A stretch of DNA of 64,000 nucleotides from Pseudomonas entomophila (GTDB lineage Bacteria > Pseudomonadota > Gammaproteobacteria > Pseudomonadales > Pseudomonadaceae). The notes beneath the pieces are model-generated. The model was not told where the DNA came from. It did not search any database and saw only the letters and a list, made by a program, of their open reading frames with translations. The stretch is taken from positions 2,567,501 through 2,631,500 of the forward strand of contig NZ_CP070982.1 of the NCBI RefSeq assembly GCF_018417595.1. The letters run 5' to 3'. This document shows positions 1 to 64,000 of this stretch, piece after piece. Made by a program: the position numbers and the translations under genes. Numbering within the stretch: the first letter of the stretch is position 1; every line of letters starts with the position of its first letter.

Positions 1-2
1 AG

Positions 3-47
3 CTCTTGGGCATGCCTGCGTTTTCCGAGGCGGGAAAAGGCTTCTGA
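3..47 (+). CDS. Possible 3' end of a gene entering from the left edge
   Basis: An open frame runs from the window edge to a TGA at 45-47 and reads LLGMPAFSEAGKGF. It is too short to identify. It could be the tail of an upstream gene or a chance frame; the other two forward frames are also open for short distances. Confidence 0.2.
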   Translation, partial: LLGMPAFSEAGKGF

Positions 48-118
48 GCCCCTGAGTTTGCACAGCCTGCTGCGTATTGAATTTCTGCCCTTTTGGGCGC
101 AACCAAGGAGATGACACC

Positions 119-334
119 ATGGCGTTCTCAATCGACTCGAAAGTTGGCGAGCTGCTGGATAACAGCACTACGAGCCAGATCCTTGAAAAGCACCTGCCCG
201 GTGTGGGTAAACACCCACAAATTGGCATGGCCCGTGGCTTTGCCTTAGTGACGGCGGCGAAATATTCTGGCGGGTTTATTTCTCAGGAAACGCTGAATAA
301 AATCGACAGCGACCTGAGGTCTCTGGTCGACTAA
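119..334 (+). CDS. Small conserved-type protein, 71 aa, unknown function
   Basis: The protein begins MAFSIDSKVGELLDN and contains LEKHLPGVGKHPQIGMARG. The ATG at 119 is preceded by AAGGAG at about 105-110, so I chose it over an in-frame ATG at 77 that has no ribosome site. From memory, the pattern of a 'GELL' start, a 'LEKHLPG' helix and a 'PQIGMA.G' turn resembles a small module found at the C-terminus of some bacterial esterases and other hydrolases; here it stands alone. It has no signal peptide or membrane segment. It lies upstream of a membrane protein gene on the same strand. Its function is unknown. Confidence 0.6.
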   Translation: MAFSIDSKVGELLDNSTTSQILEKHLPGVGKHPQIGMARGFALVTAAKYSGGFISQETLNKIDSDLRSLVD

Positions 335-496
335 TCACGGCCATGCTGACCTGCTCGTATAACTTTAGTTACCGGTGCAGGTCAAATAATTCAGCCCGTA
401 TTTCCCCGCTGATCGGGTTTGCAATAGTCGTCCGATTGGCTGCCGATTTCGACGTGCAGTGTGATGTCGATCCTCAGATTGAGAGAGGCTGTTCTC

Positions 497-1159
497 GTGG
501 AACTGATAGAAGTGAGTATCCTGGGCTCATGTATATTGCTAATCATCTGTGGTCTGTATTATGGGGCGGCATTCCTCGGGCGAAGAAATTATCTGCTCGG
601 CGGAGAGTTTTTGATTGTCGGGATATCCGCGACGAATTTCGCGATCTTCCTCGTTACGGGCTGGCTGGAAAATTATAACGTTGCCATATTCCTCGATGCT
701 TTTTCCCGGGGTGTTGGAATTCCAGTTATTGCAACGCTTGGCTTGATGGCGGTAACGCACGATTACAAACCGTCCCCGGTGAATGACATTGTGTTGTTCC
801 TGGCTGGCTTTACGGTTGCAGCCATTTACTTCATGTCGAGTTCATTCAAGCAGTTCCTGCCTTATTTTTATATGGTGATGTGGCTGGCGTACACAGCGTA
901 CCTGGCCTATTTCATTTGGCGACTGGTTTGTGCCAGAGAGCTTCTGCATGCGCTGGCTACCACCTTGGGCGGTGTGGCGGGGCTAACGATAGCATTCCGG
1001 TATGACTTCTTTCCGATTCCGGGTGACGACTCAAAGATGGTATTCATGACCTTTGCTTTCTTGACTTGGTCGTACTCGATTGTGCAATCGTTCTATGCCT
1101 ATGGTGCACTTCAGCGTTCTAGAAGTGCCCCAGTTGAGGCGTTACTCAATGCTCGTTGA
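497..1159 (+). CDS. Multi-pass membrane protein, about 220 aa, unknown
   Basis: The protein is hydrophobic throughout, with about six or seven predicted membrane segments, for example ILGSCILLIICGLYYG near the start and MVMWLAYTAYLAYFIWRL in the middle. I chose GTG at 497 because GAGAGAGG at 481-488 sits at a proper distance before it; an ATG at 461 is in frame but lacks a ribosome site. I see no motif that identifies a transporter or enzyme family. AT content is slightly higher than in the genes downstream. A strong terminator follows at 1242-1265, so it is not co-transcribed with the DUF1329 gene. Confidence 0.6.
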   Translation: MELIEVSILGSCILLIICGLYYGAAFLGRRNYLLGGEFLIVGISATNFAIFLVTGWLENYNVAIFLDAFSRGVGIPVIATLGLMAVTHDYKPSPVNDIVLFLAGFTVAAIYFMSSSFKQFLPYFYMVMWLAYTAYLAYFIWRLVCARELLHALATTLGGVAGLTIAFRYDFFPIPGDDSKMVFMTFAFLTWSYSIVQSFYAYGALQRSRSAPVEALLNAR

Positions 1160-1241
1160 ATTGAGCGGCGCAGGTGCGCCGTTATGCCGCCAATTTCTTG
1201 ATTCGAAGTAACTCCATGTCGGGCCATAGGCCCGCTTCTTT

Positions 1242-1265
1242 ACCGCCTCCAGGGGCGGTTTTTTT
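1242..1265 (+). terminator. Rho-independent terminator
   Basis: ACCGCC and GGCGGT form a 6-bp stem around a six-base loop, followed by seven T residues. It ends transcription from the membrane protein gene upstream. Confidence 0.8.
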
Positions 1266-1517
1266 ATGGGTAATTGATTCATTTCCATGATTGGGTTTTC
1301 AATGGAAATATTTAAGGCTTGCTCAATGTAAACGGCAGCTTGCGATGGGTAAGTATAACTAGCAATGCATCATGGTTGGGCATGCGCTGGTAACACATGT
1401 TTCTTTACTTCCCATTAAGGTGCAGGCATCTGATGAACATAGATCGCCACTGTCGACTAAACACCTGATTTATCTAACTTAATCATTCCACGAGACTTCT
1501 GGCATATGGATTGCTTT

Positions 1518-1559
1518 CTGATCATTTGACATGGTCAATTGATCATGTCAAATGATCAG
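1518..1559. promoter_or_regulatory. 42-bp near-perfect palindrome upstream of the DUF1329 operon
   Basis: The arms CTGATCATTTGACATG (1518-1533) and CATGTCAAATGATCAG (1544-1559) are perfect inverted copies of 16 bp. The ten bases between them (GTCAATTGAT) are also palindromic except for the outermost pair, so the whole 42 bp has one mismatched pair. It lies 73 bp before the DUF1329 start. It could be an operator for a dimeric or tetrameric repressor, or a cruciform/hairpin element. No T-run follows, so it is not a standard terminator. Confidence 0.65.
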
Positions 1560-1631
1560 CTTGCGATAGGTGCCCATTTCCGTGTGGATGGTCGGGTAGC
1601 CGGTCCAGGCCCTTTGTTCGAGGAGCCTCCA

Positions 1632-3053
1632 ATGAAAGAAGTATCTACAGGGCAGAAAGACGACATGTCCGCCCGCTGTATTTTCAGGCATCTGCTGGTT
1701 ACCCTCGCGGTATCGACCGCGATGTGCTCGGTACAGGCCGCACCCCAGGTGGCGGGGGAGCTGGGTTCGAAGCTGACGCCACTGGGCGGTGAGGTGGCCG
1801 CTAGTTCAAGCGGGGATATTCCGGCCTGGACTGCTCCGGGGCCGCAAGGGGGGGGCTGGAGCTATGGCCAGGTGCGGGGGGACCACTGGAAGTTCAAGGA
1901 TGACAAACCCCTCTACAGCATCGACTCGAACAGCGTGACGCAGTATACGAGCAAGCTGTCCCCCGGCCAGCTCGAACTGTTCAAGAAGATTCCGGGCTAT
2001 CGCATGGACGTCTACCCGACCCGCCGCACCTGTGGCGTACCGGACTTCGTGGCGGATAACACGCGGCAGAACATTGGCTTCGCCAAGCTCGACTCCACAG
2101 GGGTTGCCCTAGAGGACGCCCATGTGCCAGGCATCCCGTTCCCTCTGCCCAGTACCGGCGCAGAGGTGATGTGGAACATGAAGATGCGCTATCGCGGCCT
2201 TGGTGTCGAAATTCCCAAAAGCATTTCAGGCATTTCACCGCGCAAGGGTGGGGAGTGGTTACGCCAGTCGTCAGACACCTTTTTCTTTACGCCCTGGGGA
2301 AAGAAAGGCAGTGCACTTTTTTCGTCCATTGGCCGCTTGGAAAACGCCACGTTCTCCAGTTACCGGGAGCCAGCGGCGCTGGCCGGCCAGGCTGGTGTGC
2401 AGACGACTGTAGCAGGCGAGCAGGCCAGCACCTTCTACTATTTCCCCGGCCAGCGTCGGGTGAGGCGCATGCCATCGTATTCCTACGACGCTCCGCAGAT
2501 CGGGCTGGACAACCAGTACACCGTCGATGAGGCGAACGTGTTCTTCGGAGCCATGGACCGCTTCGATTGGAAACTGATCGGCAAGCAGGAGCTGCTGGTG
2601 CCGTACAACGCCTTTGGCGCCTATGACACCGCAGCCAAGGTGGAAGGCTTCGCTGGCGACGATTCCATCGCGCCACAGTCGCGCCGCTACGAACTGCATC
2701 GTGTCTGGGTCGTCGAGGCCAATGTTCGCCAGGGCATGCGCCACCAGGCACCCAAGCGCCTGTTCTACATCGACGAGGACAGCTGGAACCCGTTGCTGGC
2801 CGTTGACTATGACAAGCAAGGGCAGATCTGGAAGGTGCGTGAAGGGTTCTCGATCCCCGTCTACGAGATCGGCGCGTGCGACGTGCAGGCCCAGGTCCAG
2901 TACAACCTCGCCGATCATCGTTACCTGTTCGACATGACCTCGATCGGCGCGGGCAAGAACGATATTCGCTGGCTCACCGAAGACAGTGGCAACCCTCGCC
3001 TGAAACGCGACTTCTTCACCTCCGACAACCTGCGAGCCATCAGCGAGCGCTAA
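1632..3053 (+). CDS. DUF1329 family exported protein
   Basis: About 473 aa. The family is of unknown biochemical role and is nearly always encoded beside a DUF1302 outer-membrane protein, as here. The ATG at 1632 follows GAGGAG (1619-1624). The N-terminus carries a signal-peptide-like stretch (RHLLVTLAVSTAMCSVQAAP), cleavable after AQA/QAA. The body matches what I know of DUF1329: 'GELGSKLTPLGGE' near the mature start, 'YPTRRTC', 'FYYFPGQRRVRRMPSYSYD' and 'PKRLFYIDEDSW'. The strand pattern recalls lipoprotein-sorting LolA/LolB-like folds (inference). It heads a four-gene run with the DUF1302, RND and YCF48-like genes. An in-frame extension to 1539 is unlikely because it starts inside the palindrome. 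Confidence 0.85.
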   Translation: MKEVSTGQKDDMSARCIFRHLLVTLAVSTAMCSVQAAPQVAGELGSKLTPLGGEVAASSSGDIPAWTAPGPQGGGWSYGQVRGDHWKFKDDKPLYSIDSNSVTQYTSKLSPGQLELFKKIPGYRMDVYPTRRTCGVPDFVADNTRQNIGFAKLDSTGVALEDAHVPGIPFPLPSTGAEVMWNMKMRYRGLGVEIPKSISGISPRKGGEWLRQSSDTFFFTPWGKKGSALFSSIGRLENATFSSYREPAALAGQAGVQTTVAGEQASTFYYFPGQRRVRRMPSYSYDAPQIGLDNQYTVDEANVFFGAMDRFDWKLIGKQELLVPYNAFGAYDTAAKVEGFAGDDSIAPQSRRYELHRVWVVEANVRQGMRHQAPKRLFYIDEDSWNPLLAVDYDKQGQIWKVREGFSIPVYEIGACDVQAQVQYNLADHRYLFDMTSIGAGKNDIRWLTEDSGNPRLKRDFFTSDNLRAISER

Positions 3054-3077
3054 ACCCACGCCAGATCGAGAGCCCAC

Positions 3078-4724
3078 ATGAAAAAAATAATTACGAAAGC
3101 ATCAGGCCTTGTCATCGTGTGCGCAACCCCACTGGCAATGGGGTTCACATTTGAAACCGAAACCCTCAATGGCTCCTTCGACTCCACGATCACCGCAGGC
3201 ATGGGCCTGCGTACCGAGTCACGGGCCTGCAACCTGATCAACCAGGGGCCGACCGGGCACAACGTGCCCTCCGGCTGCCTGGCGCAGAGTTCCGGCGTGG
3301 CGGACCAGGGCGACCTGAACTACGACCGCGGCGACATGTTCACCAACTACCTCAAGGGTACCCATGAGCTGTTGCTGAAGATGCCCGAGGACTTCACCTT
3401 CATGGCGCGCGGGACCTGGATCCGCGACTTCGCTGCCACCGATACCACCGGCACGCTGTCGTTCAACACCCCAGAGAGCGTCGGCAGCAACGGGCTGAGT
3501 GACGACGCCCGCGACGACCTCGCCTTCAAGGCTCGCCTGCTGGACCTGTGGGTGAGCAAAGGCTTCGACATGGGCGGGCAGCGGGTCCGTGCGCGCCTGG
3601 GCAACCAGGTGATCAACTGGGGCGAAAGCCTGTTCGTGGCCGGTGGCATCAACAACACCAACGCCTACGACTACCAGGCCTTGGCGCGCCCCGGCGTGCA
3701 GCTCAAGGAGGCCGTGCTGCCCGCGCCGATGCTCAGTGTCGCTTCGGGCCTTGGCTCGGGTGTTAACGTCGAGGCCTACTATCAGTTCCGCTGGAACAAG
3801 AGCGAGTTGCCGCCGGTGGGCAGCTACTGGTCCACCAACAACGCGCTGGGCGAGGGCAGGGGGGACTACGGGTTCTCCGAGAAGGACGCCCGCGACAGCG
3901 GCCAGTGGGGCCTTTCGCTGCGCTGGCAACCGGAGGACAGCGACATAAACTACGGCTTCTACGTGATGCGTTATCACGACAAGTTGCCGTCATTGCGCGT
4001 CGCCATTCTTGACCCGGACACCTTCGCCGCTGCCCCCACCTGGGAATACCAGGAAGACCGAATGATGTATGGCATCAGTGCCAACATGCCGATCGGTGAC
4101 TGGGCCGTCGGTACGGAGCTTTCGTACCGGCCGAAGGACTCGGTCATGCTCAACCCGGTCATCGACCTGTGCTCCAGCAATGGCGGCAAATGCTGGAAGG
4201 ACGAAAAGAAGTTCCAGTGGCACCTCACCGGCCTGTACAGCTTCACGCCTTCCAACTCCCCGACGCTGCTCGACTTCACCGGAGCCAGCACGGGCACCTT
4301 GTTGTCCGAGCTTGTGGTCATCAAATACCCAGGGCTGCATGACGAGGTCAATGGCGAGCCACTCGCTGCGGGGCTCAATACCTGGCAGTTGGACCCTGCG
4401 ACAGCGCCCAAGCCCCGTGGCGACAAGACGTCCTCTGGCATCAACCTGGACTTCAGCCTGACCTATGACGGCACCTTGCTGCCGGGCTGGCAGGTCACGC
4501 CAGGTGTATTCTATTCGCGCTCGCTAGGGGGCAGGACGCCGAACCTGAGTGCGACCTTCACCGAGGACGCGAGCAGCATGAACCTGTATCTGAACTTCGT
4601 GCGAAACCCGGCCAGTTGGCAGATCTCCCTCAACTACGCAAAGTTCATGGGCGGCGACACGCCCTACGACCAGCTTTATCGTGACCGCGACTATGTCGGC
4701 GTTGCGATTTCCCGCACCTTGTGA
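3078..4724 (+). CDS. DUF1302 family outer-membrane protein
   Basis: 548 aa with a signal peptide (MKKIITKASGLVIVCATPLA, then MGF). The remainder alternates short aromatic-rich strands with polar loops and ends 'VGVAISRTL', with a hydrophobic C-terminal strand, fitting a beta-barrel. The 'RVRARLGNQVINWGES' and 'NAYDYQALARPGVQLKE' segments are typical of DUF1302. It starts 24 bp after the DUF1329 gene and its stop overlaps the RND gene start (GTGA). Likely role: an outer-membrane channel or receptor for a hydrophobic compound, handled with the DUF1329 protein and the RND pump. The substrate cannot be read from the sequence. Confidence 0.85.
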   Translation: MKKIITKASGLVIVCATPLAMGFTFETETLNGSFDSTITAGMGLRTESRACNLINQGPTGHNVPSGCLAQSSGVADQGDLNYDRGDMFTNYLKGTHELLLKMPEDFTFMARGTWIRDFAATDTTGTLSFNTPESVGSNGLSDDARDDLAFKARLLDLWVSKGFDMGGQRVRARLGNQVINWGESLFVAGGINNTNAYDYQALARPGVQLKEAVLPAPMLSVASGLGSGVNVEAYYQFRWNKSELPPVGSYWSTNNALGEGRGDYGFSEKDARDSGQWGLSLRWQPEDSDINYGFYVMRYHDKLPSLRVAILDPDTFAAAPTWEYQEDRMMYGISANMPIGDWAVGTELSYRPKDSVMLNPVIDLCSSNGGKCWKDEKKFQWHLTGLYSFTPSNSPTLLDFTGASTGTLLSELVVIKYPGLHDEVNGEPLAAGLNTWQLDPATAPKPRGDKTSSGINLDFSLTYDGTLLPGWQVTPGVFYSRSLGGRTPNLSATFTEDASSMNLYLNFVRNPASWQISLNYAKFMGGDTPYDQLYRDRDYVGVAISRTL

Positions 4725-7147
4725 GGCCCGCCGTGAACGGTTCTGTAAAGTTATCCGAAGCTCCGGCACCTGGCCTGCTGTCACGTGTCGAGGGTGTGTT
4801 GTTCGGGCATCGTCGTCTGGTGCTGGCGACCCTGGCGGTGTTCACGCTGATCATGGGCTGGTTCGCCGTGCAACTGCGTATGGATGCAGGCTTCGAAAAG
4901 CAATTGCCGGTAGGCCACGAATACATCAAGACATTCGAGGCCTACCGCAACGACCTGCTGGGAGCGAACCGGCTGACCATCGTGGTCAAGGCCCGACAGG
5001 GCGATATCTGGAGCGCCCCGGGCCTGAAACGGCTGTATGACGTCACCCAGGCGGTGACCTTCCTCCCGGGGGGGGCCCGCAGCAGCGTGCGTTCGTTGTG
5101 GACGCCCAATGCCTTCGTCAACGAAATCACCGAAGAAGGTTTTCGCGCTGACCCACTGGTACCAGGAACGGTTTCGCCCGAGCACCTGGATGACCAGGTC
5201 ATCGCGACGATCGCCAGCTCCACCGCCCAGGGTGGTTTCATCGGCACGCTGGTTTCCCGGGATCAGAGCAGTGCGATGATCACGGTGGAACTCAACGAAT
5301 ACGACACCAATGGCGCGCACCTTGACTATGTGGCGTTCAACCACAGGCTGGAGAAAGAGATCCGCCAGCAATTCGAGGATGGCGATTTCGAAATCCAGAT
5401 CATCGGTTTCGCCAAGCAGATCGGTGATATTGCTGACGGGGCTTCAGCCGTGCTGGAGTTCTGTCTGCTGGCGTTGCTGCTGACGGCGGGGGCGGTGTAC
5501 TGGTATTGCCACTCGCTGCGCTTCACGCTGCTGGCGCTGGTCTGTTCATTGGCCTCTCTGGTGTGGCAGTTCGGTAGCCTGCGCCTGTTGGGGTACGGGC
5601 TCGACCCGTTGGCGGTGCTGGTGCCCTTCCTGGTATTCGCCATCGGGGTGTCCCATGGCGTGCAACAAATCAACTTCATCGTCCGCGAGATCGCCATCGG
5701 CAAGAGCGCCGAAGCGGCGGCGCGTTCGAGCTTTACGGGGTTGCTGATCCCCGGGACGCTGGCGCTGGTGACCGCGCTGGTTTCCTTCGTGACGCTGCTG
5801 TTGATCCCGATCCCGATGGTGCGGGAGCTGGCGATCACGGCCTCGCTTGGCGTGGCCTACAAGATCATCACCAACCTGGTGATGTTGCCGTTGATGGCGT
5901 CGCTGCTGAGTGTCGATGACAAGTATGCGGCCGCCCAGGAAGTGTCCCGGCAGCGCCGCACCCGCTGGCTGCGTGGCCTGGCCCGGCTCGCCGAGCCACG
6001 CAGGGCACAATGGGTGCTTGGCTTTGCCTTGGTGGTATTCCTGGTGGCGATCTGGCAAAGCCATGACCGTGTCGTTGGCACGCTGCAGGCGGGCGCGCCG
6101 GAGTTGCGCGAGGACGCCCGCTTCAATCGCGATGCGGTTTCCATCGCCGGCAACTACGACATTGGCCTGGACTGGCTCAGCGTGGTGTTCGAAGTCAACA
6201 AGGAGCCCTCTGGCGAAGACAGCCAGGTGGCCTGCGAGGATGTTGCCCTGGGCCAATACCAGGATCGCTTCGTGTGGGCCATGCAAGGGGTGCCAGGTGT
6301 CCTGTCGGTAGCGTCGTTCTCCAGCAACATGCGCCAGTTCAATGAGGGCTACAACGAAGGCAACCCGAAGATGGCAGCGGTGCCCATCGACCCGATGAAC
6401 TACGCCGCCCTGGCTACCGAGGTTGCGCGCACGCCCGGGCTGATGCGCACCGACTGCAGCATGTCCGCAGTGCACCTGTACCTGGCCGATCACAAAGCCA
6501 CCACGATCAACCGGGTAGTGGATGCCGCCAAGGCATTCCGCAGCGAATACCCCCTGCCAGGCATCTCGGTGCGCCTCGCTTCGGGCAACGCCGGGGTGCT
6601 GGCAGCCATCAACGAAGAAGTGGAAAAAAGCGAAACACCCATGCTGCTTTATGTCTATGCCGCCATCGCATTGCTGGTGTTCGTGGTGTATCGCGACTTG
6701 CGGGCAGTCCTGGTGTGTTGCCTGCCGCTGACCATCGGCACCTTTATTGGCTACTGGTTCATGAAGGAGCTGCAGATCGGACTGACCATCGCCACCTTGC
6801 CGGTGATGGTGCTGGCGGTGGGCATTGGCGTCGATTACGCCTTCTACATCTACAACCGTCTGCAACTGCACCTGGCTCATGGGCAGTCGATTACCAAAGC
6901 CGTGGAATACGCGCTGCTCGAAGTGGGTGTCGCCACTATTTTCACCGCCATCACCCTGGCCGTGGGCGTGGCCACCTGGGCCTTCTCGGAACTCAAGTTC
7001 CAGGCCGACATGGGCAAGCTGCTGGCCTTCATGTTCATCGTCAACATGGTCATGGCCATGACCGTGCTGCCGGCCTTCGCCGTGTGGCTGGAGCGGGTAT
7101 TCCCACGTAAGCGCCCCGTGCGCGTGATCGGCGCGCTGGTGCACTGA
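4721..7147 (+). CDS. MMPL/RND-superfamily transporter
   Basis: 808 aa, the size of the single-polypeptide HAE3/MMPL group of RND exporters (two repeats of about 400 aa). A first membrane helix lies near residues 25-45, a soluble domain follows, then clusters of helices near residues 240-400 and 640-800. The second half has VGIGVDYAFYIYNR, the conserved Asp-Tyr helix used for proton coupling; the equivalent place in the first half reads FAIGVSHGVQQIN and lacks the Asp. Translation starts at GTG 4721, overlapping the DUF1302 stop; a second GTG lies at 4733. I expect export or trafficking of lipids or other hydrophobic molecules, in concert with the outer-membrane barrel encoded upstream. Confidence 0.88.
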   Translation: MRPAVNGSVKLSEAPAPGLLSRVEGVLFGHRRLVLATLAVFTLIMGWFAVQLRMDAGFEKQLPVGHEYIKTFEAYRNDLLGANRLTIVVKARQGDIWSAPGLKRLYDVTQAVTFLPGGARSSVRSLWTPNAFVNEITEEGFRADPLVPGTVSPEHLDDQVIATIASSTAQGGFIGTLVSRDQSSAMITVELNEYDTNGAHLDYVAFNHRLEKEIRQQFEDGDFEIQIIGFAKQIGDIADGASAVLEFCLLALLLTAGAVYWYCHSLRFTLLALVCSLASLVWQFGSLRLLGYGLDPLAVLVPFLVFAIGVSHGVQQINFIVREIAIGKSAEAAARSSFTGLLIPGTLALVTALVSFVTLLLIPIPMVRELAITASLGVAYKIITNLVMLPLMASLLSVDDKYAAAQEVSRQRRTRWLRGLARLAEPRRAQWVLGFALVVFLVAIWQSHDRVVGTLQAGAPELREDARFNRDAVSIAGNYDIGLDWLSVVFEVNKEPSGEDSQVACEDVALGQYQDRFVWAMQGVPGVLSVASFSSNMRQFNEGYNEGNPKMAAVPIDPMNYAALATEVARTPGLMRTDCSMSAVHLYLADHKATTINRVVDAAKAFRSEYPLPGISVRLASGNAGVLAAINEEVEKSETPMLLYVYAAIALLVFVVYRDLRAVLVCCLPLTIGTFIGYWFMKELQIGLTIATLPVMVLAVGIGVDYAFYIYNRLQLHLAHGQSITKAVEYALLEVGVATIFTAITLAVGVATWAFSELKFQADMGKLLAFMFIVNMVMAMTVLPAFAVWLERVFPRKRPVRVIGALVH

Positions 7148-7157
7148 GGAGAGAAAC

Positions 7158-8120
7158 ATGAAGTTCAGGGTTTCATTCACCGCAGCCGTGCTCGCAGCAG
7201 CAGTGCCGCTGATGTCTCTTCAGGCCGCGCCGTTGCAGGCCGTACCGGCCGTACAGGCGAGCAATGCCACGCAGGCCACCATGCTGGCCGCCGGTTGGGC
7301 GGGGGCGCGCATGGTGGCCGTGGGCGACCACGGTGTCGTGCTGTTGTCCGACGATCAGGGCATGGAGTGGCGCCAGGCGAGGTCGGTACCGCTGTCCACG
7401 CCATTGACGGGCGTGTCTTTCGTGGATGCCAAACGCGGCTGGGCGGTTGGCCACTGGGGCGCGATCCTGGCCACAACCGATGGCGGGGAGTCCTGGCAGG
7501 CCCAGCGACTGGCCACCGAAGAAGACCGGCCACTGTTCGCGGTGCACTTCTTCAATGCCCGGCAGGGTGTTGCAGTAGGCCTCTGGTCGTTGGTGCTGAC
7601 GACCGAGGATGGGGGCCAGACGTGGGCTGAGCAGCCGCTGCAGGCTCCGCCGGGGGGCAAGCGGGCCGACCTCAACCTGATGGGGTTGTTTGCCGACAGC
7701 CGCGGCACGCTGTACGCCACGGCCGAGCATGGGCAGGTGCTGCATTCCGAAGACCAGGGGAAGAACTGGCGTTACCTGGATACCGGCTACGAAGGCACCC
7801 TGTGGTCTGGCGCGGTACTGGCCGATGGGCGTCTGCTGCTGGGTGGCCAGCGCGGCACCCTGTTGCAGGGTTCAGCGGACGGCAAGGGCTTTCGCCGAGT
7901 GCCAACGCAAAGCAAAGGCTCTGTCACGAGCGTAGCGGTAGCGGGCTCTCGTGTGTTGGCGGTCGGGCTGGATGGGCTGAGCGTGCAGAGCAGCGATGGC
8001 GGGCACAGTTTTCAGGAAACGCAGACCGCTGATGGCCTTTCACTGACGGCGGCGTTGTTCAACGCCGAGGGCGTACCTGTCTTGTTTTCACGCCGAGGGG
8101 TAATGCCCTGCCAGGAGTGA
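7158..8120 (+). CDS. YCF48-like/BNR-repeat exported protein
   Basis: 320 aa. It has a signal peptide (SFTAAVLAAAVPLMSLQAAP) and repeated beta-propeller blades with the BNR/Asp-box style 'S-x-D-x-G-x-x-W': SDDQGMEWRQ, TTDGGESWQAQ, TEDGGQTWAEQ, SEDQGKNWRY and SSDGGHSFQE. This is the pattern of the YCF48/HCF136-like propeller family, which includes photosystem II assembly factors but is widespread in non-photosynthetic bacteria with no known function. It begins 10 bp after the RND gene, closing the operon. A periplasmic accessory or assembly role for the transporter is an inference from position. Confidence 0.85.
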   Translation: MKFRVSFTAAVLAAAVPLMSLQAAPLQAVPAVQASNATQATMLAAGWAGARMVAVGDHGVVLLSDDQGMEWRQARSVPLSTPLTGVSFVDAKRGWAVGHWGAILATTDGGESWQAQRLATEEDRPLFAVHFFNARQGVAVGLWSLVLTTEDGGQTWAEQPLQAPPGGKRADLNLMGLFADSRGTLYATAEHGQVLHSEDQGKNWRYLDTGYEGTLWSGAVLADGRLLLGGQRGTLLQGSADGKGFRRVPTQSKGSVTSVAVAGSRVLAVGLDGLSVQSSDGGHSFQETQTADGLSLTAALFNAEGVPVLFSRRGVMPCQE

Positions 8121-8142
8121 AGGGCCGGTCACTCGCTCAGAG

Positions 8143-8169
8143 GCCAGGCATCGCAAAGCGATGCCTGGC
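8143..8169 (+). terminator. Strong hairpin after the YCF48-like gene
   Basis: GCCAGGCATCGC and GCGATGCCTGGC form a perfect 12-bp stem around an AAA loop, followed by GTGTTTCCTT. It lies between convergent genes and may end transcription in both directions; the T-run is short. Confidence 0.6.
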
Positions 8170-8236
8170 GTGTTTCCTTGCCTGGGCGTCTGGGTGGTCG
8201 TGGCACCTTCAGGCCCAGGCAAGTCAACGCTGGACG

Positions 8237-9106
8237 CTAGAGCTGAAGGTAATCCGCCAGGTCTGCGTAGTTATGTTGCCAAAGGCCAGGGCTGCCATTG
8301 GGGTATTGGGAGCGGAAACCGAGGATCTTCTGTACCCGCGGAGAAAGCGTGCGCACCAGCTCGAGCGGCACGATCAACGGGTAGGCTTCTTCAGGCGTGA
8401 TTATCGAAGCCTGCATCGGGATGGTCAGCCCGCGACGGTAATAGTCGGTGGTCACGTTGGCCCCGCCACCGTGAACGACCTTGCCGCCGAACAGCACGGC
8501 ATCCCCGGCTTTCAAGAGGGCAGGAATCGTCATCTCTGGGGTGCCGACATCGTCGAAGTCATCCCAGTCCTGGCTCCCGGGGATCAAGCGCGTGGCGCCG
8601 TTTTCCTCGGTGAAATCGGTCAGCGCCAGCATCAGGTTGGTGATGGCGCGTGGCGCATGTTTGCTCATGGCCACGAACGGTTGGTACTGCATCATGTCAC
8701 GGTGCAGCATTTGCGCTTTGTTGCCTGGGCCGATTTCGATCAACTGGGCCGTGGTCAGCCACCAGTCACCGCACTCCGGGGCGTAAAGCACGTTCCCCAG
8801 TTCGTGGAAGAGGTCGTCATCGAGGACTTCCTCACGAAAGGTCTTGCTGTGGGTGACGAGGTTGGTAAGCCGTTTGGTCTGGTGGCCATGGAACTCGGCG
8901 ATCAGCGCGTGCTCGTGCCTGGAGCCGGCATCGAGCGCGGCCAGGGGGGCGTCGAGTTCGCTGTTGATTCGTGCGACTTGTTCAGGGGTCATGAAGTTGC
9001 GGATGATTACGGCACCTGCCTGGTCGCTCAGCAGCGCAATTTCTTGCGCGGAAGTCGAGCGGGTTACAACTGGCAGGCTTGGCGTGGAGTTGCGAGAGGC
9101 TGACAT
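8237..9106 (-). CDS. Phytanoyl-CoA dioxygenase (PhyH) family protein
   Basis: 289 aa from the ATG at 9106, which follows CTGGAG; an in-frame upstream ATG at 9169 has no ribosome site. The Fe(II)/2-oxoglutarate oxygenase triad is visible: H135 and D137 in MLHRDMMQYQ, H212 in GGKVVHGGGAN, and R225 for the 2-oxoglutarate carboxylate in DYYRRGLTIP. Members hydroxylate varied substrates such as fatty acyl chains, ectoine and secondary metabolites; nothing here fixes the substrate. It is convergent with the envelope locus and divergent from the PucR-type regulator gene, which may control it. Confidence 0.82.
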   Translation of the reverse strand: MSASRNSTPSLPVVTRSTSAQEIALLSDQAGAVIIRNFMTPEQVARINSELDAPLAALDAGSRHEHALIAEFHGHQTKRLTNLVTHSKTFREEVLDDDLFHELGNVLYAPECGDWWLTTAQLIEIGPGNKAQMLHRDMMQYQPFVAMSKHAPRAITNLMLALTDFTEENGATRLIPGSQDWDDFDDVGTPEMTIPALLKAGDAVLFGGKVVHGGGANVTTDYYRRGLTIPMQASIITPEEAYPLIVPLELVRTLSPRVQKILGFRSQYPNGSPGLWQHNYADLADYLQL

Positions 9107-9344
9107 TGAGAACACTCCAGATTGAAAGGAACGGTTGCGCAGGCGGGTTGACGTTTGATCAACGGGCATCAGGAAACAGGCCTGCTTGCTACTGCGCTAA
9201 ACCCAGGAAAGGGACATGGAGCGCCACGGTGCCTCCTGGTTCTTTTTGTTCAGGCAGTGAGTTCATGCTAGGTTTGCACTGGCCCTGCGCCAAGGTACGA
9301 ACTGCACCATTTTCCAGCCGATTTTTGAGTGATTTGCACCGCCC

Positions 9345-10598
9345 ATGACCAGCACGCCATCGCCCTGGCCACGCCCCTCGGAAGCCGTTCGCGAGCTTAT
9401 GCGCAAAGGCGCCGAACTCGCTCAGGCGCTGCCCCCTGAGTGGGTCGAGCGGCTGAACCAGTCACTGTTCTCTTCACCCGAAGATGCCAGGTTGCTGGAG
9501 GACCCGGTCATCCTCGCGTCGTGCCGGCGCGCCAACCGAGCAGAGTTGCTGCATTGGGCCAATGCCAACCTGCAGCGCCCTGGTGAGCCGGTGGAGCCCT
9601 ACGTGTCTGCTGACATGGTGGACACGGCCAGGGAGCTCGCCCGCAGGGGGCTGTCCGAGCTGCTGATGAATGTTGCAAGGTCGACACAGAACGCAGCCTG
9701 GGACCTGTGGATGAAGATGGCCTTCAGCCTGACGCAGGATCCCGTGGTGCTCGAGGAATTCCTGAAGGTCTCGTCGCGTTCGATCTCGGAATTCATCGAC
9801 AGCAACATGCGTGTGGTGACGCAGATCATCCTCGAAGAAAAGAACGCCCAGACCCATGATGATCCTGTCGATAAACGCAGCCTGGTCAGCCGGCTGCTCG
9901 ATGGCAGGGATGTGGACGCGGAGCAGTTCGGCAGGCGACTGGGCTACAGCCTTGCGCAGAGACACCATGCCTGCCTCATCTGGAGCGAAACCCCGGACGC
10001 CGAGATTCGCCCCCTGGAAGATATGGCGCGTGCCCTGGCGCAGCTCACGGGCACGGTAGCGCCCCTGATCGTATTTGCGGGCCCTGCGACCCTGTGGGCC
10101 TGGAGCAATGCGGCAAAGCCGCTGGACCTGAACCTGCTGCAAGGCGTCGCTCGACAATTTCCCAAGATTCGCGCGGCAATCGGTTCGGCGGGCGCGGGGA
10201 TGAATGGCTTCCGGCGCTCGCACCTAGAAGCCTTGACCACCCAGCGGGTGATGGGCCGCTTGGCGGGTTCACCCGCCGTTGCCACGATCGATCAGGTGAG
10301 GATGGTGTCGTTGATGACCCAGGATGTCCGCGCGGCCAGGCAGTTCGTCTTGAGCACCTTGGGGCGTCTGGCGACCGAACCCACGGTGCTTCAGCATTCG
10401 TTGCACGCCTTCCTGGCCAATGGCTGCAGCATCACCCAGACCGCCGAGGTGCTGGGTACCCATCGAAATACCTTGCTGCGCCGGCTGGAGCGCGCCCAGG
10501 ACCTGCTGCCTGTCCCGCTTGCCGATCATCGCATCCAGATCGCCGCCGCTCTTGAGCTGGTGATCTGGAGTACGCCGCTCGATGGCGACGAGCAATAG
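9345..10598 (+). CDS. PucR/CdaR-type helix-turn-helix regulator
   Basis: 417 aa. The C-terminal 60 residues form the PucR-family helix-turn-helix: 'FLANGCSITQTAEVLGTHRN' followed by 'TLLRRLERAQDLL'. The N-terminal two-thirds is a helical sensor region with no motif I can name. The divergent oxygenase gene is 238 bp away, giving a shared promoter region and a likely target; the envelope operon is another candidate. The inducer is unknown. Confidence 0.8.
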   Translation: MTSTPSPWPRPSEAVRELMRKGAELAQALPPEWVERLNQSLFSSPEDARLLEDPVILASCRRANRAELLHWANANLQRPGEPVEPYVSADMVDTARELARRGLSELLMNVARSTQNAAWDLWMKMAFSLTQDPVVLEEFLKVSSRSISEFIDSNMRVVTQIILEEKNAQTHDDPVDKRSLVSRLLDGRDVDAEQFGRRLGYSLAQRHHACLIWSETPDAEIRPLEDMARALAQLTGTVAPLIVFAGPATLWAWSNAAKPLDLNLLQGVARQFPKIRAAIGSAGAGMNGFRRSHLEALTTQRVMGRLAGSPAVATIDQVRMVSLMTQDVRAARQFVLSTLGRLATEPTVLQHSLHAFLANGCSITQTAEVLGTHRNTLLRRLERAQDLLPVPLADHRIQIAAALELVIWSTPLDGDEQ

Positions 10599-10644
10599 CG
10601 GTTATCCCCTTCCTTTGGCGCAATAGCGCTTCACGGCTGTTGCC

Positions 10645-11205
10645 CTACGCGGGCGCCCAACAGGGTGCCCGCGTTGCAATGCCCTGCAAAAACGCGTTCT
10701 CCAGCATCTTTGCACGCTCGCTTGGCGCATGCCCTCGCTGGCGGGCATGGACCATGCCGTGCAACAGCGATAAGAACATCTCGGTCAGCAGCGCCGCGGT
10801 GACATCCGCTCGAAATACACCCTGTCGCTGGCCGCTGAAGAACAACGCATCGAGCCTTTCCAGATAAAACCGCAGGTCGTGCTGCACGCTCATGTGCACA
10901 GGGTAACGGGAAGCCAGGAAGGCGATCAGTTCGCCTTGGGCCAGGTGTTCGCGAATCAGCTGACGCAACGCGGCCAGGGGCTCTGTGGAAGCCAGCGCGC
11001 CGCTGTTGTCGAGGATCTGCATGAGCGTGTTTTTGGCGTGCTGTTCGAGCTGGCTATCGAGGTTTTCTCTCGTCCCGCAGTAACGGTGCAAGGTAGCCCG
11101 GCTGATGCCAGCCAACGCCGCCAGTTCACCCATGGACGCTCTGGGTCGCAAGGCGGCGCCGCCATAGCCTTCTTGCGCGATCACCGCGATCGCCGCCGCC
11201 AGCAA
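10645..11205 (-). CDS. TetR/AcrR family transcriptional regulator
   Basis: The N-terminal helix-turn-helix (GELAALAGISRATLHRYCGT) and a C-terminal ligand domain of about 120 residues identify TetR. Start choice is a problem. The only in-frame start is the TTG at 11205, preceded by AAAAGG. However, upstream codons up to 11262 read LPLARRGRPVRDRDAKRSEL, which looks like a normal basic TetR N-terminus but has no ATG, GTG or TTG before an in-frame TAA at 11263-11265. Either translation starts at TTG 11205 or the original start has been lost by mutation. The gene lies at the left edge of the accessory island. Confidence 0.8.
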   Translation of the reverse strand: MLAAAIAVIAQEGYGGAALRPRASMGELAALAGISRATLHRYCGTRENLDSQLEQHAKNTLMQILDNSGALASTEPLAALRQLIREHLAQGELIAFLASRYPVHMSVQHDLRFYLERLDALFFSGQRQGVFRADVTAALLTEMFLSLLHGMVHARQRGHAPSERAKMLENAFLQGIATRAPCWAPA

Positions 11206-11341
11206 CTCGGACCTTTTGGCGTCGCGATCTCTAACCGGGCGCCCACGACGGGCAAGCGGTAATTAACGCCTCGGCCGCGGCGCCACTGCTTCTACCGCCA
11301 GGGGAACTGAGACGGCAATTCCTAGTAATTATGTATTATTT

Positions 11342-11358
11342 AATACGTTGAACGTATT
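11342..11358. promoter_or_regulatory. Palindromic operator candidate before the KfrA-like gene
   Basis: AATACGTT-G-AACGTATT is a perfect 8-bp inverted repeat around a single G, in an AT-rich stretch 73 bp before the KfrA-like start. Plasmid KfrA proteins bind palindromes in their own promoters and repress themselves, so an autoregulatory site is likely (inference). Confidence 0.5.
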
Positions 11359-11430
11359 ATTTATTAGTTTTTGTCGAGATTAGATCGGATAAGATTCAAT
11401 TATCAGACCTAAGGCAGCGGAGGACAGGGC

Positions 11431-12423
11431 ATGGCAGTAGGCGTACCGGAAAACCACGTATTCGCTGCAGCGGATGCGGTCTTAGCCCGCGGTGAACGGC
11501 CGACGGTGGAACGGGTGCGCCTGGAACTGGGTCGAGGCAGTCCGGCGCGGGTCGGTGCCTTGCTCGACCAATGGTGGGAGCAACTGGCGGAGCGCTTGCG
11601 CGGCGAAACGCGCTTGCCGGACCTGCCAGCGGAGCTGGCGCAAGCCTTCGTGGCAATTTGGCAGCAGGCCATCACTTTGGCCCAGGGCGTGGCTGAACAG
11701 GGGCTGGCCAGTCAGCGGCAGGTGCTCACGGAAGAGCGGGAAGCGCTGGTCGCGTTGGAAGCCCGCGCCCGTCTGGACGTTGCCCAAGCACGCCAGCAGA
11801 CGGGAGAGGCGGTGAGTGCGCGACAACGCGCAGAAACCCGTCTGGCTGACTTGGAGCAACTGCTAGCCCAGCGACTAGCGCAGATCGATGATCTGCGTGG
11901 CCAACGCGACGAGCTGTTGGCTCAGCGCAACGAGGCGCGCGGACAGGTCGTAAACCTCCAGCAGCAGGTTCACGACGCCCGGGTGCAAGCGGAGCAGGCG
12001 CGTGAAGAGCAGCAGCGCTACACCCGCGAGGTTGAAGATCGCGCTTATCGGGAAATTGACCGTACCCGGGAAGAGAACAAAGGCTTGACGCTGCAGTTGA
12101 CGGAGAGCAGCGGCAAACTGCAGGTGATGCAGCAAGCTTTGACGACGAGCCAAGGGGAATTGAGTGCAGCGCGTGAGCAACGCAGCAGCGCCGAGCGGCT
12201 ATCGCGGACCGCAATTGAGCAGTTGGAGCAGGTACGGACGACCTCGCTGCAGCTGGATGAGCAGCGGCAAGTCCTGCAGGAGCGAGTGCAAGTCCTGTAC
12301 GGCGAGTTGGCTGATGCACAGCGCAGCGCGGTGGCGCAGCAAGCGCGCGCCGACACCCTGGAGACGCAGCTCTCGCAGTTGCGGCAGACATTGCAAAGTA
12401 AGCATCAGCGCACTCGACCCTGA
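11431..12423 (+). CDS. KfrA-like DNA-binding coiled-coil protein
   Basis: 330 aa. Residues about 5-55 form the KfrA N-terminal DNA-binding domain: 'AAADAVLARGERPTVERVRL' followed by a 'GRGSPARVGALLDQWWEQL' helix. The rest, to residue about 325, is a long Gln/Arg/Glu-rich coiled coil with heptads and few prolines. The ATG at 11431 follows GGAGG. KfrA proteins are plasmid transcriptional autoregulators with nucleoid- or partition-related roles; chromosomal copies often mark islands. It is followed 81 bp later by a KAP NTPase gene on the same strand, suggesting a pair. Confidence 0.8.
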   Translation: MAVGVPENHVFAAADAVLARGERPTVERVRLELGRGSPARVGALLDQWWEQLAERLRGETRLPDLPAELAQAFVAIWQQAITLAQGVAEQGLASQRQVLTEEREALVALEARARLDVAQARQQTGEAVSARQRAETRLADLEQLLAQRLAQIDDLRGQRDELLAQRNEARGQVVNLQQQVHDARVQAEQAREEQQRYTREVEDRAYREIDRTREENKGLTLQLTESSGKLQVMQQALTTSQGELSAAREQRSSAERLSRTAIEQLEQVRTTSLQLDEQRQVLQERVQVLYGELADAQRSAVAQQARADTLETQLSQLRQTLQSKHQRTRP

Positions 12424-12504
12424 GGCGCCGACTGCCGACCTACCCCGTCCGCGGCTCGCAGATGCTGTGCGTCGTTCCATGCCACCTTGTTCCAGGAGCT
12501 GTTG

Positions 12505-14775
12505 ATGAACCACGATAACCTGCAGTTTGCCCACGATAGGCCGATCGCTCGGCAACAAGACGACCGGCTGGATCGAGCCGACTTTGCTCAACGCCTGGCA
12601 TGGGCTGTCAGCTCCTGGAAGAACCAGGAAAGCCTGGTCATTAGCCTTACCGGCAGTTGGGGAAGCGGCAAAAGCTCGATTAAAAACATGACTCTAGAGC
12701 AGTTGGCGAGCATTCAAGGTTGTCAGGTGATCGAGTTCAACCCCTGGCAGTGGGCCGGCCAGGACAAGCTAAGTAGTGCCTTCTTCGAGGAGATCTCTCG
12801 GGCAGTTCAGCGCCAGGACTCAAGCAAGGATGACAAGCAACTTGCCAAAGTGCTTCGGCGCTATGAGCAGCGCCTGAACGCGGGCGTCAGTGTCCTCAGC
12901 CATACCGCCAAATGGGCGCCGATCCTGCTCGGCTCGGCCGTGATGACCACCGCCCTGGGCAGCATTGCGCAAGGCACTACTGCACAGGTGACCATTTGGA
13001 CGCTCAGTGCGGCCAGCTGGCTGGGGAGTATCGCCCCATGGCTGAAACAAGGGGCTGAATGGTGTCTCAAAAAGGCGAACATCCTTGATCAGCAGGCCAA
13101 GGACAACGAGATGACCCTCCAGCAGATTCGCGCAGAACTGCAACAGTTGCTCAGCAAGCGCCAGCAACCGCTGTTGATTGTCCTCGATGACCTGGACCGG
13201 CTGTCCACCGAGCAGCTGAAAGATATGTTCCAATTGGTCAAGGCGCACATGGATTTCGCCAATGTGGTGTTCCTCTTGTTGTTCCAGCGTGACACGGTCG
13301 AGCAAGGCCTTGCCCGTGCAGGGTTCGACGGCGCGGATTACCTGGAGAAAATCATCCAGGTACCGTTCAGCGTACCGGCGATCTCGACCAATCAGCTGGA
13401 GGAGATCCTGCTCAGCAGGTTGAATGACATCCTAGCCAGTGAACCGCAACTGCAACAACGCTTCGACAAGGCGTATTGGGGGCAGGTGTTCCAGCGCGGG
13501 ATGCGCCCTTTTTTTGGCAACTTGCGCCATGTCTATCGCTACGCTTCCACCTTGGCGTTTCATTGCCGGCTGCTTCGTGGTACCGAGGTGGCGGAGATCA
13601 ATGCGGTCGATTTGTTTGCCCTGGAGTGCCTGCGGATCTTCGCACCGGAAACCTACGCAGCGATGCCGCGCTACAAAATACTGCTCACCGGCAGCGAGCC
13701 CTACGCTCGACAGGATGAAGCGCAACGCAACCGTATTATTGAGGTCATTGACCAACTGGTGAAGCTTGCCCCGGAGGTTCATCAGCCGGCCACACGCCAG
13801 TTGCTCCAGGAAATGTTCCCGACCCTGGACTGGGTGTTCACTCGAACGCAGCACGATCAACCCATCCAGCTCCGCTGGCTCATCGACTCGCGGGTCTGCT
13901 GCGAGGAAGTGTTTGATCGCTATTTCGAACTGTCGATTCCCACGCAGGAGCTTCCTAACTCGCTGTTGCACGAGTTCGCCCGGCGGATCACCGAGCCAGA
14001 GGACTTCGCCAGCTTACTGTGCACATTCGAAGATCACCGACAGGCGGGAATTCTGCAGCGCTTGCTGGGCCTTGTGGACGAGTTCCCGCTCGATCAGTCA
14101 CCGGCCGTAGTGCAATCTTTGCTACGGGCCGGTGAGCAAGTGGGCCGGCGCATGTCGCACACCCACTGGTCGCCGCGCGAGCAAGTCGTACGCTTGCTGC
14201 GGCTGTTCCTGAAGCGCCACGCGCAAGAGAGTACGCGCAGCCAGCTGGTTGTCGAGGCGTTTCACGCAGTGCCCAGCCTGCCCGTGGCCGACCAATTGCT
14301 CGCCGCAGACTATGCGCTGCGCCGCAGAGGCGATATCGGCATGTTCGACGATGCGGGGCTGGAGCAACTGAAAAACTTGTACCTGGGTACCGTACGCCAG
14401 GTGGCAAGTGCAGACCCTGATGCGTTTCTGGGTGACGAAGACCTATCTTCCTATCTCACGGACCTCAACCGCTACGGCACCGGCGGCGATGAGGGGCGCG
14501 GCTGGGTGGAGCAGCACGTCAACTCACCGAGCCGATTCCTCCAGTTCGCACGGGGATTTACCAGTTTTCAAAGCTCGTACACCGGCGGCAATACGACTTA
14601 TACGGCCTACATTTCGCCAAGTACCTTGGAATACATGATGGGGCTCAGTCGCTGCGCTGAGTGGGTTGAGCGGTTGGAATCGATGGGATTGGGTGACGAC
14701 GATTCGGAAACGCTAGCGCTGGTCAAGGACGCTTTGTCGCGTCATGCACAAAGTGAGGCCACCATACAAGAGTGA
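12505..14775 (+). CDS. KAP-family P-loop NTPase
   Basis: About 756 aa from the ATG at 12505 (CAGGAG at 12492-12497); the longer ATG at 12487 lacks a ribosome site. Walker A is GSWGSGKSS at residues 50-58. Two hydrophobic segments follow (AVMTTALGSIAQG and WTLSAASWLGSIAPWL), then Walker B LLIVLDDLDRLS near residue 230. Membrane helices inserted between the Walker motifs are the hallmark of the KAP family. The C-terminal 350 residues are helical with no named domain. KAP NTPases include PifA of plasmid F, which excludes phage T7, and QatA of the Qatuor antiphage system. No QatB, QatC or QatD gene is adjacent, so a KfrA-KAP defence or plasmid-maintenance unit is an inference. Confidence 0.82.
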   Translation: MNHDNLQFAHDRPIARQQDDRLDRADFAQRLAWAVSSWKNQESLVISLTGSWGSGKSSIKNMTLEQLASIQGCQVIEFNPWQWAGQDKLSSAFFEEISRAVQRQDSSKDDKQLAKVLRRYEQRLNAGVSVLSHTAKWAPILLGSAVMTTALGSIAQGTTAQVTIWTLSAASWLGSIAPWLKQGAEWCLKKANILDQQAKDNEMTLQQIRAELQQLLSKRQQPLLIVLDDLDRLSTEQLKDMFQLVKAHMDFANVVFLLLFQRDTVEQGLARAGFDGADYLEKIIQVPFSVPAISTNQLEEILLSRLNDILASEPQLQQRFDKAYWGQVFQRGMRPFFGNLRHVYRYASTLAFHCRLLRGTEVAEINAVDLFALECLRIFAPETYAAMPRYKILLTGSEPYARQDEAQRNRIIEVIDQLVKLAPEVHQPATRQLLQEMFPTLDWVFTRTQHDQPIQLRWLIDSRVCCEEVFDRYFELSIPTQELPNSLLHEFARRITEPEDFASLLCTFEDHRQAGILQRLLGLVDEFPLDQSPAVVQSLLRAGEQVGRRMSHTHWSPREQVVRLLRLFLKRHAQESTRSQLVVEAFHAVPSLPVADQLLAADYALRRRGDIGMFDDAGLEQLKNLYLGTVRQVASADPDAFLGDEDLSSYLTDLNRYGTGGDEGRGWVEQHVNSPSRFLQFARGFTSFQSSYTGGNTTYTAYISPSTLEYMMGLSRCAEWVERLESMGLGDDDSETLALVKDALSRHAQSEATIQE

Positions 14776-15411
14776 CGCGCACAGGACGGGAGAAGCTGGC
14801 AAGGTCGGTAAGGCCAGTCATTGTTGGCGTGTGTGGTGAGCGAGACCATCAGTGCTCCCGCAAATGATTGAGGTATGACCGACTGTTCAACTTAGCGTGA
14901 TGATGTAGCGCGCATGGCGGGGCCTCACCGATTACCTCCCACGCGCCCTGCATCGGCCGGAGCGGGTCAGCGAAGCCAACCGCGTGGTCAGGGCCATGGG
15001 TTATATGCCCAATCAGCCGGCTGGTGGCCATCCTGCTGCCAACCATCATCAATTCCATCTTCACCACAGCTGTGCAAGCTATCATGGATCGCTTCACGGA
15101 AGCTCGCTACTGGCAGTCGTGCTCGGTGGCGTGTCAATCACGGCGATGTCCGGATGCGTCGGATTTTAGTGGCTTCGCCATGATGGCGAGCGGCTGGCTA
15201 TGGGCTTTTTCGCCTCCATGCCCGGAGGCGCTGCGAAAAGGGTACTGTACTGATTTGCGCGTGAGGTGGATTCCGGTCTCCTTCGCCGAGCAGCCTGAAT
15301 GGGCCCTCACCGAGCGCGCAATGGAAATACATACTATGGCGTTGAGATTTGCCGGTAATGTGGTGATTGTGTCCTTTCAGCCTGAGACGCTGCTCTGTTC
15401 AGGAGAACGAT
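14776..15411. other. Degenerate spacer, 636 bp, inside the island
   Basis: No intact gene is visible. A LacI-type regulator remnant lies at about 14909-15140. The remainder shows only short frames without ribosome sites. The region ends at a small gene at 15412 that has a good ribosome site. Confidence 0.5.
14909..15140 (+). pseudogene. Remnant of a LacI/GntR-type transcriptional regulator
   Basis: One forward frame reads 'RPERVSEANRVVRAMGYMPN' then QPAG, the end of a LacI helix-turn-helix domain and hinge. A shifted frame continues LVAILLPTIINSIFTTAVQA then IMDRFTEARY, the start of the LacI periplasmic-binding-like domain. The helix-turn-helix start, about ten residues at the junction, and everything after the first strand-helix unit are missing. 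It is not a copy of the intact gluconate regulator at 37.8 kb, whose sequence differs. Debris of a former gene. Confidence 0.6.
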
Positions 15412-15675
15412 ATGCCAAACAAAAAGTGCCTCACCGAACGGGAGATTCGGAGCCTTGAAGACGAGATTCCAGCAGTCGCCGCAGATGCAACTCATGCAGC
15501 CTATCTGCGAGCGATCTCAGCCGGGCATACTGTTATAAAGGTGCAGGGCAATTACCTCGTTGAGTGTAAGGCCGACAGGCCCGCGATGGTTGTCGGCAAC
15601 GCCAAACCACGCCGCAAAGTGAGCGTTGGCCATGCCATTCAGGTCCGCCGGTTAAGCCCCAGTATTAGTGTCTAG
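15412..15675 (+). CDS. Small hypothetical protein, 87 aa
   Basis: It begins MPNKKCLTEREIRSLEDEIP and is rich in charged residues, with a basic C-terminus (KPRRKVSVGHAIQVRRL). AGGAG at 15401-15405 is well placed for the ATG at 15412. There is no signal peptide or membrane segment. The middle (HAAYLRAISAGHTVIKVQGN) suggests a short helix-strand fold. Neighbours on both sides are pseudogene remnants. I do not recognise the family. Confidence 0.5.
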   Translation: MPNKKCLTEREIRSLEDEIPAVAADATHAAYLRAISAGHTVIKVQGNYLVECKADRPAMVVGNAKPRRKVSVGHAIQVRRLSPSISV

Positions 15676-15730
15676 ACTTTATGTTCTTATGAGTTCAAAA
15701 CCGTCGAAAAAATTCATGCCGCGTTAACTG

Positions 15731-16063
15731 TGCGGTGGCCGCGGCGAGCGACCAACGGTGGAGAAGGCAGCACTGCCGGTCGAGCTGCAAGCACGCGTGG
15801 TGTCGGCCACATGGCACTCTCGAATGACTCGATCTCCAATAGAGGGATACGACAGTTGGTCGAAGCATGAACAAATACGTGCCGCTGTAACACGCGCCGG
15901 CATCACTCGTTGGTTGGCAATCGATGACGACCCTAATCACAGTTGGCCAGCCCGCGACTATCGTCTGATACGTTGCGAATCCACCATGGGGCTAGGCAGC
16001 GAAGCTACTCAGCTGGAGTTGCGTGCCAAGTTGCAGGCGCTGGTAGACACCTCTGATGGCTAG
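15731..16063 (+). pseudogene. C-terminal fragment of a HAD-domain protein
   Basis: The open frame from about 15731 (GTG at 15758) encodes about 100 aa. The region WSKHEQIRAAVTRAGITRWL, then AIDDDPNHSW, then 'YRLIRCESTMGLG', matches the C-terminal half of the HAD-like domain in 'Swiss army knife' RNA-repair-associated proteins, where the final Asp pair binds metal. The N-terminal half with the nucleophile Asp is absent: the frame is stopped by TAA at 15725-15727. No ribosome site precedes the GTG. A truncated leftover is likelier than a functional small protein. Confidence 0.5.
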
Positions 16064-16081
16064 TACTGACGACCACCAGTG

Positions 16082-16408
16082 CGGGAAGATATCACCCGAT
16101 TGATCCGGGATAACGAGAGGATCATTGCCGAGAATCGCCAACAGGCGAAAGAGGCCTCGCAACATCGCGAGGCCCTCGAACGTCTGCAGGGTGATTTGGG
16201 CATTGCCCATGCCGCTACTGCCCGTGCGGAGGGTGCCTAGGAAGTGCTCGCAAGCCAGCTAGAAGCGATATTTAGAGGCTCGTGGCGCTCAGTGAGGTCG
16301 CAGCTGCGAAGCTGAGGGCGGAGGGTATGGCACACAAGCTCGTCAGCTCAGAAGCAGAACATACAGCGTTGCGTGCATCGAGTGGGGTGGATGATCCAGA
16401 GGCGTAGC
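16082..16408 (+). pseudogene. Broken coiled-coil protein remnant
   Basis: One frame reads REDITRLIRDNERIIAENRQ, then QAKEASQHREALERLQGDLG, ending at TAG 16238-16240. A neighbouring frame then gives LVALSEVAAAKLRAEGMAHK with a Ser/Ala/Glu-rich tail to 16408. Together they look like the C-terminal coiled coil of a KfrA-like or related protein, broken by a stop and a frameshift. No start or DNA-binding domain remains. Confidence 0.4.
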
Positions 16409-16762
16409 GCTGAGAACCTTTAACCAGTAGTGCAGTATGGAATACATTTGTACTCCACCAGGATTCGTAGCGCGCGATCCGAGCCTGGTGGCATCCATGC
16501 GAAACCAGCGCTTGTCATACCTTCAAATTTCAGGCGTATGAGTACCTGCAAATCGCCACCGCAGGTGAAGACGTCGCCCAGACCACAAGCCGAAAGTAAG
16601 CACCGCAACGACTAAAGCATGGGGCGTGAAGGGTATTATTGAGTCTCGGGGCTGCGAAGGAACGCAACATACTGGCCCAAAGGTGCTCAGCAGGTACGAA
16701 CATGACGAATCGCTCAGTTCTCCGTAATATGTTGGCACATCGCCATACAGGAGTTCAGCGTA
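16409..16762. other. Leader region of the graspetide-like cluster
   Basis: 354 bp without a convincing gene; the short frames on both strands lack ribosome sites and known motifs. AGGAG at 16749-16753 serves the precursor gene at 16763. The promoter is presumably here, but I could not assign -35/-10 or -24/-12 boxes with confidence. Confidence 0.4.
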
Positions 16763-17230
16763 ATGCCTACAGCCTCCATCCCCGCATATAAGGCAGTTTC
16801 ACCCCTGCTCGCAAGAAACGCTGTGCCGAGAACAGGTACCGACAATCTGCCAGGCTATTACTCGACTCAGCACGATATGTGGGTTGTTGAGACACCTAAT
16901 GGTACTCAGCCCATTATTGCTCGTGGAGCGCTGGACGAGCTTCTCACCAAGACGAAAGTCAATAGTGAAGAGGATGACGACTCGTTCGTGACGCTCGAAA
17001 CGCTCACAAAAACATACTCCAAGCCCGAAAGTGACGACGATCTCACCTCCAATGGGCAGGCCTCTCATCTGCTCCAACTGATGACCAAGACTGATACGGT
17101 GATCGAAGAGGATGACCCGGGCGACAGCTACGCCATGCTGGAGCTGATGACCAAAACCGAGGCAGAGCTTGAGCACGATGATCCAGGGGATATGCAATTC
17201 GGCCTCGATGAGCGCTTTTACCTGGATTGA
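16763..17230 (+). CDS. Candidate graspetide (omega-ester/amide RiPP) precursor
   Basis: 155 aa. Residues 1-60 look like a leader, with PGYYSTQHDMWVVETPNG at about 30-47. Residues 60-143 hold four repeats with identical internal spacing: TKT at 62-64, 82-84, 108-110 and 130-132, each followed after four residues by E-x-D-D (EEDD, ESDD, EEDD, EHDD). Repeats 3 and 4 extend to DDPGD. Clustered Thr/Lys followed at fixed distance by Glu/Asp is what ATP-grasp macrocyclases of the microviridin and plesiocin type join as side-chain esters or amides. A short tail (MQFGLDERFYLD) follows the last repeat. The ATP-grasp ligase gene begins 11 bp after the stop. There is no Cys and no signal peptide. Modification is inferred, not seen. 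The fixed register argues against a merely acidic repeat protein. Confidence 0.78.
   Translation: MPTASIPAYKAVSPLLARNAVPRTGTDNLPGYYSTQHDMWVVETPNGTQPIIARGALDELLTKTKVNSEEDDDSFVTLETLTKTYSKPESDDDLTSNGQASHLLQLMTKTDTVIEEDDPGDSYAMLELMTKTEAELEHDDPGDMQFGLDERFYLD
16943..17191 (+). repeat. Four core-peptide repeats in the RiPP precursor
   Basis: Codons 61-143 of the precursor encode four units of consensus (L/M)TKT-x4-E-x-D-D. Unit spacing is 20, 26 and 22 residues between TKT motifs, so the linkers vary while the T-K-T to acid distance does not. Units 3 and 4 are closest to each other (both LMTKT...DDPGD), suggesting a recent duplication. Confidence 0.85.
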
Positions 17231-17241
17231 GGCTTTCCACC

Positions 17242-18201
17242 ATGTTTCTGCTGGTCACTAATCGCCGCGACATCACGATGGACTTCGTCGTCGCAGAGCT
17301 CCAACGGCGAGGCTTGCCTTATTTCAGGCTTAACACTGAACTGCTCCCTCTGTCCCGAAGCACGTTGGGCGTGAGTGCCATGGATGATTGGGCAATTGAG
17401 CTGGAGGGGAAACGAATTACGGGGCGTGACATTACCGCTGCATATTTTCGCAGGCCTGGCGCGCCACAAGCACCTGAGGCAGTCATGGATACGGGTGAGC
17501 GTGCCTACATTGAAGCGGAATGGAGTAGTTTCCTGAAGAGTCTCTATTTCCGATTGGAGGGTTGCTGGTTCAGTGACCCTACTCAGATTTTTCTGGCTGA
17601 AGATAAACCGCGACAGCTCCTAGTTGCGCGGCATCTCGGTTTCAATATTCCTGATACCGCCATCACTAACGAGTTGAAGCCGGCCGAGTTACTGACAGCA
17701 GAGGGAAGGGCAATTGGGAAGCCTCTGCGGCAAGCGGTATTGCCGGGCGTGCTGGAGAAGGTGATGTTCACCTCACGACTGCAGCCATTGACCGAAGCAG
17801 ATGCGCCTGCCCTTGGCCTTGCCCCGTTGATCATTCAGGCTGAAGTGCCAAAAAAATATGATGTTCGTGTCACTGTCGTTGGTGCTCAGGTGTTCGCCAC
17901 CGCCATCTGGTCTCAGGATAACGAAGAAACCGAAGTTGACTGGCGACGGGGTAGCCGCCCGGACTTACGACACGAGGCCATTAGTTTGCCCGATCAAGTG
18001 GCTGCTCAATGTCGAGAGTTGGTAAACCGTTTGAACCTGCGGTATGGCGCTATTGATCTGGTATGCGACACAGATGAAAAGCTGTGGTTTTTGGAGATCA
18101 ATCCAAACGGTCAATGGGCGTGGATCGAAAATCAAACCGGATACCCAATTGCTGCGGCAATCGTTGATGAGCTGGAGATGATCCGAAATGGCCCGCTTTA
18201 A
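17242..18201 (+). CDS. MvdC/MvdD-like ATP-grasp peptide ligase
   Basis: 319 aa from the ATG at 17242, preceded by TTGAGG; a TTG at 17227 overlapping the precursor stop is less likely. Order: N-terminal pre-ATP-grasp domain (MFLLVTNRRDITMDFVVAEL, then a PYFRLNTE strand), a conserved FLAEDKPRQLLVARHLGFNI segment (118-136), an ATP-binding Lys candidate at K160 (AIGKPL), the AEVPKKYDVRVTVVG strand pair (200-214), D272 (AIDLV), and the metal-binding FLEINPNGQW with E285 and N287. This is the layout of graspetide macrocyclases. It should consume ATP to form acyl-phosphates on precursor Glu/Asp and join them to Thr or Lys. Only one ligase is present, so a single enzyme would act on all repeats. Its stop overlaps the next gene by 14 bp. 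Confidence 0.85.
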   Translation: MFLLVTNRRDITMDFVVAELQRRGLPYFRLNTELLPLSRSTLGVSAMDDWAIELEGKRITGRDITAAYFRRPGAPQAPEAVMDTGERAYIEAEWSSFLKSLYFRLEGCWFSDPTQIFLAEDKPRQLLVARHLGFNIPDTAITNELKPAELLTAEGRAIGKPLRQAVLPGVLEKVMFTSRLQPLTEADAPALGLAPLIIQAEVPKKYDVRVTVVGAQVFATAIWSQDNEETEVDWRRGSRPDLRHEAISLPDQVAAQCRELVNRLNLRYGAIDLVCDTDEKLWFLEINPNGQWAWIENQTGYPIAAAIVDELEMIRNGPL

Positions 18202-18862
18202 TAGGCAGTTGCTTTGGCCGACACTGGCTTCACCTACGCCTGAACAGGTTGTGGCAAATGACCAAATGCGCGCCGGGTGGAAAGCATCCGTCAACGACGG
18301 CAATTGGGATCTGCAGAGCGAAATAGCGTTGGAAGAGGCGCGCCGGATGTACGACGCCGAACAGGAGCGTCGTAAAGGTGCTGACACGAAAGCAGGGGTC
18401 TATCTTGCGGCAGTAACCGCACTCATCCCAGTGTTGGTGTCGTTATTGCCGACCCTTTGGAGCGACAAGACCAGTAAAGCCCTTGGCGCCCTGTCGCTAG
18501 TAGTGTTTGCGCTTGCAGTGGCGTATGTCCTTCGAGCGGGGTACAGCGCGTTCTGCGTACTGCGCGTGAGCAATGCCCACACGGTGGGGGCCGGCGACAT
18601 TTCGCGTTGCTGGAGTACGCAACAACCCGCCGCGAGCTTGGCCAAGTCTATCGCTATCAAAGTCATCGAAAACTACCCAGGCAACAACGCCAAGGTTAGC
18701 CATATCAAGCTGGCGCATGCCTACCTCCTGCGAGCGTTTTTCATTTTCACCGTGCTGCTGGCTGTACAGGCGCTGTGGCCTTGCGCGACATGGGTAATAG
18801 AAGAGGTTTCCAAGCTGATGGCACCTGATGTGAGACAACCCCTAGTGATGTGTTTTTCCTGA
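18188..18862 (+). CDS. Membrane protein of the graspetide-like cluster
   Basis: 224 aa, overlapping the ligase gene by 14 bp, so translation is coupled. Residues 1-60 are cytoplasmic and charged; hydrophobic segments lie near 70-91 (VYLAAVTALIPVLVSLLPTL), 99-118 and 178-200. The first helix is preceded by EEARRMYDAEQERRKGADTK, an amphipathic charged helix. This layout recalls small helical membrane effectors of bacterial conflict systems such as SLATT and Pycsar-TM proteins; that is a resemblance, not an identification. It is not an ABC exporter, MFS pump, peptidase or acetyltransferase, the usual graspetide partners. Possible roles: immunity protein, membrane effector regulated by the modified peptide, or exporter. 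Confidence 0.65.
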   Translation: MARFNRQLLWPTLASPTPEQVVANDQMRAGWKASVNDGNWDLQSEIALEEARRMYDAEQERRKGADTKAGVYLAAVTALIPVLVSLLPTLWSDKTSKALGALSLVVFALAVAYVLRAGYSAFCVLRVSNAHTVGAGDISRCWSTQQPAASLAKSIAIKVIENYPGNNAKVSHIKLAHAYLLRAFFIFTVLLAVQALWPCATWVIEEVSKLMAPDVRQPLVMCFS

Positions 18863-18964
18863 GCAAGCACCACAAACGAGCAGACCTGGCTCGATGTCAC
18901 TGTGATAGTGCAGATGGAGCGGCTCAAATCCGGCTATTCAACAATTTATGAAGAAGGGATGCTC

Positions 18965-20866
18965 ATGTATTTACGTACGCTGGATGTTCAGGGCTTCAAA
19001 TGCTTTGGGGAGCCGTTCTCGATCGAACTCCATGACGGCCTGAACGTTCTGGTCGGCGAAAACGGGGCCGGCAAGACTGGCGTCGTCAGCGCGATACGAC
19101 AGCTCTTCAATGACTCCGAGTCGGGCAAACGGGTTATCAGTGAGCGTGATTTCTACAGGGGATTTGGCAAGGATGATGTCGCGGCTGAGGAGATCAAAAT
19201 TCAGGCGACCTTCTCCGGTCTGGACAAAAACGACGTCATTGCGTTTGACACCTGGTGCGGCAACCAGCCCGAGGCAACACTCACGTTCACGGCCCTAAAC
19301 CAGGAGTCTCGTGGTCGGTTCAAACACCATACTTACGGTGGCCACGAGTACACCAAAGCGTTTGAAACCGAGAAATTGGACTATGTCCACTGCGTTTACC
19401 TCCCACCGTTACGTGACGCTGAAGTCAAGCTGCGAGAAGGGCGCCAGTCTCGCTTGGCGCGCCTGCTCAAAGCACTCTGCCGCAAGGACATAGACGCTGC
19501 TAGAAAAGCCCGCGTTCCGCATCCGCTTGAGCAGCATGTCGGAGACTTCAATCGCGAGCTGTCAGAGAGCGACAAGTTCGCGATCAAAGCAGCTAACCAG
19601 CGAATTGGTGAAAGTCTAAAAGCTGCCCTGGGCGCTCACCTGTCTCAGGGCACAATGATCCAGTTCTCGGAGGTGAGCTTCTCCCGAATCGTGGAAGGGC
19701 TGAGGCTCCTTTACTTCCCGGATCTGAGCAAAGCTGACGCCGCTCAATTTCGGGCGCTGGAAGAGAACAGTCTGGGCTACAACAACCTTCTGTACATCGC
19801 CTCCATTCTGGCAGAGCTGACCTACGAAGCAGATGAAGGGCAGGGCGAGAAAACGTACCTACGCCTGCTGTTGATCGAGGAGCCGGAGGCGCACCTTCAT
19901 CCCCAGCTTCAGCTCCGGCTCCTTCGGCACCTCAAGAAGGCCGCTGAGGCTCGCGGAATGCAGGTGATCATAACCACCCACTCGACTGTGATCACCTCTG
20001 CGGTATCTGTAGATCACGTTATCCACCTGTCCAACCTGAGCCGCCCCAAGGCAGTGCCCCTCAGGAAATGCGGCCTGCCCGAGCAAAGCCGACACTTTGT
20101 GGACAGATGGCTTGATGCTACGAAGTCCAACCTGCTCTTCGCCAAAGGCACGATACTAGTCGAGGGCATAGCGGAGGCCATGGTCTTGCCAGCGCTCGCC
20201 AAGATCGTACTGCAGCCCTTCGGCGACGGGCGAAATTCCCTGGACGACTACGGTGTGTCGGTCATCAATCTGGGCGGAATCTATTTCAACCACTTCATGC
20301 AGCTGTTCTGCAACGTCAAAGCCGAGCATCAAGGTGAAAACATCCCTGTCAGGTGCTCAGGATTGACCGACAACGATCCTCCAAAGTCAGTGATTGAGGA
20401 CAATAGAGCGGGTGGTCAAAAGAACGTTCCATTTCTGCCCCATGCAGACAACTGCATCGTCGGCAACAACCCGGCGCTGGCTTTGCAGAAGCACATAGGC
20501 CTGTCAGAGTTTGGACGGTTGTTTGCGGGGAAGTACAAAACCTTCGAGTACGACATTGCAATGGAAGGCGACAACCTCAAGACAATGCTGATCGTCGCTG
20601 CTGGCCTCTGGCAGGCCCAAGATGGGCCGGTGGTCAAAGGTCTAAAAGCAGACGCGGAACTCGATTTTGCTGCTATGACCTCCGCCCAGCGGGCGCCTTA
20701 CGCCGCCGCATTACTGGATCGTATTGACTCTGATGACATTGGCAAGGGCATCTACGCTCAAACCTTCGCCGACGTACTAGAGGCTAATGGAGCCGGCTTT
20801 GTGGTACCGGTGTACATCCGCCAGGCCATCCTCTGGGCTTGCGGTCTGGAAGAGGGTGCGGCCTGA
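18965..20866 (+). CDS. OLD-family ATP-dependent endonuclease, GajA-like
   Basis: 633 aa from the ATG at 18965 (AGAAGGG six bases before); GTG 18902 and ATG 18959 are in-frame alternatives. An ABC-type ATPase comes first, with Walker A GENGAGKT at residues 31-38 after the typical LRTLDVQGFKCFGEPFSIEL start, and Walker B/D-loop LLIEEPEAHLHPQLQLRLLR near residue 305. A TOPRIM nuclease domain follows: LVEGIAEAMVLPALAKI carries the metal-binding Glu near residue 400 and GLTDNDPPKS the Asp-x-Asp pair. The stop overlaps the start of a UvrD-type helicase gene (TGATG). That pairing defines class 2 OLD proteins and the Gabija antiphage system (GajA nicks DNA and is held back by nucleotides). It is somewhat longer than the Bacillus GajA. 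Confidence 0.82.
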   Translation: MYLRTLDVQGFKCFGEPFSIELHDGLNVLVGENGAGKTGVVSAIRQLFNDSESGKRVISERDFYRGFGKDDVAAEEIKIQATFSGLDKNDVIAFDTWCGNQPEATLTFTALNQESRGRFKHHTYGGHEYTKAFETEKLDYVHCVYLPPLRDAEVKLREGRQSRLARLLKALCRKDIDAARKARVPHPLEQHVGDFNRELSESDKFAIKAANQRIGESLKAALGAHLSQGTMIQFSEVSFSRIVEGLRLLYFPDLSKADAAQFRALEENSLGYNNLLYIASILAELTYEADEGQGEKTYLRLLLIEEPEAHLHPQLQLRLLRHLKKAAEARGMQVIITTHSTVITSAVSVDHVIHLSNLSRPKAVPLRKCGLPEQSRHFVDRWLDATKSNLLFAKGTILVEGIAEAMVLPALAKIVLQPFGDGRNSLDDYGVSVINLGGIYFNHFMQLFCNVKAEHQGENIPVRCSGLTDNDPPKSVIEDNRAGGQKNVPFLPHADNCIVGNNPALALQKHIGLSEFGRLFAGKYKTFEYDIAMEGDNLKTMLIVAAGLWQAQDGPVVKGLKADAELDFAAMTSAQRAPYAAALLDRIDSDDIGKGIYAQTFADVLEANGAGFVVPVYIRQAILWACGLEEGAA

Positions 20867-22659
20867 TGGCGGCAGAAGATAAGGCAGCCCAAGTGGGTGC
20901 AGCCGACATCGAATTCACCGACCGGCAGCAGAGATACATTGATGCACCGTTGGATCGGCATGTGTACCTGAGAGCCTGCCCTGGTAGCGGCAAAACTGAG
21001 GTCGTGGCCGCCAAGGTATGCAAGATTATCCAGGAGTGGAACCATCACCCTTCCGGAATCGCTTTGCTCACCTTTCTCAATAGTGCTACCGAAGAGCTCC
21101 AGAGCAGAGTTTATAAGTACCTGCGCGAGCCATTGGGCTTGCCGCACTACATCTCCACCTTCGATAGTTTCGTGCTAACACACCTGCTTTCGAGTATCGC
21201 CAGCGAGATCACGGGCTTTCAAGGCCGGGATGGCGACTTCCGTATTCGGATCATCGACAAGTCCGCTGATATCTACCACACGCGCATCAAGATCTGTGGA
21301 CGCACCGTATCAGCCTGTCGATACAACTACGATAAAGGATCCAAACGCTACGTCTTTTCGACCAACGACCGGAAGTGGGATAACGAAGCCAACCTCGCCC
21401 AACAGGACGAGGCCGACCAGAAGGCACTGTTGGCGACCAAAAAACGGCTTTGGGCCGCTGGCTTTGCAACCTACGGTGACATTGATATTCTCGCTTTGGT
21501 CGGGATGCAAGAAGAAAAATTCAAAGATTACTTCTCGCGTATTGCACGCCGATTCCCGTTGATCATCGTTGATGAGTGCCAAGACTTGTCGGCAGAGCAG
21601 CTTTTGATCGTCAAAAGACTGAGCCTACTAGGCGTGAAATTCCATTTTGTAGGTGACCTTAATCAGTCAATTTATGGTTTCAGGAAATCGAATCCTGCAA
21701 ACGTGCGTCGGCGCATGGAGGAGCTTGGCTTTGAGGAGTACGTCCTCAACGAGAATTGGCGAAGTGGTCAAGCCATTGTAGATGTGTGTTCCAACATTCT
21801 TCAATCCGACCGTGTGGTGGGAAATCCTCGAATCGCTTCAGTAAAGCCAAGGGTCGTCGAGTATCAGAACTGCCCGTCGGAGGTGCTTCCAGCCATTCGA
21901 GAAATGAGCCTGATACATGACAAGGTGGTGGTCGTCGCGCGCGGACATACAACACTTCAGCGCTTACGTACTGGTAGAGCTTTCGAGGGCATCGAGCTGC
22001 TGGCGCTGGCCTGCATAAACCTCAAAGCAGGCAGGTTGACAGACATAGCGCAATGCCTGGAAACATTCGGTAAGTGGCTGGCGGCCCGGCTAGAACTGCA
22101 GGTGACGAAAGCAGGCCCTTACTGCCCTATGGATATTGAGTCAAAACTGACGTGGCGTATATTCCTTCACGACGGTCTCCAATTCTTGGTGGAACACGGC
22201 GTCGGAGATGGTAATCAGACTTGGTCGGACTGGGCCCGGGCAGCAAAAATTGCGCTTGGAAAGCTGCCAGATCAAACATTCGTACCTGTAGAGGTGCGTG
22301 AGCATTTAGAAGGCCTGAAAGGCCTTAATTTGCGAGCCCGTTCTGGGCAGGGGAAGATGCTGATCTCCGAAAGGTTGGTCGGGGTACCCGATGTGGTCGC
22401 CCAACGTGACTGCCTGCGTTTCGAGACGATTCACGGGGTCAAGGGTGAAACACACGACGTGACCGTGGTTGTATCGTCACAGAAACCGGGCGTGCATCAG
22501 TCGCACTGGAAGGACTGGCTGCGTGACCGGACTTCCGAAGCTGCGAGATTTGCCTATGTGGCGAGCTCGCGGCCGAAGCATGTGCTGATTTGGGCAGTGA
22601 AAAAATTGAAGGCTGAAGATCGGCTGGTGCTTGAGGGCCTGGGATTCGAGCTCCCGTAG
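20866..22659 (+). CDS. UvrD/Rep-type superfamily 1 helicase, GajB-like
   Basis: 597 aa. The Q motif is near residues 18-22 (FTDRQQRYI), Walker A is ACPGSGKTE near 37-45, motif II is LIIVDECQDLS near 235, motif III FHFVGDLNQSIYGFRKS near 262, and the last helicase motif FAYVASSRPKHVLIW near 565. RecA-like fold 1 and fold 2 are both present, with short 1B/2B inserts. The ATG at 20866 overlaps the nuclease stop. With the OLD gene it makes a complete two-gene Gabija-like module; GajB is thought to sense DNA ends and deplete nucleotides, which activates GajA. A generic repair helicase is less likely given the coupling. Confidence 0.82.
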   Translation: MAAEDKAAQVGAADIEFTDRQQRYIDAPLDRHVYLRACPGSGKTEVVAAKVCKIIQEWNHHPSGIALLTFLNSATEELQSRVYKYLREPLGLPHYISTFDSFVLTHLLSSIASEITGFQGRDGDFRIRIIDKSADIYHTRIKICGRTVSACRYNYDKGSKRYVFSTNDRKWDNEANLAQQDEADQKALLATKKRLWAAGFATYGDIDILALVGMQEEKFKDYFSRIARRFPLIIVDECQDLSAEQLLIVKRLSLLGVKFHFVGDLNQSIYGFRKSNPANVRRRMEELGFEEYVLNENWRSGQAIVDVCSNILQSDRVVGNPRIASVKPRVVEYQNCPSEVLPAIREMSLIHDKVVVVARGHTTLQRLRTGRAFEGIELLALACINLKAGRLTDIAQCLETFGKWLAARLELQVTKAGPYCPMDIESKLTWRIFLHDGLQFLVEHGVGDGNQTWSDWARAAKIALGKLPDQTFVPVEVREHLEGLKGLNLRARSGQGKMLISERLVGVPDVVAQRDCLRFETIHGVKGETHDVTVVVSSQKPGVHQSHWKDWLRDRTSEAARFAYVASSRPKHVLIWAVKKLKAEDRLVLEGLGFELP

Positions 22660-22676
22660 ATGATTAAGGCAGGAGC

Positions 22677-22859
22677 GACCTAAGCGTTAATCGCGATGGG
22701 GAGGCGTTCCACAGGGTCAAGACACCGCAAGGTGGCTGGATTCCGCGCCCCGTTACAGCGTTTGGTGGCAAAGCTCCTGTCGCCATGATCACAACCAGGC
22801 TGGGAACGGACACGGTCATCGAGTTTATCAGGCGCTTGGGGCATGGGTTTGTGGCCTGA
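22677..22859 (+). pseudogene. Remnant of a Xre/MbcA/ParS-type antitoxin C-terminal domain
   Basis: One forward frame reads TPQGGWIPRPVTAFGGKAPV, then AMITTRLGTDTVIEFIRRLG, then HGFVA before TGA. The order 'W-x-P...GG.aPv..i.T..Gt..V...i.rL.HG' fits the toxin-binding domain (DUF2384) of type II antitoxins paired with RES toxins. There is no helix-turn-helix upstream and no toxin downstream, so only the tail of an old toxin-antitoxin module remains. Confidence 0.4.
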
Positions 22860-23562
22860 ATGACCGCAGATAGAGTCGATCTGCTGATGAGCTGCAACAG
22901 CAAAGGTAAGCGTTGATGAGGGTAGGGGCATCGCCCCTAGTTTCGTAGCCACCTCCAAGCCTCATAATTGCCCAAATAGGAGGAGCCATGAGTCGTCAAT
23001 GCCCGGTGCGCATCAGAGAGTTAAGGCATTACTTGAAGGAAGCACACCCCTGAAGCGCTCATGAGATCATAAGGATCAGGCTCAGCTGACTACCTTAGAG
23101 GTGGTCAGTTGAATCTCATTAAACGTAGCATCCTTCCTTGCCGACCGAAGCAATCGCGGATCGCGTGCGTCAGGCCCGTTTAGCATGCGTGTCGCTGTCA
23201 CTCGTGCAATGAAGACGGCGACTATTTTGATGCCGACTGGGCGAAATCGCTGCCCGTTGATTTGAACGCAAGAGGACTCATCAGTTGGAGATGCCGCCAG
23301 GGATCATCGCGTCATTACTGATGTGCGACTGATCGGACGTTGCGGCCCGCTAAGCTAGAGTGAAAAACAAAAGGCTCAGTAGCAACGACCCCGCCTTCTT
23401 TGTCTGGCGGACAATGTGGAACGGGTTTCAGGTGAGTGCAAAACAGCGCTGGTTGATCAAGGTTGGACCTATAGCTCGCTGATGATACTCCGATTCATCG
23501 GTTTCGGAATAAAGCGCGAGTTCGATCCTGCCCAATGTCCTGCGCGCGCTCTTTTCATGTAT
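22860..23562. other. Intergenic region, about 700 bp, no convincing gene
   Basis: Short frames only. A 21-codon frame at 22988 (MSRQCPVRIRELRHYLKEAHP) follows a strong AGGAGGAG and could be a leader or tiny gene, but nothing else supports it. The forward frame at 23416-23604 has no ribosome site. The region looks like worn island sequence. Confidence 0.4.
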
Positions 23563-23883
23563 TCACCAGAGGCCTCGAAACTGATTGATATCTGCTGTTT
23601 GTGAATAACGATACTCCTCAGGTGAAAAGCGTCCCTGTGGACCAAACAGTAAATCGGCCGTTAGATTTTCGAGATAGGTGATCGCCGCCGGTTGCGCATA
23701 TCGCATAAAGTACTCGCGCTGTTCCGCAGATAGACAAGCTCGGTGTTTCAGACATGTTCTCACCATTTCCGCCAGTACATAGCCGCGTATGTCGTATCGC
23801 TCATCCATGGCGCAAAGGATGGTTCGATAGCATAAGTGATAGTTCGGTTTCTGGCCGGTCTGTAGGTAGGCGTCGTTACTCAT
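23563..23883 (-). CDS. Hypothetical protein, 106 aa
   Basis: Soluble, Tyr/Arg-rich: it begins MSNDAYLQTGQKPNYHLCYR and includes CLSAEQREYFMRYAQPAAIT. Its ATG overlaps the stop of the upstream gene at 23880-24281 (ATGA), so the two form a translationally coupled operon. There is no signal peptide or membrane segment. I do not recognise a family. A two-gene coupled pair of about 133 and 106 aa is the size of many toxin-antitoxin or effector-immunity modules, but no catalytic motif can be named. Confidence 0.55.
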   Translation of the reverse strand: MSNDAYLQTGQKPNYHLCYRTILCAMDERYDIRGYVLAEMVRTCLKHRACLSAEQREYFMRYAQPAAITYLENLTADLLFGPQGRFSPEEYRYSQTADINQFRGLW

Positions 23884-24281
23884 CCTTGGCTCCCGGCCTG
23901 CCAGGAGGCCAGAAATTGCAGCACCTGCTCAGCTTGGCCCTGACTGACCAGTTGTTCCGCAGTTCGCCCTTCGAAAGTTAACAATTGATCTTGGCGGAAC
24001 CAGCCAATGGCTTGCTCGACAGTAACTCCGGTCTCAGTCACCGTCAGAACCACCCGTAGGACATCTGTTATGAAGCGTAGCGCTGCTTCGGAGTCAGGCA
24101 TGGTTGCACCATCTGACTGGCTTTGGCGATAAGTAGTGAGGTAAACGTCAAACTCAGCTGGGTTGAGGCCAAAGACCCTGGCGTAACGCTCCCCTGGAGA
24201 GGTTGTCCCTTTCGTGTTGCATAGGTAATCAGCCAGTTCTGCAGCCGACAGCGCGGTTAACTGAAATGCCTCTTGGTTCAT
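23880..24281 (-). CDS. Hypothetical protein, 133 aa, DUF2384-like C-terminus
   Basis: I chose the ATG at 24281 (MNQEAFQLTALSAAELADYL) because it has a GGGGAA just upstream; an in-frame start at 24329 lacks one. The C-terminus (TVEQAIGWFRQDQLLTFEGR, then TAEQLVSQGQAEQVLQFLAS) resembles the MbcA/ParS/Xre antitoxin toxin-binding domain: helix, short turn with a conserved G, helix. No helix-turn-helix is obvious in the N-terminal half. First gene of a coupled two-gene operon. Confidence 0.55.
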   Translation of the reverse strand: MNQEAFQLTALSAAELADYLCNTKGTTSPGERYARVFGLNPAEFDVYLTTYRQSQSDGATMPDSEAALRFITDVLRVVLTVTETGVTVEQAIGWFRQDQLLTFEGRTAEQLVSQGQAEQVLQFLASWQAGSQG

Positions 24282-24657
24282 GACTTGTTCCCCTCGCGAC
24301 CTTTCGTTAACAGCATGCCCCCAAATCAACAGTAAGCAAAGCCATAGCTTTGTGGTTTTTATGGTCGACGTGGCAAGGGCGGTCGTTCAGCGGAATCGTA
24401 TGTACGTCACGGATGTGGAGCTTTCAAGCAACGGTTTGGAATCCCCCAATGACACAGTAGACACAGAAAGGGCCAGGTTGAACGACTAAGGCCGCGTGAT
24501 GGCGGTGGGCGGCCTGGAACTAATGTTTAGGGAATGTGCGGCAGGGTCGATTTGGGGGATTGACTTACCGCTTTTTGGTCTTTTCAGTTCTGATCACTGC
24601 CACTGGTCGACGAAGGGGGCTGGCCAGTGTCTCGCAAAAAGAGTACAAATGTACTCC
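24282..24657. other. Divergent spacer between the two-gene operon and lexA2
   Basis: 376 bp. It marks the right end of the low-GC island and holds the promoter of lexA2 with its LexA2-type box at 24641-24656. A weak TTGACT (24560-24565) could be a -35 element. No gene is visible. Confidence 0.5.
24641..24656. promoter_or_regulatory. LexA2-type operator
   Basis: GAGTAC-AAAT-GTACTC is a perfect 6-bp inverted repeat with a 4-bp spacer. It fits the GTAC-N4-GTGC/GTAC type reported for the second LexA of P. putida, not the E. coli CTG-N10-CAG box. It lies immediately before and across the first in-frame ATG of lexA2. Confidence 0.75.
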
Positions 24658-25266
24658 ATGGACAATCTGACCCCCAAACGCCGCGCCATCCTTGATTTCA
24701 TCCGCGAGCGCATCACCGACCAGGCCCAGCCTCCCTCGCTGGCCGACATCGCCGAGCGCTTCGGTTTCGCTTCGCGCAGCGTGGCGCGCAAGCACATCAC
24801 CGCCCTGTGCCAGGCCGGCTATATCGATGTCACGCCCAACCAGGCACGGGGCATCCGCCTGGCCGAACCGCTGCGCCGGCCTGAAATCCTCGAACTGCCA
24901 GTGCTCGGCCAAGTGGCCGCCGGTGCCCCCATCGGCCCCGACCTTGACATCCACGAGCAACTGCTGCTCGACCCCAGCCTGTTCCGACGCACGCCCGACT
25001 ACCTGCTCAAGGTGCGCGGCGACTCGATGGTCGACGACGGCATCTTCGACGGCGACCTGGTCGGCATCCGCCAGCAGGGCGATGCCCGTGACGGGCAGAT
25101 CGTGGTCGCCCGGCTCGACGGCGAGGTCACCATCAAGCGCCTGCAGCGCACCCGCGAGGGCTACCGCCTGTTGCCGCGCAACCCGCACTACCAGCCCATC
25201 GACGTGGGCCCCGAACGCGACTTCTTCATCGAAGGCGTGTTCTGCGGCCTGCTGAGGCGCGACTGA
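24658..25266 (+). CDS. lexA2: LexA2 repressor
   Basis: 202 aa from ATG 24658; the ATG at 24649 lies inside the operator, so I take the later one. A winged helix (SLADIAERFGFASRSVARKH) is followed by the S24-type autoprotease: the cleavage pair is A88-G89 in VAAGAP, the nucleophile is S123 in RGDSMVDDG and the general base is K160 in EVTIKRL. When RecA filaments form on damaged DNA, LexA cuts itself and releases the operon. In P. putida this second LexA controls itself and the imuA-imuB-dnaE2 genes that follow; its stop overlaps the imuA start (TGATG). Confidence 0.95.
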   Translation: MDNLTPKRRAILDFIRERITDQAQPPSLADIAERFGFASRSVARKHITALCQAGYIDVTPNQARGIRLAEPLRRPEILELPVLGQVAAGAPIGPDLDIHEQLLLDPSLFRRTPDYLLKVRGDSMVDDGIFDGDLVGIRQQGDARDGQIVVARLDGEVTIKRLQRTREGYRLLPRNPHYQPIDVGPERDFFIEGVFCGLLRRD

Positions 25267-25886
25267 TGGGCGCGGTGGTCGAGCTCGACCGCCTGCTCGA
25301 CCAGCGCCAGGTCTGGCGTGGTCGGCAAGCGCAGGCACGCCCGCTCGGCCTGCAACCCACCGGGCACGCCGCGCTGGACGCGCGGCTGCCCGATGGCGGC
25401 TGGCCAGCGGCGGCGTTGAGCGAACTGTTGCTGGCCAGCCCGGGCTGCGGCGAACTGCAACTGCTCTGGCCGACGCTGGCGCGCCTGACCAGCGTCGGCG
25501 AGCGGGTGGTGCTGGTGGCGCCACCGTTCATCCCCTTCGCGCCGGCCTGGCAGGCGGCGGGGGTGGACCTGCGCTGGCTGGCCCAGGTCGACGCCACGGC
25601 GGGCGACGCCTTGTGGGCGGCCGAGCAGTGCCTGCGCTCGGGCAGTTGCGCGGCCGTGCTGTGCTGGCCGGAGCGCGTAGACGACCGCGCGCTGCGGCGC
25701 CTGCAGGTGGCGGCGGAAACCGGCGAGGCCCTGGCGTTTGCCTGCCGCACGCAACAGGCCGCGCTCAACCCGTCGCCGGCTGCCCTGCGCATCGCCATCG
25801 ACACCCGTCCGGCGCAGTGGCGGGTACTCAAGTGCCGTGGCGGCCTGCCGCCCGCCGCGCCTATCGCCTGCCCGGGGCGGGGCTGA
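25266..25886 (+). CDS. imuA: Translesion synthesis protein ImuA
   Basis: 206 aa. It is a RecA/SulA-like protein: 'GLQPTGHAALDARLPDGGWP' near the N-terminus, then 'ERVVLVAPPFIPFAPAWQAA' and 'CRSGSC'-like turns of a RecA fold without a canonical Walker A. ImuA works with ImuB to bring the DnaE2 polymerase to damaged DNA. Its start overlaps the lexA2 stop and its stop lies 6 bp before imuB, as is standard for this cassette. Confidence 0.9.
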   Translation: MGAVVELDRLLDQRQVWRGRQAQARPLGLQPTGHAALDARLPDGGWPAAALSELLLASPGCGELQLLWPTLARLTSVGERVVLVAPPFIPFAPAWQAAGVDLRWLAQVDATAGDALWAAEQCLRSGSCAAVLCWPERVDDRALRRLQVAAETGEALAFACRTQQAALNPSPAALRIAIDTRPAQWRVLKCRGGLPPAAPIACPGRG

Positions 25887-25892
25887 TGCATC

Positions 25893-27311
25893 ATGCTCTG
25901 GGCCTGCATCCTGCTGCCGCAGCTGGCGCTGGACACCGTCCTGCGCGAGCGTGACGACCCCGACACGCCGCTGGTATTGATCGACGGGCCGACCCAGCGC
26001 CGCGTGCTGCGGGCGGTCAACCCGGCCGCCAGCCAGCTGGGCCTGCGTGCCGGGCAGAGCCTGACCGCCGCCCGCGCCCTGGCCGATGGCTTCACCTGCG
26101 TCGAAGTCGATCCGGCGCGTATCGAGCAGGTGCAGCAGTTGCTGGCCGCCTGGGCCTACCGGTTCAGTGCCCAGGTCAGCCTGCATTATCCTCGCGCACT
26201 GTTGCTGGAAGTGGGCTCGAGCTTGCAGCTGTTCGGGCCCTGGCCGTTGTTCGAGGCGCAGCTACGCCAGGAACTGGCTGCCTTGGGGCTGCGCCAGCGC
26301 ATCGTGCTGGCCAGCAATCCGGTGGCCGCGCGCATGCTCGCCAACGCTCACGATGGTCTGGCCGTGGCCAGCCCCGATGAGACCCGCGCCGCCGTGTCGA
26401 ACCTGCCCATCGACCGCGCCGGCCTGCCGCCGGAGGTCAGCACCACGCTGGCGCGCATGGGCCTGCGGCGGCTGGGGGAGGTGCTCGCGCTGCCGCGCGA
26501 GGCGCTGGCCAGGCGCTTCAGCGCCCAGGTTCAGGTGCACCTGGACCAGTTGCTCGGCCTGCGCACAATGGGGCTGGGCTTCTACCAGCCGCCCGACCGT
26601 TTCGAGGCGCGGCTGGAGCTGAACTTCGATGTCGAATCACACCAGGCGCTGTTGTTCCCCCTGCGCCGCCTGCTCACCGACCTGGCCGCCTTCCTGGCCG
26701 GGCGGGATTGCGGCGTGCAGCGTTTCGAGCTGCATCTGGAGCACGCCGAAGGCCCGGCCACGCGGCTCACGGTCGGCCTGCTGGCCGCCGAGCGCGACGC
26801 GGCGATGCTCTTCGAACTGGCCCGGGGGCGGCTGGAGCCGCTGCGCATCCCGGCTCCTGTGCGCAACCTGCGCCTGGTCGCCGCGGACCTGCCGGCCTTC
26901 GTGCCCCAGCACCGGGCCTTGTTCGACCCGCGTGCCCAGCAGGCCCAACCCTGGGAGCAGTTGCGCGAGCGGTTACGGGCGCGACTGGGCGACGAAGCGG
27001 TCAAGGGCCTGCGCGCCGAGGCCGATCATCGCCCCGAGTGCGCCTGGCAAGGGGCGTGGCAGGAGGGCGCGGGCCGGCTGGTCGTCGCCCCGGGCAGCCG
27101 CCCTGGCTGGTTGTTGCCGGAGCCACGGGCCTTGCCTGAAGCCGGCCTGCGCCTGCTCGGCAATGCCGAGCGCATCGAGTCCGGCTGGTGGGACGGCGGC
27201 GATGTGCGCCGCGACTACTACCGCATCGAGACCCGCGACGGCCTGTGCGGCTGGGCCTACCGTGACCTGGCCCAGCCCGGGCCGCTGTGGCTGCAGGGCT
27301 GGTTCGCATGA
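25893..27311 (+). CDS. imuB: Y-family polymerase-like protein ImuB
   Basis: 472 aa. The N-terminus ([20 protein letters not shown]) aligns with the first strand of Y-family polymerases, but the catalytic acidic residues and steric-gate pattern are not in place, as is known for ImuB, which is a non-catalytic adaptor. Palm, finger and helix-hairpin-helix regions follow ([20 protein letters not shown]), then a little-finger-like domain. ImuB binds the sliding clamp and DnaE2. It overlaps dnaE2 by four bases (ATGA). Confidence 0.92.
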
Positions 27312-30300
27312 GCACGCCGGGCTATGCCGAGCTGCACTGCCTGTCGAACTTCAGTTTCCAGCGCGGCGCCTCCAGCGCCGACGAACTGTTCCGACGGGCC
27401 CGCGAGCAGGGCTACCAGGCCCTGGCGATCACCGACGAGTGCACGCTGGCCGGCATCGTCCGGGCCTGGCAGGCCGCCAAGGCGCATGAGTTGCGGTTGA
27501 TCATCGGTAGCGAGGTGCAGGTGCATCAGGGGCCCAAGCTGGTGCTGCTGGTGCAGGATCTGCGCGGCTACCAGAACCTCTGCGCCTTGATCACTCGCGC
27601 TCGGCGCCGGGCACGCAAGGGCAGTTACCAGTTGCTCGGCGAGGACCTCGAGGCTCATCACCAGGGCCTGCTGGCGTTGTGGGTCGCGGCTCCTGGCGAC
27701 CAGCCGGGGTCCGGGCCTTGGTTGCGCACGCTGTTCGGCGAGCGCCTGTGGCTGGCGGCGCACCTGCACCGTGGTGCCGACGATCAGGCCCGGCTGGCGT
27801 GGCTGCGTGCGCAGGGCCTGCGCCTCGATGTGCCACTGGTGGCCTGCGGCGACGTGCACATGCATGCCCGTGGCCGCCGCGCCCTGCAGGATTGCATGAC
27901 CGCCATCCGCGCCCATTGCAGCGTGGCCGAGGCGGGCGGCCTGCTGTTCGCCAACGGCGAGCGCCACCTGCGCCCGCTCGACCAGCTGCGGGAGCTGTAC
28001 CCCGCACCACTGCTGGACGAGACGCTGAATATCGCCCGGCGGTGCACCTTCGATCTCTCGCAACTGAAATACCGGTACCCCCGCGAACTGGTGCCGGAAG
28101 GTCACAGCCCCGCCAGTTGGTTAAGGGTGCTGTGCGAGCAGGGCCTGCCCGGGCGCTGGCCCGACGGCCCGAGCGACAAGGTGCGCGCGGTGCTGGACAA
28201 GGAGCTGGCGTTGATCGAGGAGCTGGGCTACGAAAGCTACTTCCTCACCGTCCACGACATTGTCGCGTTCGCCCGCCGCCAGCGCATCCTGTGCCAGGGA
28301 CGGGGGTCGGCGGCCAACTCGGTGGTGTGCTTCGTGCTGGGCATCACCGAACTCGACCCCATGGTGCACCGCCTGCTGTTCGAGCGCTTTCTGTCCCGCG
28401 AGCGCAACGAGCCGCCGGATATCGACGTGGACTTCGAGCATGACCGCCGCGAAGAAGTGATCCAGTACGTGTTCAGCCGCTATGGCCGGCACCGGGCCGC
28501 GCTCACCGCCGTGGTCAGCAGCTACCACGCCGCCGGCGCGGTGCGCGACGTGGCGCGGGCGCTGGGGCTGCCGGCCGACCAGGTGGACGCCCTGGCCAAG
28601 TGCTGTGGGCGCTGGAGCGACCGTATCCCCGACGCTCAACGCCTGGCCGAGGCCGGTTTCGATGGGCAGAGCCCGTCGTTGCGGCGCATCCTGGTGCTGG
28701 CCGGCGAGCTGATCGGTTTCCCCCGGCACTTGTCGCAGCACCCCGGTGGCTTCGTCATCAGCGAGCAGCCCCTCGACCAGCTGGTGCCGGTGGAGAACGC
28801 GACGATGGAGGCGCGCACGGTGATCCAGTGGGACAAGGACGACCTGGACATGGTCGGCCTGCTCAAGGTCGACGTGCTCGCCCTCGGCATGCTCAGCGCC
28901 CTGCGCCGCTGTTTCGACCTGCTGTACCGGCACCGGGGGATCGAGCTCACCCTCGCCAGCATCCCGCCGGACGACCCGGCCACCTACGCGATGATCGGTC
29001 GCGCCGAAACCATGGGCGTGTTCCAGATCGAATCGCGGGCGCAGATGGCCATGTTGCCCAGGTTGCGCCCGGAGAACTTCTACGACCTGGTGATCGAGGT
29101 GGCGATCGTGCGCCCGGGGCCGATCCAGGGCGACATGGTTCACCCGTATCTGCGCCGTCGCCTCAGGCAGGAGCCGGTGACCTACCCGTCGGAAGAGCTC
29201 AGGGAGGTGTTCCAGCGCACCTTGGGTGTGCCGTTGTTCCAGGAGCAGGTGATGGAGCTGGCCATGGTCGCCGCCGACTACACCCCCGGCGAGGCCGACC
29301 AGTTGCGCCGCAGCATGGCCGCCTGGAAACGCCATGGCGGCCTTGAGCCGCATCGGCAACGGCTGGTCTCGGGCATGCTGCGCAACGGTTACGAGCTGGC
29401 CTTTGCCGAGCGCATCTTCGAGCAGATCAAGGGCTTTGGCAGCTACGGTTTCCCCGAGTCCCACGCCGCCAGCTTCGCCCTGCTGTGCTATGCCAGCAGT
29501 TGGCTGAAATGCCATCAGCCGGCGATCTTCACCTGCGCGCTGGTCAACAGCTGGCCCATGGGCTTCTACAGCCCCGACCAGCTGTTGCAGGAGGCGCGGC
29601 GGCAGGGCATCGAGGTGCGCCCGGTGGATGTGCTGCACAGTGACTGGGACTGCACCCTGGAGCCGGTGGGCGAGGGCGGCCTGGCCATTCGCCTGGGCTT
29701 GCGCCAGGTGCGGGGCTTCAGCGAGGCGGATGCCCGACGCCTGGAGCAGGCGCGGGCGCTGCGGCCCTGGCGCGATGTCGAGGACCTGTGCCTGCGCGTC
29801 GAGCTCGACAGCCGCGCCCGCGGGCGCCTGGCCGATGCCGGAGCGCTGCGGGCGCTGGCCGGCAACCGCCACCAGGCGCGCTGGCAGGTGGCGGCGGTGC
29901 AGGCGCAGCTGCCATTATTCGCCCAGGTCGAGCCGGCCCCGGAGCCGGTGGTGATGCTGCCGGCTCCCAGCGTGGCGCAGGACCTGCACGCCGACTACGT
30001 CACCCTGGGCACCACCCTGGGGCCCCACCCGCTGACCCTGCTGCGTTCACGGCTGCGGGCACTGGGCTGTCGCAGCTCAGGGGAACTGGCGGGTGTCGAG
30101 GACGGCGACAACATCGCCGTGGCCGGGCTGGTGGTCGGGCGCCAGCGGCCGCAGACGGCCAGTGGCGTGACCTTCGTCACCCTCGAGGATGAGCACGGCA
30201 TGGTCAACGTGGTGGTCTGGCGCGACCTGGCCGAGCGCCAGCGGCGGGCGCTGGTGGGGGCACGGTTGCTCAAGGTCAGCGGGCGCCTGGAGCAGGAAAG

Positions 30301-30388
30301 TGGCGTGCGCCACCTGATTGCCCGGCGGCTGGAGGATATCAGCCCGTTGCTGCAGGGGCTGGAGGTGCACAGCCGCGATTTTCACTGA
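27308..30388 (+). CDS. dnaE2: Error-prone DNA polymerase DnaE2
   Basis: 1026 aa from the ATG at 27308, which overlaps the imuB stop. The PHP domain is at the N-terminus ([20 protein letters not shown], then [10 protein letters not shown]). The polymerase active-site Asp pair lies in [16 protein letters not shown] near residue 375, and [11 protein letters not shown] marks the fingers. An OB fold is at the C-terminus ([19 protein letters not shown]). The length is typical of DnaE2, shorter than replicative DnaE1. It carries out damage-induced mutagenic synthesis with ImuA and ImuB. Confidence 0.96.
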
Positions 30389-30476
30389 GCCCGAAGGGGC
30401 GAGGCGACAGGCTTCCCCCGGTTTTCCCCAACTCTGGGCTATAACCTGTAGATGGTGCCCAGCCGCGGAGCCCGCC

Positions 30477-31925
30477 ATGGACCTCGCCCCTCGTCCCGAC
30501 ACACTGATGCCCGCCGCCGAATCCAGCGCGGCGCGGCGGCCGTTCGACCTGTTGCGCTGGTACGCCTGGGTCAGCCTGGCATTCATCGTTTCGGTGGCCG
30601 TGGGGCTGGGGCTGATCTCCAGCCGCTACATCATCGACGAGAGCGTCGAGCGTGACGCGCTGCTCACCGCCCAGTTCATCACCTCCATCGCCGACGCCGA
30701 AGTGCGCCATGTGTCGATTCCCAATGTGCGCACCATGGGCGAGTTGCTCGACCCACGCCTCGACCCGTCATTGCCGGACGTCGACCCCGAGGCCCGGCGC
30801 AAGGCCAGGGGCGAGTTCCTCGACCATATCGCCCACCTGCCGGACATGCTCCTGGCCAATATCTATTCGCCCGACCGCACGGTGATCTGGTCGAGCAACC
30901 CGGCGCTGATCGGCAAGCTGATAAACGCCGATGACGACCTCGACCAGGCCTTCGAATACAAGAGGCGCGTGTCGGCCAGCTATCACGACTTCGACCAGGT
31001 GCGTAGCGAGCAGAAGTTCATCACGCCGCCGGAGAAGCTGTTCATCGAGAACTACATCCCGCTGCTCGACGCCGATGGCGAGCAGGTCACGGCGATGGTG
31101 GAAATCTACAAGGAGCCCCATGACCTGATCGTGCGTATCGAGCATGGCCTGATACTGATCTGGCTGGCCATCACCGTGGGGGCTGGCATGGTCTACGTCG
31201 GGCTGTACGGCATCATGCGCCGGGCCGCGCGGGTCATGGCGGTGCAGCAGAAGCGGCTGATCGGTAATGAAACCTTCGTGGCGCTGGGCGAGGTGTCGTC
31301 GGCGGTGGCCCATAGCCTGCGCAACCCGTTGGCGAGCATCCGCTCGAGCGCCGAACTGGCCCAGGCCTTCGACGAGGGGCCGGCGCAGCGCCACGTCAAC
31401 GACATCATCAGCCAGGTCGACCGCATGTCGCAGTGGGTGCGGGAGCTGCTGCAGTCGCTGCGACCACTCAATGACGAGGCGGTACCGGTAGACCTGGGGC
31501 AAGTGTTGCAGGAAAGTTTCCAGGTCTTCGCCGCGCCTCTGAGCAGGGGGCGGGTACAGGTGCACTTGCCGGAACTGCCTGGTGTGCGCGTATTGGGGCA
31601 GCCGGCGCTGCTTGCGCAGATCTTCAACAGCCTCATTGCCAATGCCTTGGAGTCGATGGGCCAGGGGGGCGACCTGCGTGTCGAGGTGATTCGGCGGGAC
31701 CGGCGCAACCTGACCCTGCGCCTTTCCGATACCGGCAAGGGGATGAGCGAACAACAACAGCGCATGGCCTTCCGACCGTTCTTTTCCACCAAGCAAGGTG
31801 GCCTGGGGGTGGGGCTGATGTTGGTCAAGCGGATCATGGAACGTTTCGGTGGTTCGGTGCGTTTGAGCAGCTATCCCGGTTCCGGTACCCGGGTGTCACT
31901 GAGTTTCAGGTTGGCTTCTGGGTGA
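30477..31925 (+). CDS. Sensor histidine kinase (first of a tandem pair)
   Basis: 482 aa from ATG 30477 (GGAG six bases before). TM1 is near residues 25-45 (YAWVSLAFIVSVAVGLGLIS), a periplasmic sensor of about 190 aa follows, and TM2 lies near 225-245. The HisKA box is SSAVAHSLRNPLASIRSSAE with the phospho-His, then N-, G- and F-boxes (SLIANALESMG, LSDTGKGMS, FFSTKQGGLGVGL). It is a close paralogue of the next kinase: both share SVERDA.LTAQFI, LFIENYIPL and YKEP. No response regulator gene lies directly behind it; the shared one follows the second kinase. Confidence 0.9.
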   Translation: MDLAPRPDTLMPAAESSAARRPFDLLRWYAWVSLAFIVSVAVGLGLISSRYIIDESVERDALLTAQFITSIADAEVRHVSIPNVRTMGELLDPRLDPSLPDVDPEARRKARGEFLDHIAHLPDMLLANIYSPDRTVIWSSNPALIGKLINADDDLDQAFEYKRRVSASYHDFDQVRSEQKFITPPEKLFIENYIPLLDADGEQVTAMVEIYKEPHDLIVRIEHGLILIWLAITVGAGMVYVGLYGIMRRAARVMAVQQKRLIGNETFVALGEVSSAVAHSLRNPLASIRSSAELAQAFDEGPAQRHVNDIISQVDRMSQWVRELLQSLRPLNDEAVPVDLGQVLQESFQVFAAPLSRGRVQVHLPELPGVRVLGQPALLAQIFNSLIANALESMGQGGDLRVEVIRRDRRNLTLRLSDTGKGMSEQQQRMAFRPFFSTKQGGLGVGLMLVKRIMERFGGSVRLSSYPGSGTRVSLSFRLASG

Positions 31926-31991
31926 TGTTAATTATTCGGTTTGCACAATAACTTCATGATTTTTAACGAATTCATGTCATTGATGAGTTTT

Positions 31992-32014
31992 CCCCGAATG
32001 TGGGGGTTTTTCTA
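31992..32014 (+). terminator. Weak terminator between the paralogous kinases
   Basis: CCCC-GAATGT-GGGG followed by TTTTTCT, in an AT-rich gap of 207 bp between the two kinase genes. The stem is short, so partial read-through is likely. Confidence 0.35.
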
Positions 32015-33594
32015 TAAACAGAATTAACAGAACAAAATAAGTGTCTGTTTTTAAAGTAAAAAATATTTTTGGCTGATTTTTTGCTGCTATGTATCAGTGG
32101 CCCCGAACAGGCGTCCAGGCGGGAACGAAGCTATGCAGACGCTGGAGAACGAAACCCCTGACAGCACCCGTGGCCCCTCCGTAGGGGGGGCTGTGCCGCT
32201 GCACGAATTCAACCTGCTGCGCTGGTTCTCCCTGGTCAGCCTGTTGATCATCGCATCGGTGGCCGGTGGCCTGGGCTATGTGTCGACCCGCTTCGTGGTG
32301 CGTGACAGCGTCGAGCGCGACGCCATGCTGACCGCCCAGTTCATCCAGGCCATGGCCCAGGCCGAGGTCCGTCACTCTCAGCTGCCGCCAGGCACCACCA
32401 TGGGCGAGCTGATCGACCCTCGGCTGGACCAGCAACACCTGCAGTTCGGTGCCCCGTTGGCGGAGTCGACCCGGGTGGAGTTCCTCGACCATGTGGAGCA
32501 CCTGCCCGACACGCTGCTGGCCAATGTCTATGCCCGCGATCGCACCGTGGTCTGGTCGACCAACCCGCAGTTGATTGGCAAACACATCGACGAGGACGAC
32601 GACCTCGAGCACGCCTTTGGCTCGCGCAAGGCCGTTTCGGCCAGCTATCACAAGGCCGATGAGGACCGTGAGGAGCAGAAATTCCAGCGTGAGCCCCGGC
32701 ACCTGTTCATCGAGAACTACATCCCGCTGTTCGATAGCCAGGGCGAGCGGGTGCTGGCGATGGTCGAGATCTACAAGGAGCCCCAGGACCTGGTGCGGCG
32801 AATCCAGCGAGGCTACGTGCTGATCTGGGCGTCCACCCTGGTGGGCGGCGCACTGATCTACCTGGGCCTGTTCTGGATCGTGCGCCGCGCCGCCAGCATG
32901 CTGCACCACCAACAGGACCGCCTGGTGGCCAGCGAAACCTATGCCGCCCTGGGCGAAATGTCCTCGGCAGTGGCCCATAGCCTGCGCAATCCATTGGCCA
33001 ACATCCGTTCCAGCGCCGAACTCGCACAGGATATCGCCAGCCCGCAGGCGCTGCGCAACATCACTGACATCATCACCCAGGTCGACCGCATGTCGCGTTG
33101 GGTGCGCGACCTGCTGGTATCGCTGCGCCCGGTCAGCGACGAGCCGGAGGCGGTGGACCTGATGGCCGCCCTCGAGGATACACGCCAGGCCTTCGCCCCG
33201 CAGATCGAGCGCAATGGTGTGGGGTTCAGGCTGCTGGGGCCTGCTGAACAGTGGGTTGCCAGCCAGCCACTGCAACTGACCCAGATCCTCAACAGCCTGT
33301 TCGCCAATGCCCTGGAGGCCATGCCCAACGGTGGGCAGCTGTGCGCCGAGGTCCAGTTGCTGGAGAGCGGGCAGGCGCAACTGATGCTCAGCGACACCGG
33401 CAAAGGCATGACCGAGCAGCAGCGGCGCATGGTGTTCAAGCCGTTCTTCACCACCAAACAGGGCGGCCTGGGCGTGGGCCTGGCCCTGGTCAAACGCATC
33501 ATGGAACGCTTCGGCGGCTCGGTCGAACTGAGCAGCCGCATCGAGGAAGGAACCCGCGTCAGCCTGACTTTCAACATTGCAGCGGGAGGGGACC

Positions 33595-35022
<1,428 letters not shown>

Positions 35023-35123
35023 GTCTCAGCTGGCTAGCTGCTCCAGCCTCAAGCCATGCACAATCCTTGCGCGAGATAACACAGCCCTTTGGGCTGCGCT
35101 GTCGCGCAGGGAGCAGGGGCCTC

Positions 35124-35208
35124 TGTAGGAGCGGCTTTAGCCGCGATGCAGGCGACGCGGTATCTGGTACCCGCTTCGCGGGTGATCGCGGCTAAAGCCG
35201 CTCCTACA
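35124..35208. repeat. REP-type inverted repeat
   Basis: TGTAGGAGCGGCTTTAGCCG with CGAT (35124-35147) and its exact inverse copy (35185-35208) form 24-bp arms. Each arm is itself a REP-like palindrome (GCGGCT-TT-AGCCGC). This is the common intergenic REP of P. putida-group genomes. The same family recurs at 59744-59828. It lies between the response regulator and a convergent small gene and could act as a terminator or gyrase/IHF-related element. Confidence 0.88.
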
Positions 35209-35224
35209 GGTGTGGGCAATGTGC

Positions 35225-35518
35225 TCAAGGTTTGCCGCCGCTTCCCTCACCCTCGCGCCCCATCCCCTCCGAGCCGCTGTCACCCATCCCCGGCAAGTCA
35301 CGCTCATCGTTCTGCCGCGCCGCCGGGCTGTCCGGGTCGCTGCCCTGGATCCGTGGGTCGGTATCCCGAGGCATGGGCTTTTCGATGGGGTTGAGGGTGC
35401 TGTCCACGCCGGGCTGCGGCGCCGGGCTGTGGGGGTCGTCCGGGTAGGTGGTCCCGGTACCGACCGCCAGGGCCAGCGGGGACGCGAGCAGGGCTACCAG
35501 CAGAAAGTAAGGCTTCAT
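35225..35518 (-). CDS. Small exported Pro/Asp-rich protein
   Basis: 97 aa from ATG 35518: signal peptide MKPYFLLVALLASPLALAVG, then a low-complexity, Pro/Asp/Gly/Ser-rich mature region (TYPDDPHSPAPQPG; DPRIQGSDPDSPAARQNDE) ending in GEGSGGKP. It is likely disordered in the periplasm or surface. I know of no function. It follows the gntP terminator on the same strand, so it is transcribed separately. Confidence 0.65.
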   Translation of the reverse strand: MKPYFLLVALLASPLALAVGTGTTYPDDPHSPAPQPGVDSTLNPIEKPMPRDTDPRIQGSDPDSPAARQNDERDLPGMGDSGSEGMGREGEGSGGKP

Positions 35519-35545
35519 CGGGGCGGGCTCCTGTGCAACGGCAAG

Positions 35546-35571
35546 AAAAAGGCCCTGCCAGCGCAGGGCCT
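35546..35571 (-). terminator. Rho-independent terminator of gntP
   Basis: On the minus strand, GGCCCTGC and GCAGGGCC make an 8-bp stem with a 4-base loop, followed by TTTTTCTT. It sits about 55 bp after the gntP stop. Confidence 0.82.
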
Positions 35572-35626
35572 CGGTCTCAGTTGGGCCACGTCCGTGTCGA
35601 CAAGGTGCGATCACCCCGATGGACGG

Positions 35627-36979
35627 TCAGACCACCATCGACAGCAGCATGATGAAGATGATGCCGACCACCGAGAGAATGGTCTCCATCATGCTCCAGG
35701 TCTTGAAGGTTTCGGCCACGGTCATGTTGAAGTACTGCTTGACCAGCCAGAAGCCGGCATCGTTGACGTGGGACAGGATCAGCGAGCCAGCGCCGGTGGC
35801 CAGCACCAGCAGCTCGCGGTTGACGCCGGGGACCAGGTCGATCACCGGGGCGACGATGCCGGCGCCGGTGATGGTGGCCACGGTGGCGGAACCGGTGGCG
35901 ATACGGATCACCGCCGCCACCAGCCAGGCCAGCAGGATCGGCGAGATCTGCGCCTGCACCGCCATCTGCCCGATCACGTTGCCCACGCCGGTGTCCACCA
36001 GCATCTGCTTGAAGCCGCCACCGGCACCGACGATCAGCACGATCGCGGCGGTGGGGGCCAGGCTCTGGTCGAGCATCTTCATGATCTGCTGGCGGTTGAA
36101 GCCACGGGCCGAACCAAAGGTGTAGAAGGCCAGCAGCAGGGCGGCGAGCAGGGCGGTGATCGGGTGGCCGATCAGGTCCATCCACTGGCGCACGATGTGC
36201 TCGGCCGGCAGCACCACGTCGGCGAAGGTCTTGAGCAGCATCAGCACCACCGGCAGCAGCACGGTTAGCAGGGTCACGCTGAAGCTGGGCAGGTTGTTCT
36301 GGTTCGACTCGCGGGCGATCTGGTCCATCAGTTCCTGCGAGGGGTTGCCGGGGATGTAGCGCGAGATGAAGTTACCGAACAGGGGGCCGGCGATTACTGC
36401 GGTGGGCAGGGCCACCAGCAGGCCGTAGAAGATGGTCTTGCCGATGTCGGCGTGGAAAATACCGATCGCCAGCAGGGGGCCCGGGTGCGGTGGCACCAGG
36501 CCATGCACCACGGACAGGCCGGCCAGCAGCGGGATGCCGATCTTCACCAGCGACACGCCGGAACGGCGGGCGACGATGAACACCAGCGGGATCAGCAGCA
36601 CGAAGCCGATTTCGAAGAACAGCGGGATGCCCACCAGGAAGGCGGCGAACATCATGGCCCAGTGCACTTTCTGTTTGCCGAAGGCGCGGATCAGGGTCTG
36701 AGCGATCTGGTCGGCGCCGCCGGAGTCGGCCATCAGCTTGCCGAGCATGGTGCCCAGGGCCAGGACGATGCCGACGAAACCAAGCACGCCGCCGAAGCCG
36801 TCCTGGAACGACTTCATCACCTTGGCCACCGGCATGCCGGAGGTCAGGCCGAGAAAGCCCGCGGCCAGGGTAAGGGCAACGAAAGGGTGGACCTTGAAAT
36901 GGGTGATCAGCAGGATCAGCCCGACGATGGTGACCATCGCGTCGAGCAGCAGGTAGGTATCAGTAGCCAGTCCGAACAT
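35627..36979 (-). CDS. gntP: Gluconate:proton symporter, GntP family
   Basis: 450 aa with 12-14 predicted membrane segments, beginning MFGLATDTYLLLDAMVTIVG. 'VHGLVPPHPGPLLAIGIFHA' is the GntP-family signature, and GFVGIVLALGTMLGKLMADS is another conserved segment. It imports gluconate across the inner membrane with a proton. It lies 114 bp downstream of the gluconokinase gene on the same strand, and the gap contains a GntR-type operator, so it has its own promoter as well as possible read-through. Confidence 0.93.
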   Translation of the reverse strand: MFGLATDTYLLLDAMVTIVGLILLITHFKVHPFVALTLAAGFLGLTSGMPVAKVMKSFQDGFGGVLGFVGIVLALGTMLGKLMADSGGADQIAQTLIRAFGKQKVHWAMMFAAFLVGIPLFFEIGFVLLIPLVFIVARRSGVSLVKIGIPLLAGLSVVHGLVPPHPGPLLAIGIFHADIGKTIFYGLLVALPTAVIAGPLFGNFISRYIPGNPSQELMDQIARESNQNNLPSFSVTLLTVLLPVVLMLLKTFADVVLPAEHIVRQWMDLIGHPITALLAALLLAFYTFGSARGFNRQQIMKMLDQSLAPTAAIVLIVGAGGGFKQMLVDTGVGNVIGQMAVQAQISPILLAWLVAAVIRIATGSATVATITGAGIVAPVIDLVPGVNRELLVLATGAGSLILSHVNDAGFWLVKQYFNMTVAETFKTWSMMETILSVVGIIFIMLLSMVV

Positions 36980-37052
36980 GGTTCGTAAGCCTCGGTCTTG
37001 TCGTTGTTGTTTTGGTATTGCTTGTAGGTTTAGCGTCAGCTGAGATCAGTTA

Positions 37053-37075
37053 TCAAGACAGCGCTGTCTTTGGTG
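37053..37075. promoter_or_regulatory. GntR-type operator before gntP
   Basis: AAGACAGCGCTGTCTT (37055-37070) is a perfect 16-bp palindrome; on the minus strand the site reads ACCAAAGACAGCGCT. The AGCGCT centre is shared with the two other sites in this locus. It lies 76 bp before the gntP start. Confidence 0.7.
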
Positions 37076-37093
37076 AGCCGGAAAACCACCGGG

Positions 37094-37633
37094 TCAGGCG
37101 GTTCGCGCCAGGGGCCGCTCACCGCAAGGCTTTAGCCAGGCATCTACGGACTCGGCCAGGGCCACGACCGGGAGGGTGGCGTCCAGGGCCAGGGTCAGCG
37201 GCTCACCGTGCGGGGCCTCCAATGCGGCGAACTGGCTTTCGATCAGGCTGGCGGGCATGAAATGGCCGGGGCGGGCGAGCACGCGTTTTTCCGCTTCCTG
37301 GGGCGTGAGTTCGAGGAACACGAAGCCCAGCGCCGGTACGGCACTGCGTAGCGTGTCACGGTAGCGGCGCTTGAGCGCGGAACAGGTCAGGATGGGGCGT
37401 TCGCCGGCAGCAATGGTGGCCTGCAGTTCTTCGCCCAGGCGTACCAGCCAGCCGGCTCGGTCATCGTCGTCCAAGGGGATGCCGGCACTCATCTTGCGAA
37501 TGTTCTCGACGGGGTGGAAGGCATCGCCTTCGATCAGGCGACCGCCGCTGTGGGCGGCAATGGCGGCACCGATCGAGCTCTTGCCGCAACCAGCCACGCC
37601 CATGACCACAAGTGCGGACAGGGAAGGGTTCAT
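37094..37633 (-). CDS. gntK: Gluconokinase
   Basis: 179 aa. P-loop VMGVAGCGKSSIGAAIA near residues 11-27, followed by GDAFHPVENIRKMSAGIPLD, which is diagnostic of the GntK/IdnK carbohydrate kinase family. It phosphorylates D-gluconate to 6-phosphogluconate, the entry to the Entner-Doudoroff pathway. The ATG at 37633 follows AGGAGGT. It is first in the gntK-gntP direction of transcription and diverges from the regulator gene 208 bp away. Confidence 0.94.
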   Translation of the reverse strand: MNPSLSALVVMGVAGCGKSSIGAAIAAHSGGRLIEGDAFHPVENIRKMSAGIPLDDDDRAGWLVRLGEELQATIAAGERPILTCSALKRRYRDTLRSAVPALGFVFLELTPQEAEKRVLARPGHFMPASLIESQFAALEAPHGEPLTLALDATLPVVALAESVDAWLKPCGERPLARTA

Positions 37634-37652
37634 CTGTACCTCCTGCTGGGTG

Positions 37653-37670
37653 AGATAGCGCTGTCTTGGT
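37653..37670. promoter_or_regulatory. GntR-type operator before gntK
   Basis: On the minus strand ACCAAGACAGCGCTATCT; it shares the ACCAAG and AGCGCT halves with the other two sites. It sits 20-37 bp upstream of the gntK start, where binding would block transcription. Confidence 0.7.
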
Positions 37671-37783
37671 GATGACGGGTCAAGCCCGCCAGCGCCACCC
37701 TCCCGGGTGTTGTTGGTCTTGTCCTAGGCAGTATGGACGCATCGCATACGGCTGCTACCAAGATTGCATTGCCTGCGTCCTGA

Positions 37784-37800
37784 GACAGCGCTACCTTAGT
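37784..37800. promoter_or_regulatory. GntR-type operator before gntR
   Basis: On the minus strand ACTAAGGTAGCGCTGTC. It fits AC-N-AAG-N-TAGCGCT, which I recall as the reported GntR site in P. aeruginosa. It lies 42 bp before the regulator start, consistent with autoregulation. Confidence 0.7.
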
Positions 37801-37841
37801 GACCGTTCCCCATTCCTGCAAGTAGTAAAATTACAACACTC

Positions 37842-38861
37842 ATGTCTCGCATCGGCTCGCGCACCACCGGTCGTCCCACCCTGGCGGAAGTCGCCAGGCT
37901 TTCCGGGGTTTCCCCCATCACCGCCTCCCGCGCCCTGCGAGGCGTCAGCACGGTCGCGCCCGATCTGGCGGAGAAGGTCAAGACTGCCGCAGCCACCCTG
38001 GGGTATGTCGCCAACCCTGCGGCACGGGCCCTGGCCTCGGCGCGCAGCCAGTCGGTGGTGGTGCTGATCCCGTCGCTGTCCAACCAGCTGTTCATCGATA
38101 CCCTCGAGGCCATTCACGAAGTGATGCGCCCGCGTGGGCTGGAAGTGCTGATCGGCAACTATCACTACGATAGTGCCGAGGAAGAGAACCTGATCCGCAA
38201 CTACCTCGCCTACCAGCCCTGCGGCATGCTGCTCACGGGTTTCGATCGCAGCGAGGCTTCACGGCAGATGCTCGCCGCCAGTGGCGTGCCGTGCGTGCAC
38301 ATGATGGAACTGGGTGGCGGTCAGGACGCGCTGTCGGTGGGGTTTTCCCAGCATGAGGCCGGGCGCGCCGCCGCGCGCCACCTGATAGAACGTGGCCGGC
38401 GGCGCCTGGCTTTCATCGCCGCCCAGCTCGACCCACGGGTGATGCAGCGGGCCGAAGGTTTCCGTCAGGCCCTGGCCGATGCCGGCTTGCAGGCACCGGA
38501 GCTTGAAGTTCTTGATCCGCAGCCGTCATCGATCGGGTTGGGCGGGGCCTTGTTCAGTCAATTGCTGGTGCGGGCACCGGACGTGGACGGCATCTTCTTC
38601 TGCAACGACGACTTGGCCCAGGGCGCTGTGCTACAGGCGCTGCGCGAAGGTATCGAAGTGCCTCGACAGGTGGCGATGGTCGGCTTCAACGACCTGCCGG
38701 CCTCGGCCTACATGGTGCCGCCGCTGACTTCGATTCGTACCCCACGGGCCGCCGTGGGACGAGGTGCCGCGCAGGCGCTGCTGGCGTTGCTCGATGGTAA
38801 GCGGGTAGGGGCCGAGCAGCAGGACATGGGGTTCGAACTGGTGGTGCGGGAGAGTTCTTGA
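37842..38861 (+). CDS. gntR: LacI-family gluconate repressor GntR
   Basis: 339 aa. LacI-type helix-turn-helix at residues about 12-35 (PTLAEVARLSGVSPITASRA) with a hinge helix (NPAARALASARS), then a periplasmic-binding-like effector domain (ILLFCNDD-type core: DGIFFCNDDLAQGAVLQAL). It is known in pseudomonads to repress gnt genes and be released by gluconate or 6-phosphogluconate. Its position divergent from gntK-gntP, with three matching operators, supports this assignment. Confidence 0.92.
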   Translation: MSRIGSRTTGRPTLAEVARLSGVSPITASRALRGVSTVAPDLAEKVKTAAATLGYVANPAARALASARSQSVVVLIPSLSNQLFIDTLEAIHEVMRPRGLEVLIGNYHYDSAEEENLIRNYLAYQPCGMLLTGFDRSEASRQMLAASGVPCVHMMELGGGQDALSVGFSQHEAGRAAARHLIERGRRRLAFIAAQLDPRVMQRAEGFRQALADAGLQAPELEVLDPQPSSIGLGGALFSQLLVRAPDVDGIFFCNDDLAQGAVLQALREGIEVPRQVAMVGFNDLPASAYMVPPLTSIRTPRAAVGRGAAQALLALLDGKRVGAEQQDMGFELVVRESS

Positions 38862-38930
38862 GGGAATGCAATGCTCGCTTGGCACAGCTTGCAGGTCTGG
38901 CCGCTGACATCAGGCTCACTGGCACGGGCC

Positions 38931-38978
38931 CTGTAGGAACCGACTTTGCCGGTGAACAGCCGCCACGCCGCTCTACAG
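38931..38978. repeat. Degenerate REP remnant
   Basis: CTGTAGGAACCGACTTTGCC and CGCCGCTCTACAG keep the outer TGTAGGA/TCTACA ends of the REP family seen elsewhere in the window, but the inner palindrome has decayed. It lies in the 237-bp gap after gntR. Confidence 0.5.
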
Positions 38979-39098
38979 GCTGAACGTTCCCCGACAGCCG
39001 CTCACGGGTTGCACACCTGGCATTTTTACCAGTTTCGCCCGTCAGCCATGGTGGTTAGTGTCTCCGGACAAATGTGCGGACGCACGCCGGAGTTCGTC

Positions 39099-42000
39099 AT
39101 GTCCAAATCTGAAGACCTACAAGCCCAGGCTCCCTCTACATTGGCCAAAGTTGCGGATTCGCCGTTGAGATTGGTCGTCTATCCGCAGGGTGGCAAGCCA
39201 GAAGACGGGATCGAGCAGAACGAACCACCGTTCAAGTTGTGCCATTGTGCCGAGCACCGTCTGTACGTGAAGGCGCCGGACGGCAGCAAATGGGTGGAGC
39301 AAAAGTTGGCCTTGTACTGGCAGGCTGGTCGGCCTGACAGCTACCGCCTGCGCGCGGATCCTTCCTTCCTGTTCGAAAGCACGCTCCCGCCCGAGGACGA
39401 GAGGAGCTTCAAGAAGTTATCCCGCGAGACCGGTGCGAACTGGGTATTGACTGCGATGGGAGGCGAGGCAGCACAGTCTGGTGAAAACCTGAAACTGGCT
39501 CTGGGCAGCTATTGGCAGGCGCCCAAGTACGGATTCTTGGTGCATGTGGGCGATTTCCATTATGCCGTCACCGAGCTGCAGTGGAATAACGTGGTACCGG
39601 TTGTCGACCCACCTACCGCCGCAATCCTGACTGCGACAGTGACGAGCCCTTATGATGCTGACCGCGTCATGTCGGGGAAACCAGTGTGTTTCGAGCTCAA
39701 TGGCGAACCCTATGGTGCCCCCATCTTGACCGGGGATGATGGTATGGCGCATTTGCTGTATACACCCCAGCCTGAGGAGATCGGTGCAGAAAACCGCGTG
39801 ACCATCAATGCATACTGCGTGGATGAGCTAGGTGAGACCAGTGAAAGGATATCGCGGACACTGCCTGCCTTCGCCAGCAATGGGTGGCCTGATCAGTTGA
39901 AGGTGGAGCTTCGTGATAGTGAGGGCCTCGTCCCCTCTACCGCGCTGGGGGTGAGGTTGACCCGTGGCGTTACCTACACGGTGACCCTGATACCTGAAAA
40001 GGGCAGTGCTTATGTCGACCAACCTACCAAGCTGATGTGGCCAGAAGGGGAAGCGCAGTTGGGGATCGACCTCACCCCCCCTGCTGGTGAACCTGAAGAC
40101 GGTAGGCCGTTGCCCGAAGCAGGTTTGAGCTGGACCCTTCGGGGGGGCGATGAGAAAAGCGGGCAGTTCACCCTGTCGGTTGTGATATCTGCTTTGGAAA
40201 TGCCTTTTCTGCTAAGGGGCACACAGATGTCGGCCGAGCTGGCGGATGAGGCTGATCTTGAGGTCGCCATCGAGGTGGAAGGAGCACCACCGATCTTCCA
40301 CCGTGGTGTGGACAAGGCCGTACGCATCAAACCGAAGGATGGCAGCCCGCTAGCACGTATGGAACTGGCCGCCACGCTGCATTTCGGTCAAATCGAAGAC
40401 GAGTTCGCAGCAGGGCAGGTGCCGGCTGACCCAGGCTATGAAAAGCCGAGTGAAAAGGTCACGGAAGAGGGCGTCAAGTGGCTGCTCAGGCCCAAGGAAG
40501 ATGGCAACAGTGGCCAGTTTGGCCTCAAGGTCGAGGTGCCCGGCTTTACCACCGGCCTGAGGTTGGAGAAAGCGCTGGCGCTGTCCAGCGGTTTGGTCGA
40601 CGAAGCGCAGGTGTTCATCGACGAGAGCAATATCCCGCTAGGTGGCAACGTGCTGGTCCTGCGTCGGGGGACACCGCTCACCATCAAGCTGAAACCAAGA
40701 GAGCATAGTGGGCTGGGAAGAACCCAGCTCAAGGGTTGGATCACATTCGACAGCGGGACATTGGATCCAAGGCAGGTGCCTTCGGATCCGGGCTATAAGG
40801 ACAAGCAGGACATGGCCAAGGATGGCCTGAGTTGGACGCTGACGGGGGGAGATGTCAGTGGCAGCTTGAGCCTGACGATCCATGTCGAAGGATTCGAGAG
40901 GGCGATAACGTTGGCCAAGGTCATGCTGCTTTCGAATAAGCTGACTGACGAGGCCACAGTGAAAATCGACGAAGAAGCCCCTTCAACTGTTAATTGCCTG
41001 CGTCACAACAAGCCGCGGAATATCAGTATTGTGCCCAAGCATAATAGCCCATTGGGACAATCAGGTCTTGAATGCCATATTGCTTTTATAGAAGGCACGC
41101 TGACGTCTGACAGTGTAAAGGCGATCCCAGGATATGGAGACAAGATCAAGATAGTAGAGGGAACTCTGGCATGGTGCCTGGAGGGGTTGGAAGGCAGTGG
41201 TACCTTCGCTATCGGTATCCATGTAGAAGGGTTTGACGACACATTACAACTGACGGATGCGATCCTGCTCTCGCAACGCCTCAGCGATGAGGCCGTTTTA
41301 AAAGTGGACGGAGAGGAGGTGCCATCGATGGCACTGATGGTGTCCATGCCGCGCAAGGTTAGCCTGGAACTCTTGCCCAACAGTCCATTGGGGCTGGCCG
41401 AGTTGGACTGCTGGATGAGCTTCGAGAGCGACGAGGTGCCCGCGGAATCTGTAAGCGCTAAGCCGTGCTACGGAAATGAGGAACGCCTATTGCCGACGGG
41501 GTTGGAGTGGGAACTTGAGGGCGTAGATGTAAGCGGTAGATTTACCCTGATCGTCAAGGTAAAAGAGTTCGAGGATGCACTGACCTTGAGCGGTTTTGTG
41601 GGGGGGTATGCTGATTATCTCGAACTGACGAGTGAGAACGAAACTGTATGGCCAGGGCTATTCTTGTGGCAGGGGGAAACCACCAAGGTCAAGTTGCGCA
41701 ATAAGGAGGGTAGCCCCCTGCCGATCAATCATAAAATCAAGGCCGCGCTTTTGCTGAAGGATGCGGGAACACTGGAGCCAAACAACTTGTGGCCGAGGCC
41801 GTATTACGACGTATATCAGACTGATACTATCGAGAACCTGAGCTGGGACGTGAAAGCATGGTCGGTGCGTGGGTGGTCGGACCTTGCAGTTAAGATTAAA
41901 GACTATGATCCGGTAATTGAGGGCAAGGCGCTGCTGCTGAGTGGAAAACCTTTCGATGAGGCGTATGCAAAATATCACATATATCATATGCTTGGTGCTG

Positions 42001-42272
42001 GTTCGAAGGACTTGGGGTTGGTAATTAGACCCGATAGTCCGTTGGAGATGATAAATCTTAAGGCGAAACTGGTGCTTGCTGAGAATGAATATGGCGGTGA
42101 TTTCAAGGTTGAGCCGAGGCTTGGGGAGTGGGTGGATGTTGGGCAGGAAATGTGGACTATTACAGTGTTTGATGAGTCTTCGGGTTATCTGACATTCGAT
42201 CTACTTATCGAGGGTTATAAAGTGCCATTAAAAGTTACCGCCATTATTGGTCAGGTGCTAGAAGGAAGTTAA
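39099..42272 (+). CDS. Large repeat protein of unknown function, 1057 aa
   Basis: I chose the ATG at 39099 (MSKSEDLQAQAPSTLAKVAD), preceded by CGGAG; the open frame extends upstream but without support. There is no signal peptide or membrane segment. Residues about 160-260 contain an Ig-like stretch (FELNGEPYGAPILTGDDGMA). From about residue 265 to the end, about seven repeats of roughly 115 residues follow, each with L-x-DEA (ADEADLEV, VDEAQVF, TDEATVK, SDEAVLK), an NSPLG- or SPL-type turn and a G-x-F-x-L strand, consistent with tandem beta-sandwich domains. The repeats are diverged and AT content rises towards the 3' end. No toxin, adhesin anchor or secretion signal was recognised. The protein may be cytoplasmic or exported by an unseen system. 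Confidence 0.7.
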   Translation: MSKSEDLQAQAPSTLAKVADSPLRLVVYPQGGKPEDGIEQNEPPFKLCHCAEHRLYVKAPDGSKWVEQKLALYWQAGRPDSYRLRADPSFLFESTLPPEDERSFKKLSRETGANWVLTAMGGEAAQSGENLKLALGSYWQAPKYGFLVHVGDFHYAVTELQWNNVVPVVDPPTAAILTATVTSPYDADRVMSGKPVCFELNGEPYGAPILTGDDGMAHLLYTPQPEEIGAENRVTINAYCVDELGETSERISRTLPAFASNGWPDQLKVELRDSEGLVPSTALGVRLTRGVTYTVTLIPEKGSAYVDQPTKLMWPEGEAQLGIDLTPPAGEPEDGRPLPEAGLSWTLRGGDEKSGQFTLSVVISALEMPFLLRGTQMSAELADEADLEVAIEVEGAPPIFHRGVDKAVRIKPKDGSPLARMELAATLHFGQIEDEFAAGQVPADPGYEKPSEKVTEEGVKWLLRPKEDGNSGQFGLKVEVPGFTTGLRLEKALALSSGLVDEAQVFIDESNIPLGGNVLVLRRGTPLTIKLKPREHSGLGRTQLKGWITFDSGTLDPRQVPSDPGYKDKQDMAKDGLSWTLTGGDVSGSLSLTIHVEGFERAITLAKVMLLSNKLTDEATVKIDEEAPSTVNCLRHNKPRNISIVPKHNSPLGQSGLECHIAFIEGTLTSDSVKAIPGYGDKIKIVEGTLAWCLEGLEGSGTFAIGIHVEGFDDTLQLTDAILLSQRLSDEAVLKVDGEEVPSMALMVSMPRKVSLELLPNSPLGLAELDCWMSFESDEVPAESVSAKPCYGNEERLLPTGLEWELEGVDVSGRFTLIVKVKEFEDALTLSGFVGGYADYLELTSENETVWPGLFLWQGETTKVKLRNKEGSPLPINHKIKAALLLKDAGTLEPNNLWPRPYYDVYQTDTIENLSWDVKAWSVRGWSDLAVKIKDYDPVIEGKALLLSGKPFDEAYAKYHIYHMLGAGSKDLGLVIRPDSPLEMINLKAKLVLAENEYGGDFKVEPRLGEWVDVGQEMWTITVFDESSGYLTFDLLIEGYKVPLKVTAIIGQVLEGS

Positions 42273-42701
42273 TGCCGTCGATGCCGCCGCCATCACGTTG
42301 GTGTAATGAACGCTGCGAAGCGTTCCGCCAATTCGCAGTAGTGAATATCTGGGCGGCGGCTCCTTTAAGCAACCTGCTCGTGTTCCGAACGGTTAATTCT
42401 TTTATCTGCTTGAATTGCTTCGTCCAACGATTCCGGAGGGCTTTGGATTAACGAGCTACCCGATCGGGACACTGGTCGTTCGATAGTGTTCCGCACGTCG
42501 GTGCATGGGCTTTGCAAACAAACGCGGTTGCCCCCGTTTCAGTTTGCGCTTCGGGTCGCACCGCGGAGTCCACTGGCAGGCCATCGCCATTCGGATAAAC
42601 GGCCACAGATGCCTAACCCTAAAGTGATAGCAGTTGGCTTGCACGGCTAAAACCCCGATCTATGCTCAGGAACATCCCGTGGACACAAGGAGTCCTGGCC
42701 C
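42273..42701. other. Intergenic region, 429 bp
   Basis: A 62-codon minus-strand frame (42456-42644) reads MQANCYHFRVRHLWPFIRMA and then a basic tail. From memory, similar short frames recur between pseudomonad genes, so this is probably a repeated intergenic element and not a gene. It has no convincing ribosome site. The chemoreceptor leader (AAGGAGTCCTGG) ends the region. Confidence 0.35.
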
Positions 42702-44021
42702 ATGTTCGAGTACCATCGCAAGTCCGATCTGGTCGAGATCCAACGCGCCCGCCAGGCCCTGGCCGGGATGGAAGCGAAGCTTGCCGCAATCAGCCGTTCC
42801 ATGGCCATGATCGAGTTTGCGCCCGACGGCACCATCCTCGATGCCAACGACCATTTCTGCCAGACGATGGGCTACAGCGCCGACGAGATCCGCGGCAAGC
42901 ACCACCGGTTGTTCTGCGACCCCACCTACGCCAAGAGCGCCGAGTACCAGCAGCTGTGGCGCGAGCTGGGCCAGGGCAAGGCCATCAGCGGCACCTTCGA
43001 GCGCCTGGACAAGGCCGGGCGCGAGGTGTGGCTGGAGGCCAGCTACATGCCGGTGCTCGACGAGCGCCAGCAAGTCACCAGCGTGATCAAGGTCGCCTCC
43101 GACATCACCCGCCATGTGATCGAGGAACACGAGAGCGAAAGCCTGCTCAAGGCCATCGGCCGCTCCATGGCGGTGGTCGAGTTCACCCCGGCCGGGCGGG
43201 TCATCAAGGCCAACCAGAACTTCCTCGACACCATGGGTTATCGCCTGGAGGAGGTGGTGGGGCGCCATCACGGGCTGTTCTGCCTGCCCCATGAGCGCGA
43301 GTCGGCGCAGTACCGTGATTTCTGGGCCTCGCTCAACCGCGGCGAGTACCACTCGCACCGCTTCGAGCGGGTCAACAAGCAGGGCCAGACGGTCTATCTG
43401 GAAGCTTCCTACAACCCGATTTTCGACAACAAGGGCCGGCTGTACAAAGTGGTGAAGTTCGCCAGCGACATCACCAACCAGGTCAGCACCCAGCAGACCG
43501 CCGCCGACGCCGCCCACGCCAGTTCCGTACAGACCGACGCCTGCGCGCGCAAAGGCACCCAGGTGGTGCAGCAGACGGTGGCGGTGATCGAGCAGATTTC
43601 CGCCGAGCTCAACGAGGCCGCGCGCAGCATCGATGCGGTGAGCAAGCAGTCCGAGGTGATCGGGCAGATCGTCCTGACCATTCGTGGCATCGCCGACCAG
43701 ACCAACCTGCTGGCGCTCAACGCGGCGATCGAAGCGGCGCGTGCCGGCGACCATGGGCGTGGCTTCGCCGTGGTGGCGGATGAGGTGCGCAGCCTGGCTG
43801 CGCGCACCAGCAAGGCGACGCTGGAAATCGTCGACGTGGTGCGGCAGAACCACGACCTGTCATTGACGGCGGTCGCCAGCATGCAGTCGAGCCTGACCCG
43901 TACGGGACTTGGTGTGGAGCTGGCCAACGAAGCGGGCACGGTGATCATGGAGATCCAGCAGGGCTCGCGCCACGTGGTGGAGGCCATCAGCCAGATCAGC
44001 TCGACCCTGCAATTGCACTGA
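42702..44021 (+). CDS. Soluble PAS-PAS methyl-accepting chemotaxis protein, BdlA-like
   Basis: 439 aa with no membrane helix. Two PAS domains lie near residues 25-140 ([20 protein letters not shown]) and 150-265 ([20 protein letters not shown]); the two share over half their residues, a clear duplication. The C-terminal 170 residues form the chemoreceptor signalling hairpin: [20 protein letters not shown], then [20 protein letters not shown]. The protein stops soon after, so the second arm is short. The layout matches BdlA, the biofilm-dispersion regulator, and the PAS domains may bind haem or flavin (inference). Its end overlaps the convergent phosphorelay kinase gene by 26 bp. Confidence 0.88.
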
Positions 44022-47000
44022 GGCCTTGGCGCAGCTCGCGCTCCAGGCTTTGCAGGCTGTTGCGCAGCCGCTCGAGCGCGGGGTCGAGTGGCTGTTGCCG
44101 GGCAATGGCCTGCTCGAGCGCTTCACAGTCCTGAACCACGGTCCTGACCTTGAGCATCCTCGCGCCCCCCTTGATCCGGTGTACCAGTGGCGTGAGGGTT
44201 GCCGGTTCAGGGCTAGTCCCCAAGGCAAGCAGTGCCTGCAGGTCTTCGCCATTGCTCTGGGCCAATTGCTGGAGCAGGCTGCGGGTCAGCTGCATGTCGT
44301 CCTGGGTGAGGTGGCGCAATTGCTCCAGGTCGAATCCGCTGGCCCGAGGCTGGATATGGGGCTGTGTGGGCGCAATGGCACTGATGTGAGCCAGGCCAGC
44401 CTTGAGCGCCTGCAGGCCGATGGGCTTGAACAGGCATTCGTCCATGCCGCTTTCCAGGCAGCGCTGGCGTTCCTCGGCCTGGGCATTGGCGGTGACGCCG
44501 ATGATATGGCAGGCGGGCAGCTTGCCTTCAAGTTCCAGCCCACGAATCCGCCGGGTCAGCTCATGGCCATCCATCACCGGCATGCTGCAGTCGGTAATCA
44601 CCACGTCGAAGCGGTTTGCCTGCCACAACATCAACGCCGCCTCGCCCTGGTCGGCCAGCGCGACACGGTGGCCAAGCGAACGCAGCTGTTTGTCGAGCAG
44701 CAGCAGGTTGGCGGGATAATCGTCCACCACCAGAACGTGCAGCGGGCCATGGGCGGAGGCGGGCACGGTTTCTGCCGATGATTCACTCGCCGGGGCGTCG
44801 GCGCTCGTCAGCCTGAGGCGGACATCGACCTGGGTGCCCAGGCCTTCGATGCTTTGCAAGGTAAGCTCGCCCCCCATCAGCTCGCACAGGTTGCGGCTGA
44901 TCACCAGGCCCAGGCCGGCCCCCTGGCGCGTCTGTTGGCTGCCGACCTGCGAGAAGGCGCTGAACAGCCGGGCCTGGTCGCTGGCGCTGATGCCCTTGCC
45001 GGTATCCTTCACCTGCAACGCCACCCGCAGGCCAGGTTTGCCGAGCGTGTCCACCGTCAGCGTGACATCGATCTGCCCTTGATCGGTGAATTTGATCGCA
45101 TTGCTCACCAGGTTCGACAGCACCTGCTTGAAGCGCAAGGGGTCGACGTGCACCCAGCACGGTGTGTCCGGCAGTGTCGCATGCAGTTGAATACCCTTGA
45201 TCCTGGCATTGCCCTCGAATACCCGAAGGGTGACCTTGACCAGGCCGGTCAAGTCAGTGGCCACCGGTTGCAAGGTCATGTGCCCGGACTCGATACGCGA
45301 GATATCGAGCACATCGCCGATCAGGTCGAGCAGGCCGATCGCCGACCCGTGGGCGGTTTCCAGCGCCTGGGTGTCGCAGTGGCCACGACGACTGTCCTCC
45401 AGGGCGAGTTCCAGCAGGCCGATCACCGCGTTCATCGGGGTGCGGATTTCATGGCTCATCACTGCCAGGAAGGTACTTTTCGCCTGGCTGGCCTGTTCGG
45501 CGTCGTTCTTCGCCTGGCGCAACTGTTCGAGCAGCCCGCGGCTGAGCGCAAGCTGTTGCTGCAGGGCGCGTTCGGCGTCGGTGCGCTGGTGGATCAGCTT
45601 GCGCAGGTAGGTGTTCCAGAACACCACGCCCGCCAGCAGCACCCCGGCCAGCACCAGCACCTGCAGGGCCAGTGTGCGGTAGTTGCGCCAGGGGCTGTCG
45701 CTGACCACGGCATTGGTACGCCAGCGGTTGACCAGTTGTTCCTGCTCGTCGGGTGGGATGCTCAGCAGGGCCTTGTCGAGGATGCCCTGCAGCTGGGGGA
45801 GCGCGGGACTCACGGCAAAGGCGGCGAGCGCGGGCTCGTCACCTTGCAGCCCGGCGACCCGCAGGCGGCCCTTGAACACTTGGTTGATGAAGTAGACCGC
45901 ATTGATTTGCGAACTCAGCGCCACATCGGCATCGCCGTTGGCTACGGCTTCCATCAGTTGCAGTGGATTCTCCGCTTCGAACACACGCATGCCGGGAGCG
46001 TCGCGCAGCAGTTGCTCGGTCAGCGGCGAACCTCGCAACAGGGCTACGCGCTGGCCACGCAAGGGCTGCGTCGCAGGCAACGGCGCGGCGTCCTGGCGCA
46101 TCACCAGGACGCGCGGGCTGATCATGTAGGGGCGGGTGTAGCGAAGGCGTTCGGCGCGATGGTTGCCGTAGCCGATGGCACCGATCATGTCGACCTTGCC
46201 CTGGGTGGTGGCGTCGACCATATCCTCGAACGAGTCCGACTCGACGATCTGGAAGTTCAGGCCGGTGCGCAGGCTGATCCGTTCCAGCAGGTCGAGGGCG
46301 ATGCCGCGAGGCTGCTGCTGGCTGTCGGTGAAGCTCAAGGGGGCCAGGGTCGTGTTGATCATCACCCGAATGGTCGGGTGGGTGGCGATCCAGCCGCGCT
46401 CCTCGGTGGTGAGCGCGTCCAGCCGGCGGTCGAGCAACAGGCTGGTGCTGCCGCTGGTCCAGCGCCGCAGGATGTTCAGCCGCTCGCTGTCGGCAACCCG
46501 GCTCAGGGCTTTGTCCACCAGGCGCAGCAAGCGCGGATTGTCGCGGGCCAGGGCAAAGGCGAAGGTACTGACCGGTACTTTGACGAAGTGATCGACCTTG
46601 ACCATGCCCTGGAAGCCTTTGCCGATCATGTAGTCACTGCTGATCGCATCGCCCAGGTACGCATCGGCCTGGCCCAGCGCCACCGCGGCAATACCGGCCA
46701 GGGTGGAGCGATAGAGCGTGACCTGGGCCCGGGGGTACAGTTGCTGCACGGCCTGCAGGGGCAGGTAATGATCGACCATGGCCAGCTTGCGCCCGGCAAG
46801 GGCATGGTCCTCGCCCAGGGGGCTGCGCTGGCGCGACACGATCACCGCCAGGTCGTCGGCATAGGGTTGGCTGAGGGCGAGCTCGGCATCGGTGGCCTCG
46901 AAGGCATTGGAGGTGCCCAGCAAGTCGATCTCGCCGCTGCGCAGTGCGGCGATGGCCTGTGCGCGGTTGGCATAGCGGCGGATCTCGATGGAGACGCCCA

Positions 47001-47277
47001 GCTGCTCGGCGATCAGGCCGGCGTAGTCGGCGGTAAGGCCTTCGTAGTCGGCCTGGCTGGTGTTGATGTCGAAGGGCGGGTAGTCAGGGCGCGAACTGCC
47101 GAGCAGCAATGTCTTGCGCGCAGCGAGCCACTGGCGGTCGGGTGCGTCGGGGACCAGGGGGGGCGCGGCACTCAGTGCGCGCGCCAACAGATGGCGGCTT
47201 TCGCTGGACGATTGTGCCGCAGTGCATAGAGGCAGCAGCGCGACCAGCAACAGGCACAGCAGGGTGCGCCTGATCAT
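43996..47277 (-). CDS. BvgS/EvgS-like hybrid phosphorelay sensor kinase
   Basis: 1093 aa. Signal peptide ([19 protein letters not shown]), two tandem periplasmic solute-binding (SBP_bac_3) domains at about residues 50-270 and 285-510, one membrane helix near 535-560 ([18 protein letters not shown]), HisKA with H near residue 607 ([18 protein letters not shown]), HATPase (710-830, [17 protein letters not shown]), receiver with phospho-Asp near residue 893 ([14 protein letters not shown]) and Hpt with His near residue 1032 ([12 protein letters not shown]). This is the full Venus-flytrap phosphorelay type. It starts 3 bp after the NarL-type regulator stop, so they form a cognate pair. Confidence 0.92.
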
Positions 47278-47280
47278 CGG

Positions 47281-47895
47281 TCAGACCACGTTGTTGCGTT
47301 TGGCCAGGTCGACCATTTCCACCAGTGACTCGGCCTTGAGCTTCTCCAGGATCCGGCCGCGGTAGGTGCTGATGGTCTTGGCGCTGAGGTTCATCTGCTC
47401 GCCGATCAGTTTGTTGCTCTGCCCGGCGCACAGGCGGCGCAGCACTTCCATCTCGCGGTTGGAGAGGCTGCCCAGGCGCTCGTTCTCGCTGTCCAGGGTG
47501 TTGGCGTTTACTGCCATTTGTGGAAAGGTCGAGTAGCCCTTCACCAATGCCTTGAGGGCGAAGATCAGGGCGTCGAGGTCTTCGTCCTTGTTGACGAAGG
47601 CACTGATGCCGGCATCCATGCAGCGGCGCACGTACAGGTCGGCGGGCTGGCCGGTGAGGACCATGATCCGCGGCGCGGGTTCGAGCAGCTTGAGGCGCTT
47701 GATCACTTCCATGCCATCGAGGTCGGGCAGGCCGATGTCGAGAATCACCACCTCTGCCTTGGTTTCAGCGGCAAGGCGCGCAGCGTCCTTGCCTTTTCCA
47801 GTCTCCCCGACCACGGTGAACCGCTCGCCTTGGAGCAGCATGCGCACGGCCAGCCGGACAATATGATGGTCATCGACCAACAGCACGGATGTCAT
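47281..47895 (-). CDS. NarL/LuxR-type response regulator (BvgA/EvgA-like)
   Basis: 204 aa. Receiver domain with phospho-Asp in VVILDIGLPDLDG near residue 54 and Lys in the last strand (FVNKDEDLDALIFAL). LuxR helix-turn-helix at the C-terminus: LSNREMEVLRRLCAGQSNKL, then IGEQMNLSAKTISTYRGRIL. It is the output of the adjacent phosphorelay kinase, whose gene starts immediately after. Targets are unknown. Confidence 0.92.
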   Translation of the reverse strand: MTSVLLVDDHHIVRLAVRMLLQGERFTVVGETGKGKDAARLAAETKAEVVILDIGLPDLDGMEVIKRLKLLEPAPRIMVLTGQPADLYVRRCMDAGISAFVNKDEDLDALIFALKALVKGYSTFPQMAVNANTLDSENERLGSLSNREMEVLRRLCAGQSNKLIGEQMNLSAKTISTYRGRILEKLKAESLVEMVDLAKRNNVV

Positions 47896-48102
47896 GGGTA
47901 ACTCCTGTTGATGTGGACCCGTTTCCTGTCTCTGGTCGAATGTCGGTTCGCGGGTCAGCTGTAGGCAGCGCGCACCTTACGGGGATTCAGGATCCTTGGT
48001 AATAGGCGAGTATAGGTGTGTTGAATATACACGGCTGTTTTGTTGAAAAATCCTACAACGAAGGCTGGAGCGCACCTTCGTTGAGGCTGTCTGGGAAGAG
48101 GG

Positions 48103-48345
48103 TCAGGCGCAGGCTGCGTGCTTTTTGACCACCCGCAGGGTGGAGGCAGGGTTATTGTCCAGCGCCTTGCCGGTGCGGGTCGGCCGCGAGACCAGCTGGC
48201 CACCGCAATTCGGGCACTGGTTGTGGAAGTGACGATCATTGCACGCGCGGCAGAACGTGCATTCGAAGGAGCAGATCAGGGCGTCCGGGCTCTCGGCCGG
48301 CAGGTCGCTGTTGCAGCATTCGCAGTTGGGGCGCAGTTCGAGCAT
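48103..48345 (-). CDS. DUF1272 zinc-ribbon-like small protein
   Basis: 80 aa with eight Cys: MLELRPNCECCNSDLP, then 'CSFECTFCRACND' and 'NQCPNCGG'. The paired CxxC motifs should bind zinc. This matches the DUF1272 family, small and widespread in proteobacteria with unknown role. It lies downstream of cobM on the same strand with a 66-bp gap, so read-through is possible, but no cobalamin function is implied. Confidence 0.85.
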   Translation of the reverse strand: MLELRPNCECCNSDLPAESPDALICSFECTFCRACNDRHFHNQCPNCGGQLVSRPTRTGKALDNNPASTLRVVKKHAACA

Positions 48346-48411
48346 GGTGGGGCTTCCGGTATCCGTGGAAAGCCCCAGTGTGCTACGGCGCGAGGCGAGA
48401 GGGCAAACGGC

Positions 48412-49164
48412 TCATGGGCCGGGCCGGTAGAGGTGGGCATGGCCGGCGCGGTACAGGGCCGAATCGGCGAAGGGGGCGTCGCCCAGCACATGGCCGACCA
48501 GGATCAGCGCGGTGCGCCGGAAGCCCTTGCTCGCCACCCGCTCGACGATGTCCGCCAGGGTGCCACGGGCCCAGTCCTGATCTGGCCAGGTGGCGCGGTG
48601 CACCACCGCGATGGGGCATTCGGCGCCGTAGTGGGGCAGTAGCTCTTCGACGATGCGCGCGAGGTGTTTAACCCCCAGGTGGATGGCCAGGGTGCTGCCG
48701 TGCCGGGCCAGGTCGGCCAGTTGCTCCCCGGGTGGCATGGGCGAGCTGTCACCGTAACGGGTAAGGATCACCGTTTGCGCCACGTCGGGCAGGGTCAGCT
48801 CGCAGCCGAGCAGGGCGGCGCTGGCAGCGGTCGCGGTTACGCCCGGCACGATCTGGTAATCGATGCCCAGTTCGCGCAGGTGACGAATCTGTTCGCCGAT
48901 GGCGCCGTACAGGCTGGGATCGCCACTGTGCACCCGAGCCACATCGTGCCCGTCGGCGTGGGCCTGGCGCATGGCCTCGACGATCTGTTCCAGGTGCAGT
49001 TCGGCGCTGTTGATCACGGTCTGGGCGGTATGCCCTTCGAGCACGGCGGGGGGCACCAGGGAACCGGCATAGATGATCACCGGGCATTGGCGGATCAGGC
49101 GCTGGCCCTTCACCGTGATCAGTTCCGGGTCGCCGGGGCCGGCGCCGATGAAATAGACCGTCAT
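48412..49164 (-). CDS. cobM: Precorrin-4 C11-methyltransferase
   Basis: 250 aa from ATG 49164; the open frame extends upstream but without support. Tetrapyrrole methylase signatures: MTVYFIGAGPGDPELITVKG at the start, then VPGVTATAASAALLGCELTL and SPMPPGEQLADLARHGST. It methylates precorrin-4 at C11 with S-adenosylmethionine in the aerobic cobalamin pathway. It lies 28 bp after cobE and forms part of the cbtB-cbtA-cobE-cobM operon behind a cobalamin riboswitch. Confidence 0.94.
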   Translation of the reverse strand: MTVYFIGAGPGDPELITVKGQRLIRQCPVIIYAGSLVPPAVLEGHTAQTVINSAELHLEQIVEAMRQAHADGHDVARVHSGDPSLYGAIGEQIRHLRELGIDYQIVPGVTATAASAALLGCELTLPDVAQTVILTRYGDSSPMPPGEQLADLARHGSTLAIHLGVKHLARIVEELLPHYGAECPIAVVHRATWPDQDWARGTLADIVERVASKGFRRTALILVGHVLGDAPFADSALYRAGHAHLYRPGP

Positions 49165-49192
49165 GGGAATTCCTTGCAGGTGAAAGGGCGGA

Positions 49193-49603
49193 TTATCCGC
49201 CGATGGCCAGGGCCAGGGTAGCGCCAGCCAGAGCCTGCCGTGGGATGTGCAGGCGTGGCGGCGTGAATGCCTGGCCGGCCAGGGCCAGTGCCGCGCTCTC
49301 GGCGACGCCCCAGCAGCCGGTCTGGGCGTAGGCGGTGGCGGAGCGCTGGGTGAGTTGCGCTTCGAAACCAAGCAGATGCGGGGCATCGAAACAGATGAAC
49401 GGCAACCCCAGGCGCTCAGCCAAGGCCAGCAGGCCGGGTTCCCGCGCCTTGGGTGTGATGCTGGCGATACCGCGCAGGCAGGAAAGCGGCAGGGCGTGCT
49501 GGGTCAGGGTCTGGCGCAACAACACCGACAACGTCTCGACCGGGCAGCCGCGACGGCAGCCAAAGCCGGCGTACAACGCCGGCTGAGCGGGATGCAGAGG
49601 CAT
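49193..49603 (-). CDS. cobE: Cobalamin biosynthesis protein CobE (CbiG C-terminal-like)
   Basis: 136 aa from ATG 49603 (overlapping the cbtA stop). It has the CobE/CbiG-C domain: YAGFGCRRGCPVETLSVLLR at the N-terminus, IASITPKAREPGLLALAERL, then VAESAALALAG and a Gly/Ala-rich end. In aerobic pathways CobE is a small accessory protein of uncertain activity. Its operon position between cbtA and cobM supports the call. Confidence 0.88.
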   Translation of the reverse strand: MPLHPAQPALYAGFGCRRGCPVETLSVLLRQTLTQHALPLSCLRGIASITPKAREPGLLALAERLGLPFICFDAPHLLGFEAQLTQRSATAYAQTGCWGVAESAALALAGQAFTPPRLHIPRQALAGATLALAIGG

Positions 49604-50298
49604 CAAGCGTGGCTGGCGCGACGGTAGAGCCAGGCGCTGAGCAGGCCCAGCGCCAGCCAGAATGCAGCGTTGGTCAGCCAGGAGGCGATCTTGAACTGCG
49701 TTTCGAGGGCTTCCGGTGCCAGGCTTTCATGCACGGGTGGCTGCGGCGCGCCGATGACATGGGGGATGACCAGCAGGGCGACACCGAGCACCTTGAACAG
49801 CCAGTGGTGGGCGAATACCAGCAGCGCCAGGCCGGCGGCGGTGGCGGCGGCGGTGCCGACCCACCACGTCTGCCGTTGGCCCAGGTCGGCGGCTGCGGTG
49901 CCGGGCAGTTCGGGCGGCAGGCCCAGGGTCGGGGCCAGGCAGAACACGGCGAAGCCGGCCAGGCCCCAGAGCGCGCCGGTGCTGACACGGCCAGGCTCGC
50001 GCAGGTTGTACAGCGCGGCGAGGATCAGGGCGAAGCCGACCGCCACCACCAGGTTGCCGCCGGTGGTGGACAGCACGCGCTGCCAGCCATCTTCCGGCGC
50101 CCAGGCTTCAGCGCTGTGCTCATGTTCGTGGGGCGTGGCGGCTTCGCCATGTTCGTGGTGTTCGGCGGCGGGGGCCGCATTCTCGTAGGTTTCCGCCTGG
50201 AGAATCAGCGGGGCCACCCAGAAGCTTTGCAGCAGGGTCAGCAGCAGGGCGGCCAGCAGCCCGCTGAAGCCCGCGGTACGGGCGATGCGCGTGATCAT
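49603..50298 (-). CDS. cbtA: Cobalt transporter subunit CbtA
   Basis: 231 aa with about six membrane helices. The His-rich loop near residues 45-65 (EHHEHGEAATPHEHEHSAEA) is typical of CbtA and probably binds cobalt. CbtA and CbtB form a predicted cobalt uptake system under cobalamin-riboswitch control. It starts 10 bp after cbtB and overlaps cobE. Confidence 0.9.
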   Translation of the reverse strand: MITRIARTAGFSGLLAALLLTLLQSFWVAPLILQAETYENAAPAAEHHEHGEAATPHEHEHSAEAWAPEDGWQRVLSTTGGNLVVAVGFALILAALYNLREPGRVSTGALWGLAGFAVFCLAPTLGLPPELPGTAAADLGQRQTWWVGTAAATAAGLALLVFAHHWLFKVLGVALLVIPHVIGAPQPPVHESLAPEALETQFKIASWLTNAAFWLALGLLSAWLYRRASHA

Positions 50299-50308
50299 GC
50301 GGGCGTAC

Positions 50309-50494
50309 TCAGTGGCAGGGGAAGGCGGCGCTGTGGCGGGTGTCGTGAGCGGCGTTGTGCACCGCCTCGATGTGCGAGAAGCCGGCGAAGTAGACCAGGC
50401 ACAGGCCGAGCAGGCTGGCGCCGACGGCGACGATCATGCGCTGGCTGAGGCTGACGGGGGTGGCGATGCTGTGTTTCGTGCTGGTGATGGGCAT
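50309..50494 (-). CDS. cbtB: Cobalt transporter subunit CbtB
   Basis: 61 aa from ATG 50494 (AGAGGAA before). One membrane helix (MIVAVGASLLGLCLVYFAGF) followed by the characteristic His-containing tail (HIEAVHNAAHDTRHSAAF) ending PCH. This is the small subunit partner of CbtA. It is first in the riboswitch-controlled operon. Confidence 0.9.
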   Translation of the reverse strand: MPITSTKHSIATPVSLSQRMIVAVGASLLGLCLVYFAGFSHIEAVHNAAHDTRHSAAFPCH

Positions 50495-50607
50495 GACGCG
50501 TTCCTCTGCTGTTGCTTTTGTCAGGTATTGGGGCAACGGGCAAGCGCGGCGACCCCGGGCGAAGCTCGCCCAGGTATGCGACAGCGCCCGCCCACCGCGG
50601 GGTGTTC

Positions 50608-50812
50608 ATGTGGTGTCAGGCCGGTCTCCGGGCTGGCGAGGTGGAGTTGGGCTCCGTTGTTGGCGTCACCTTCCCATGCCGAGACGACGGGCACAGTGGT
50701 CAAGACGCTTCACTCGCTTACCGTTGCGGGGGCAGCACCGGCATTGTCCGGCCTCTCGAAGAGGCACGTGACGCACCGGTTTCCCGTTTCACCCCAAGGG
50801 GGCACCTGAACG
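50608..50812 (-). promoter_or_regulatory. Cobalamin riboswitch before cbtB
   Basis: On the minus strand, the conserved elements appear in order: GGTGCCCCC and GGGGTGAAACGGGAAACCGG, the B12 box GCCGGTGCTGCCCCCGCAAC then GGTAAG, the CACTG...CGGCATGGGAAGG helix, and the closing GCCCGGAGACCGGCCTGACA. Adenosylcobalamin binding should shut off the cbtB-cbtA-cobE-cobM operon. Confidence 0.92.
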
Positions 50813-50894
50813 CAATGCGCTAGCAGATCATGGGGCGAACCATTGCGTCAATGGCGGCGGCGGTTGACCGCAAGCCAGGCTCTGCGTAGCCTTG

Positions 50895-51076
50895 CCGCTT
50901 CGAGGTTCTCCGGCGTTGGCCGGAGCTAAGACGGGAACGCGGTCGATGCCGCGGCTGCCCCCGCAACTGTAGGCACTGGAACGGATCGGCACAGCCACTG
51001 CGCACGCGCGGGAAGGCGCCATCCAGCAGGCAATTCTGCCGGCACAGTGCGAGCCAGGAGACCTGCCTCGTGACGT
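50895..51076 (+). promoter_or_regulatory. Cobalamin riboswitch before cobW
   Basis: On the plus strand: GAGGTTCTCC, AAGACGGGAAC, the B12 box GCGGCTGCCCCCGCAACTGT, CCACTGcgcac...GCGGGAAGG, and the terminal GAGCCAGGAGACCTGCCTCG. It lies 110 bp before cobW and should repress the cobW-cobN operon when cobalamin is high. It is back to back with the riboswitch of the divergent operon. Confidence 0.92.
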
Positions 51077-51185
51077 TTTCGACTTTCAACCGGGCGGGGT
51101 GATCCGGTGGCGAACCAGCCATGCCGGCAAGGCCCGTGGCTATCGTCCTGCATGCCCGCGCCACAGCCGCCAAGGGCACCGCGAC

Positions 51186-52253
51186 ATGAAAACACTGGCC
51201 AAGCTCCCCGTCACCATCGTTACCGGCTTCCTCGGCTCGGGCAAGACCACCTTGCTCCGCCATATGCTGGACAACGCCCAGGGCCGCCGCATCGCGGTGA
51301 TCGTCAACGAGTTCGGCGAGCTGGGCATTGATGGCGAAATTCTCAAGCAGTGCAGCATTGGTTGCAGCGAAGAAGAAGCCAATGGCCGGGTCTATGAGCT
51401 GGCCAACGGTTGCCTGTGCTGCACCGTGCAGGAAGAGTTCTTCCCGGTGATGCGCGAACTGGTGGCCCGCCGTGGCGACCTGGACCACATCCTCATCGAG
51501 ACCAGCGGCCTGGCGTTGCCCAAACCGTTGGTCCAGGCCTTCCAGTGGCCGGAAATCCGCAACGCCTGTACCGTCGACGCGGTGATCACCGTGGTCGACA
51601 GCCCGGCCGTGGCCGCGGGCACCTTCGCCGCCTATCCGGAGCAGGTCGACGCCCAGCGCAAACTCGACCCCAACCTCGACCACGAGTCGCCCCTGCACGA
51701 ACTGTTCGCCGACCAACTGGCCAGCGCCGACCTGGTGGTGCTGAACAAGGCCGACCTGATCGACGCCGAGGGCCTGGCCAAGGTCCGCACAGAGGTGGCC
51801 GAGGAACTGCCGCCGGCGGTCAAGGTGATCGAGGCCAGCAGCGGTCGCTTGCCGCTTGAGGTGCTGTTGGGTGTGGGGGCCGAGGCCGAAGCGCATATCG
51901 ATGGCCGCCGCACCCACCACGACTCGCACCACGATGGCGATGACCACGACGACCATGACCACGACGCCTTCGACTCCATCTCCATCGACCTGCCCGAAGC
52001 CGACGAAAGCCTGCTGCTCGACGCCCTCACGCAACTGGTCACCGAGTTCGGCATCCTGCGCGCCAAGGGCTTCGCCGCCATTCCCGGCAAGCCGATGCGC
52101 CTGCTGATCCAGGGCGTGGGCACCCGCTTCGACAAGCACTTCGACCGCGCCTGGCGCAGCGAGGAACCGCGTATCACCCGCCTGGTGCTGATTGGCCAGG
52201 ACCTCGACGCCGCACAACTGGAAGCGCGCCTGCGCCAGGCCCTGGGCGCCTGA
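51186..52253 (+). CDS. cobW: CobW GTPase of cobalamin synthesis
   Basis: 355 aa from ATG 51186. Walker A GFLGSGKTTLLRHM near residues 14-27, the CXCC metal motif in ANGCLCCTVQEEF, and a His/Asp-rich region (HHDSHHDGDDHDDHDHD) near residue 250. CobW-type COG0523 G3E GTPases supply metal, here presumably cobalt to the CobN chelatase encoded 3 bp downstream. Confidence 0.93.
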   Translation: MKTLAKLPVTIVTGFLGSGKTTLLRHMLDNAQGRRIAVIVNEFGELGIDGEILKQCSIGCSEEEANGRVYELANGCLCCTVQEEFFPVMRELVARRGDLDHILIETSGLALPKPLVQAFQWPEIRNACTVDAVITVVDSPAVAAGTFAAYPEQVDAQRKLDPNLDHESPLHELFADQLASADLVVLNKADLIDAEGLAKVRTEVAEELPPAVKVIEASSGRLPLEVLLGVGAEAEAHIDGRRTHHDSHHDGDDHDDHDHDAFDSISIDLPEADESLLLDALTQLVTEFGILRAKGFAAIPGKPMRLLIQGVGTRFDKHFDRAWRSEEPRITRLVLIGQDLDAAQLEARLRQALGA

Positions 52254-52256
52254 CCC

Positions 52257-55200
52257 ATGCACCTGCTGCGGACCCAGCCCGGCGGCTTCGTGCCGGACGA
52301 CAGCATCGCCGACCTTGGTCAGACCCCTGCCGAGCTGGTGATCCTCTGCAGCGGTGACTCGCACCTGGCACTGCTGGCCGAAACCGCCGAGCAGTTGCCG
52401 GATGATTTTCCCAGCCTGCGCCTGGCCAACCCCATGCAGGTGCAGAACCATGCCTCGGTCGACCTCTATATCGACGAGGTGCTGCGCCACGCCAAGGTGA
52501 TCCTGGTCTCGCTGCACGGTGGCGTCGGTTACTGGCGCTACGGTGTCGAGCAGTTGGTGGAACTGGCCAACCGGGGTGTTCAGCTGATTCTGGTCCCAGG
52601 CGATGATCGCCCCGATCCGGAACTGACCGACCTGGGCACGGTGCGTGGCGAGCAGGCCGAGCGGCTCTGGCACTACCTGCGCCAGGGCGGCAAGGCCAAT
52701 GCCGTCAACCTGTTCAATTGCCTGGCCAGCCTATGGCTCGGGCGTGACTACCCGTGGCAAGAACCGCAACCGTTGCCGCGCACAGCGGTGTACCACCCGG
52801 GCAAGGCCAGCGCGGTGCTGGAGGACTGGTACACCGAGTGGAACCCGGCGTTCCCGGTGGCACCGTTGCTGTTCTATCGCTCGCACTTGCAAGCCGCCAA
52901 CACGGCCTTCATCGATGTGTTCTGCCAGCGCCTGCAGGCCTGCGGCCTGAATCCGCTGCCGATCGCCGTGGCCAGCCTCAAGGAGCGCGCTTGCCTCGAT
53001 CAGGTTGAAAACTGGCTCGACGAGGTCGAGGCCGAGGTGGTGATCAATACCACCGGCTTCGCTTTGTCCAGCCCCGAGCAGCCCAACCTGCGCCCGTTGC
53101 GCCGCGACGTGCCGGTGTTGCAGGCGATCTGCGCCCAGGACAACCAACCGGCCTGGGAGCAGAGCGAGCAGGGGCTGGGCGCTCGCGACCTGGCCATGCA
53201 CATCGCCTTGCCGGAACTGGACGGGCGCATCATCACCCGGCCGGTCAGCTTCAAGGACCTGGCCTGGCGCAGCGAGCGCAGCCAGTCCGATGTGGTCTGC
53301 TATCGGGCCCACCCTGAACGCATGGACTTCGTCGCCGAGCTGGCGCGGCGCTGGGTGGAACTGGCGCGCCTGGACAACCAGGAAAAACGCATCGCCCTGG
53401 TGTTGGCCAACTACCCGACCCGCGATGGGCGTATCGGCAACGGTGTCGGCCTGGATACCCCAGGCGCTGCCTTGAACATTCTCCAGGCCCTGCAGGCGCA
53501 GGGCTATCCGGTGGCCGGCCTGCCGGGCAGCGGTACCGAGCTGATCCACCAGTTGCTCGGCGGGGTGACCAACGACCTCGACCACCTGGACCAACGCCCC
53601 TGCGCCCAGAGCCTGAGCCTGGCGGACTACCAGAGTGCCTTCGGCGCATTGCCCGAGGCGAACCAGCGCGCGGTGCTCGAACGGTGGGGGCCACCCGAAA
53701 AGGACCCGATGTTCCGCTCGGGGCGGATGATGGTCGCCGGGCTGCGCTATGGCCTGACTTTCGTCGGCATTCAGCCGGCCCGGGGCTACCAGGTCGACCC
53801 CAGCGCGGTGTACCACGACCCGGACCTGGTGCCGCCCCATGGCTATCTGGCGTTCCATTTCTGGCTGCGCAACGGCTACGCCGCCGACGCGGTGATCCAT
53901 GTCGGCAAGCACGGCAACCTGGAGTGGCTGCCGGGCAAGGGCGTGGGCCTGTCCAATGAATGCTGGCCGGATGCGTTGCTCGGCCCGCTGCCGAACATCT
54001 ACCCGTTCATCGTCAATGACCCGGGCGAAGGCGCCCAGGCCAAGCGGCGCACCCAGGCGGTGATCATCGACCACCTGATGCCGCCGCTGACCCGCGCCGA
54101 AACCTACGGCCCGCTGCGTCATCTGGAGCAACTGGCGGACGAGTACTACGAGGCCCAACTGCTCGACCCGCGCCGCGCCCGTGAACTGCAGCGCGACATT
54201 CTGGAACTGGTCAAGGCCAACCATATCGACCGCGAGCTGCAGCTCGAAGGGCAGCTGGAAGACGCGGCGGTGTGGCTGCCGCGCCTGGACACCTACCTGT
54301 GCGACCTGAAGGAATCGCAGATCCGCGATGGCCTGCATGTGTTCGGCCAGTCGCCCCTGGGGCGCTTGCGCAGCGATACCTTGCTGGCGCTGCTGCGGGT
54401 CGAGCGGGGGGACGGCAAGGGCGGCAACGCCAGCCTGATCCGCGCCTTGGCCAAGGCGCTGGCGCTGGGCTTCGACCCACTCGATTGCGACCTGGGTCAG
54501 GCCTGGCAAGGGCCGCGCCCGGCAGCGTTGCAGGCGTGCGATTCAGGGCTGTGGCGTACCCAGGGCGATACCCGCGAGCGCCTTGAGCTGCTGGCGGTCA
54601 CCTTGATCGAGCAGGCGCTGGCGGGTGATGTCGGCCTGCCGGATGCACCGTGCTGGCAGCCTGTACGGGAGGTGCTGCGCGCCCTGTGCGAAGAGGTCGC
54701 GCCCAACCTGGACGCGTGCGGCGACGCTGAGATCGATGGCCTGCTGGCCGCCCTGGCCGGGCGTTTCGTGCCCGCCGGCCCCAGTGGCGCACCCAGCCGT
54801 GGGCGGCTTGACGTACTGCCGACCGGGCGCAACTTCTATACCGTCGATGTGCGCAACCTGCCGACCACCACGGCCTGGCGCCTGGGCTTCGCCTCGGCCA
54901 ACCTGATCCTCGAACGTCACCTGCAGGACCACGGCGACCACCTGCGACAACTGGGGCTGTCGGTGTGGGGCACGGCGACCATGCGCACCGGCGGCGACGA
55001 CATCGCCCAGGCGATGGCGCTGATGGGCGTGCGCCCGGTGTGGGCGACGGGTAGCCAGCGGGTGGACGACTTCGAGATCCTGCCGCTGAGCTTGCTCGAC
55101 CGCCCGCGGGTCGATGTGACCTTGCGCGTTTCGGGCTTCTTCCGCGATGCCTTCGGCAACCTGATCCGGCTGTTCGACGCGGCGGTGCAGGCGGTGGCCG

Positions 55201-56018
55201 CGCTGGATGAGCCGGACGATCTCAACCCGCTGGCCGCCCGTGTGCGAACAGAGCGAGAGAAATGGCTGAACGATGGCGTGGACGCCGAGCAGGCCGCCCG
55301 CCAGGCCGGCTGGCGGGTCTTCGGCGCCAAGCCCGGTGCCTACGGCGCGGGCGTGCAGAACGCCATCGACGGGCGCCTGTGGCACAGCCGCGACGACCTG
55401 GCCGAGGTCTACCTCAACCACGGTGGCTACGCCTATGGCGCCAGCGACGAGGGCACCCCGGCCCGCGCCCAGTTCGCCCAGCGCCTCAGCCAAGTGCAGG
55501 CGGTGCTGCAGAACCAGGACAACCACGAGCACGACCTGCTCGACTCCAACGACTACTACCAGTTCCAGGGCGGCATGCTGGCCGCCGCCGAAACCCTGGC
55601 CGGCAGCGCCCGGGCCAGTTACCACGGCGATCACAGTCAGGCCGACCGGCCGCGCATCCGCACCTTGAAGGAAGAGCTGAACCGGGTGATCCGCGCCCGC
55701 GCCCTGAACCCCAAGTGGATCGACGGCACCAAGCGTCATGGCTATAAAGGTGCGTTCGAGCTGGCCGCGACGGTGGACAACCTGTTTGCCTTCGACGCCA
55801 CCACCCACCTGATCGACGACCATCATTACCAGGGCCTGGCCGATGCCTATGTGCTCGACCCGGCCACCCGTGATTTCATGCGCGAGCACAACCCCGAGGC
55901 CCTGCGTGACCTCACCGAACGCCTGCTGGAGGCCCAGCAGCGAGGGCTGTGGCAGGAACCGGGCGACTACCGCGACAGCCTCGAGCAGCAGTTGCTCGAT
56001 GGCGAGGAAGACAGCTGA
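52257..56018 (+). CDS. cobN: Cobaltochelatase subunit CobN
   Basis: 1253 aa, the usual size of CobN/BchH. It starts MHLLRTQPGGFVPDDSIADL and has conserved BchH-type segments: VHVGKHGNLEWLPGKGVGLS, NIYPFIVNDPGEGAQAKRRT and RVSGFFRDAFGNLIRLFDAA. It inserts Co2+ into hydrogenobyrinic acid a,c-diamide in the aerobic pathway using ATP hydrolysed by ChlI/ChlD-like partners. It sits between cobW and a ChlI-type ATPase with gaps of 3 and 2 bp. Confidence 0.95.
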   Translation: MHLLRTQPGGFVPDDSIADLGQTPAELVILCSGDSHLALLAETAEQLPDDFPSLRLANPMQVQNHASVDLYIDEVLRHAKVILVSLHGGVGYWRYGVEQLVELANRGVQLILVPGDDRPDPELTDLGTVRGEQAERLWHYLRQGGKANAVNLFNCLASLWLGRDYPWQEPQPLPRTAVYHPGKASAVLEDWYTEWNPAFPVAPLLFYRSHLQAANTAFIDVFCQRLQACGLNPLPIAVASLKERACLDQVENWLDEVEAEVVINTTGFALSSPEQPNLRPLRRDVPVLQAICAQDNQPAWEQSEQGLGARDLAMHIALPELDGRIITRPVSFKDLAWRSERSQSDVVCYRAHPERMDFVAELARRWVELARLDNQEKRIALVLANYPTRDGRIGNGVGLDTPGAALNILQALQAQGYPVAGLPGSGTELIHQLLGGVTNDLDHLDQRPCAQSLSLADYQSAFGALPEANQRAVLERWGPPEKDPMFRSGRMMVAGLRYGLTFVGIQPARGYQVDPSAVYHDPDLVPPHGYLAFHFWLRNGYAADAVIHVGKHGNLEWLPGKGVGLSNECWPDALLGPLPNIYPFIVNDPGEGAQAKRRTQAVIIDHLMPPLTRAETYGPLRHLEQLADEYYEAQLLDPRRARELQRDILELVKANHIDRELQLEGQLEDAAVWLPRLDTYLCDLKESQIRDGLHVFGQSPLGRLRSDTLLALLRVERGDGKGGNASLIRALAKALALGFDPLDCDLGQAWQGPRPAALQACDSGLWRTQGDTRERLELLAVTLIEQALAGDVGLPDAPCWQPVREVLRALCEEVAPNLDACGDAEIDGLLAALAGRFVPAGPSGAPSRGRLDVLPTGRNFYTVDVRNLPTTTAWRLGFASANLILERHLQDHGDHLRQLGLSVWGTATMRTGGDDIAQAMALMGVRPVWATGSQRVDDFEILPLSLLDRPRVDVTLRVSGFFRDAFGNLIRLFDAAVQAVAALDEPDDLNPLAARVRTEREKWLNDGVDAEQAARQAGWRVFGAKPGAYGAGVQNAIDGRLWHSRDDLAEVYLNHGGYAYGASDEGTPARAQFAQRLSQVQAVLQNQDNHEHDLLDSNDYYQFQGGMLAAAETLAGSARASYHGDHSQADRPRIRTLKEELNRVIRARALNPKWIDGTKRHGYKGAFELAATVDNLFAFDATTHLIDDHHYQGLADAYVLDPATRDFMREHNPEALRDLTERLLEAQQRGLWQEPGDYRDSLEQQLLDGEEDS

Positions 56019-56020
56019 AC

Positions 56021-57019
56021 ATGAGCGAACCCGTGCAATTCCCCCTGGCCGCCGTGGTTGGCGCCGATGATCTCAAGCTGGCCCTGTGCCTGACGGCCAT
56101 CGACCCGAAGATCGGCGGTGTGCTGATCGAGGGCCCGCGTGGCATGGCCAAGAGCACCTTGGCCCGGGGTCTGGCCGATCTGCTTGGTGATGGGCCGTTC
56201 GTGACCTTGCCGCTGGGCGCGACCGAGGAGCGCCTGGTCGGCACCCTCGACCTGGATGCCGCCCTGGGCCAGGGCCAGGCGCGTTTCTCGCCGGGGGTGC
56301 TGGCCCATGCCGATGGTGGCGTGTTGTACGTCGACGAGGTCAACCTGCTGCCCGACCCGCTGGTGGACCTGCTGCTGGATGTGGCCGCCAGCGGGACCAA
56401 CCGGGTCGAGCGCGATGGCATCTCCCATCGCCATGCCGCCCGCTTCGTGCTGATCGGCACCATGAACCCGGAAGAAGGTGAGCTGCGCCCGCAGTTGCTC
56501 GATCGTTTCGGCCTGAATGTCGCCCTCGACGGCTTGCCGGCGCCCGAGGCCCGGCAGCAGATCATCCGGCGACGCCTGGCGTTCGACAGCGACCCCGAGG
56601 CATTTTGCGCCGAATGGGCGCAAGCACAGGCGCAGCTGCGTGAGCGTTGTCACGCGGCGCGCGGGCAACTGGCTTCGATTCCCCTGGATGACCAGGCCCT
56701 GGCCTGGATCACCGAACGCTGTTTTGCTGCCGGCGTCGATGGCCTACGTGCCGACCTGGTCTGGCTGCGCGCTGCCCGGGCCCATGCCGCCTGGCGCGGC
56801 AGCGTGTCCATCGAGGTGGCTGATGTCGATGCGGTGGCCGAGTTCGCCTTGCGTCACCGTCGGCGCGCCGATGCGCAACAACCGGCGCCGGCCGGTGCGG
56901 CTGAGCCGTCGCAGGGGCGGGAGCGTGAACAAGGGCAGGGCGACTGGGGCGCATTGCCGCCACAGCCGGTGGCCGGCGGTGCGCGGCGTGAGGTGCCGAA
57001 CTGGGCAAAAAAGCCCTGA
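56021..57019 (+). CDS. ChlI/BchI-type AAA+ chelatase ATPase
   Basis: 332 aa from ATG 56021. Walker A is GPRGMAKSTLA near residues 40-50 and Walker B GGVLYVDEVNLLPDP near 100-115, followed by LIGTMNPEEGELRPQLLDRF with the sensor-1 Asn and arginine finger. The protein ends in a low-complexity Gln/Glu-rich tail. In pseudomonads a ChlI/ChlD-type pair replaces CobS/CobT beside CobN. It is coupled to cobN and followed by the VWA partner. Confidence 0.9.
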   Translation: MSEPVQFPLAAVVGADDLKLALCLTAIDPKIGGVLIEGPRGMAKSTLARGLADLLGDGPFVTLPLGATEERLVGTLDLDAALGQGQARFSPGVLAHADGGVLYVDEVNLLPDPLVDLLLDVAASGTNRVERDGISHRHAARFVLIGTMNPEEGELRPQLLDRFGLNVALDGLPAPEARQQIIRRRLAFDSDPEAFCAEWAQAQAQLRERCHAARGQLASIPLDDQALAWITERCFAAGVDGLRADLVWLRAARAHAAWRGSVSIEVADVDAVAEFALRHRRRADAQQPAPAGAAEPSQGREREQGQGDWGALPPQPVAGGARREVPNWAKKP

Positions 57020-57072
57020 GCATCCGCCCGCGCAACACCCAGGCGGCGGATGCCAGGCCCCGCGCAGGTCAG

Positions 57073-57687
57073 TTGAAGGGAGCCTCCCGTGGCCGCCCAC
57101 GCGTGGCCGATGGCGGGCGAATCGCCTGGTTGCCCACTTTGCTCAAGGGCCGGCCTCGACAGCGCCAGGATCTATGCTGGCAGCAACGTCAGGCCGACGG
57201 GCCCGCGTTGTGGCTGGTGATTGTCGACGCGTCGGCCTCGACCCGTCGCCATCAGGCCCTGGCCCAGGCCAAGGGGCTGCTGGCCGAGCTGTTCGACCAG
57301 GCCTACCGGCAACGGGCGCGCCTGGCACTGCTCACCGCAAGCGGCAACCGGCCACACTGGCAGCGCCACGGCCTCAAGGCTTCGGCGGCGTTGCAACCTT
57401 GGCTGCAGGGGCTGGGGGCGGGTGGTGGCACGCCTTTGTTCGCCGCGCTGGAGGAGGCGCGCCACTGGCTGCTGGCACGACGCAAACGTCTGCCGCACGA
57501 AGTGCACCGCTGCCTGATACTGACCGACGGTCGGTTGCGTCAGTGGGCCACGCCGCAGCCATTGCCATGCGCCACTTTATTGGTGGACATGGAACTGGCG
57601 GCAGTACGCGTGGGGCGGGCAGGGCAACTTGCCGAACAACTACAGGCCGAATATCGGCATATAGAAACGTTCGCGCTGATCAATTAA
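57073..57687 (+). CDS. ChlD-like VWA-domain protein
   Basis: 204 aa from TTG 57073. VWA MIDAS motif WLVIVDASASTRRHQALAQA (D-x-S-x-S) near residue 50, T-x-x-G turn in LQGLGAGGGTPLFAAL, and acidic LILTDGR. Basic, Gly/Arg-rich N-terminus as in ChlD. No ATG or GTG is available: the frame is open from 56992 with only CTG and TTG codons, so the true start may be a rare codon overlapping the ATPase stop. It should assemble with the ATPase and CobN. Confidence 0.82.
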   Translation: MKGASRGRPRVADGGRIAWLPTLLKGRPRQRQDLCWQQRQADGPALWLVIVDASASTRRHQALAQAKGLLAELFDQAYRQRARLALLTASGNRPHWQRHGLKASAALQPWLQGLGAGGGTPLFAALEEARHWLLARRKRLPHEVHRCLILTDGRLRQWATPQPLPCATLLVDMELAAVRVGRAGQLAEQLQAEYRHIETFALIN

Positions 57688-57782
57688 ACAGGGTGCGCGC
57701 GACAGTATGTCGCAGCCGCAGGAAAGTTATGACGTAGGCCCTGCGGGAATTGCACAAGTGCGCGAACTGCGCGCACCTGTGT

Positions 57783-58049
57783 TTATTTCGGCATCGACCA
57801 GGGTTGCAGGTCATAACCTTTCTGGCACAGTTCCGCGCGTACTTCCTCGATCAGGCAGGCCCATTGCGCTGGGTCGGAATACACCCGCGAGGAGACTTGC
57901 TTGGCGCCGATACGGGTGCTGGTCCGGTCGATTACCGCCAGGCTCAGCTCGCCCGTGCCGTTGGGGGCATCCCAGGCGACGCACTGGAAGGGTTCGAAGG
58001 CGTGGTCGGCAATCAGCAGTGCTTCGTTGACACGGAGCGGGGCGTTCAT
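57783..58049 (-). CDS. Small conserved hypothetical protein, 88 aa
   Basis: It begins MNAPLRVNEALLIADHAFEP and includes CVAWDAPNGTGELSLAVIDR and ICQ-free polar stretches ending QPWSMPK. Soluble, mixed alpha/beta. Codon use is like the core genome. ATG 58049 is preceded by AGAGAGA. I know of no function. It is divergent from the sigma-54 activator, with a 334-bp gap. Confidence 0.65.
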   Translation of the reverse strand: MNAPLRVNEALLIADHAFEPFQCVAWDAPNGTGELSLAVIDRTSTRIGAKQVSSRVYSDPAQWACLIEEVRAELCQKGYDLQPWSMPK

Positions 58050-58383
58050 GGTTCGGTCTCTCTATGGTCCCAAACAGCGAAATACAGGTTCCGCGGTGTT
58101 ATGCCAGGCAAGGGTACAGCGCGGGGTTATTCGTACTGATGCTCCAGATCAGGGTTGGAGTCACACCGAGTTTGAAAATTTTTTATCGAAGTCCCTTTAT
58201 CCGTTTATCCGCATCGCCGAATGTGACGTCGATAGTTAGCGATAATTCCAAGGTGTGGCGCAGTGCGATGGCTGGGCTGACCAACGGTAGTGGGGGCTGT
58301 CAAGTTCATTGCTACTGTTAAGTCGGGCGTCGCAAAGTACTGTTTCTTCGGAAAAAACCATTATGTGGCGCCAAGGAATGGTC
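58050..58383. other. Divergent intergenic region before the sigma-54 activator
   Basis: 334 bp, AT-richer than the genes. It should hold promoters for both flanking genes. I found no clear -24/-12 site and no palindrome long enough to name. Confidence 0.4.
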
Positions 58384-59709
58384 ATGCCTGAATCTGCATC
58401 CCAGCGCCGTTTGCTGATCGTCGACCCGTGCGACGAGTGTCACCAGCTGCTTCCGGGCCTGCGCGACATCGGCTGGGAAGTGCGCAGCAGTGTCCTCGAC
58501 ACCGCTCTGGAGCACCCGTGCGATGTGGGGGTGCTGCGCTTGCAGGCGCAACACCTGCGTCATCCCGACGCGGTCAAGGATATGATCAAGCGCAGCAATA
58601 CCGAGTGGATCGCCGTGCTCAGCGCCGAGGAACTGCGCATGCAGAACGTCGGCGATTTCGTCTGTGAATGGTTTTTCGACTTCCACACGCTGCCGTTCGA
58701 CGTGTCGCGGGTCCAGGTCACCCTCGGGCGGGCCTTTGGCATGGCGCGCTTGCGCGGCAAGGGCGCCATGCACCTTGACCAACCCCAACACGAACTGCTC
58801 GGCGAAAGCCGGCCCATCCGCGAACTGCGCAAATTGCTCGGCAAGCTCGCGCCGACCGAGTCCCCGGTATTGATCCGTGGTGAAAGCGGTACGGGCAAGG
58901 AGTTGGTGGCGCGTACCCTGCACCGCCAGTCGCAGCGCTGCGACCAGCCCTTCATCGCGATCAATTGCGGCGCGATCCCCGAACACTTGATCCAGTCCGA
59001 GCTGTTCGGCCATGAGAAGGGTGCGTTCACCGGAGCCCACCAGCGCAAGGTGGGGCGTATCGAGGCGGCCAATGGCGGCACCCTGTTCCTCGACGAAATC
59101 GGCGACCTGCCCTTGGAACTGCAGGCCAATCTGCTGCGTTTTCTGCAGGAGAAACACATCGAGCGGGTAGGCTCGAACCAGCCGATCCCCGTGGATGTTC
59201 GGGTCCTGGCGGCGACCCATGTGGACCTGGAGAAAGCCATCGAACAGGGGCGTTTTCGCGAAGACCTGTACTACCGGCTCAACGTCCTGCAAGTGGTGAC
59301 TGCGCCGCTGCGTGACCGTCACGGCGACATGCCGATGCTCGCCAGCCATTTCGCCGACTTCTACAGCCTGGAAACCGGCCGGCGCCCTCGCTCGTTCAGT
59401 GACAGCGCGCTGGCCGCCATGGGCCGGCACGACTGGCCGGGCAATGTGCGCGAGCTGGCCAACCGGGTGCGGCGTGGCCTGGTGCTGGCCGAGGGGCGGC
59501 AGATCGAGGCGAAGGACCTGGGGTTGCACGAGGTGCGCGAGTTGGAGCAACCGTTGGGAACGCTCGAAGATTACAAGCAACGCGCGGAGCGCCAGGCGTT
59601 GTGCGATGTACTCAACCGCCACAGCAACAACCTGAGCGTGGCGGCCAGGGTGCTGGGGGTTTCGCGGCCAACGTTCTATCGGTTGCTGCACAAACATCAG
59701 ATTCGCTGA
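58384..59709 (+). CDS. VpsR/FleQ-like sigma-54 activator with a degenerate receiver
   Basis: 441 aa from ATG 58384 (AAGGAA six bases before). The N-terminal domain (LLIVDPCDECHQLLPGLRDI) has the receiver fold start but no phospho-acceptor Asp where expected (CDVGVLRLQAQH). The AAA+ domain has Walker A GESGTGKE, an intact GAFTGA loop, and LFLDEIGDLPLELQANLLRF. A Fis-type helix-turn-helix (NLSVAARVLGVSRPTFYRLL) ends it. This matches VpsR-like enhancer-binding proteins that control exopolysaccharide genes in response to c-di-GMP. Neighbouring galE and polysaccharide genes agree. Confidence 0.88.
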   Translation: MPESASQRRLLIVDPCDECHQLLPGLRDIGWEVRSSVLDTALEHPCDVGVLRLQAQHLRHPDAVKDMIKRSNTEWIAVLSAEELRMQNVGDFVCEWFFDFHTLPFDVSRVQVTLGRAFGMARLRGKGAMHLDQPQHELLGESRPIRELRKLLGKLAPTESPVLIRGESGTGKELVARTLHRQSQRCDQPFIAINCGAIPEHLIQSELFGHEKGAFTGAHQRKVGRIEAANGGTLFLDEIGDLPLELQANLLRFLQEKHIERVGSNQPIPVDVRVLAATHVDLEKAIEQGRFREDLYYRLNVLQVVTAPLRDRHGDMPMLASHFADFYSLETGRRPRSFSDSALAAMGRHDWPGNVRELANRVRRGLVLAEGRQIEAKDLGLHEVRELEQPLGTLEDYKQRAERQALCDVLNRHSNNLSVAARVLGVSRPTFYRLLHKHQIR

Positions 59710-59743
59710 CGAAGAAGAGCCCTCACAGATCTGACGCAGCCTC

Positions 59744-59828
59744 TGTAGGAGCGGCTTCAGCCGCGATCACCCGCGAAGCGGGTGCCGGCTATCGCGCTGC
59801 CCGTATCGCGGCTAAAGCCGCTCCTACA
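59744..59828. repeat. REP-type inverted repeat
   Basis: TGTAGGAGCGGCTTCAGCCG with CGAT, and the inverse copy ending CTCCTACA at 59828, differ by one base. Same family as 35124-35208, with a different loop. It lies between the convergent activator and galE genes. Confidence 0.85.
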
Positions 59829-59851
59829 AACGGCGACAGCGCAGCCGAATG

Positions 59852-60814
59852 TCAACGCCAGGGAAACTTGAGCTCCCAGCGCCAGGCATGGGCCACGATC
59901 TGCTCCAGCGAGTCGAACTGCGGCGTCCAGCCGAGCACCTGCCTTGCCTTGCCGGCATCGGCCACCAGCCTGGGCGGGTCGCCAGGGCGACGGGGTGCAT
60001 CGCTGATATCGATCGGCCGCCCCGTCACATGGCGTGCGGCATCGATCACCTGCTGCACCGAGAAACCCTGGCCATTGCCGAGGTTGAACGCCGAGCTCGC
60101 GCCACCGGCGACCAAGTAGTCCACCGCCAGTGCATGGGCCGAGGCCAGGTCGGCGACATGCACATAGTCGCGAATACAGGTGCCATCCGGAGTGTCGTAG
60201 TCACGGCCATACACCGTGATCGCCGGGCGCCTGCCCGCGGCAGCCTGCAGGATCAGCGGGATCAGGTGCGTCTCGGGATCGTGGCATTCGCCCAGTTGCC
60301 CCTCCGGGTCCGCGCCGGCAGCGTTGAAGTAGCGCAGGCACACCGACCTCAGGCCATAGGCTCGGTCGAAATCCGCTAGCAGCTGCTCGACCATCCATTT
60401 GCTGCGCCCGTAGGGATTGATCGGTGCCTTGGGGTGTTCTTCATCGATGGGCGTTGCCACCGGGTCGCCATACACGGCCGCCGTGGAGGAGAACACCAGT
60501 TTGTCGATACCAGCCCGCACCATGGCTTGCAGCAGCGTCAGGGTGGCCGCAACGTTGTTCTGGTAGTACTTGCCGGGGTCAGCGACGGATTCGCTCACCT
60601 GGATGTACGAGGCGAAGTGAAACACCGCGTCGAAACGGTATTCGGCGAGCAGCGTGTCCAATGCGTGGACATTGGCGATGTCCAGTTGCACCCAGTGGAT
60701 CCCCGGACGGGTGGGCGCTGTGTCCGCCACCACCACCTGATGGTTGGCCCACAGCAGGTGCTTGACCATGTGCGAACCGATGTAGCCTGCACCGCCGACA
60801 ACCAGAAAATTCAT
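59852..60814 (-). CDS. galE: UDP-glucose 4-epimerase
   Basis: 320 aa from ATG 60814 (AGGAGG before). N-terminal Rossmann motif VVGGAGYIGSHMVKHLL, catalytic Tyr-x-x-x-Lys in NPYGRSKWMVEQ near residue 145, and the GalE end segment. It interconverts UDP-glucose and UDP-galactose for the adjacent polysaccharide locus. It lies convergent to the activator and downstream of the glycoside hydrolase gene. Confidence 0.92.
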   Translation of the reverse strand: MNFLVVGGAGYIGSHMVKHLLWANHQVVVADTAPTRPGIHWVQLDIANVHALDTLLAEYRFDAVFHFASYIQVSESVADPGKYYQNNVAATLTLLQAMVRAGIDKLVFSSTAAVYGDPVATPIDEEHPKAPINPYGRSKWMVEQLLADFDRAYGLRSVCLRYFNAAGADPEGQLGECHDPETHLIPLILQAAAGRRPAITVYGRDYDTPDGTCIRDYVHVADLASAHALAVDYLVAGGASSAFNLGNGQGFSVQQVIDAARHVTGRPIDISDAPRRPGDPPRLVADAGKARQVLGWTPQFDSLEQIVAHAWRWELKFPWR

Positions 60815-60931
60815 GCAAACCTCCTGGATTCCTTTGCCTGTGCAACCTTCCCTGACGCGCGCTGGGAGCGGTGGCTTGTCGGCGGCCCCGGTCACAGGCT
60901 GCCAGAACAGGTCTTCTGAGACTCTAGATGG

Positions 60932-63532
60932 CTATTTCAGGAACAGCCAATTGGTCATCCGCTGGCCGTCGAGGCGCAGGTTGTAGCGGCCATCCTTGTA
61001 GGTCACGGGGAGCTTGCTCTGTTTGCCAGAGGCGTCGCGGCTGTAGAGTTTCAGGCCCTGGGCGGCCTTGATGGACAGCCTGCCTTCGAGGGGTTCGACA
61101 CGGAAAGGCGTCTTGTCATCCGCCCTGGGCACCGCCCGGCTACCCAGCGAAACCAGCAGGCTGCGGGACTGGGTGAGCGGCTTGGCGTCCAGGCTTTGCA
61201 CAACGACGCTGGCATAAGGGGTTTTCAGCTGTACCTGGATATCCCTCAGGTTGACCGACTGGCCGCCAAGCCAACCGGTGGCCGCCTGGGTCAGGGGCGT
61301 GTCGATGGTATAGAGCCCTTGCTGCCAGTTGCGCTTGAGCTCGCCGGTGTCGGTGGTCGCCTCGGCGGCGTTGGCCTCGATCAGTGACTGGTCGGGGTCG
61401 CGCAGCACCTTGGCATCGGCGGGTATCGCGCTGGCATGCAGCCACGGCAGCACGGGGGTGGCGGGCATGGCGACCTGCAGCCGGCCCTTGGTCATGGCGG
61501 TGCGCAGCAACGCCGAGTTGGCGGGGGTGATCTCCTGGCCGAAGAGCATGCTCGACGGTGGCGCGAAGACATAGCGGGTGCTCGCCGGCTGCACGTCGCC
61601 CCGGCGATAGAGCAATGCCGCAGCGGGGAGGGTGGCGAGCATCGCCGGGTCGTTGTAGGCGTGCCAGTTGTCGGCCGTGCGCCAGCCTTCGGTCAGGGCC
61701 TGCTGGCTGTAGGCGTACTGCATCAGCGCATCCCAGCCCTGGTGCCGGGCGGTCGCCGCCACATACAGGGGTAGCGAGTGGCGGTCGGGTGTGGGGAAGG
61801 GCTCGGCGTTCCACTCGGTGACCGTCAGCGGCATGCCCACCACCTGGGCGGCGGCGATCCAGTTGATCATGCCGTCGCTGGTCAGCGGATTGCGGTCGAG
61901 CTGGCCAGCGCCGCCGTAGCTGTGCGCATCGATCACGTCGCCGGCGGTCAGCGCCGGCAGGGCGCTCAGGCCGTTGCCGCCCCAGGTGCTGGTGGTGACG
62001 ATCGGCACCTTCACTCCCAGGCCGCGCAGGTGTTTGATCATGTCGACGTTGAAACGGTGCTCCAGGTCATTGAGGAACAGTTTCGAGGGGCCATGTGCCC
62101 AGGCCTGCCAGATAGTCTCCGTGGGCAGTTGGTTGCGCAGCGCAAACACCTTGGCCTGGTCCATGTAGAGCTTGCTGTGCTGGGGTACGTTCTTGTCCTC
62201 GAGCAAGGCATTGCCGAAGTGCTGGGTGATGTCGTTCTCGTTGGTGATCAACATCGCGGCGATCGCCGGATCATCCTTGTAGGCGAGGCCGGTGTAGGTG
62301 TTCACGTGGGTCAGGTACTGTTCGGCGAAGCGCTTCATCGCCTGCTGGATGGTCGGGTTTACATAGGCGTAGCCTTTGAGGTCGATCGCCCGGTCGCCCC
62401 TGGCCACTTCGTCGAAGCCATAGATCCGGTCGGCGGCGGCGAGAGGGCGCTGTACGTGAAGGTCGAGCCAGACATAGACCCCTTCCTCTTTCAGGCACTT
62501 GATCCACCAGTCGATCTTGCGCAGCGATTCGGCGCTCAGTTGCTGGGTGTCGCGCAAGGTATTGACGTCGCCGAAGATGTTCGGGCTCACCCAGGGCGAG
62601 TCGTGGTGGTGGATGCGCACGAGGTTGAAGCCCAGTGCCGACAGGCGCTTGGCCTGTTGCCTGATTTCGTCGTCGGGGGTCTTGAAGATCGCATAGGCCG
62701 ACAGGTTGGTGCCCCAGAAGCGGGCTGGAGTGTTGTCGGCGAACACCAACTGCTCGCCCGCCGCCTTGACGAAACCTCGCTTGCCGGCCGGCTTTTCCGC
62801 CTCGTTGAGGAACGACAGGTCGACCGGCGAGGTGCGCCAGTCGAGCTGGTCATCTGGCCAGCGCGTGGGGTCGACGAGGCCGAAGCGCTCGGTGGGGGTT
62901 GGCCCCAGGGTGATGTCGCCGCTGACTTCGAGGGTGGCCTTGATCTGCTGTTTGCCGGGCAGGATCGGGTCCTGATAGAAAAACGCCCGCACTTCGTTGG
63001 CGTTGCCGCGTTCGAAATACACCCTGGCCAGCGCTGGCTCGAAGCGCATTTCGATACGCCGCGCCCGGCCATTGCCGCCCCAGGCCCAGCCGCGGTTGTC
63101 GGGCAGCAGCACCGGGGCACCCATTTCCCCGTCGATCAGCGCCTGGTCGAACTGGAAGGTGATACCGCCACCCATCACGTTCGCCTTGCGGCTGCGGGCA
63201 TTCAGGTCGAAATTCCAGGTCAGGGTTTGCGCGGAGGTCTTGCGAATGTGGGCCGCGAGGTCGAAATCGAGTTCCTGGTTCTTGCCCTCAAGGCGGTAGT
63301 CATAGGGGCCGTTGACCTTGAAGGCGGTGTAGAAGCCTGTCCAGCTCCAGTCCTTCGCCCAGAAGTCGAACTTGGACGCCATGGTCGGCCCGCCACCCCG
63401 TGTGAGGGCCGGCAAGCCATTGCGCTCGTCGACGCTGACGTTCCAGGCCGCCGCCCAGCCCGCCATTGGCAGCAACACCAGGCCAGCGCATGCCGATATC
63501 CCTATGAAGCGGCGCAGAAAACCTCGTGTCAT
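60932..63532 (-). CDS. Exported glycoside hydrolase-like protein
   Basis: 866 aa. Signal peptide (MTRGFLRRFIGISACAGLVL) and a (beta/alpha)8 barrel of the GH-A clan (GH5-like): RIHHHDSPWVSPNIFGDVNT, an acid/base candidate in LITNENDITQHF and a nucleophile candidate in LTVTEWNAEPFPTPD; LGVKVPIVTTSTWGGNGLSA lies between. N-terminal about 220 residues and C-terminal about 170 residues form beta-sandwich domains. It presumably trims or modifies the exopolysaccharide in the periplasm or outside. The specific substrate is not readable. Confidence 0.85.
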   Translation of the reverse strand: MTRGFLRRFIGISACAGLVLLPMAGWAAAWNVSVDERNGLPALTRGGGPTMASKFDFWAKDWSWTGFYTAFKVNGPYDYRLEGKNQELDFDLAAHIRKTSAQTLTWNFDLNARSRKANVMGGGITFQFDQALIDGEMGAPVLLPDNRGWAWGGNGRARRIEMRFEPALARVYFERGNANEVRAFFYQDPILPGKQQIKATLEVSGDITLGPTPTERFGLVDPTRWPDDQLDWRTSPVDLSFLNEAEKPAGKRGFVKAAGEQLVFADNTPARFWGTNLSAYAIFKTPDDEIRQQAKRLSALGFNLVRIHHHDSPWVSPNIFGDVNTLRDTQQLSAESLRKIDWWIKCLKEEGVYVWLDLHVQRPLAAADRIYGFDEVARGDRAIDLKGYAYVNPTIQQAMKRFAEQYLTHVNTYTGLAYKDDPAIAAMLITNENDITQHFGNALLEDKNVPQHSKLYMDQAKVFALRNQLPTETIWQAWAHGPSKLFLNDLEHRFNVDMIKHLRGLGVKVPIVTTSTWGGNGLSALPALTAGDVIDAHSYGGAGQLDRNPLTSDGMINWIAAAQVVGMPLTVTEWNAEPFPTPDRHSLPLYVAATARHQGWDALMQYAYSQQALTEGWRTADNWHAYNDPAMLATLPAAALLYRRGDVQPASTRYVFAPPSSMLFGQEITPANSALLRTAMTKGRLQVAMPATPVLPWLHASAIPADAKVLRDPDQSLIEANAAEATTDTGELKRNWQQGLYTIDTPLTQAATGWLGGQSVNLRDIQVQLKTPYASVVVQSLDAKPLTQSRSLLVSLGSRAVPRADDKTPFRVEPLEGRLSIKAAQGLKLYSRDASGKQSKLPVTYKDGRYNLRLDGQRMTNWLFLK

Positions 63533-63537
63533 GGCTT

Positions 63538-63999
63538 TTACCTGGGTTGAAGGCCTGCATTGGAAAGTTGGATGTCAGGGGCATAGCGCTGCTGGCGGAC
63601 CATCTGGATATAGGCCACGGCCAGCCCGCCCACCGACCAGTACACGGTGGGGATGACGGTAATGCTGCTGACGGTGAAGATGATCACCATGATGCCGATC
63701 AGTGTCGCCAGCAGCGCCCGTCCCAGCTGGCGTTGCGGGTCATCCTTGTCGGGGAAGGTTTGCATGGATTTGCGGATACCCACCAGGATGACCACGAAGA
63801 ACGCCACGAACAGCGCCAGGCCCACCAGGCCGACCCTGAGCGCCAGGCTCACGTAGGTGTTGACGATGTCGATGATGCCGTCGCCCTGGATCATCGACTG
63901 CATTTCCGGGGTGTTGCGAAAATCGAATGAACCGAACAGCGGGTTGCGCTGGATGACGATCCACGAATTGTCCAGCAGGCGTTCGCGGTAGGTGATGTT
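63538..63999 (-). CDS. O-antigen ligase/Wzy-type membrane protein, C-terminal part
   Basis: Incomplete: the frame runs off the right edge. The visible 153 residues have RNPLFGSFDFRNTPEMQSMI, two or three long membrane helices (VGLVGLALFVAFFVVILVGI; ALLATLIGIMVIIFTVSSIT; VYWSVGGLAVAYIQMV) and a short cytoplasmic tail. The NPLFG motif followed by closing helices is typical of the O-antigen ligase (PF04932) and Wzy polymerase superfamily. It fits the exopolysaccharide cluster. Confidence 0.8.
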   Translation of the reverse strand, partial: NITYRERLLDNSWIVIQRNPLFGSFDFRNTPEMQSMIQGDGIIDIVNTYVSLALRVGLVGLALFVAFFVVILVGIRKSMQTFPDKDDPQRQLGRALLATLIGIMVIIFTVSSITVIPTVYWSVGGLAVAYIQMVRQQRYAPDIQLSNAGLQPR

Positions 64000-64000
64000 T

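Follow-up and report, generated by a model that had tools for sequence, protein, structure and literature searches.

A mobile three-gene cassette pairing a graspetide-type precursor and ligase with a membrane protein weakly similar to PycTM, and its possible role in conflict with phages

Many graspetide groups have no known natural role. The plesiocin-type core motif is TTx4EE, and that of the microviridin type is TxKYPSD. GRASP_SAV_5884 (TIGR04187) and the wider graspetide groups have in common an ATP-grasp ligase, a P-h-h leader motif, a precursor gene immediately upstream, and a core that holds donor and acceptor residues. We analyzed a 64,000-nucleotide stretch of the Pseudomonas entomophila genome (contig NZ_CP070982.1, positions 2,567,501 to 2,631,500; here called the window), which contains a three-gene cassette of about 2.1 kb sharing all these features. 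It differs from those groups in its TKTx4ExDD core, in an overlapping gene for a membrane protein weakly similar to PycTM, and in its location in defense islands and phages, and no methyltransferase, protease, or exporter was seen in the cassette unit. Several repeated cores per precursor are also found in plesiocin (group 2) and corallotide (group 15), but the corallotide cluster has a 2OG oxygenase where the cassette has a membrane partner. With Pycsar the cassette shares a three-helix membrane protein (whose PycTM profile matches are weak), a putative ligand-maker/effector layout, and a defense-island site; in contrast to Pycsar, no pyrimidine cyclase was found among the three cassette genes and five other window genes scanned, and the ligand proposed below is a peptide (by comparison, locus L067 is a PycTM-plus-cyclase pair, with the cyclase named by eye). 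The cassette may share the logic of Panoptes, in which a constitutive ligand controls a membrane effector (PMC12657218); there, however, the ligand maker is an mCpol, and OptE contains a nucleotide-binding beta-barrel domain, unlike the cassette membrane protein, which is predicted to be all-helical. The cassette and its surroundings have the following features:

12487..14775, + strand: KAP-family NTPase, PifA-like, context (PF07693, 150.5 bits; PADLOC PifA, 218 bits)
16763..17230, + strand: graspetide-type precursor gene, 155 aa, leader plus four repeat units (ORF; relatives in 21 cassettes)
16799..16831, + strand: leader motif SPLLARNAVPR (precursor alignment)
16946..16978, + strand: core unit 1, TKTKVNSEEDD (precursor residue 62)
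17006..17038, + strand: core unit 2, TKTYSKPESDD (precursor residue 82)
17084..17116, + strand: core unit 3, TKTDTVIEEDD (precursor residue 108)
17150..17182, + strand: core unit 4, TKTEAELEHDD (precursor residue 130)
17242..18201, + strand: ATP-grasp graspetide synthetase-type ligase, 319 aa (TIGR04187, PDB relatives, invariant catalytic residues)
18188..18862, + strand: three-helix membrane protein, 224 aa, proposed effector (weak PADLOC PycTM match; AlphaFold2 model)
18965..20866, + strand: GajA of Gabija, context, outside the cassette (PADLOC GajA, 933 bits)
20839..22659, + strand: GajB of Gabija, context, outside the cassette (PADLOC GajB, 1049.5 bits)

The ORFs confirmed the organization given in a preliminary description of this DNA, namely, three co-directional genes with an 11-bp gap and a 14-bp overlap, and a 155-aa precursor with four repeats, which are exact TKT-x4-E-x-D-D units. 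The ligase start used is the ATG at 17242 (begun instead at the in-frame TTG at 17227, the protein would be 324 aa long); the GajA ORF opens at a GTG at 18902, and its profile match begins at 18965. Among 100,000 shuffles of the same precursor residues, six contained one TKTx4ExDD unit and none contained two. A precursor relative is present in each of 21 cassettes, with two to six copies of this core or a close variant per precursor. In a set of 19 precursors, which leaves out L009 and L010 (near-identical to the window) and L011 (precursor cut by the contig end; also left out of the 21-locus set), 18 had at least one strict unit. Strict units numbered 53 in total, and the relaxed pattern yielded 67, including those 53. 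Each precursor of the E. coli copies has three further units. The alignment gave a family leader pattern of P-F/L-L-x-x-F-A-x-P-R (PFLARFATER in the E. coli relative), and the window leader fits the Phhx(1,2)h motif set out in PMC8939145. An adjacent gene, a leader motif, and conserved donor and acceptor residues mark the product as a graspetide-type precursor, and the earlier proposal is supported in that this is a graspetide-type precursor/ligase pair. That the core matches neither the plesiocin nor the microviridin pattern also held, as TTx4EE and TxKYPSD each occurred in 0/21 precursors, so that the family is not of the plesiocin type (group 2), its spacing being TKTx4ExDD.

Judged by its sequence, the ligase is a member of the ATP-grasp graspetide ligase superfamily (MvdC/MvdD/SAV_5884). 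Its relatives in the PDB are AMdnB, MdnB, MdnC, CdnC, and PsnB, and an alignment of 13 sequences, the window's among them, shows no variation at the metal and ATP residues reported earlier as intact (K160, D272, E285, and N287). A search of graspetide ligase families, a check named in advance, placed TIGR04187 (GRASP_SAV_5884; 239.8 bits, the best NCBIfam model) ahead of MvdC (174.7 bits against a curated cut-off of 425) and MvdD (150.5 against 475); TIGR04187, TIGR04185, TIGR04184, and TIGR04192 all match, each below its curated cut-off. The earlier label of MvdC/MvdD-like does not hold as stated: the ligase is neither an MvdC nor an MvdD. Microviridin clusters share this superfamily, and their leader PFFARFL is similar to PFLARFA of the E. 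coli copy; the window's genome, however, has one ligase match rather than two.

The AlphaFold2 model of the membrane protein is all-helical (mean pLDDT, 82.9; 17 sequences), and its long helices at residues 44-91, 97-126, and 147-211 agree with the three helices first described. Residues of note in the window protein are a W10-P11 motif, R61, K68, N162, and N167. The window protein gave the best match of the family to PADLOC PycTM, a weak one (E = 2.7e-6), and at least 12 of 22 family members matched the PycTM model PDLC02364 weakly at E <= 0.01. The window protein has no Pfam match above the cut-off, hhalign against two individual PycTM-type proteins gave a probability of about 1% or less, and structure searches returned no clear match. 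Intact membrane genes with neither ligase nor precursor occur in two Pseudomonas species (G263 and G273), and these orphans could signal a function that is independent of the peptide.

All three genes are kept in many relatives, and the membrane protein is a real partner of the precursor and ligase, as had been proposed. The cassette was found in Pseudomonas, Shewanella, Vibrio, E. coli (2 of 5,426 genomes in a DNA search; one copy spans L082:11288-13393), Alphaproteobacteria, Bacteroidota, prophage contigs, and a Leptospira phage, a range of two bacterial phyla plus phage of a third. The ligase and membrane ORFs overlap by 4 to 20 bp in 21/21 loci, and a membrane-protein match lies directly behind the ligase match in 5/5 cases in the plasmid collection and 1/1 in the phage collection (L030 duplicates L042, and a second Croceicoccus plasmid, H3, was left out). 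Ligase and membrane protein distances are correlated across 19 loci, L009 and L010 being excluded (r = 0.94; Mantel p, 0.0001). Shared ancestry by itself also raises such a correlation. In the divergence analysis, start codons were chosen by hand and the L021 and L022 precursors were trimmed arbitrarily. Of 18 gene-and-pair sets, the 11 for which dN/dS was computable gave 0.06 to 0.24; six of these compare the window with L009 and L010 and span the same range. The precursors (four pairs; 0.06 to 0.09) are under strong purifying selection. dS was not computable for window-L012 (three genes), L029-L042 (three genes), and the L021-L022 ligase; the remaining two genes of the L021-L022 pair had a very high dS. 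Because the membrane gene of L040 is overlapped at its end by a further 146-aa ORF, and that of L041 is followed after 4 bp by a 106-aa ORF, the unit may not always consist of three genes.

The anatomy underlying the preliminary natural-product reading was sound; that reading was nevertheless incomplete, as it missed the mobile and defense context, including Gabija downstream and the PifA-like KAP NTPase upstream. Known defense genes recur beside the cassette: neighbors matched a PADLOC defense model (E <= 1e-5) at 11 of 13 scanned loci, compared with 1 of 20 control genes, all from one genome, although the neighbors were hand-picked rather than random. The 13 scanned loci were the window, L011 to L017, L020 to L022, L040, and L043. 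Gabija lies beside the window, L011, L020, and a divergent cousin, L043 (four different best models), and a PifA-like match lies beside the window and L021. Other matches were PDC-S39 near L022, PDC-M01A/PtuA-like near L040, a weak ZacB near L014, HEC-08 plus type I-F CAST genes near L013, Tmn and an RT-associated SLATT near L015, and Shedu, ThsB TIRs, and a caspase near L017; further neighbors are putAbiC at L021, HEPN/RES at L022, and RES at L016. PADLOC gave no matches at L012 (two proteins) and L016 (four proteins), and L037 and L039 sit among metabolic genes. Defense islands carry hitchhikers too. As for phages, L027 adjoins tail genes, L029 is near a baseplate gene, an internal virion protein is encoded about 5 kb away from L028, and L042, the copy carried by Leptospira phage LE1, has a ParB-like gene close by.

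We give an even chance to the reading that this is a mobile cassette for phage defense or superinfection exclusion, in which an intracellular graspetide gates a membrane effector. From family chemistry and the conserved residues, the ligase would recognize the precursor leader and, within each TKTx4ExDD unit, couple the side chains of Thr to those of Glu/Asp, probably by two ester bonds in every unit; the product would be a chain of small acidic hairpins. The peptide would probably remain cytoplasmic, because no dedicated protease or exporter was seen in the cassette, and it may act as a ligand gating the co-translated, Pycsar-like inner-membrane protein. A phage that disturbs or triggers this gating would cause the membrane protein to damage the membrane and abort infection. 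Since the membrane gene has stayed intact in two Pseudomonas species that lack both ligase and precursor, an activating peptide is slightly favored over a restraining one. More tentatively, a macrocyclized multi-hairpin ribosomal peptide may replace the cyclic-nucleotide messenger and directly switch the Pycsar-like effector upon phage infection.

Graspetides with assigned activity, such as microviridin and plesiocin, are protease inhibitors (PMC13097080), and the cassette might likewise make a secreted bacteriocin or protease inhibitor, with the membrane protein as exporter or immunity protein. Peptide transport has been guessed for a different, uncharacterized membrane family in thuringinin loci (PMC8939145), and a GG pair, a possible peptidase cut site, occurs in or near the leader of 5 of 21 precursors (L013, L014, L015, L027, and L040); of the other 16, only L038 has one, at residue 167. 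The membrane protein, a small one with three predicted membrane helices, matches no transporter model above the cut-off in its window copy. Moreover, 17 of 23 cassettes have no same-strand ORF of >=60 aa starting between -30 and +60 bp of the end of the membrane gene, the exceptions being Gabija (window, L009, and L010) and unknown ORFs (L039, L040, and L041), and the annotations beside L037 to L040, L082, and L083 include neither a C39 peptidase nor a RiPP exporter, although the tables for plasmids have gaps. (An M48 metalloprotease is encoded some 6 kb from L040, on the opposite strand, and amino-acid ABC transporters lie near L037 and L039.) The strong purifying selection on precursors and the phage carriage also argue against secretion, which we consider unlikely. 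Conflict with phages is favored over a secreted natural product because of the Gabija and PifA-like neighbors and the presence of the cassette in phages, plasmids, and defense islands of more than one phylum.

Carriage on plasmids, phage contigs, and islands is also consistent with an addiction or toxin-antitoxin module that stabilizes mobile elements without any direct defense role, the modified peptide neutralizing a membrane toxin. The gene order (antitoxin-like first, toxin-like last) fits this explanation, and Panoptes, where a membrane effector is held in check, offers a precedent (PMC12657218), but the orphan membrane ORFs stay intact in two species that lack peptide and ligase, and other defense genes recur nearby, making it rather unlikely. 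That the membrane protein is instead a scaffold or partner for the ligase, with the peptide acting elsewhere, has a parallel in MirC, on which rosaritide synthetase depends (PMC13097080), and both the gene overlap and the correlated divergence fit a complex; this we hold to be quite unlikely, given that membrane genes persist without a ligase in G263 and G273 and that PycTM-like matches would not be expected of a scaffold. Islands gather unrelated genes, and the metabolic surroundings of L037 and L039 would suit a metabolite cluster merely hitchhiking with defense genes, yet different defense systems recur alongside the cassette in distant genera, and in phage contigs unrelated to one another the cassettes have virion genes as neighbors, so that hitchhiking appears very improbable.

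We know of no earlier intracellular signaling role for a graspetide. If the peptide-switch reading is true, this would be the first such role known to us and a peptide-gated branch of bacterial immunity spanning two phyla and phage of a third; if the cassette defends cells, a class of modified peptides would gain a biological function and immunity a new kind of signal. The role is readily testable with standard phage assays, as the cassette is compact, native to two E. coli genomes, and present in phages and defense islands. No published description of the cassette was found among the literature matches listed, which took in neither the tables of graspetide groups in Lee 2020, Ramesh 2021, and PMC13097080 nor most subscription papers; within the same scope, no paper naming both ATP-grasp and Gabija was found. 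In a related idea, RiPP families have been reported as co-expressed with defense-related genes in ocean data (PMC11118758), the available part of which does not show the cassette. If a graspetide group with a helicase corresponds to this cassette, that helicase could, as a guess, be the neighboring Gabija GajB.

The cassette in the window consists of three genes, and the 11-bp spacing and 14-bp overlap given in the preliminary description were both reproduced from the coordinates of their open reading frames (ORFs):

16763-17230, forward strand, precursor ORF (155 aa)
17242-18201, forward strand, ATP-grasp ligase ORF (319 aa)
18188-18862, forward strand, membrane protein ORF (224 aa)

The genome (5.96 Mb, a single contig) contains one match to the cassette ligase. 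NCBIfam profiles place this ligase in the graspetide maturase superfamily, as its initial description as MvdC/MvdD-like implied, but TIGR04187 (GRASP_SAV_5884; 239.8 bits) scores above MvdC (174.7) and MvdD (150.5), followed by grasp-with-spasm (98.1) and RimK (43.2), and the ligase falls below the curated cutoffs of all four graspetide models. Relatives with solved structures include AMdnB, MdnB, MdnC, an MvdD-like enzyme (9bou), CdnC, and PsnB. K160, D272, E285, and N287, previously read as intact, are indeed invariant across 13 aligned ligases (the window ligase and 12 relatives at 39 to 97% identity).

Complete cassettes were found at 21 loci, i.e., seven Pseudomonas chromosomes and one P. 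aeruginosa plasmid; Shewanella and two Vibrio; plasmids of Croceicoccus, Sinorhizobium, and Agrobacterium; the Bacteroidota Allomuricauda and Mesonia; and viral sequences (a human-feces record labeled as a phage, IMG/VR contigs L027, L028, and L029, and Leptospira phage LE1). The cassette is rare among Pseudomonas: 10 of 296 sampled genomes have a membrane-protein match, and 4 of these have an intact cassette. A precursor relative lies directly 5' of the ligase gene in all 21 cassettes. Its leader motif, P-F/L-L-x-x-F-A-x-P-R, is compatible with Phhx(1,2)h, the graspetide leader motif given in PMC8939145; in proteobacterial precursors, a G-Y/H-Y stretch plus M-W-V comes next. Core units have the form T-K-T-x4-E-x-D-D; a relaxed pattern finds 67 units, 53 of them strict, across 19 precursors, 18 of which have at least one strict unit, and the gut-phage precursor (L041) has relaxed units only. 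When the window precursor was shuffled 100,000 times, one unit arose in 6 trials and two in none. Each unit sets two Thr and one Lys opposite three acidic residues, and we therefore guess from the sequence that it may carry two ester links. A compulsory lactam is disfavored because L038, L040, and L041 contain relaxed units in which Lys is substituted. A DNA search, which would miss more distant copies, detected the cassette in 2 of 5,426 complete Escherichia coli genomes, with the leader PFLARFATER, three strict units, a ligase of 55 to 56% identity, and a membrane protein of 35% identity. A profile search of the fetched sequences also revealed related membrane proteins 3' of more distant graspetide-type ligases in L024 (E value, 3e-12), L036 (1e-8), and L031 (1.5e-4) and none in L025, L032 to L035, L043, and L044. 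The L024 precursor has the leader RPFITRFATP and a single TRITRVENETTDDE core.

The three cassette genes belong together. The ligase and membrane ORFs overlap by 4 to 20 bp at all 21 loci, and membrane-protein matches in plasmids (5 of 5) and phages (1 of 1) lie directly 3' of a ligase match on the same strand. Across 19 loci, pairwise ligase distances correlate with those of the membrane protein (r = 0.94) and the precursor (r = 0.88), a correlation that shared descent alone could produce; dN/dS is 0.06 to 0.24 in 11 of 18 sets, those where it was computable. At some loci the unit may comprise more than three genes: the L040 membrane gene is overlapped at its end by a 146-aa ORF, and in L041 a 106-aa ORF begins 4 bp past the membrane gene. 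When the two E. coli copies are counted with the 21 loci, 17 of the 23 cassettes have no ORF of at least 60 aa starting at this end.

The membrane proteins carry W-P near the N terminus and conserve R61, K68, N162, and N167; exceptions among 22 members are W10 and N162 in L040 and N167 in L023 and L041. An AlphaFold2 model of the window protein (mean pLDDT, 82.9) has long helices at 44-91, 97-126, and 147-211, and no Pfam match exceeded the cutoff. Of these 22 members, PADLOC PycTM models matched 12 (PDLC02364), 10 (PDLC02365), and 5 (PDLC02363) at E values of ≤0.01, the only other PADLOC matches being to two 2TM effector models, with one member apiece. Since comparison with two individual PycTM-type proteins did not support kinship, we treat a possible PycTM relationship as a lead.

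Gabija lies directly 3' of the window cassette, and a PifA-like KAP NTPase lies 5'. At 12 further loci, including a divergent cousin without TKT units (L043), 19 of 30 nonrandomly chosen neighbors matched PADLOC at E values of ≤1e-5, three of them weakly (ZacB at L014, a restriction-like gene at L017, and REase_II at L022). Counting the window, 11 of 13 loci have a match (L012 and L016 do not). As controls, 20 stretches spaced along the window's own genome each supplied their longest open frame, and a single one of these 20 genes gave a match, a marginal one (SspA; E value, 9e-6). With neighbors so chosen and 13 loci scanned, this contrast is suggestive rather than a formal test. The best Gabija models differ (PDLC00096 in the window, PDLC00098 at L011, PDLC00101 at L020, and PDLC00063 at L043); other PADLOC neighbors are Shedu, TIR, and caspase genes (L017), Tmn and an RT-associated SLATT protein (L015), and HEC-08 and type I-F CAST genes (L013), and Pfam adds putAbiC (L021), HEPN/RES (L022), and RES (L016). 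Because the defense partners differ among loci, the association is not a single inherited island. In the phage contig L027, the cassette is flanked on one side by genes for a tail protein (phrog_52), tape measure, and sheath and on the other by an ORF without a PHROG match and, further out, a primase. In L029 it lies near a baseplate wedge gene, in L028 an internal virion protein is encoded roughly 5 kb away, and in phage LE1 a ParB-like gene is near. These placements resemble a pattern described in PMC9122126, in which anti-phage systems occupy small hotspots flanked by conserved genes in P2-like and other phages.

Alongside the observed anatomy, conservation, linkage, and context of the cassette, we propose that a graspetide, presumably cyclized, would stay intracellular and would gate a membrane effector, which would then damage the membrane and abort phage infection, thereby putatively protecting host cells. 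Rival readings are that the peptide is secreted, with the membrane protein serving export or immunity; that the membrane protein is a biosynthetic partner, like MirC (PMC13097080); that the cassette is an addiction module; or that it is hitch-hiking. Bearing on polarity, two Pseudomonas species, G273 (213 aa) and G263 (200 aa), retain an intact membrane gene without precursor or ligase at a common syntenic site:

L078, 5414-6055, reverse complement, orphan membrane gene
L023, 10139-10741, reverse complement, orphan membrane gene

N167 is replaced by H and Q in these orphans, although L041, which belongs to a cassette, departs from N at that position as well, and a short C-terminal ligase scar lies just 5' of the orphan in G263. 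The orphans argue against a peptide constantly needed to keep the membrane protein harmless and fit one that stays silent until the peptide acts on it, but they could also be inactive or unexpressed. The polarity of a peptide-activated effector would be opposite to that of Panoptes, in which a ligand restrains OptE (PMC12657218). PMC8939145 lists, in the vicinity of graspetide ligases, two uncharacterized families of membrane proteins (clusters 18 and 40), and the cassette may fall within one of them. No publication on a graspetide in phage defense appeared among the literature matches listed; if the peptide were shown to gate immunity, the cassette would be more than a variant of known graspetide clusters.

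Degraded copies also occur. P. rubra (L018:2930-3446; also L005 and L026) has a broken cassette of ligase C-terminal and membrane N-terminal fragments only, adjoining an ORF that resembles a recombinase by eye, and in G169 (L079:5445-5912, reverse complement) stops interrupt the membrane gene. In pAt1 of Agrobacterium tumefaciens (L043:7741-16882), a more distant ATP-grasp gene overlaps that of a multi-helix protein missed by the membrane profile, with a small 5' ORF lacking TKT units and with SIR2 and Gabija adjoining. In Mesonia oceanica (L017:7524-15011), Shedu lies 5' of the cassette and two ThsB-type TIR genes and a caspase-like gene lie 3', an arrangement similar to a Thoeris-type locus whose effector is a caspase. 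The Shewanella schlegeliana cassette (L013:2817-9746) adjoins HEC-08 and type I-F CRISPR-associated transposon genes (Cas8/5f fusion and TniQ) and is perhaps transposon cargo. Both E. coli loci (L082 and L083) have a codirectional hxsDBCA (7872-11269 in each; a His-Xaa-Ser radical-SAM maturation system) 5' of the cassette, which begins 18 bp past hxsA; a UvrD-helicase gene follows on the opposite strand, the region includes a relaxase gene, and nan and fim genes are close by in L083. In P. fluorescens PfAR1 (L012:3677-9258), genes for a radical-SAM protein (PF04055) and a GNAT protein are aligned 5' of the cassette together with two uncharacterized genes, a second case of a cassette adjoining another peptide-modification-like cluster. 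In the window, a 101-aa ORF (15758-16063) whose match to HAD_SAK_2 (PF18143) is confined to the C-terminal portion of the model (positions 63 to 137 of 139) is perhaps a remnant, and right of Gabija lie two long ORFs (25893-30388) that look like ImuB and DnaE2.
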